In this document: positions 1-27,500 of the stretch, piece by piece
Numbering within the stretch: the first letter of the stretch is position 1
Layout: the number at the start of each line of letters is the position of its first letter
Assembly: GCA_018398765.1 (NCBI GenBank)
Contig: JAHBMJ010001223.1
Coordinates: forward strand, 1-27,500
Source: Chromera velia
Lineage: Eukaryota > Sar > Chromeraceae
Direction of reading: 5' to 3'
Length of the DNA: 27,500 nt
Made by a program: the position numbers and the translations under genes
Notes under the pieces: model-generated
Databases searched by the model: none
What the model was told of the DNA's origin: nothing
Seen by the model: the letters and a program-made list of their open reading frames with translations, nothing else

Positions 1-2126
1 CCAAACGGCTCCCATAAAATCAAAACCTGAGACCCCCCCTGCCTCCATTTCCCGTTCAGGAAAAGCAAGACTGCCCAAGTGTTTTCTGTTATACTCCTCG
101 TCTCTCTGGCAAAGTGCAGACGCTATAGAGCAGAGACGGGCAAAGATCGTTTCATCTTTTTTTGTCTCGGTCTCTCTCTGACTGCCGTCTCCACTGCCGT
201 CCTGCCGTCTCCTCCGTTTGAGCGACGGCTCAGCGCAGAGACGCATGAGCAATCGGAGTCTCATGGCACGTGGTTGAAGACGGATGGGGCGAGAGGGGAA
301 GCAGAAGGGAGTTGGGTCTCTCTTCGCTTCCTCCGGATTGTTGCGTGGATCCCGGTGGTCCACCCACCGATCCACCGGGGTCTTTTTCAGAAGATTCAAA
401 AAACGACACGGGTCACCACCTGCTCTCAACAATTCTCTTGCACAAACCCAAAAACGACAAAAATCCCCCGCTCTTTCGAGCCCCCGCCCGTCATTCATCA
501 CCTCAACTGCAACACGACAGAACGCATTGCACCTATCAGGAATCCAGAATGTGTTGTCTTTATTATCCCACGGGAGCATCATTGCATTTGGATTCGCCCC
601 GTGACCGAGCAACTGCACGATTAAACGGGGGAGCCCTATGCTACACGCTCGGAGGAGAGAGAGGTCAACTGCCCTTTTCTGCTCCCACTCCTCAGGCGGC
701 ACTCTCCCTTCGTCGCCTTCGAAAGATTCTCTCGGCACTGACACCATTTTCTCTGGATTCGTCTGCCTCCGTCGAACTTCAAAATCCAAAACCTTCGCCT
801 CCACCAAATCTATGTACCAATACACAATGTCACGATCTCTTGGTGAGAGGAACATCAGAGCATGGTTTGGGTCAAGACACCGAAGGGTTTCAAATGAGTT
901 TCCAAATTTACAAAACCAATTTGCATCATCAGATTCCGAATCCCCCCCCCCCCTCCTGCTGATCGATGCACATCTGAGAGGAATTTTTTCATCTCTTCTG
1001 AGGCTGCGCAGACTCTCTCGGCCTGGGACAACACTAAAGCGCGCCTCTTTGCCTTTGGAAGGCAGCGAATCTCTTCAAAGAATTTCATGTATCGCGTCGT
1101 CGATTCACCTCGCCATCCCATCTGCAGCATGACCCCCGACCCCAACACCCTCCCCGAACTTCTTAAGTGGAAACTGCCTATCCGTCTCGCAACCCACTGT
1201 GCGGATGCAACACGCTGCTGCTCAGTCAAGTACGATCCGACCAGCCGGACCGTCTCTTGGTCCCCCACGTGGGACGCCGTCACCAGCCAGTGGCAGAGCG
1301 CCCTCACACCAGGAATGCGGGGATCAGCAATCGCGGCCTGCCACAGCAGCAGCAGCACATGGCGGCGGAGAGAGAAAAATTCGGGGTCCAGCGGTACGAG
1401 CAGTTTCATATTCGGAAGTGTGCGGTCAAACGGGTGGTCTCGTCCGTGGTATCGCACCCTCTTCTGCACTGCATAGTACCCCTGTCTTCCTAGCAGCACC
1501 GGCATCATCAGCTTGGTCGCAAGAAGGGAGGGATTCTGCTCTTTCAAAAGGACTTTCCAGAGGCAGGGAAGGTCCCACACGACCTTTAAGGCGAAATCAA
1601 AACGAGCGGAGGGGGTCTCAAGGTCGCTTGCAAACATGTATGGAAACGGGTCGAGGTCTTGAATATACTTCCACAATCCCCGTTCTGCATCAGACAAGGT
1701 TTCCAACCATTCAGCCCTAATTTTCTTTTTGGCACAGGCAGAGGACCAACTCCCAACTAGAGCCGCCATGCCTTTTTTCTTCTCCTCAAAACCCGCCCTA
1801 ACGCGCGTACGTACGAGACCGAGATGAGGGAGATACACCGAAAAGAGCACATGATGTGCCCTCTCCGACCTCTCTCTCCTCAATGAGTCGACGCTCAGTA
1901 GAAATTCCTGACCACTTCTTCCATCTGGCTCACACTGAAAGCCATGCGGGTGAGTGGATCGCACAAGACTTTCTGCTCCTCGCAAGTCTTCAAAAAGTTT
2001 CACGACACCACAGAGTGACCTCTGCATCTCTGCAATGATCTTTTCTTGGTCCTCTACCCTCTTCCTCAACTGAAGGTAACCGGACTGCCAAGTCTCCGGA
2101 ATAGGGACACCTCCAACCTGCGCCAT
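1..2126 (-). CDS. Unidentified protein with C-terminal ankyrin-like repeats; partial, one homopolymer frame break
   Basis: The first ATG is at 2126 (MAQVGG...); an in-frame TGA lies shortly upstream, near position 2200. The first frame is open to a stop at 855-857, but at the run of 12 C (942-953, G on the coding strand) the reading passes better into another frame, which is open from there to the left edge of the window. Thirteen or ten G would join the two. The total is about 708 codons and still open. Seen: a short coiled-coil-like segment near residues 15-45 (LRKRVEDQEKIIAEMQ), a long helical middle part rich in Leu, Arg and Trp, a Gly run followed by an acidic stretch (DSESDD), then ankyrin-type sequence near residues 494-520 (LLRACSIGLPRLIVQLL, then GHGANPNA), and a second ankyrin-like end near residue 565 (ELLRAGGDP). 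The N-terminal 400 residues match no family I recognise. Ankyrin repeats usually mediate protein contacts; the actual role is unknown. An intron near the G run is the main alternative to an indel. Confidence 0.6.
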
Positions 2127-2186
2127 CACGACTCTTTCTGTAGCCGGCTTTTCGTGCGTCTTTCTATCCGAAGAGACCTCAACCAA

Positions 2187-2520
2187 ATGCCGTCTCCGTC
2201 TTCAATCTGAAAATTTGATTTCAATTCGCACAATCAAATGACGCATACGACGCGGTGTGAACAATGCCGTTGAGCATGCTGGCTGTATCTGGCTGTATTT
2301 CGTTGCACTGGAAATTCAACGATGCTTAGCTGTGAAAGACAGTGCCCTATTTAAATTCCTCCTCTTGTAGGTTCCAACCAGAGAAGCACGAGTTGGCCTC
2401 CCGGGGGAGGGGGGGGGCCGGGGGGCGAGGCGGGATACGGCGCCGGAGTCCGGACCAGCTCCGCGCGCGGCCGCCGCCGCGGGATACTCGAGCTACAGAC
2501 ATCAAAAACGAATTCTTTGC
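2187..2520. promoter_or_regulatory. Upstream region of the ankyrin-like gene with a GC-rich patch
   Basis: This stretch lies upstream of the minus-strand gene that starts at 2126. Positions 2398-2490 are strongly GC-rich, with runs of G and many CpG, unlike the CT-rich or AT-rich DNA around it. No TATA box or known site is recognised. Its role as promoter is inferred from position only. Confidence 0.25.
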
Positions 2521-2940
2521 TTAAACTCCATATGGTTCCCCAAACACACTGTTACACATACTTACACATACTACGGCAATTCTAAGACCGCTATCTACCA
2601 TTACCTGTATAATTGAAAAATTACTGTAGAAATTAATTATGAGTCACGCGGTGAGTGCTAGGGTGAGTAGCTGGTAGTTCAACTAAGTTCAACTAGCAAA
2701 TTAGCAAATCCACTGACAATTCGGATAACAATTCGTCATAATAATAAAAAAAAAACGCACCTATTTCTTTTATCTAAGTGCGAAACGCCTACAAAAATTA
2801 AGGAAGACATTAGAAGATATAAATTTAATTTAGATTCTTGGAAATTTAACATGAAATTTCATATTTTATGTGATGTAAATTATGTTTTAGAAGCTAGAGT
2901 GCGCATGAACACTTAGACGGTTAATTGGTACTCTTGAATT
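2521..2940 (+). pseudogene. AT-rich island with a copia gag-like fragment
   Basis: The composition changes sharply to AT-rich. One plus-strand frame is open from 2671 to a TAG at 2914-2916. Its last 40 codons (from about 2788) look like real protein, including LDSWKFNMKFHILCDVNYVL. This resembles the conserved start of Ty1/copia Gag (aromatic and Trp residues, then a hydrophobic stretch ending in V-L-E). There is no start codon context and no continuation. It is probably a small remnant of an AT-rich retroelement, different from the copy at 14-24 kb. The assignment is by pattern only. Confidence 0.25.
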
Positions 2941-3589
2941 CCTCTTCCCGGTTTTAATGCTCTGTACGTCTCTGTCTCTGTCCTGCTTCACGACTCAATT
3001 CGACGCGAAAGACTGCAAAGGGAGACCTCTTTGTTCTGCGTGTCCTTCAATGACAACCGTTGAAGGTTCAAGACACCGAAAGACAAACATACAAAGAGGC
3101 AGGCAGGCAGGCAGGCAATAAGACATGGCGCCTCTGCCTCTTCTGACCCATTTGAGAGCCATCTTCCCGCACCTCATTACCGTCTCTCCTCCTGTCCCCT
3201 GCCCTCTTTTCTTCTAGGATAGAGAGTCCGTCTCCCTTTCTCTCTCCCTTCTCTCGCCTTCCCTGTCCCGACAAGGAAAGCGCTGCATGAAGGAGGGAGG
3301 GTGCCCAGTGCCACCGGAATGCAGGCACCGTCCAGACCCATGCAATCCTATCGAGACGCCAACAGAACGTGAGGCCCCCAGGAAGAAAGAAAACAAGATC
3401 GACAGGGCGAAGGAAAGAAGAAAGGAAGAAAGGACCAAAGTCCGTCACAAGGCAGTCGTCAGTCGAATGAATGAATGAATTTTAAAGGAGATTCCTCTCT
3501 AGTGTCCCGCACCCTGCCCCCGTCCCCGATCCCGACGAAGAACCTGATGCAAAACCCCCTCCCCTCTCTTGTCTCTCTGTCTGATCTCT
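2941..3589. other. 3' flank of PSMA6, no gene seen
   Basis: This CT-rich stretch contains a short tetranucleotide repeat (GGCA/GCAG units, about 3098-3116) and a tandem GAAT repeat near 3466-3480. The open frames here are short and low in complexity. It presumably includes the 3' untranslated region of the minus-strand proteasome gene that ends at 3590. No polyadenylation signal is evident. Confidence 0.3.
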
Positions 3590-3647
3590 CTAGTCCTTCT
3601 CTGCGATTGCCGTCAGATGGTCTTCGACTTCGCTGTCTGCCAGTCGT

Positions 3648-3684
<37 letters not shown>

Positions 3685-6371
3685 CTTTGGTCATCAATCA
3701 AATTCCTCTTGATCTGTTGCTCATTCCATCATCATACATGACAAGGAGCCTTTTTCCTCCCGCACTTTTCTTGACCACAGGGTATTGACCTTTCTTGCCT
3801 TCCTGCATCCTTTCCGCGAAACCGAATGGAATCAGAGACCGGAGTGGAACGGAAGATGAACGAGAAACAAGAGGAGGGAGCAAAGAAAACCTGTGGAAAG
3901 ACAAGTCACACACCCCATTGCAGGACGAGTGCTGGATGTCCTCGCGTCTCTCCTCTCTCATGCATTCACGAACAAAAAAAAACGAAGAACCGCTCCCTCC
4001 AGCCGAGCCTACCAACCGGAATTTTGGATTCTCTGCCGTCACCACTGCGACCTCGATATCCGCAGGCTTGAAGTCAACCCCCAAGACCTGAATCAAAGCA
4101 TGAAAGAAAAGAGAAGAGAAGAGAAGAGAAGAGAAGAAAAGAGGAGGAAAGAGGAGGACAACAGAGTGAGAAATGTCTTGTCCTGAGGAATGTTGTGGTT
4201 TAGCGACATCATCAAGATGATTCTTGCATGCGTTACAGATTGTACCTCAGCAGGTTTGAAGACCACCTCCAGATTATAAAGGCGAGAAAAGGACACGGAG
4301 AGAAGGAGAAAGGGAGGTGAAACCGAATCTGCCTGGCTGCTCTGTGTGCGTGGAGCTTACTAGCTGACTGACTCACGTACCGTTTGAAGGCACTCCACCG
4401 CTGCTTGGACTGTCTCGTCGCAGTTGTTGGGTGCCGTCTTTCTGACAACCTTCTCGAGAGCGTTGGTTGCCTCCTGTTCTTTTGCACCACTGGCACAGGC
4501 CTGTATCTAGTCAGGGAGTGAGCATGTGTGTGTGTGTGTGTGAGTCCTTGCACGTGGACGGTCATGCATCATGCGCATTTATTCGTATGTCACTTCAGTC
4601 AGTCACTGGAGGGAGGGAGCAGAGTGCATGCATTGGGGGGGGAAGAGAGGGGAGGGAGGGACATGCAGGAAGGTCCTCTTGACAGACACAGAAAGGAAAA
4701 AACGATCGTAGAGAATTCCCATGTCTCACACACCCGCGCATCCTTTTTTTTGCTTTGCATCCACAGAAAATCCCAACCACACGCCCCACCGCCCCAAACA
4801 GTGTGCCTCTTCACCCCCTATAAACAGACAGAAAGCCTCTCTACCCCCACATATGTCCAACAGAAAGCACAAAACCAGCAAACAACCGCGCCTTCCCCCC
4901 CCCTCCCCCCCCAACACACCTGCCCCCCCGCACAAGAAAAGAGAGGAAAAGGGGAAGGGAGGCCCGGAGGGAGGAAGGGGAAGAGAACAGCAGCAAACAA
5001 ACGGACCTTGTACCCAACAAAATGCCCTGCCGGATCCACTTTGAAGACCTGAGGGCCCGTCTCGTCGTCGATGGCGATGAACACGCACATCACCGCATGC
5101 AACCTCATGTACGCGTGCTGCGTGTAGATCTGGCACTCGTTTGCGACCTTGTGGGCCAGGAAGTGGACCGGTATCGGGTACCCCTTCTCGTGCGCGAACT
5201 CCGCAGCGATTTGCCGTGCACGATACACCATTGCACGACAATCCGCTGCAGATCATCCAAGTGCGGGTGCGTACGTACGTTTCATGAAAAGAAAAAGCAG
5301 GGGACGGAAGTCAGGAAGGAAGGAGCAGGCAAGGAAGGAAGGAAAGAAAGAAAGAACAGGAAGAACGAAAGAACGAAAGAAAGAAAGAAAGAAAGAAAAG
5401 AAAGAAAGAAAGCGGTCCCCTCAAAATGTATTGATGACCGACCAACCGACCGACCAGCAAGACCCAAAATAGAGGCACCGATCTCGTCGGTAATTTTGAA
5501 AAGGGACGTGACGCTTGTGGGGTCCAAAAGTTTGTCCTGCACCCAATTTTCAAACACCCGTACTTCCATTCACGCCTCCCGCTACAATTCATACGCATCA
5601 GTCATTCCATCACTAGAAGACCGCACACTACGGTAAAAGCACATGCTGGAATGTGTCTGCTTTGGGCGCAAATTGATTTCGGAGCTAAAGGAGGTGGGGG
5701 CACGAAAGAGCTAGACGAACGAATGGCCTCATCTCTCTAGGGCCAGGCAGAGAGACCCTCTTTGGTCAAGGAGGGCCGGAAGCACATCGAGCGTTAGCGC
5801 GCCATAGAAAAGTAGTCCTGTCCCCTCAACTTTCCTTTTTGCAAAGGACACGTACCGCGACTCTCTTCCTTTTCTGCAAAGAAGTCCCATCCATCAACCC
5901 CCCCAACCCGCCCGACTGACCGGCACCTTCCTCTGCGAGACCACACAAACGGAGTCCTTCCCGCGGACAGCAAGTGACGTGAGACCACAAGACTTCACGG
6001 CCTTGAAAACATACTCTGCAACCGCACATAAAGACTCATATATATGTACACGGAAAAATGAACATCCACGCAACGGAGACGTCAAGAAGACGCCAAACCG
6101 CATAATGGTCATCTCCGGTGCGTCAATTTCAGGAACCCCGCTGGTTGGGTTGGGTTTCGTTGTCGCACTGTCCATGCTCTGCCCCCCCTCGCTCTTTTTC
6201 TCAAAAGATTTTCCATGACCAAAAACTTGGCTGCGGACCATCTTTGCGCACTAAGTCCATCTGTCTCGCGAAAACCCCAGATCCCCTCTACTCACCAACT
6301 TGATACAATCTGCCCTCCGGAGAAAAAATGGAGATGTGGCGATCATACATAGACTGCCCCCCTCTTGACAT
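3590..6371 (-). CDS. PSMA6: Proteasome subunit alpha type-6 (20S core alpha-1), seven exons, complete
   Basis: Structural alpha subunit of the 20S proteasome core. It forms part of the outer seven-membered ring that gates substrate entry in the cytosol and nucleus; it is not itself proteolytic. Exons on the minus strand: 6371-6296, 6015-5921, 5536-5455, 5245-5007, 4500-4381, 4087-4017, 3647-3590. All introns are GT-AG with consistent phases. They add up to 741 nt, or 246 residues, the same length as human PSMA6. Diagnostic blocks: the N-terminal proteasome alpha signature ([19 protein letters not shown]), [74 protein letters not shown], and the C-terminus [17 protein letters not shown] before TAG at 3590-3592. 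The start ATG at 6371 gives MSRGG, as in orthologues. The exon 6 donor (GTTGGT) is weaker than the others; it is chosen because it gives the right phase and joins KFR to RLADSEV. Confidence 0.95.
3651..3682. repeat. (CA)16 microsatellite abutting a splice acceptor
   Basis: There are sixteen uninterrupted CA units. On the transcribed strand of PSMA6 this is (TG)16, ending directly in the CAG acceptor of the last exon (acceptor at 3648-3650). Confidence 0.95.
4103..4140. repeat. (AAGAG)n pentanucleotide repeat
   Basis: This is an imperfect AAGAG tandem repeat inside PSMA6 intron 5. In the transcript it reads as a pyrimidine tract (CTCTT)n ending about 15 nt before the acceptor of exon 6 (4088-4090). 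Confidence 0.85.
4524..4543. repeat. (GT)n microsatellite
   Basis: A short GT repeat in PSMA6 intron 4, a little upstream (in transcript order) of the exon 5 acceptor at 4501-4503. Confidence 0.8.
5283..5414. repeat. Long polypurine tract (GAAA/GGAA units)
   Basis: About 130 nt of nearly pure purine on the plus strand, made of imperfect GAAA, GGAA and GAAC units. It lies in PSMA6 intron 3, so the transcript carries a very long pyrimidine tract upstream of the exon 4 acceptor (5246-5248). Mirror-type purine tracts of this kind can form triplex DNA; that is an inference. Confidence 0.85.
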
Positions 6372-7083
6372 TTTCGCTTCTCACAGAAAGTCAGGTCGGG
6401 TAAGTGAAAGAAGAAAGACACCAGGAAACGACCGCCCTCGTCTCGCGGGCAGGACGCGAATCAAGTGGACACAGCACAGACAGAAATTTGTTCTCTTGAC
6501 GTTGGGAAGTCACCAAGAATTGACGATTTGACAGCAGGAGAAAGTGCACCTCTACGCGATCAGGGAACCTCCAGCGTCATATGCAATTCTTTTCCAGTTG
6601 ACTCTTCAACCTCCCCGGTTAGGAATGGTCAGCATCATTCAAGTCAATCATAGTCAATCCACTGCTTTCCGCTGCCAGCATCTGCCATGCAGCTCAGTCA
6701 TGCTCAGTCTGGCTTGAAAAAAAGTGTGGGCCGGAGACGGACGGACACCCGGACCCCGGCCACACAACTGTTGGGCGAGGCCCCGCAAAGAGTGCGTGAG
6801 GGGCACTTCTCAGAGTTTTCTCGCATTTCGGGAGCTCGCACGGACAATTTTTCTACAAAAATCGGCTTAATTAGCCGGTTAATCTGAAGTCGACTGTGTC
6901 GATCTGTTGTCTTGCATGCCTTTCTGAACTCCCCGCCCCTCTTTGATGAAATTCCCTCTAACTCAGTACACGTAAGGTTCAGGCATCGAAGGTCAATTTC
7001 ACCCTACGACGGTTTCCTTTTCATTTCACGCACGTTTCATTGAGCCGGATTTGACGCAGTTTCGTTCGTAGTCAGGAGAAGCC
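6372..7083. promoter_or_regulatory. Divergent intergenic region between PSMA6 and the P450 gene
   Basis: These 712 bp separate the start codons of two head-to-head genes (PSMA6 minus, P450 plus), so both promoters and 5' untranslated regions must lie here or partly overlap. I see no TATA box. There are short direct repeats (GTCAATC near 6642 and 6652; CTCAGTC near 6693 and 6703). No coding feature is recognised. Confidence 0.5.
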
Positions 7084-10000
7084 ATGGCGGGTGCAAGTAA
7101 GATGTCCGCTGGCTTCTTCGGGGAAAACCGAATAGCTGTTGTATGTGCTGCTGCCGGTGCCTTGCTTCTGGCAGAGTACATCTACCGCAAACTGAAGAAG
7201 AAGCCCTCATGTCGGCTGGGACCCAAGCATGTCCCCTTCCTCGGTCACTTGGTCAGTCACAAGATCTTTCGATCGCCGATCCGATTTTTGCACGTGAGTG
7301 TTGTTCACTTGTCACCATACTTCCCTTTGGTTTCCTGCAGCCTCGTCTGCCTGAGATGATGCACCAGCGTCTGGACAAAATGGTGGACGACTTCGAGGAA
7401 ATGGGGGATGAGCAGACACTGACTCTGGACGCTCCCCTCATCCCCAGCATGGTCGTCACCATCGACCCCAAGAACGTCGACTGGATCCTGAAGGTGAGAG
7501 CGTTCTCTCTCTTTCGTCTGTGTGCAGGAGGAATTGAGGGAAGAGGGATGGGGGGGCTGATGCTGCACCACCTGAGCAAAGAGCGCCAGAGCATTCGGAC
7601 AGGGGCGGTCGTCGTCTCGAGTGCTCTCTCTTTTCGATTAATTTGTTGGCAGCACGGGGTGGGTGTAACGTAAAGATACACTCCCCCCCACATGAGCAGT
7701 TCTTGCCTCTACCACGCCTGAACGCTTCCTCATACATTACTCCATGCATTGCCTCTCCTCCTAGCTCTGTGGGGCTGTGCGTGTGCTTGTGTGAATGTGT
7801 GTGTGTTTCAGTTTCCGCTTGTGTATCTAAGTGTGCTTCTGTTTGTGTGCAGACAAACTTCGTGAACTATCCCAAGGGCTGGTACTTCATCAACGCCTTC
7901 AAGCAGCTCCTGGGGGACGGCATCTTCAATGCAGATGATGATAAGTGGAGTCAGTCAGTCACTCAGTCCAGTCGGTGAATCAGTAAGACAGTCAGTAAAT
8001 CAGGGATGCAGACGCAGACATGTTGACAGACAGGCACCCATCAGAAGTGATTTTCCTCTCTCCTTAGTCTTCTTTCCTCTGCGCTCTGTTCAGTTGAGCC
8101 TCCGTCGAAGAACCACCCTTCCTTCCATTTTCCTTCCTTGCACCCTTTTGCTTCTTGCTCGCTCTTCACCTGATGTCTGCAGAGGTACAGCGAAAGAGGG
8201 CTGCACCGATGTTCAGGTCAGCATGCAGGAAGGATCAATCACGGAAGGGAGTAGTTTCGGCTGAAGGAGTTATGGGAGGGGGGTAGGAAGGAAGGCGGAC
8301 CCGTTGAACATACTCAGGAAAGGACAAGATCAGGAGAGAGAAGAGAGATGCGCGGGACGTGGAAGTAAATTTTGCAGCATTTGATTTCTGCGGGGGGAAA
8401 GAGGGGAGAAGGCGGCATTAGACCCCGGTCACGAATTCTACAGCGTCCAACGTGTGTTTTGTGTTAAACTCGCGTACACTACGGCATTTCTTCATTGTGC
8501 ATCTCATGTTTGCCGCTCCGTGACTGCATGCAGTTTGGCAATGCTTCAGTACATGTACGAGAGTTTTCTCGTGCATGCGGAGGAGCTCCGAGAGATCGTG
8601 GTGAGTCCTTCAGGTTCAGTCTAGGTTGAGATGGGGGGATGTCCGGCAGTCTCACGGGAGGTGAGGGGGGGTGTGCCACACTGCAACTCTTTTGTTTGCA
8701 ATAAGCCTTTTGGTCTGGAGCAAGGGAAAAGGCCAAACACAACGCTGAGACTGTTCGTGTCAAGAAAGAGCCTTTCTAAGCAATGTGTGGGTTTTATGTC
8801 TATGTTTTCTGTTCCCTGGTGATGTGCAGGACAACGCAGCAGAGTCCGGGGAGGAGCTCGAGCTCTACTCTCTCTTCAACAGATACACTCTCACATGGTC
8901 CGTCGAGGCTATTTTTTACGTATCATCAGGAGGAATGGCAATAGTCTTTTTTTTTTCTCGCTTGCTTGCTGCTTTCCTCCCTTCCCACCGTCTTTCCCGC
9001 CAAACACATTCATATGCCGACCCATACAAGTGTCTTCTTTTTTCTCTCCCTTCCCATCGTGCAGCGTTGGAGAGATCGGATTTGGAGTCCAACTGAACTG
9101 TCTCCGAGATCCCAACCACACTTTCATGGCGGCATTTGACCGCGCCAACGCCGCTATTGAGTGCCGTTTGTACCACCCATGGTGGCCCCTCGAGAAGCTC
9201 TTCGGGTTTCCCCGAGAGAGACAACTGGCTCGGGACATCGCGACTCTGAACTCTCTTTCTCTCGACATTGTCAGACAGAGAAGACAACAGATTGCAGATT
9301 CCAACAACGCTCAGACAGAGGCCAGATCTGCACTCAGATCGCAGTCTATCGCTGAGCCTTCCCCTTCACACACGATGAGCAGACAGGCACAAAACCCAAC
9401 CTTCGGGGCCGTCTCCCGAAACCCATGTCTCACGGTCTCCCCCCCCACCTCCCCTGCCAGAGGAAACGCTCAAACTTCCTCAACAATCTCCTCTCCTGGC
9501 CAAGCCACCAGCACGTCTTCCACTTCCTCCCCCAGCAACCGTTTCGCAGTGCCCCCTCACATCAGTGTGAACGCCCCCAGATCCCCCACAGGCTCCGCAG
9601 CAGGCAACCCCAGCCCCACAGAGTTTGAGGACCCAGCAGAAAACCGAACAGTGCTCAGGGTCCCAGCATCTGCTGGCAGCAAACTCCGACGTCCCTCTCT
9701 GCCCTCCACACAGGGTGCCCAGAGCCTCCTTGAGGGTGCCTTGAAAGTGGGAAAGAGAGATTTCCTCTCTGTCTTCATGGTGGCCGATCCGAAGCTGACT
9801 GACGCAGAGCTGCGCGACATGGTCCTGAACTTTCTCATTGCAGGGAAGGACACAACCGGACAGGCCCTCAGTTGGACTCTGTACGAACTGATGAGACACC
9901 CTGAGTGTCTGGAGAAATGCAGAGAAGAGATCGCGGCAGTGAAGGCCAAGAACGATGGCTCCGTCCCTTTCGATGAAGCAAGGGTGGGTGGGTTCTCTTC

Positions 10001-10982
10001 TTTCTTCTTCCTTTTGCTTTTCCTTTTCTTCCCTCGTCTGTGTCTGTCTGAGGTTTGAAAAAGAGGATCAAAGTGTTTTCTCCTCGATGCCCCTTTTTCG
10101 TCCGTTTTCAGACTCTCTTGCTGCCTGCCTGGGTGTCTATACCTCTATCTCCCTGTCAGTTTGCCTGCCTGAGAAGAGGAAGATTCTCAGGAGAAATTGT
10201 TCTCTCACTTTTGCACATCTTTCTTTTTGCCTCTGTGTTTCTGCGTTTGTGCAGTCGGGTCTCCCCTACGTCACCGCGGTCCTCCACGAGGCCCTCAGGC
10301 TGCACCCCTCCGTGCCTTGGGAGATGAAGATGTGCAGGAAGGACGACACCTGGCCAGATGGAACCTTCGTCCCTGCAGGCACTCTGACGATCTTCGCTCC
10401 CTACGCTATGGGAAGGAACAAGAAGGTCTGGGGAGAGGACGCGAAGGAGTTCAAGCCCGAGAGGTGAGTGACCTGCAGCAATAGCTTCAAGAAGACAGGA
10501 AGAGGAAAATGAGAGCTTTAAATCAAGAGCAGGAAAGGCAAGGGGGTCGGAGACCTCCTGAAGGTGTGAGTATATAGTTGTATGTCTTCCATTTGCCCGT
10601 CCTCGGTCACTTATTTTGGTTATTCCTTCCTTCCCAAATTTGAAAACAAGTAGGCAGACATCGACATCGATGCTGCTTTGAGAATGTTGCCTCATGCCAA
10701 TGATGGCATGCGTCCCGATGGACCCCGGGGCTTCTTTGCTTCTTTCCCTCTTCTTGCAGGTGGCTGGCCATGAAGACCCTCCCCTCGTTCTCCGTGTACC
10801 CCGTGTTCCAGGGAGGACCCAGGGAGTGCTTGGGGAAGTACATGGCCATGATCGAGATGAAGACTGCACTCGCTGCTGTCCTCGACGCCTTCGTTCCGAA
10901 ACCCACCAGAGGTAATTCAGGGGACACGGACTTCTTTTGTCTCTCTCTCTCTCTCTTCCTCTCTATCTCTTCTGGTGTCTGT

Positions 10983-11021
<39 letters not shown>

Positions 11022-11216
11022 TGTGTGCATAGATGGGTGTGTGGGAGGGGCTTTCTGATGGTGTTTTTTGTTTTCTTTTGTTCACTTCTCTTTCTCTCTG
11101 TGCGTTGCTGTGTGTGTCTCTCGTCTGCAGACCTCTCGAAGGTCACTTACGGCAACGCGCTGACATTGAACATGGACCCCGGACTCTTCGTCAAGGTGGA
11201 GAGACGGGCAAACTAA
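7084..11216 (+). CDS. Cytochrome P450, CYP86/CYP704-like, ten exons, complete
   Basis: A membrane-anchored haem monooxygenase. The closest family flavour is the CYP86/CYP704 group, whose members hydroxylate fatty acids, so a lipid substrate is likely but unproven. Exons: 7084-7293, 7341-7493, 7853-7949, 8183-8216, 8534-8600, 8830-8897, 9065-9983, 10255-10463, 10760-10911, 11131-11216; all GT-AG. Total 1995 nt, 664 residues, stop TAA. The start has a good context (gaagccATGg). Seen: N-terminal membrane helix at residues 17-30 followed by Arg and Lys; C-helix WxxxR (W153, R157) across an exon junction; I-helix AGKDTT (469-474); ExxR (E528, R531); PERW (584-587); haem loop FQGGPRECLG with the ligand Cys609. 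Odd: a Ser/Pro/Thr-rich insert at about 289-430 just ahead of the I-helix, making the protein some 140 residues longer than usual. Exon 4 is only 34 nt and intron 1 only 47 nt. The plastid or ER location is not decided by the sequence. Confidence 0.93.
7775..7850. repeat. GT-rich tract in P450 intron 2
   Basis: An imperfect GTGT-rich stretch ending at the splice acceptor of exon 3 (7851-7852). It may act as the 3' splice-site tract in place of a classic pyrimidine run. Confidence 0.6.
10981..11031. repeat. (GT)n microsatellite in P450 intron 9
   Basis: A nearly perfect GT repeat about 100 nt upstream of the last exon acceptor (11129-11130), preceded by a CT repeat at 10938-10975. Confidence 0.85.
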
Positions 11217-12990
11217 GTAATGCAGAAGGAAGAAAGAACAAACTAAGTATTAATAATAGAACAGGGAAGGGGGGGATAGGGGTTTCTTGACTCTCGTTTT
11301 TTTCTTCTTCCGTCGGTCGGTCTTCTGGCCAACTCAATGAAGACTTTGGAGAAAAGAAACCGACAGAATTGACGGCGGTTGCTAGTACGACGGCACAAAG
11401 AATGAAGACGCGATTTTGCTTTTCCGCTGCGTCTTATTTACCCTCGTCTTCTTTCTAGCCCTCGTCTGTGTTCTTTTCTTTCCACTCCCACCTGTCCATG
11501 TCTGTACTTTTTTCCCATCCGTCTCGTTAGTCAACACGATTCCGCTTTCCTCTGCGAACTCAGTCCCTCTCTCATCTAATTCGATCAAAAGGAAGAGCAA
11601 ACCAGCCTGGTGGGTACGCTGGAGAGGAAACTGTTGCCTCCTGAATACAGTCCATCCATCCACTTCGTTCACACTACGAATAAGCGAAAGAATCTCTTCC
11701 TTCCAGATCCAGTGCTGCCTGCAGACTGACTAAGTAATTTCGTTCCATTGCATGTATGCATCCATTCACCATGAGTGAGTTACGTGATAACAAACGCCAA
11801 AGCAGACTCAAGGTCGTCTCTTTGGCTGGCGTGCATCCGTGATTTCTGATGTGAAAAGAAGTTTTGTATGTGACAATGTTGTATGCGTCGTTACAATGTG
11901 CGTGACATGTTTAATGTTCTCTCTCGATGGAATCCCTTTCGTGAATGGCGTGACTTGATTTGGGTTTCTGCTTTGTTTGTGTGTCCATTTCCTTAATTCC
12001 ACTGGTGGAGTTTCCGTCTGGCGGCTCTCTTCAGAATGAAGAAGTGAGTGTGCGTGTCCGATGTTCTTAGGGAATGTTTTAAATTCAGTCAAGTACATGA
12101 GTGGGTGCATGCATAGTCCTGCTTTTCGTGTTTGTGAATCGCCCGTTGAGGGAGTGAGCGCGGTGGTGCAAGAGAGAGAAAGGGCTTGAGGAGAGAAAGT
12201 TACTCCACGACCACCCTCATCAGATCGCACTCTTTATGCCTTTCTTTCTTTACCTATCACTCTCACAATCCGTTTGTGCGCTCTTTCTGGTTTGTTTCTG
12301 CGTCTGCTTCCACTTCAAAGGATAGACGACCTGGACAGACCGGCAGGAAGAAAGGACAGAAGGAGAAGCTTACCGAGTTGGATTGACTCTTTTGTTTCCC
12401 TCCTCTCTTTCTCTTTCTCTCGTACATCCGTCAAATCTTAATTCATTTATTCGTTCGCTCATTGCTGGAATGGGGAGGAAGGAACTCTTTGAGTTCAGTC
12501 AATTCTGTTTGAATAGGTTTGAGGGAGTCATGGTTTTGGGGAAAGAAAAGAGGGGAAGGGAGGAAAGAAGGACTATTAGGAATTTCAGCTCTTCTCAGGA
12601 ATTGAGAAACGGACAAAAGAGCAGACATGTGAACACACGCAGGTGCACATTCATTGAAGTGCAGGTTCTTCTCTCCGACTGCTTCAGTCTCATTTTCTAG
12701 CTCATTTTCATTCATTCATGCGCATTCAGATCGAAAAAAGGACCAACATTGTGTGGACTTGAAAGAGAGAGGGGGGGAGGCAGGTCTCGTATGCGGATTG
12801 CGTGAGCGAACGAAGACATGCAAGTCGCTCAACGTACATCCGCTCCTGGCTCCCTTCTTCTGTCAGCATGCCTGCAAAGTTTGAAAGTCTTACTAGAAAT
12901 GACCTCATATAGGAAAACGGGGGGGGGAGATGACAACATAGACGCCATGCATCCACGTACAATCGCATGCACCATCGATAGATTCGATGT
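11217..12990. other. 3' flank of P450, no gene seen
   Basis: CT-rich DNA with many short unrelated open frames on both strands. I see no family motif, no spliced coding pattern and no RNA gene. A small tetranucleotide repeat and scattered CT runs are present. It may hold the P450 3' untranslated region at its left end. Confidence 0.4.
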
Positions 12991-13500
12991 ATCTTTTCAT
13001 AAAAATTGAATATGTTAAGCTTTCATCTTTTAACTGCATGTATCTCCAATTTCATCTAGAAATATGTTTAATGTGCTTATAATATATATATTGTTCTGGA
13101 TGTTTAAAGTTGTTATATGTGCGTGTGTATCGATCTATAGATATGTATATGAGAGTTACTGTTAAACACATAACTCTAAATATGTGTAACTATAACTTAC
13201 GATCATGATGAAGTATGACATTCATACAATTTTCACAGACAAATTTTGACATTAGCAAACAATATAGCAAATAATTTAAATTCTAGTTTAAATTAAAAGT
13301 ATAAGCAATGAAGGGAATGTATAGCTACATTTATATTGACTCGTATTCTTGAGTCAAAAAATATATAGGAGGAATCTTGGTTAGTTTTAGATTTGATTAA
13401 TTTGCTAAAGCCTATAGTTAAGAACGTAGCTCATCGATACTTTATAGACACTGTTAAAAGTTTCATGTTAAATGATGAATCCCTAGTTTACCTAAGCTCA
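12991..13500 (+). pseudogene. Second AT-rich island with a gag-like fragment
   Basis: The DNA turns AT-rich here as at 2521-2940. From 13344 (just after a TAG) a plus-strand frame reads like protein: ESWLVLDLINLL, then NVAHRYFIDTVKSFMLNDES and LVYLSSEIH. The spacing Trp-x2-Leu, then a basic/hydrophobic helix, then a Glu-Ser/Tyr-Leu segment resembles the middle of Ty1/copia Gag. There is no ATG and no known continuation, so it is at best a remnant. It may belong to the same family as the fragment near 2788-2913, which would correspond to an earlier part of Gag. Confidence 0.25.
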
Positions 13501-14008
13501 GAGATCCACGCTTGTACATATACTCGTAAGTCTGGTCTCCCAGGAATGGTCTCGAGTTCACAGATCTCTCTAGTTTAGACCTTGATACACTCTCTCTATC
13601 TGTATTTCTAATTCTCGGTCGATCAGTCGATCGATCGCTCACGTGCACGTCTGGTGTGTCTGTATCCGTCGTATTTCATGTAATACATTTGTCTGTATGT
13701 CCCGTACATGACATGTTCTTTACTTTTCTGTCCACTCGTACTCAGCCTCTTTCAGTACTGCATTCTTTGTATGTATTTTCACGTGTATGTTACAATTTCC
13801 CGCATACATCATGCATGTGTTGCTGATAGGTACAATTCACTCAACGGCATGCGCAGATTGATTTAGACTGGTATGATGTTGCACGCACCTCTTCTCTCTG
13901 ACCCTTGATACCTCATCAATCACATCCTTTTTCTTTTTTTGCGGAGCGAACCCACTCTTACCCATTCATTCATCATTCCCATTCACAATCATTCACGCAC
14001 ATGTACCC
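13501..14008. other. Downstream flank of the copia element; LTR not demonstrated
   Basis: This stretch follows the 3' end of the minus-strand copia element, where a long terminal repeat would be expected. I could not match it to any sequence beyond the gag end (24300-24800), so no LTR pair is supported. A short palindrome-rich stretch (CGATCAGTCGATCGATCG) lies near 13620. Confidence 0.2.
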
Positions 14009-14302
14009 TCAGAGTCTTGTCTCTTCCGTTCTCTTTTGCCATCTTGCTTTGATTTGAGGTGCTTTCCTAACTATATTTGATCTCCGTTTGAGTTGCTTCC
14101 TTCGAACGTCTAGAGCGTTGACGCAGGTGAACACATGGACGTGGAATGATCTGCCCCCCCAACAGACTAAGCATGTTGCCTTTGCTCCGTTCTTAGGTAG
14201 CTTCTCTCCTTTTGATCTCCTGTTATCAGTTCTACTTCTCTCATCTCTGCAAAATGCTTTCTCCTTTATCTTCCCTTTTTTACCCATACCCCTTTTCTCC
14301 AT
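14009..14302 (-). pseudogene. Basic C-terminal tail after RNase H, uncertain
   Basis: An open frame starting with an ATG at 14302 overlaps the end of the copia Pol tail in another frame. It is very rich in Lys, Arg and Glu and matches nothing known. It could be the end of Pol after a frame slip in the A-rich sequence near 14280, or chance. Confidence 0.2.
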
Positions 14303-15323
14303 GCATTCCTTCCTTTTTCACCAAATCGATCAGTCATCAAGCTTTCTCCCTCTTCTTTGACTTTAATCCCTTTTGCAATCGCTTTGTAGTCAACCCGTTG
14401 TCTGTCCCTCAGTCCTTCTCTCTTTGCGCTCCTGCTTTGAATCTCAGGCATCTTCGAATCCACCTGCACACATGGCCATTCATCATCATCTTCTTCTTCT
14501 TTTTCTTTTTCTTCTCTTGATAAACCTGTGGATGTGTAGACTATCTGTGTCTGTCTGTCTTTCTCAAGAAGTGATACAATCAAATCCACATCCATTGGCT
14601 TTGTGAAACTGTCCACGTAGTTTTGATGGCCGTACACATGCTGTACTCTGATCTTCCCTTCTTCTATTCCATCTATTGCAGCTATTGCTGGAACTACACA
14701 CACTTTCCCCCCATGATCTCTCTTATTTGTTCAATCAAGTCCTTTTCCTGGGGCTTCGGGTTTCTAAATTTGAGTATCTTGCACATTCCATCTGAATCCG
14801 TTCGAATTATGCAATGCGAGTCCTTCCAGATCTCCTGAATGAATCTCATCATCACCAATGTGTAGTCAAACACATCTTCCAGTGCATAGAGTTCTGCCCG
14901 ATTGATACTCCTCGCACATCTCTTCTGTTTTCGACTCTTCCAAGCGATCGGTCTTCTAATCACGGTAAGTACCCAGCCTGTCTGTGGGTATGGATTCAAT
15001 TCGCTTCCCTCTGCTGCATCGTAATACAGAACCACTTCCATTCTCTCATGTAACTTAGGAGGGTCCGAAGTCGCCTGTCCATATTTGATGGCTCTGTTCA
15101 GAAGTCTCCATGCTCTAACGGTTGGCTTTTGGTTAAATTGACTCAGCCATGCGGATGCAAACTCGAGATCCGGTTTGGTACTGTGCGCTGTATAGGACAA
15201 GTCCCCTAACAACCGTCTGTACCGTCTATGTCCCTCTGCATCTAGCACCTCCGACCTATCATCTTCTCTCATCACCCCTGTTGGAAGAGGCATACTCTCA
15301 ACGTACGCTTTCTGAGAGCATCA
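14266..15323 (-). pseudogene. Copia reverse transcriptase end and RNase H
   Basis: Continues Pol after the in-frame TGA at 15321-15323. It includes MPLPTG, the thumb-like YRRLLGDLSYTAHSTKPDL region and the RNase H domain of Ty1/copia: Asp in YYDAAEG, Glu in SINRAELYAL, Asp in IRTDSDG, and the final HVYGHQNYVDSFTK, which matches the usual HIxGxxNxADxxTK. The frame breaks near 14699-14704 at a run of six C (six G in the coding strand); seven would restore it. A charged tail (EEKEKEEEDDDEW) follows and ends at 14266. Confidence 0.85.
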
Positions 15324-16526
15324 GATTCTTCCGTCTGAAAGGACCTCATAATCACTTCCAACATACCGACCTAACACCTCCGGCTCCTTGTAATGGACCT
15401 CTTCTGTAATCTCTTTCACCATCTCCTGTGCTAGCTCCTGTGTGTCCCCTTCCAACAAAACGATAATCAAATCATCAACGTACTGACTCAGCAACCCAAC
15501 AACCTTTCCAGGACCTCCCTTCTTTTTCCAAAACACCCTGCTCAACGGACTGAGCTCCTAACCTAGTTTCCTCAAAACCTCCCACAAATGGTCTTCAAAT
15601 GCTCTCCTTGCATCCTTCAAACCATACAGGGCCTTCTTCAATCTCCAGAGCAAACCTGTTTTTCTCTCGGGATGACTGGGAGGCGGTCTGACGTAGACTA
15701 GGACTCGAGACTTCAGCTTCACCTGGAGATAGGCATTCTAACAGTCTACGGAGGCAATTGAATTCTTTTTGTAGTTTGGGGATGCTAATGCTGCAAGCAA
15801 AACGAAATGAACAGAATCAGATGGGCAACCACACGTGGCGGTCTCCACACCCTGTCTTGGATCCTGGTTTCTTCTTACTACTGCTCTTGCCTTAAACTCT
15901 CTCTCTCCTTCTGCTTTCATCTTCAAAGTATCCACCACCAGCATGTCTAGAACAGTTGCTCCTGCGGGAACGTTCTCCTTCCTGACCGTGTCGTAGGTGT
16001 TGTACTTCATCAGCTTAGCTAGTTTTGCTCTCCTCACTTCGTTGCACTTCTTTCTCATCTCTGGTGTTAAGCTCCCGTACTTCACTTTCTGATGCGTAGT
16101 CTCTGTCAGTAGGACTCTTCCCACCTCTTGGTCTGAACAGAAGAAGGAAGACGTACTGATAAGAGAATCAAGAAACGAAGTAACGCCGGAACCTGACATT
16201 CTGTCTTCAGGCTCTGTAGACAAAACAAACTCCTTCTCTTCGATGTACTCTCTAAGAAGAGTACTGATCATGCTCTCACCTAGCCTCCCATTCTTCTCAA
16301 CCTCGGAGTCCGCGTCTTCAATCATGATGTCTTCTCTCTCCACCTCAAACAGATCTGGCTCCATTGCCCCGTACTTCTTCGTATTATTTATAAACATTAC
16401 CGCTCTCTCTCTTTTTTTCCTTACTGGAGGACGATAAAGCCGATCTCTCAATACTCCTTTCCCATACGACCTATAATGCTGCACAGTCACTCGCCCTCTC
16501 TTCTTTTCCTTCACTTCCCGGAATCA
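15321..16526 (-). pseudogene. Copia reverse transcriptase, with two in-frame TAG codons
   Basis: The frame starts after a TGA at 16524-16526 and is one base back from the integrase frame, which ends at 16511; an extra G in the local GGG run would join them. Reverse transcriptase motifs in order: DMLVVDTLKMKAEGEREFKA, RAVVRRNQDPRQG, SIASVDC followed by TAG (15738-15740) and NAYLQVKLK, YVRPPPSHPE, RLKKALYGLKDARRAFEDHL, TAG at 15558-15560, then the catalytic YVDDLI. These are the standard Ty1/copia blocks (DVxNAFL, KALYGLKQ, YVDD). Both stops fall where Gln is acceptable. Confidence 0.88.
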
Positions 16527-17863
16527 GAATCCCCCAAGAACAACTGCTTCGTCTTTTGATCCTTCCATATGATAAAATTTAATTTTTTTCCATCGGATCT
16601 CTTTCTTTTCTCCTTTTTTTTCTCTGCTGCCGAAGGTTCATTCTCCAATACCCCTCCAGGTTTTCTCAGCTCCTGCTGTAATTCTTCAGGCATCGGTTGA
16701 ATGGCCATCATAAAGAGATCCACCTCATAGGATTCATACCCCCTGTCTCTCTCTCTGATGGGTCTGATTCGAAACAGAGTCGGGGAAATAACCTTTACAA
16801 CCTCACCTGGCTTCCATTCTTCCTCCACCTTCCCGTAGTGATGGAGAGGGTGTTGGAAGAGAACTATCTCTGACTCCTCAAACCTCCTTCCCTTGAACTC
16901 CTCGTGACTCCTTCTCTTCTCTTTAATGCTAGCTGGGACTGGGCAAACCCCCGTAATCCTTTCATACGCAGACAAATACAGTTCTCTGGCTGCTGATATA
17001 CGGTTGACAAGAGCCACTGCTATGGGAAGTACATCTTGCCAATTTTCTTCTGGGATGTCTCTCTCAAGACGGAGAAGTGTGATCTGTGTGTCCAGAATGT
17101 AATGGCGGTTCTCGAGGATCCCCATCGACTGCGGGTGACCCACCAGTATCCACTCATGACTGATGCCCCTTATTCTGCACTGCAGATCAAACACCTCCTT
17201 GAAGTGACTTCCGTTATCTGTCTTAAAGCACGACCTTAAACCAACTGGGTAGCCAAAAGGCGTAATCCAGTGATCCCGCACTGCCTTCCATACCGTTGCT
17301 GCGTCTTCTCCCTCTACTGGCACCGCCACCAACCACCGAGTGCATTCATCAATGATGGTAACTATCGGGGTCCCTTCAATGAAGTGAAGGTCAACTGCAA
17401 TCCTTTTGAGTGGTCTCTCTCTCCTCAACCTTACTGTCCATCCTCTCCACCTGTGTGGAGCTCCTTTTATCTGAGCACATTCCTTGCAACCCTCTATCAT
17501 CTTTCTATATACCTCCCTCAACCGACTTCCCTTGATATACTTTGAAAGCGATCGACTGAGAGCTGCGCCTCCTAGATATCCCATCTCCCTATGTGCTCTC
17601 TGGACAAGCTCTTCCAACTCCTTTCCTTCTACCCGTATCCTTTCTCTTTTATGTGAGCACCCGGGCCCTCCTGTCTCAGATACAGATGCGTCGTCTCTGC
17701 TATCTATCCCGGATCTCGTTCCCCCTCCCTCTCCTGGATTACATTCATAGTCCCTGCAGACCCTGCCGTTCTCCACCCTGGACCCGGCAGCCGAAGCCTT
17801 CGCTTTCTTTTCCTTCTTTTTCCTTGAGTCCTTTTTTCTTCCTTTTCTTTCCATCTTTCTTAT
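16511..17863 (-). pseudogene. Copia integrase, open frame of about 450 codons
   Basis: Numbering starts at the ATG at 17854 (447 codons). The zinc-binding region has H88 and C123/C126, but the second His of the usual HxxxGH is Tyr93. The catalytic core has D155 (AVDLHF), D213 (KTDNGSHF) and E248 (HPQSMGILENRH), so the DDE triad is intact. The C-terminal part includes EEWKPGEVVKVISPTLFRIR, typical of the integrase tail. No internal stop occurs, unlike the flanking parts. The frame is entered from upstream by a -1 shift at the A run 17863-17869 and is left at a TGA (16511-16513). Confidence 0.88.
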
Positions 17864-17869
17864 TTTTTT
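17860..17869 (-). promoter_or_regulatory. Possible -1 ribosomal frameshift site (A_AAA_AAA then TAA)
   Basis: In the gag-protease frame the codons read GGA AAA AAA TAA. The seven A (17869 down to 17863) form a perfect X_XXY_YYZ slippery heptamer, and the stop is the next codon. The integrase frame is exactly the -1 frame and is open from this point. A one-base loss from a run of eight A would give the same picture. Confidence 0.35.
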
Positions 17870-20013
17870 CCTTCCGTTTGTTCATTCTCCGACTGCCTTT
17901 CTGTCTTTTCTATCTCATTTGAATCTGACTGAAGGCTGTCTTTTTGAACTTGCTGAAGCGATTCCCTAGGCTCCGTTAAACTCTCTCCTCCTCTTTCGTC
18001 CTCAATCCTGTCTGCAGGTGTCAAAGAGGGATCATTGGCAAAAGAAGGGTCACAATGGTCGACCTGGCGGCTACTGCTGCTGCTACTGTGACTACAGGGC
18101 CTCGGTGGAGGCTCCTGCGACGCTCGTTCCTTCTTTGCCAGACGCGGCGATCTCCCAACACCCCCTTCATCTAGACTGTGGCCACTCCTTGAGATGTCAA
18201 GAGCAGATTCTGAAGGATGTTTTATGCACCCCTTTTTCTATTCCTTTGTTCTGGTGGCATGCTCTTTCAACTCTGTTTCGAAGGGCCGCCCTTTCAGCCT
18301 CCCGGTCTCTTTATCTAGAAACCGACCAGAAACTGTCTCCCAAAAAGTCACTCTCTTAGTCCTCCTTCTTTGAGAACCCACAAAATTTAATGCCTCATCC
18401 ATCATAATTCCTTCTCCCAGACTCTCTACAGACTGACGTGCCTGTGTTTCTTTCTGAACGCAACCTGCCCAAAGTTTCTTCCCACACGCACCGGTCTCTC
18501 GACGCCGCTCCTTCTATTCTCCAAAAATCACTTCACGTGGAACGACGACCTCTTCCCCTGTTGCTGTGTCAGTCAAACTGTGGATGTTTAGGCTGCTCCC
18601 CCCAAGCTTGCCAGAGACGGCAAAGGACGCTCTCCTTGGTTTGACCAGAAGAGTCAAGAGTCCACTGCCCTTCTTCTGCCATTTGATGGTATATTTGCGC
18701 CCATCTGGAAGGCACAGTCTCATCTGTAGGGTCTCGTAATCCATTTTTATCCCCTATGCTTTCAGAAATTTCATCCCGACCAGAGGAAGAACGATGGCGT
18801 CCGTATCTAGAACCACCATTCGTGAAGACAGCAAGATACGATTGGTGAGGTGAAGGCCTCCCTCCCAAACCCCAACAATTCCAACCATTCCATTTGCTGT
18901 CCCGATTCTTGGCCCTCTGTCTTTGTCATGCTTCTACAACCACCTGCTTAGCGTGGACAAAGGGAACAATGCCATGGCAAGTCTCAACCAACCCATCGAT
19001 GTCGTGATCACTCTAGTGCTTCCCGAATCTTTGACCACTCCAACCAGCTTGGACTCACCCAGAGGAACCGTCTCTTTCTCCTCTGCCATCTGCAGGGCTG
19101 TCTGTACGCTCTCACTGGTGACTCCCCAGAAAGCGTAGTCCTCCGCCAAGAAGTCTTCCCCCCTCTTCTCCCCTGTCGGTGTCTTTTGGGTCTCATCTTC
19201 CTCTTCATTCTTCCTTTGGTGTCTCTTCTCCTTTCTTGTCGCCTTTTTCCTTTCCTCTTTCTCTGTGTTGCTTGGTAAAGCCTTCTTGTCATTCTCTTTT
19301 CTTTCCACCACCTTCTTTTACTTGTCTGTATATGTGTCTCTCCTCTCTGATGTGTTTCTACTTCTCTCATCTGTTTTTTCTGTCTGACTCTCTCTACTTT
19401 TATGTCTTTCACTCACTTTCTCACTGTCCTCCTCGGTCTCTGTGAAAAGAACGGTAAAACTGCTTAGGGAAGAAAAACAGGGCTGAACCTTTTTCTCTTC
19501 TGACAGTCTACTCACCTTTCTCTTCGAGACAGGGATGCGAAAATCCTTCTAATATTTCTTAAACTTTTCATGCTTTTCTGTATCACCCTTCTAATCAAAT
19601 TCAAACAGCCACATGACTTCCTCTGCAGATGGTTCTTCCATTTCTGTGTCAGTGCTGATCTGCGTGCAACTGCCTGTGTCCATCAAAGTATGAAGAGCTA
19701 CACACGTGACCAGAGCAGATAAAATTGGAAGAAAGGAGCACGCAAAGAAAAAGAGGTTGAAAACTATAAGAGGAAAGACAGAGAGGCTGGCTTGCTCACC
19801 GTTGTTCTCGGTCTAGAAGTTCTTGCTCTGCTGCTCGGGTTGGCGACTCTCCTGTTAGCGATTCCCTGCGTTTCCTCCTCCACGGTTGGAAGAAGAAGAG
19901 GAGTGCTGATCGGCATTACCGCCGATTCAAGAGTCGGAAGCCCCTCCTCCTCTGTACCTACTGCCGCCCCGTCCATACCCTCCTCTGCCACTTCTGCATC
20001 CTCCACGCCCTCA
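17860..20013 (-). pseudogene. Copia gag end, protease and linker, riddled with stops
   Basis: A single minus-strand frame continues from the gag stop at 20011-20013 to 17860 and is protein-like throughout. First comes an RGG-rich stretch (GRGGCRSGRGGYGRGG). Next is an aspartic-protease active site near 19690-19670 (ALHTLMDTGSCTQI; the DTG is the catalytic motif). Then a long Lys/Glu-rich linker, then a second block with KDSGSTRVITTSMGW, RMVVLDTDAIVLPLVGMKFL and MRLCLPDGRKYTIKW. Stops inside the frame: 20011, 19927 (TGA); 19855, 19318 (TAA); 19813, 19591, 19549, 18934, 18754, 18514, 18238 (TAG). Which of DTG or DSG is the true catalytic site is unclear; the first matches the family better. Confidence 0.65.
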
Positions 20014-20449
20014 ACCTCCCGGTCTCCTGTTCCAACTCTGCTGCTGCTGCATCTGTTGATGCTGGGGATACTGAGGCTGTTGCCTCTGCTGCTGCTGTTG
20101 CATTCGTTTCCACTCTTCTTGGGAAACCATAACATACCCTTCCTTGTTTCCCCTTCTCCTCTGATCCGGGAATGTGGATGTGAAGTACTTTGCAAATATC
20201 GTGCGAAGAGCCTGCCAGGACAGTGTCCTGTCTGCGATGTCTCTGTCCAACTCGACTGCAAGCATCTCTGACCTGCAGTTGTCCTTTGAAGTCATATAAA
20301 TCTTGGTGATGATGGGCAGGCTGGTGGTGATATTATAGTAGACAACTTTGCCCGTCTCCCCTGATGGGCAGGACGCGTCGGTCTCAAAGATGCCGTTAAG
20401 CTTTCTTTCGGGCAAAGGCACCTGACCTAATTCGATCATCAACTTCTCC
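20011..20449 (-). pseudogene. Copia gag, C-terminal part
   Basis: Begins at the edge of the inserted DNA transposon and continues KLMIELGQVPLPERKLNG. It includes LSWQALRTIFAKYF and ends in a Gln-rich tract (QQQQQRQQPQYPQHQQ) and RRPGG before TGA. The frame joins exactly to the N-terminal part at 23885-24297 once the insert and one copy of the CTCC duplication are removed. Confidence 0.75.
20446..20449. repeat. Target site duplication CTCC, left copy
   Basis: CTCC occurs directly outside both inverted repeats (also at 23885-23888). A four-base duplication is what remains if one copy is host (gag) sequence. Confidence 0.7.
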
Positions 20450-20493
20450 AACTGACTGTACTGACAATTGAAACTTTTATACTAGAAAGTGAC
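20450..20493 (+). repeat. Left terminal inverted repeat
   Basis: 44 bp. It differs from the reverse complement of the right end only at repeat positions 30 and 35 (A here, G at the other end, read in the same sense). Confidence 0.9.
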
Positions 20494-22090
20494 TTTTAAT
20501 TTTCTATATATCACACTAAATTTTTTATAAAAAACTAAGTCTTTAAAGCACTTAGAATGATTCTATTTATTGTTTCTTACCTGTATGAAAGTATGAACAA
20601 CTTTTAAAGATAAGGTTTAATGGGTTTGTGGTGTGTATGTTGGAAATTGTTGGACGTGAGTGAGGTGAAAGAGTTACAGTATGTTGATATGTCGGGGAGT
20701 GATTGTAGACTCTGCAGGCATGTGACAATGCGCAGTGTAATGCACAAACAAGCTAACTTTTACTTCTAATGAAATACGCCGAATCCGCACACTGATGTAA
20801 GGAGGGAGTACACAGCGGGCAACCCCCATGAAAGGTAAGAATGAATGTCCACAAACAGATCTGCCGATTTGACACCTACAGAAAGCAGTTCAACCAAACA
20901 AATGTTGAGCACTATGACCGTGCAAGAGGTAAATGCTTAGCTTCTGAAAGCCTGATCGATCCATGGCCTCTAGCCAGAGGGCCTTGCCCACGACTGGCCA
21001 TCATAGCGTTCTTGTTTTTTCTGGGTGAGGCCCGGCACTGGCCACTGAATCTTAGTCCACCCAGGAGCCCTACCTCCAAATTCTTATACAAACAAGAGCT
21101 GCGCCTTACTCTCACAACTTTAGATCACCCGAGATTACCAGCCATAATGCTTCCTCACGAAACCTAAGCACCGATAAACGGTCCTTCGAGAAAGGCTCAG
21201 TCTGACCTACAGCACAGATATGCAAAAATTCATAAAATGGCTCACCTTCTGGCCACCCAGAGCTGGCCCCCTCATCCAGAAAGCCTTTCCAGCTCCTTAT
21301 CTAGAGCTTGTTAGAGCCCACGCATGGAAAGGATTTAATAGAAGCTTTACTGGGGCAACTTTGTAGGCCCCTTTGCGTGGAGACGGGCCGTGCCCTTCGT
21401 GATGAAAGATCGAAATTGCCCTCTCAGGGCAACCAGTAGAGTGAATGTCATAATTTAAAACCCAAGAAAAAGTAAAGAAGCCAATCCTCTGGGCTTTCGA
21501 TAAAGCCTACTTTCATTGCTGGAGAGCAAGTCTGTGTGATGGGAGAGAGGCGGCACTAGGTGGTGCTCTGATCGACTTGAAACATTCGACGGAAAGCCGA
21601 TTTTGGGAGCCGATTTTAGATCGGCCAACCATGTGACGGCCCCGGAAGGCAAGCTACGCGTTATGGGCCAGGGCCCGGCCGGCCACCAAGGCCAAAAAGC
21701 ACTTTCTGGCTGCGCGCTGACCCATGCATCAAAATGCCGATCTGAAAAATTCTCAGTCAGGTCGTCAAAAAGTTCTCCTCCACTCAGAAAGTCGGGTCAA
21801 CAGAATGGGCCTCTATCCACAAAATCTCGTTGTTAAGCATTCCATTGGATTGTATTGGAAGGCTTGACAATGATGAAATCGTGTTTAGCTTTTTATTCCA
21901 GAACCTCATTTTTGGAGGGGTTACAGATTCTGGAGTTTTTTCCCCCTCCGGTATCTGTATTGGCTGGACACCTCTGGTTGCTCATGGGAGTGGTTGCCTT
22001 GGTGCAAAGGAGTTGTCCGACAACTAGAAGGGTTGACAGACTGGTTTGGATCGCTCAATCAGGTCAGTTCGTTTTGTGTCGTTCCACCAG
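20494..22090. other. Left interior of the nested transposon, no gene recognised
   Basis: An AT-rich subterminal part to about 20640 is followed by mixed DNA with several short plus-strand frames of no recognisable family. A GC-rich stretch with GGCC palindromes lies near 21660-21690 and repeated GCCGATTTT near 21597-21620. I see no transposase motif and no tRNA. Confidence 0.4.
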
Positions 22091-22096
22091 CAACAA

Positions 22097-22257
22097 GGGG
22101 GGGGTGGACCCTCTCGCAGGGGTACGAAATTGGGCCGCTTCGAACACTCTTAGACACATTTTGGATGCAAACCTGCAGAGTAGGTCAGACCCCCCCCTTC
22201 CACCAGGGGTACGAAATTGGCCCGCTTCATACCCCTGCGAGAGGGTCCACCCCCCCC
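22097..22257. repeat. Perfect 28-bp inverted repeat enclosing a 25-bp direct repeat
   Basis: 22097-22124 (eight G, then TGGACCCTCTCGCAGGGGTA) is the exact reverse complement of 22230-22257. The 105 bp between them include two direct copies of a 25-bp sequence starting CAGGGGTACGAAATTGG, at 22117-22141 and 22204-22228, with one difference. A hairpin or cruciform is expected. Confidence 0.9.
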
Positions 22258-22292
22258 TCCCAGTGAGGGAATGGAAAAAATCTTGTTTGCAG

Positions 22293-22537
22293 AGATGAGC
22301 CTTCTTGGTGCATGCAGAAGGCTTTGTACGATGTCTGTGAGTGTTCCTGTATAGCTGCAACCTGGCCATTATGGTTTCTGAATGACTGACCGGTCTGCCC
22401 TCGGCAAGGCACAAAACTGCCGTCTCCCTTTGCATGTGTTGCTCACCCCTGCCCCCCTTCTCTGCTCTTTGCAGGTCGTGGATCTCCTTCCAAAGACTTT
22501 TGTTTTGTGTTTCAGTCCATCTTCGAGTCCCTCAGAG
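22293..22537 (+). other. Two exon-like segments inside the transposon
   Basis: 22293-22336 and 22475-22537 each follow a good acceptor (cttgtttgcag; ctctgctctttgcag) and precede a good donor (GTGAGT; GTAAGT). Joined, the phases agree and the reading looks like protein: DEPSWCMQKALYDVC, then RGSPSKDFCFVFQSIFESLR. No flanking exons are assured and no family is recognised. It could be a captured host gene piece or part of a spliced transposon gene. Confidence 0.3.
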
Positions 22538-22624
22538 GTAAGTCTGTGCATTTTCATTACGGCCGCAGTCTTCAGACTGCGAAAGGGAGCAGCGCCCCTA
22601 CGTGCCGAGCCTGTGTTTTTTTCT

Positions 22625-23345
22625 ACCTGCCTAACTGCCCTTCTTGCCTGCTTGACTGCCCTCTAGCTTTCGGCCTTTCTGTCTAGCTAAATGCCTTCCC
22701 AATTTTAGCCTTTCCACCCGCCTTATTGCCTTCCAAATTTCGGCCTTTGCCGCGCTCCCAATTTTGGTCTTCCTGCCTGCCCGATTGCCTTCCCAATTTC
22801 GGCCTTCTTGCCTGCCTGACTGCTTTCCAGAGTTTTGCATTCCTGCCATGCTGACTGCTTTCCCATTTCGGCCTTCTTGCCTGCCTGACTGCCCTCCAAA
22901 TTTTAGTCTTTCTGTCTGTTTCAATGCTTTCCAAATTTCGGCCTTTCTGTCTGCCTGACTGACTTCGCAATTTCGGCCTTCCTGCCTGTCCGGTTGCCTT
23001 TCCAATTTCGGCTTTCCTGCCTGCCTGATTGCCTTCCCTATTTTGGCCTTCCTTCCTGCCCAAATTTCCTCCTAACGCTTCCTAATTTCGGTCATCCTGC
23101 TTGCTCGATGGCCTTCCCAATTTTGTTCTTCCTGCTGGCCCGACTGTCTTCCCAAGTTCGGCCTTTTTGTATGTCTGACTGCCTCCCAGAGTTCGTTCTT
23201 TCTGCCTACATGTCTACCTTCCAATTTCGGTCTTCTTGGCGGCCTGACTGCCTTCCAATTTCGGCCTTCCTACCCGCCTGATTGCCTTCCCGATTTCAGC
23301 CTTCCTGCCCGTCCGATTGCTTTCCCAATTTCGGTCTTCCTGCTT
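22625..23345. repeat. Diverged minisatellite, unit about 36 bp
   Basis: About twenty degenerate tandem units of the type CTTCCTGCCTGCCTGATTGC followed by CTTCCCAATTTCGGC. The unit is close to 36 bp, so the minus strand has long open frames of a 12-residue basic repeat (such as GRQAGRKAEIGK). The variation between units, the occasional length changes and the lack of start context argue against a gene. Confidence 0.85.
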
Positions 23346-23496
23346 TCATGTATCATTCTGATGCAAATTAAAGATACAGGTTGTGTTTGCATGCATGCTT
23401 TTATGTGTATTCTGGCGATTCGACTGACTTTCTGTTTGTGTGCACGTATTTCTGCAGGTGGCGTTCACGGGTGTGCATGTTTGATATAAACTGAGA

Positions 23497-23498
<2 letters not shown>

Positions 23499-23534
<36 letters not shown>
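23499..23534. repeat. Run of 36 C
   Basis: An uninterrupted homopolymer of 36 C, all within the nested transposon. It can form an i-motif on one strand and G-quadruplex on the other; its true length is doubtful in any assembly. Confidence 0.9.
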
Positions 23535-23535
<1 letters not shown>

Positions 23536-23840
23536 TTGAGCAGTGCCTCATATGAATTGAAAACAAAACAGTTATGATCATGAGAAGAAATGCTTTAATC
23601 AGATCGATTCAGAGCCATTCAGATGCATTTCTTATTGTGTTTTCGTCTTAGCGTTAATTTACGATGATAGGTACCAGACAATTTATGGTTTTGAAAAAAT
23701 ATATACTCTATATATACATTTTTTTATTTCATTTTTTAAACATCTTACTAAGCTTAAATAGTCTTAAATAAAGTATGAAAATCAATTAGTTTAAAGGTTA
23801 AACTATCTATTTTAATGTTTTAAAAACTAAATTTTTTAAA

Positions 23841-23884
23841 GTCACTTTCCAGTACAAAAGTTTCAATTGTCAGTACAGTCAGTT
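23841..23884 (-). repeat. Right terminal inverted repeat
   Basis: 44 bp, the reverse complement of 20450-20493 with two differences. CTCC follows at 23885-23888. Confidence 0.9.
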
Positions 23885-24297
23885 CTCCGCGTCCCGGATC
23901 CAGTTGGCAAAAGGCATATCACAAGGCCTCATGCGGTTGATGTAGGTATACTAGGGGCTCTTCTTGGATTTGAAGATCTTCCACGGGTCCTTTGTGCCAT
24001 GAGTCTCTAAGTAGGCAAGGAGACAGAAGGGGTCCTGTTTAAATTTTTTGCTGCTTTTAATTCCATCAAAGGCCATGTCCATGGTGGAGAGTATATTCTG
24101 GACGATGGTGGTTAAGATGTAGTTGTAAATCAACTTCTGAAAAAGTTGGCAGCCGCTGCTGCTCTTGTTCAAAAGGTTAGTGTCCAGACCCAAGATGTCC
24201 ACCGCCATCTTCAGGAACAGCATCAGCGACTTCAAGGTCAGTGGATCCTTTTCGTCCACCTTTCTGCCTTGAAGTGTTTCGTGACCAAGACAAATCT
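23885..24297 (-). pseudogene. Copia gag, N-terminal part
   Basis: Open on the minus strand from a TAG near 24297, with one internal TAG at 23951-23953. It reads DEKDPLTLKSLMLFLKMAVD, then LIYNYILTTIVQNILSTMDM and KKFKQDPFCLLAYLETHG, and ends MRPCDMPFANWIRDAE at the insertion point. The helical pattern fits a retrotransposon Gag N-terminal domain. No ATG opens this frame; a neighbouring frame has an ATG at 24343 and runs to 24253, so the true start may be lost by a frame slip. Confidence 0.6.
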
Positions 24298-24360
24298 ATC
24301 CCGAACGGTCTCCAACAGTAAAACGGTCTCCAAAACAACCATACCTTTCAAGCTTTTTTA

Positions 24361-24767
24361 GGCAGTAAACAATATTTAAAAGCTTAAAACAAAGAGTTTT
24401 AAGCGATCAAACAGTACGATTTCCTTTTTTCAAATTGGGTTTAGTGAGAAAAAAAAATATATTGTGTTTGACCGCGCGGCGTGCGTGTTTCGTGCGTCAG
24501 CGCACGCGCCTGTCATACATGCAATTAAGGCGGCGGCGGGGAGCACCAGAATTTAAAATCGCGCGGATCGATATCGATTAAATCAAAGAAGCTAATTTTA
24601 ATACATGTAGATGCAGCTGAAGGACGCGGTTGCACTTCTATGCACATTGAGCTCATTGACAAAGATGATCAACGTAATCGACTAGATCGACGCACACTGC
24701 ATATTTATCTCTGCACATTGTGGGACTGTGGATCTGTTTCAAAAGTGTTCACTGCTGATGTTTTCAG
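24361..24767. other. Upstream flank of the copia element
   Basis: AT-rich to about 24470, then a GC-rich, CpG-containing segment (24470-24570). It contains a perfect small hairpin, GCTTAAAAC (24382-24390), loop AAAGA, GTTTTAAGC (24396-24404), and a palindrome GATCGATATCGAT near 24566. No LTR or tRNA primer site is recognisable and no gene is seen. Confidence 0.3.
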
Positions 24768-25700
24768 ATCAGGTTGCACGGTATTTCAAATAGAATAGCT
24801 GGATTCTTCACATGCCATTGGGAGAGCGGAGGTTGGAACAAACCTCAGCCGTCTCTCTTCTTTGGGCATGGCCGTCTTGTTCTGCTAGTAAGCATGGTGG
24901 GTAAATTTGGAGAGGCCCGTCTTGCTCTCCATCTTTCATCGACGTCTTTTTTCTTTTGTGTGCCTCTATGCATGCGCTCAAGCTCTTACTTTCTTTACCG
25001 GGGGAACTGGCACTGTTTTCATTTTCCTTCTGGTGAGTTTGAGGTTCCGTCTCCCACCGTCTCCTCTCAGATCGACGTGTACTAGCTAGCCTTGACAACT
25101 CGTTGCATTATATCAGGCATTGGCCCACCTTTGTCCAAGCTCTCAAACTTCCGTATCTTCTTGCTATGTACCTGCAGACAGGATTTAGGATTCTCACTAG
25201 GCTGTTTCGGGGATCCAGAGGGGCCTTCACGTGCTCTCCGGTAAGTTCATCAGTTTGTTTGTCTCAATGCTTGCAAGCCGTTCCATCAGGTCAGAGCATG
25301 ATACACCTCAGACCCTCCTATAGAACTTCATCCTTTTCTTGTTCGGTGGTTGCACGCAGGATTTGGGACTACTTTTTGCCTTTGCTGAGGAGCTAGGGTT
25401 GCTTTCGCCATTCTTTTTGTGAATCTACAGTTCCGTCTCTCTGTGTGGGTCAGTGCATGATGCACTGTTGAGCAGATGTTTGCCTTGAACCATCGTTTTT
25501 GGCTTTGTTGCCTCTTAGGGATGTGATTGAATGCAGGTTTCGTTCCTTTGATCGTACTAAGGAGCAGCACTTGGGGTTCCATCACGGTGTGACGACCGTC
25601 TCTCTGGGTCAGTGGTTTGTTTTCATTCGGTCCCTATCAGTTGCGTCATTTTGTATCCGTGTCTGTCAGCAAAAATCAGTTAAAGATAGTTAAAGGCATC
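24768..25700 (+). other. Run of exon-like segments with splice signals, gene unidentified
   Basis: 24768-24887 (120 nt, 40 codons, after acceptor gttttcag and before GTAAGC) reads IRLHGISNRIAGFF, then CHWESGGWNKPQPSLFFGHG. 25178-25240 lies between ctgcag and GTAAGT. 25360 onwards follows acgcag. 25537-25586 lies between atgcag and GTGTGA and reads FRSFDRTKEQHLGFHH. Together they suggest a plus-strand spliced transcript. I could not make one consistent frame across all of them and recognise no domain, so the model is incomplete. Confidence 0.25.
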
Positions 25701-25859
25701 CAGTAGGTACGGTATAGAAAGAAAGAAGAGAACTTATGGCAACCTGGGAAGAGGCAATGGAAGGAGGGGAAGGATGCTTGTCCTTGCTTTCCATTTATCT
25801 CCCTTTGAATGTGCTGCTTATCTGCCTGTATTCAGGTCTGCTTTCTGTCTTTGAGACTG

Positions 25860-26300
25860 CATGCCGGCACCAGCCCCGGCCCCGACGTGTGAATCCCGGG
25901 GGAGATAGAAGGCAGAAGAGGGGGCAAAGGAGTGAGAAGGAGAGCCTCAGGGCGGATTAAGAGAGTAAACAGACCGGAGCGCTGGCGGGGCCGGGGGAAC
26001 GTCCATCGATGGAGGCGGGGGCAAGGACGGGGACAGGGGTGGGGGCCGGGCCCAGGGCCGGGCCATGCCGCGGCCCAGGCTGGGGCCGGCGGCGTTACAG
26101 GGAGAAATTAGAGGGAGCAGAGAAACGCCAGCTGGAGGGAGCGGTGAGACGTTTGGGCCGAGTAAATGAACGTCTGCGACTGGCAAAGGAAGCCGGGGGC
26201 GATCGGGGCCTAGCCCGGCCCGGGCCGGCGGCGTCATAAGGGAGCAGGGCCAAGGCCGGCGGCGTCACAAGTAGCCGGGGTGGCCGATACCCGCCGGGAA
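25860..26300. repeat. GC-rich patch with GGCCGGCGGCGT repeats
   Basis: A strongly GC-rich stretch with nested GGCC/GGGCCC palindromes. The 12-mer GGCCGGCGGCGT occurs at 26084-26095, 26223-26234 and 26254-26265, each followed by a similar (T/C)A(C/T)A tail. A plus-strand frame from an ATG at 26009 gives a short Arg/Glu-rich helix but no known family. Confidence 0.6.
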
Positions 26301-26483
26301 AGACACAGACAATCTGGAGACTCGAAGAGGTCGGTGGGAGAAATTGGTGGGGAGTTAGGGCATAAAAAGTGGATTGCCTAGCTTCGCGAAGGGCATCGGT
26401 AGAAGCTGCGCTGTTCTTTTAGGCCCATTCCATACTTTGTGTTCCACCTATCCCTCTCGGATTATGTGAAAAAAATATTTGGC

Positions 26484-26915
26484 GAGGGAGAATTCAGGGC
26501 TGAATTCTCCCTCAATGAGTATCTGAAAAAAAATTTTTGGAGGAAGAATTTTTTTTAGTGTTTTTTCTGGCTTCTTTTACCGAAATAAGTCATCTTTTTT
26601 TTGCTCTCTCAACAAATATTTTTTTTTATTGTCACCGAAGGAGAATTCAGGGCTGAATTCTCCCTCTCTGGGTATGTCAAGGAAATATTGTCCGAGGGAG
26701 AATTTAGCCCTGAATTCTCCCTCAATCAAAATGCGAAGGATTTTTTTTTCCTTCGTACCATAGAAAAGAGATGTGCTTTGGATAAAAGATGTTTAGGATA
26801 GCATTCATCTTGATTGAAATCGTGCCAACTGCTTTCTTTCTCTCCTCGCAGCTCTTAATATGCAGCACTTTGAGCCGCTTCACTCGAGGGAGAATTTAGG
26901 CCTGAATTCTCCCTC
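26484..26915. repeat. Array of four 30-bp palindromes
   Basis: Copies at 26484-26513, 26637-26666, 26694-26723 and 26886-26915. The consensus is GAGGGAGAATTCAG, two variable bases, CTGAATTCTCCCTC: a 14-bp stem with a two-base centre (GG, GG, CC, GC). Copies 3 and 4 have T for C at stem position 12, which still pairs as G-U in plus-strand RNA but gives an A-C mismatch in minus-strand RNA. Copy 2 has GAAGG in place of GAGGG. AAATATT precedes the first three copies closely. Confidence 0.9.
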
Positions 26916-27030
26916 GGTAACAATACGAAGGATTTTTTTTTCTTTTGCATCACAGAAAAGACATATTTTGTGAACAAAAGGTATTCGGGACAGCATTCAT
27001 CTTGTATGGATTCATGCTACATATTCTTTT
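26694..27030 (+). repeat. Diverged tandem duplication, period about 192 bp
   Basis: The segment from palindrome copy 3 (26694-26885) and that from copy 4 (26886 onwards) are alignable for about 150 bp. Shared blocks: GCGAAGGATTTTTTTTTC or its variant, AGAAAAGA, and AGCATTCATCTTG. Between them the sequence has drifted. The first unit also holds a small hairpin, CGAAGGA, T run, TCCTTCG. Confidence 0.75.
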
Positions 27031-27500
27031 TCTGTTCTTAATCTGCTTTATTGTGGGCCGTCTCGGGTCAGGCATCAGGGTTGCACCTTGCGCGCCTCGT
27101 ATTCTCTGCTTATGCATATTCAGAAAAAAGCAGCTACATTGTTATAAAACCTTTTGAATTCGTTTTCTAAGGCTTTAATTCTTTTCTCATCTGCCTGTTT
27201 CTGTGCTTGATATATCTATGGATTCTTCTTCATATGTGTGTCTTCTGAATATGAATGCAGTTACGTCCACTTCGAGGTGTGTGGAGGGACCACCCCAGAC
27301 AGCCCCTCTAGAAAATGGGTTCAGAGCTCATCCTTTATGTCAGTGGCTTGTACTTGGTCTGCCAGGCTCTGGAGCTCTAGGCTGCCTTTTTGTTGACCAT
27401 TTTGATTTCTTTTTTGAGTCTTTCTCCATCTCTACACGTATGTGTATCTAGGTGTATACAACGCTAGGTGCAGCATATGTGACACTGTGTGTGTGTGTAT
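27031..27500. other. Right edge, no gene recognised
   Basis: Mixed T-rich DNA. After an acceptor-like tgaatgcag (27252-27260) two overlapping plus-strand frames stay open for 100 or more bases, but neither resembles a known family. A GT repeat begins at the last bases of the window. Confidence 0.25.

Follow-up and report, generated by a model that had tools for sequence, protein, structure and literature searches.

A 3435-bp segment with inverted ends in a copia-type retroelement of Chromera velia, very probably a non-autonomous DNA transposon

In a 27,500-nucleotide stretch of Chromera velia DNA (contig JAHBMJ010001223.1, positions 1 to 27,500; hereafter, the window), the reading frame of a retroelement is broken by a 3435-bp segment whose two ends are inverted copies of each other. 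What is this segment, in what order did the two elements arrive, and does the insert resemble any known group of mobile elements? Our reading, made at class level and for one copy, is that the segment is very probably a non-autonomous class II (TIR, cut-and-paste) DNA transposon inserted into a resident copia-type retroelement.

The interrupted retroelement and the empty site

The resident element is read from the minus strand (Table 1), where an integrase core lies upstream of a copia-type reverse transcriptase, which is the copia order, with both profile matches falling just under their Pfam cut-offs (rve, E 9.7e-07, score 29.4 against 32.6; RVT_2, E 1.8e-07, score 31.4 against 31.6). The frames flanking the insert are on the same strand as the integrase core and the RVT_2 piece and upstream of them, and between the two regions is the motif KDSGST, which we take to be protease-like. 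The interrupted frame is probably gag. No gag family in Pfam matched it, no CCHC zinc knuckle was found on the minus strand of 17000-25500, and a comparison of 11000-15000 with 23885-27500 for paired LTRs returned just 11-21 bp matches (E 1.8 or more). The interrupted retroelement is a decayed or truncated copy. Relatives of its integrase were confirmed in 0 of 66 pattern stretches from IMG/VR viral contigs and in 0 of 377 from GTDB genome contigs.

Table 1. Features of the insert and of the retroelement around it (window coordinates)
Feature	Position	Strand	Remark
pol: integrase core, then copia-type reverse transcriptase, several frames	14266-17881	-	profile matches
Downstream part of the presumed gag frame, from KLMIELGQ at the junction; 144 codons, then a stop at 20011-20013	20011-20445	-	
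Left copy of the target-site duplication, CTCC	20446-20449	.	read from sequence
Insert, putative non-autonomous DNA transposon, 3435 bp	20450-23884	.	inverted ends and flanking repeat
Left terminal inverted repeat, 50 bp, starts AACTGACTG	20450-20499	+	47/50 complementary to 23835-23884
Foldback hairpin in the insert	22096-22258	.	outer arms 50 nt, 82% complementary
Minisatellite, 35-bp unit	22756-23343	.	16.6 copies, 70% matches
Run of 36 C	23499-23534	.	
Right terminal inverted repeat, 50 bp, plus-strand end CAGTCAGTT	23835-23884	-	47/50 pairing with left end
Right copy of the target-site duplication, CTCC	23885-23888	.	read from sequence
Upstream part of the presumed gag frame, up to WIRDAE at the junction; 22 codons, preceded by an in-frame TAG at 23951-23953	23885-23950	-	

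When the sequence was re-read, the coordinates and length of the insert and the CTCC on both of its flanks proved exact to the base, as the first-pass annotation had them. With the insert and one of the two CTCC copies removed, WIRDAE runs into KLMIELGQ in the same frame, a result that we reproduced from the joined flanks, of which 60 bases read MPFANWIRDAEKLMIELGQ; by itself, retention of the frame has a one-in-three chance. The earlier wording that excision restores the gag frame goes too far: the frame is kept across the junction, but a TAG 22 codons upstream leaves no intact gag. The order of events proposed there, with the transposon arriving after the retroelement, is supported, as are the nesting itself and the anatomy of a DNA transposon.

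The empty site is also fixed to the base, as had been claimed for the boundaries, with the qualification that two bases may be counted as part of either the element or the duplication. The perfect direct repeat around the insert is TTCTCC (20444-20449 and 23883-23888), and the TT of its right copy doubles as the final two bases of the insert; in one copy with a shared TT, a 4-bp and a 6-bp duplication are therefore not separable, and the 4 bp first reported stand as 4 or 6 bp. If the duplication were truly 6 bp, the element would span 20450-23882, carry two additional bases at one of its ends and point to a 6-bp superfamily, either IS3EU/GingerRoot or a Polinton relative. We consider this quite unlikely: the perfect repeat does run to 6 bp, and each parse takes a chance agreement of two bases (about 1 in 16), but the longer duplication leaves the element with unequal ends, the IS3EU and GingerRoot end motifs, as excerpted from their description, are absent from the insert, and Pfam models found no integrase domain in its six frames. 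An 8-bp, hAT-like parse (TTCTCCAA against TTCTCCGC), checked by hand, was dropped, as it requires two substitutions.

Terminal inverted repeats

The ends had been described as inverted over 44 bp with two differences. They are indeed inverted, and they extend further, pairing at 47/50 positions with mismatches at positions 30, 35 and 48, hence with two within the first 47; the direct repeat is placed exactly at the inverted-repeat boundary. Local alignment of the two ends scored 85; when both 501-bp end regions were shuffled 300 times under a first-order Markov model, scores averaged 20.5 and never exceeded 33. A chimeric join is not expected to produce inverted ends that match, bordered by a duplication, and an empty site that keeps the frame, and an assembly artefact is accordingly extremely improbable, even with the 36-C run and the minisatellite lying inside the insert. 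It is highly improbable as well that the segment is an intron, or an introner, that belongs to the retroelement and does not disrupt it. Some introners do carry 4-bp duplications and inverted ends (e.g., in Symbiodinium microadriaticum, as far as the excerpted description goes), but in the gag direction the insert starts AAC TGA in frame with no GT before that stop, so that GT-AG splicing would retain a stop.

Within the window, no 30-mer outside the insert's own ends had fewer than 12 mismatches to the end motif. Eight comparisons for further copies of the motif near the ends yielded nothing convincing; in each, the observed score was reached by between 49 and 423 of the 500 shuffles. An AT-rich palindrome on the left (20515-20540, E 0.010) was dropped after a proper control matched it in 25/500 shuffles; the figure of 1/500 arose only under a control that shuffled the two strands separately. 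In IMG/VR viral contigs, three exact searches for the insert end, using a 29-mer, then a 19-mer and then a pattern of 23 positions that includes one N, gave 0 matches each. A 16-mer was present there in six stretches, three of which carry identical 50 bases; outside the 16-mer, 9-13 of 34 positions agree with the left end, about chance level. A 28-position pattern had 0 matches in GTDB prokaryotic genomes, the letters of the end were not found in the PMC article texts searched, and the excerpted part of an Ectocarpus paper (PMC12477816) contained no element with these ends. An undescribed non-autonomous family, as suggested in the first-pass annotation, would draw its support from these absences in viral and prokaryotic collections and in article texts.

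Interior and origin of the insert

No recognizable transposase had been noted in the insert, and this was upheld in six frames. Of the 10 open frames of at least 100 codons, 5 were scanned one by one (the other 5 belong to the minisatellite part), and neither these nor the six whole frames, read with stops as X and E up to 5, matched a family at its Pfam cut-off. This absence is judged by Pfam models, which could overlook a transposase that Pfam does not cover or one whose coding sequence is interrupted by introns. The insert's open frames do not exceed in length what chance yields: the longest, of 155 codons, lies below the 95% point of 206 for 300 controls, whose median is 142. One open frame of 153 aa had 0 matches in a search of solved structures, and 0 matches at the Rfam gathering score and 0 tRNA genes by ARAGORN were returned.

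The insert as a whole has a GC content of 0.467 vs 0.485 in the flanks, and composition shifts just inside both ends, which are AT-rich (GC 0.24 in the first 150 bp and 0.22 in the last 150 bp). In 22 bins of 150 bp, the last of which ends 135 bases before the insert end, GC ranges over 0.41-0.59 once the first and the last bin are set aside (20 bins). The foldback region, 22090-22265, gave a z of -8.27 when folded as DNA.

Two other histories of the interior may be considered: (i) a Pack-type element, in which host DNA captured between AT-rich ends makes up the interior, minisatellite and foldback included, is possible but on balance unlikely, as the shift in composition and the near-flank GC of the whole insert speak for it, but the interior lacks any Pfam family at cut-off, and it resembles other parts of the window in ten places, all of them short (14-30 bp, best E 0.006); (ii) a once autonomous element, old and with its transposase decayed past recognition, as opposed to a never-coding derivative, is unlikely. 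Its length of 3.4 kb is large for a miniature element and its interior GC is like that of the flanks, yet the ends are still 94% alike with no trace of a transposase, even with stops read as X.

For a non-autonomous DNA transposon, the reading that we prefer, movement would have occurred in trans, probably by an autonomous partner with DDE chemistry. The transposase, supplied from another place in the genome, would recognize the 50-bp inverted ends, excise the element and insert it at a staggered cut in the target, where gap repair would yield the flanking CTCC (or TTCTCC). The evidence in the window is a single copy; neither a second insertion nor an empty allele nor an autonomous partner was seen. 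The event is of an ordinary kind: nested non-autonomous elements are common, and therefore this insert alone alters no general view. It does provide a clean, base-level case of one mobile element nested inside another and a defined 50-bp end sequence that can be used to look for the autonomous partner. That the ends (AACTGACTGTACTGACA...) and a 4-bp GC-rich duplication mark a family, possibly a superfamily, with a transposase undescribed in the host lineage is, in our view, very doubtful.

Comparison with known superfamilies

The following comparison uses excerpts of the cited papers, and likenesses and differences apply to the families described in them. A 4-bp duplication is not unusual, being recorded for Ginger (PMC2836005), Sola2 (PMC3627910), and AcademX and some IS481EU (PMC10045372). 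The insert shares with Ginger1 and Ginger2 both the 4-bp duplication, on its shorter parse, and the range of TIR lengths (about 40-270 bp and 50-180 bp, respectively), but its ends read AACTG instead of the TGTNR of Ginger, its CTCC differs from the CCGG or CCGT targets of Ginger1 (those of Ginger2 being AT-rich, RTATAY), and it lacks an integrase-like protein (PMC2836005). Sola TIRs range from 11 to 1124 bp (PMC10741241), and the Sola2 examples have TIRs of 12-21 bp and AT-rich duplications (AWWT; ATAT, AAAT, ATTT; PMC3627910). The duplication length of Sola2 fits if it is 4 bp in the insert, but CTCC is not AT-rich like these examples; no Sola transposase is present in the insert, which a non-autonomous copy would lack.

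AcademX, with a 3-4 bp duplication (PMC10045372), likewise fits if the duplication is 4 bp, a comparison made by duplication length and not by termini, with an insert that has no protein. IS481EU has 4-bp duplications in some families and TIRs mostly <50 bp; its termini, from parabasalid data, are TGT...ACA in the Histomonas families and TGT in Banshee (PMC10045372), whereas the insert ends AAC...GTT, unlike the Histomonas motif. IS3EU has TA..TA termini, and GingerRoot TA..TA or occasionally TG..CA, with a 6-bp duplication (PMC10045372). The ends of the insert, AA..TT or AA..AG, differ from both. The duplication of piggyBac is TTAA, as is that of Kolobok, which was set aside since the insert is flanked by CTCC. 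The 4-bp duplication of piggyBac is accompanied by CC..GG termini (PMC10045372), which the insert does not have.

By the Repbase rule, a non-autonomous element is placed in a superfamily when its positions 1-11 align with a known element (at most one mismatch) and the duplication is of equal length. Non-autonomous DNA transposons that are unclassified in Repbase bear general names, e.g., DNA-1_YY (PMC4455052, as excerpted), and the insert is like them in having TIRs and a duplication but no transposase. A family with such ends would go among them until classified.

Boundaries of the insert and the reconstructed target

The 3435-bp insert at 20450-23884, which interrupts a minus-strand copia-type retroelement, has inverted repeats at its two ends. 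These agree at 47 of 50 positions, and their local alignment score of 85 far exceeds that of 300 shuffles (mean 20.5, maximum 33). The ends proposed in the first-pass annotation (44 bp, two differences) are therefore confirmed, although the repeat is longer, with two differences within its first 47 positions. CTCC flanks the insert on both sides, as had been described; however, because the insert ends in TT and the target has TT ahead of CTCC, the perfect direct repeat reads TTCTCC (20444-20449 and 23883-23888). While the duplication may thus be 6 bp, with element ends differing by two bases, the sequence is most simply read as a 4-bp duplication around an element with symmetrical ends (AACTGACTG). 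Removing 3439 bases (the insert plus one duplication) yields an identical sequence under the 4-bp and 6-bp parses; on the minus strand, the 60 bases surrounding the reconstructed site read MPFANWIRDAEKLMIELGQ.

The statement that removal restores the reading frame, joining WIRDAE to KLMIELGQ, is correct across the junction, and the chance of the frame being kept, taken alone, is one in three. Read alone, the upstream flank has 22 open codons after a TAG at 23951-23953, itself preceded by 114 open codons, and the downstream flank stays open for 144 codons, until the stop codon at 20011-20013. The target, in its present state, is therefore a stopped frame. Since the duplicated target came from retroelement sequence, the retroelement copy was already in place when the insert arrived, in agreement with the order of events first proposed. 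The nested insertion is real, well bounded, and ordinary in kind.

Interior and coding content of the insert

The outermost 150 bp of the insert are AT-rich on both sides (GC 0.24 at the left end, 0.22 at the right), and the GC of the interior is 0.41-0.59 in 150-bp bins, except for 0.27 at insert positions 3151-3300. The foldback hairpin carries CAGGGGTACGAAATTGG as two direct copies and is possibly a distinct miniature element nested in the insert; no clear duplication was seen at its edges. The length of the C run may be unreliable in the assembly.

Features located in and around the insert
Feature	Position	Strand	Context	Evidence
Foldback hairpin, ~163 bp	22096-22258		inside insert	z -8.27
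35-bp minisatellite	22756-23343		inside insert	
Unbroken run of 36 C	23499-23534		inside insert	
Protease-like KDSGST	19015-19032	minus (as flanks)	downstream of insert	
Proteasome alpha subunit piece	4818-5252	minus		Pfam E 1e-16
Cytochrome P450, two pieces	8823-10467	plus		Pfam E 1.2e-20 and 6e-17

Ten open frames of at least 100 codons lie entirely within the insert, the longest (155 codons) being close to the control median of 142. No transposase was found by Pfam in the five scanned singly, the other five lying in the minisatellite part of the insert; three had no match, and two had hits that fall far short of the cut-off (ArsB and Pectate_lyase_2, each E 0.21). Nor was one found when the six whole insert frames were scanned with stops as X: five were blank, and the sixth matched PRIMA1 over a short stretch (E 0.047; a bit score of 13.9 versus a cut-off of 38.6). 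The reported absence of a transposase thus holds across these scans.

The interrupted retroelement and its surroundings

Downstream of the insert on the minus strand, Pfam matches comprise an integrase core (rve, E 9.7e-07), accompanied by a weak Integrase_H2C2 match (E 0.0071), and part of a reverse transcriptase of copia type (RVT_2, E 1.8e-07), with rve and RVT_2 scoring slightly under curated cut-offs. Several frames share the pol of this element, which is a decayed copy. Comparison of 11000-15000 with 23885-27500 revealed no LTR pair (all matches 11-21 bp long, E at least 1.8), which suggests that the copy is truncated or old. The interrupted region is presumed to be gag from its position and order. 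No gag family was found by Pfam in four pieces of it, all best matches being below cut-off (Cmr7A, E 0.022; Sgf11_N, E 0.12; NSP2-B_epitope, E 0.063; DUF7496, E 0.043), and a search of the minus strand of 17000-25500 gave no CCHC zinc knuckle. A 49-nt palindromic unit like GAGGGAGAATTCAGGGCTGAATTCTCCCTC occurs in four spaced copies at 26482-26932, right of the retroelement, three of them 73-82% identical to the reference copy.

Two eukaryotic-type genes of the window, for a proteasome alpha subunit and a cytochrome P450, are in pieces, presumably split by introns. The best solved relatives of the proteasome piece are alpha-type chains, and it perhaps runs on to about 3698 (extension 3698-4246, judged by eye). 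The two cytochrome P450 pieces are presumably exons of a single gene. A 448-codon open frame on the minus strand (855-2201) matched no Pfam family with an E of 0.1 or lower.

Proposed mobilization and comparison with known transposon groups

The anatomy of the insert fits a cut-and-paste element mobilized in trans, for which transposase would be supplied from another locus; we infer both the existence and the kind of this partner. The exact end patterns had no match in IMG/VR or GTDB genomes; as the sequences there come from viruses and prokaryotes, the result carries little information on a eukaryotic family. Six IMG/VR matches to an end 16-mer, considered as further copies of the ends, look like chance. 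The end letters are absent from the PMC texts searched, which is no proof that the family is undescribed.

In Repbase, elements of this sort are sorted by the length of their duplication together with their first 11 bases (PMC4455052). Duplications of 4 bp are described in Ginger1 and Ginger2 (PMC2836005), Sola2 (PMC3627910), and some IS481EU families, and 3-4 bp in AcademX (PMC10045372); therefore, the insert is not unusual by duplication length alone. Its ends lack the TGTNR of Ginger and the TGT...ACA of IS481EU from Histomonas, and differ from the TA..TA of IS3EU and the CC..GG of piggyBac, as these motifs are given in those papers, leaving Sola2 and AcademX as candidate superfamilies.
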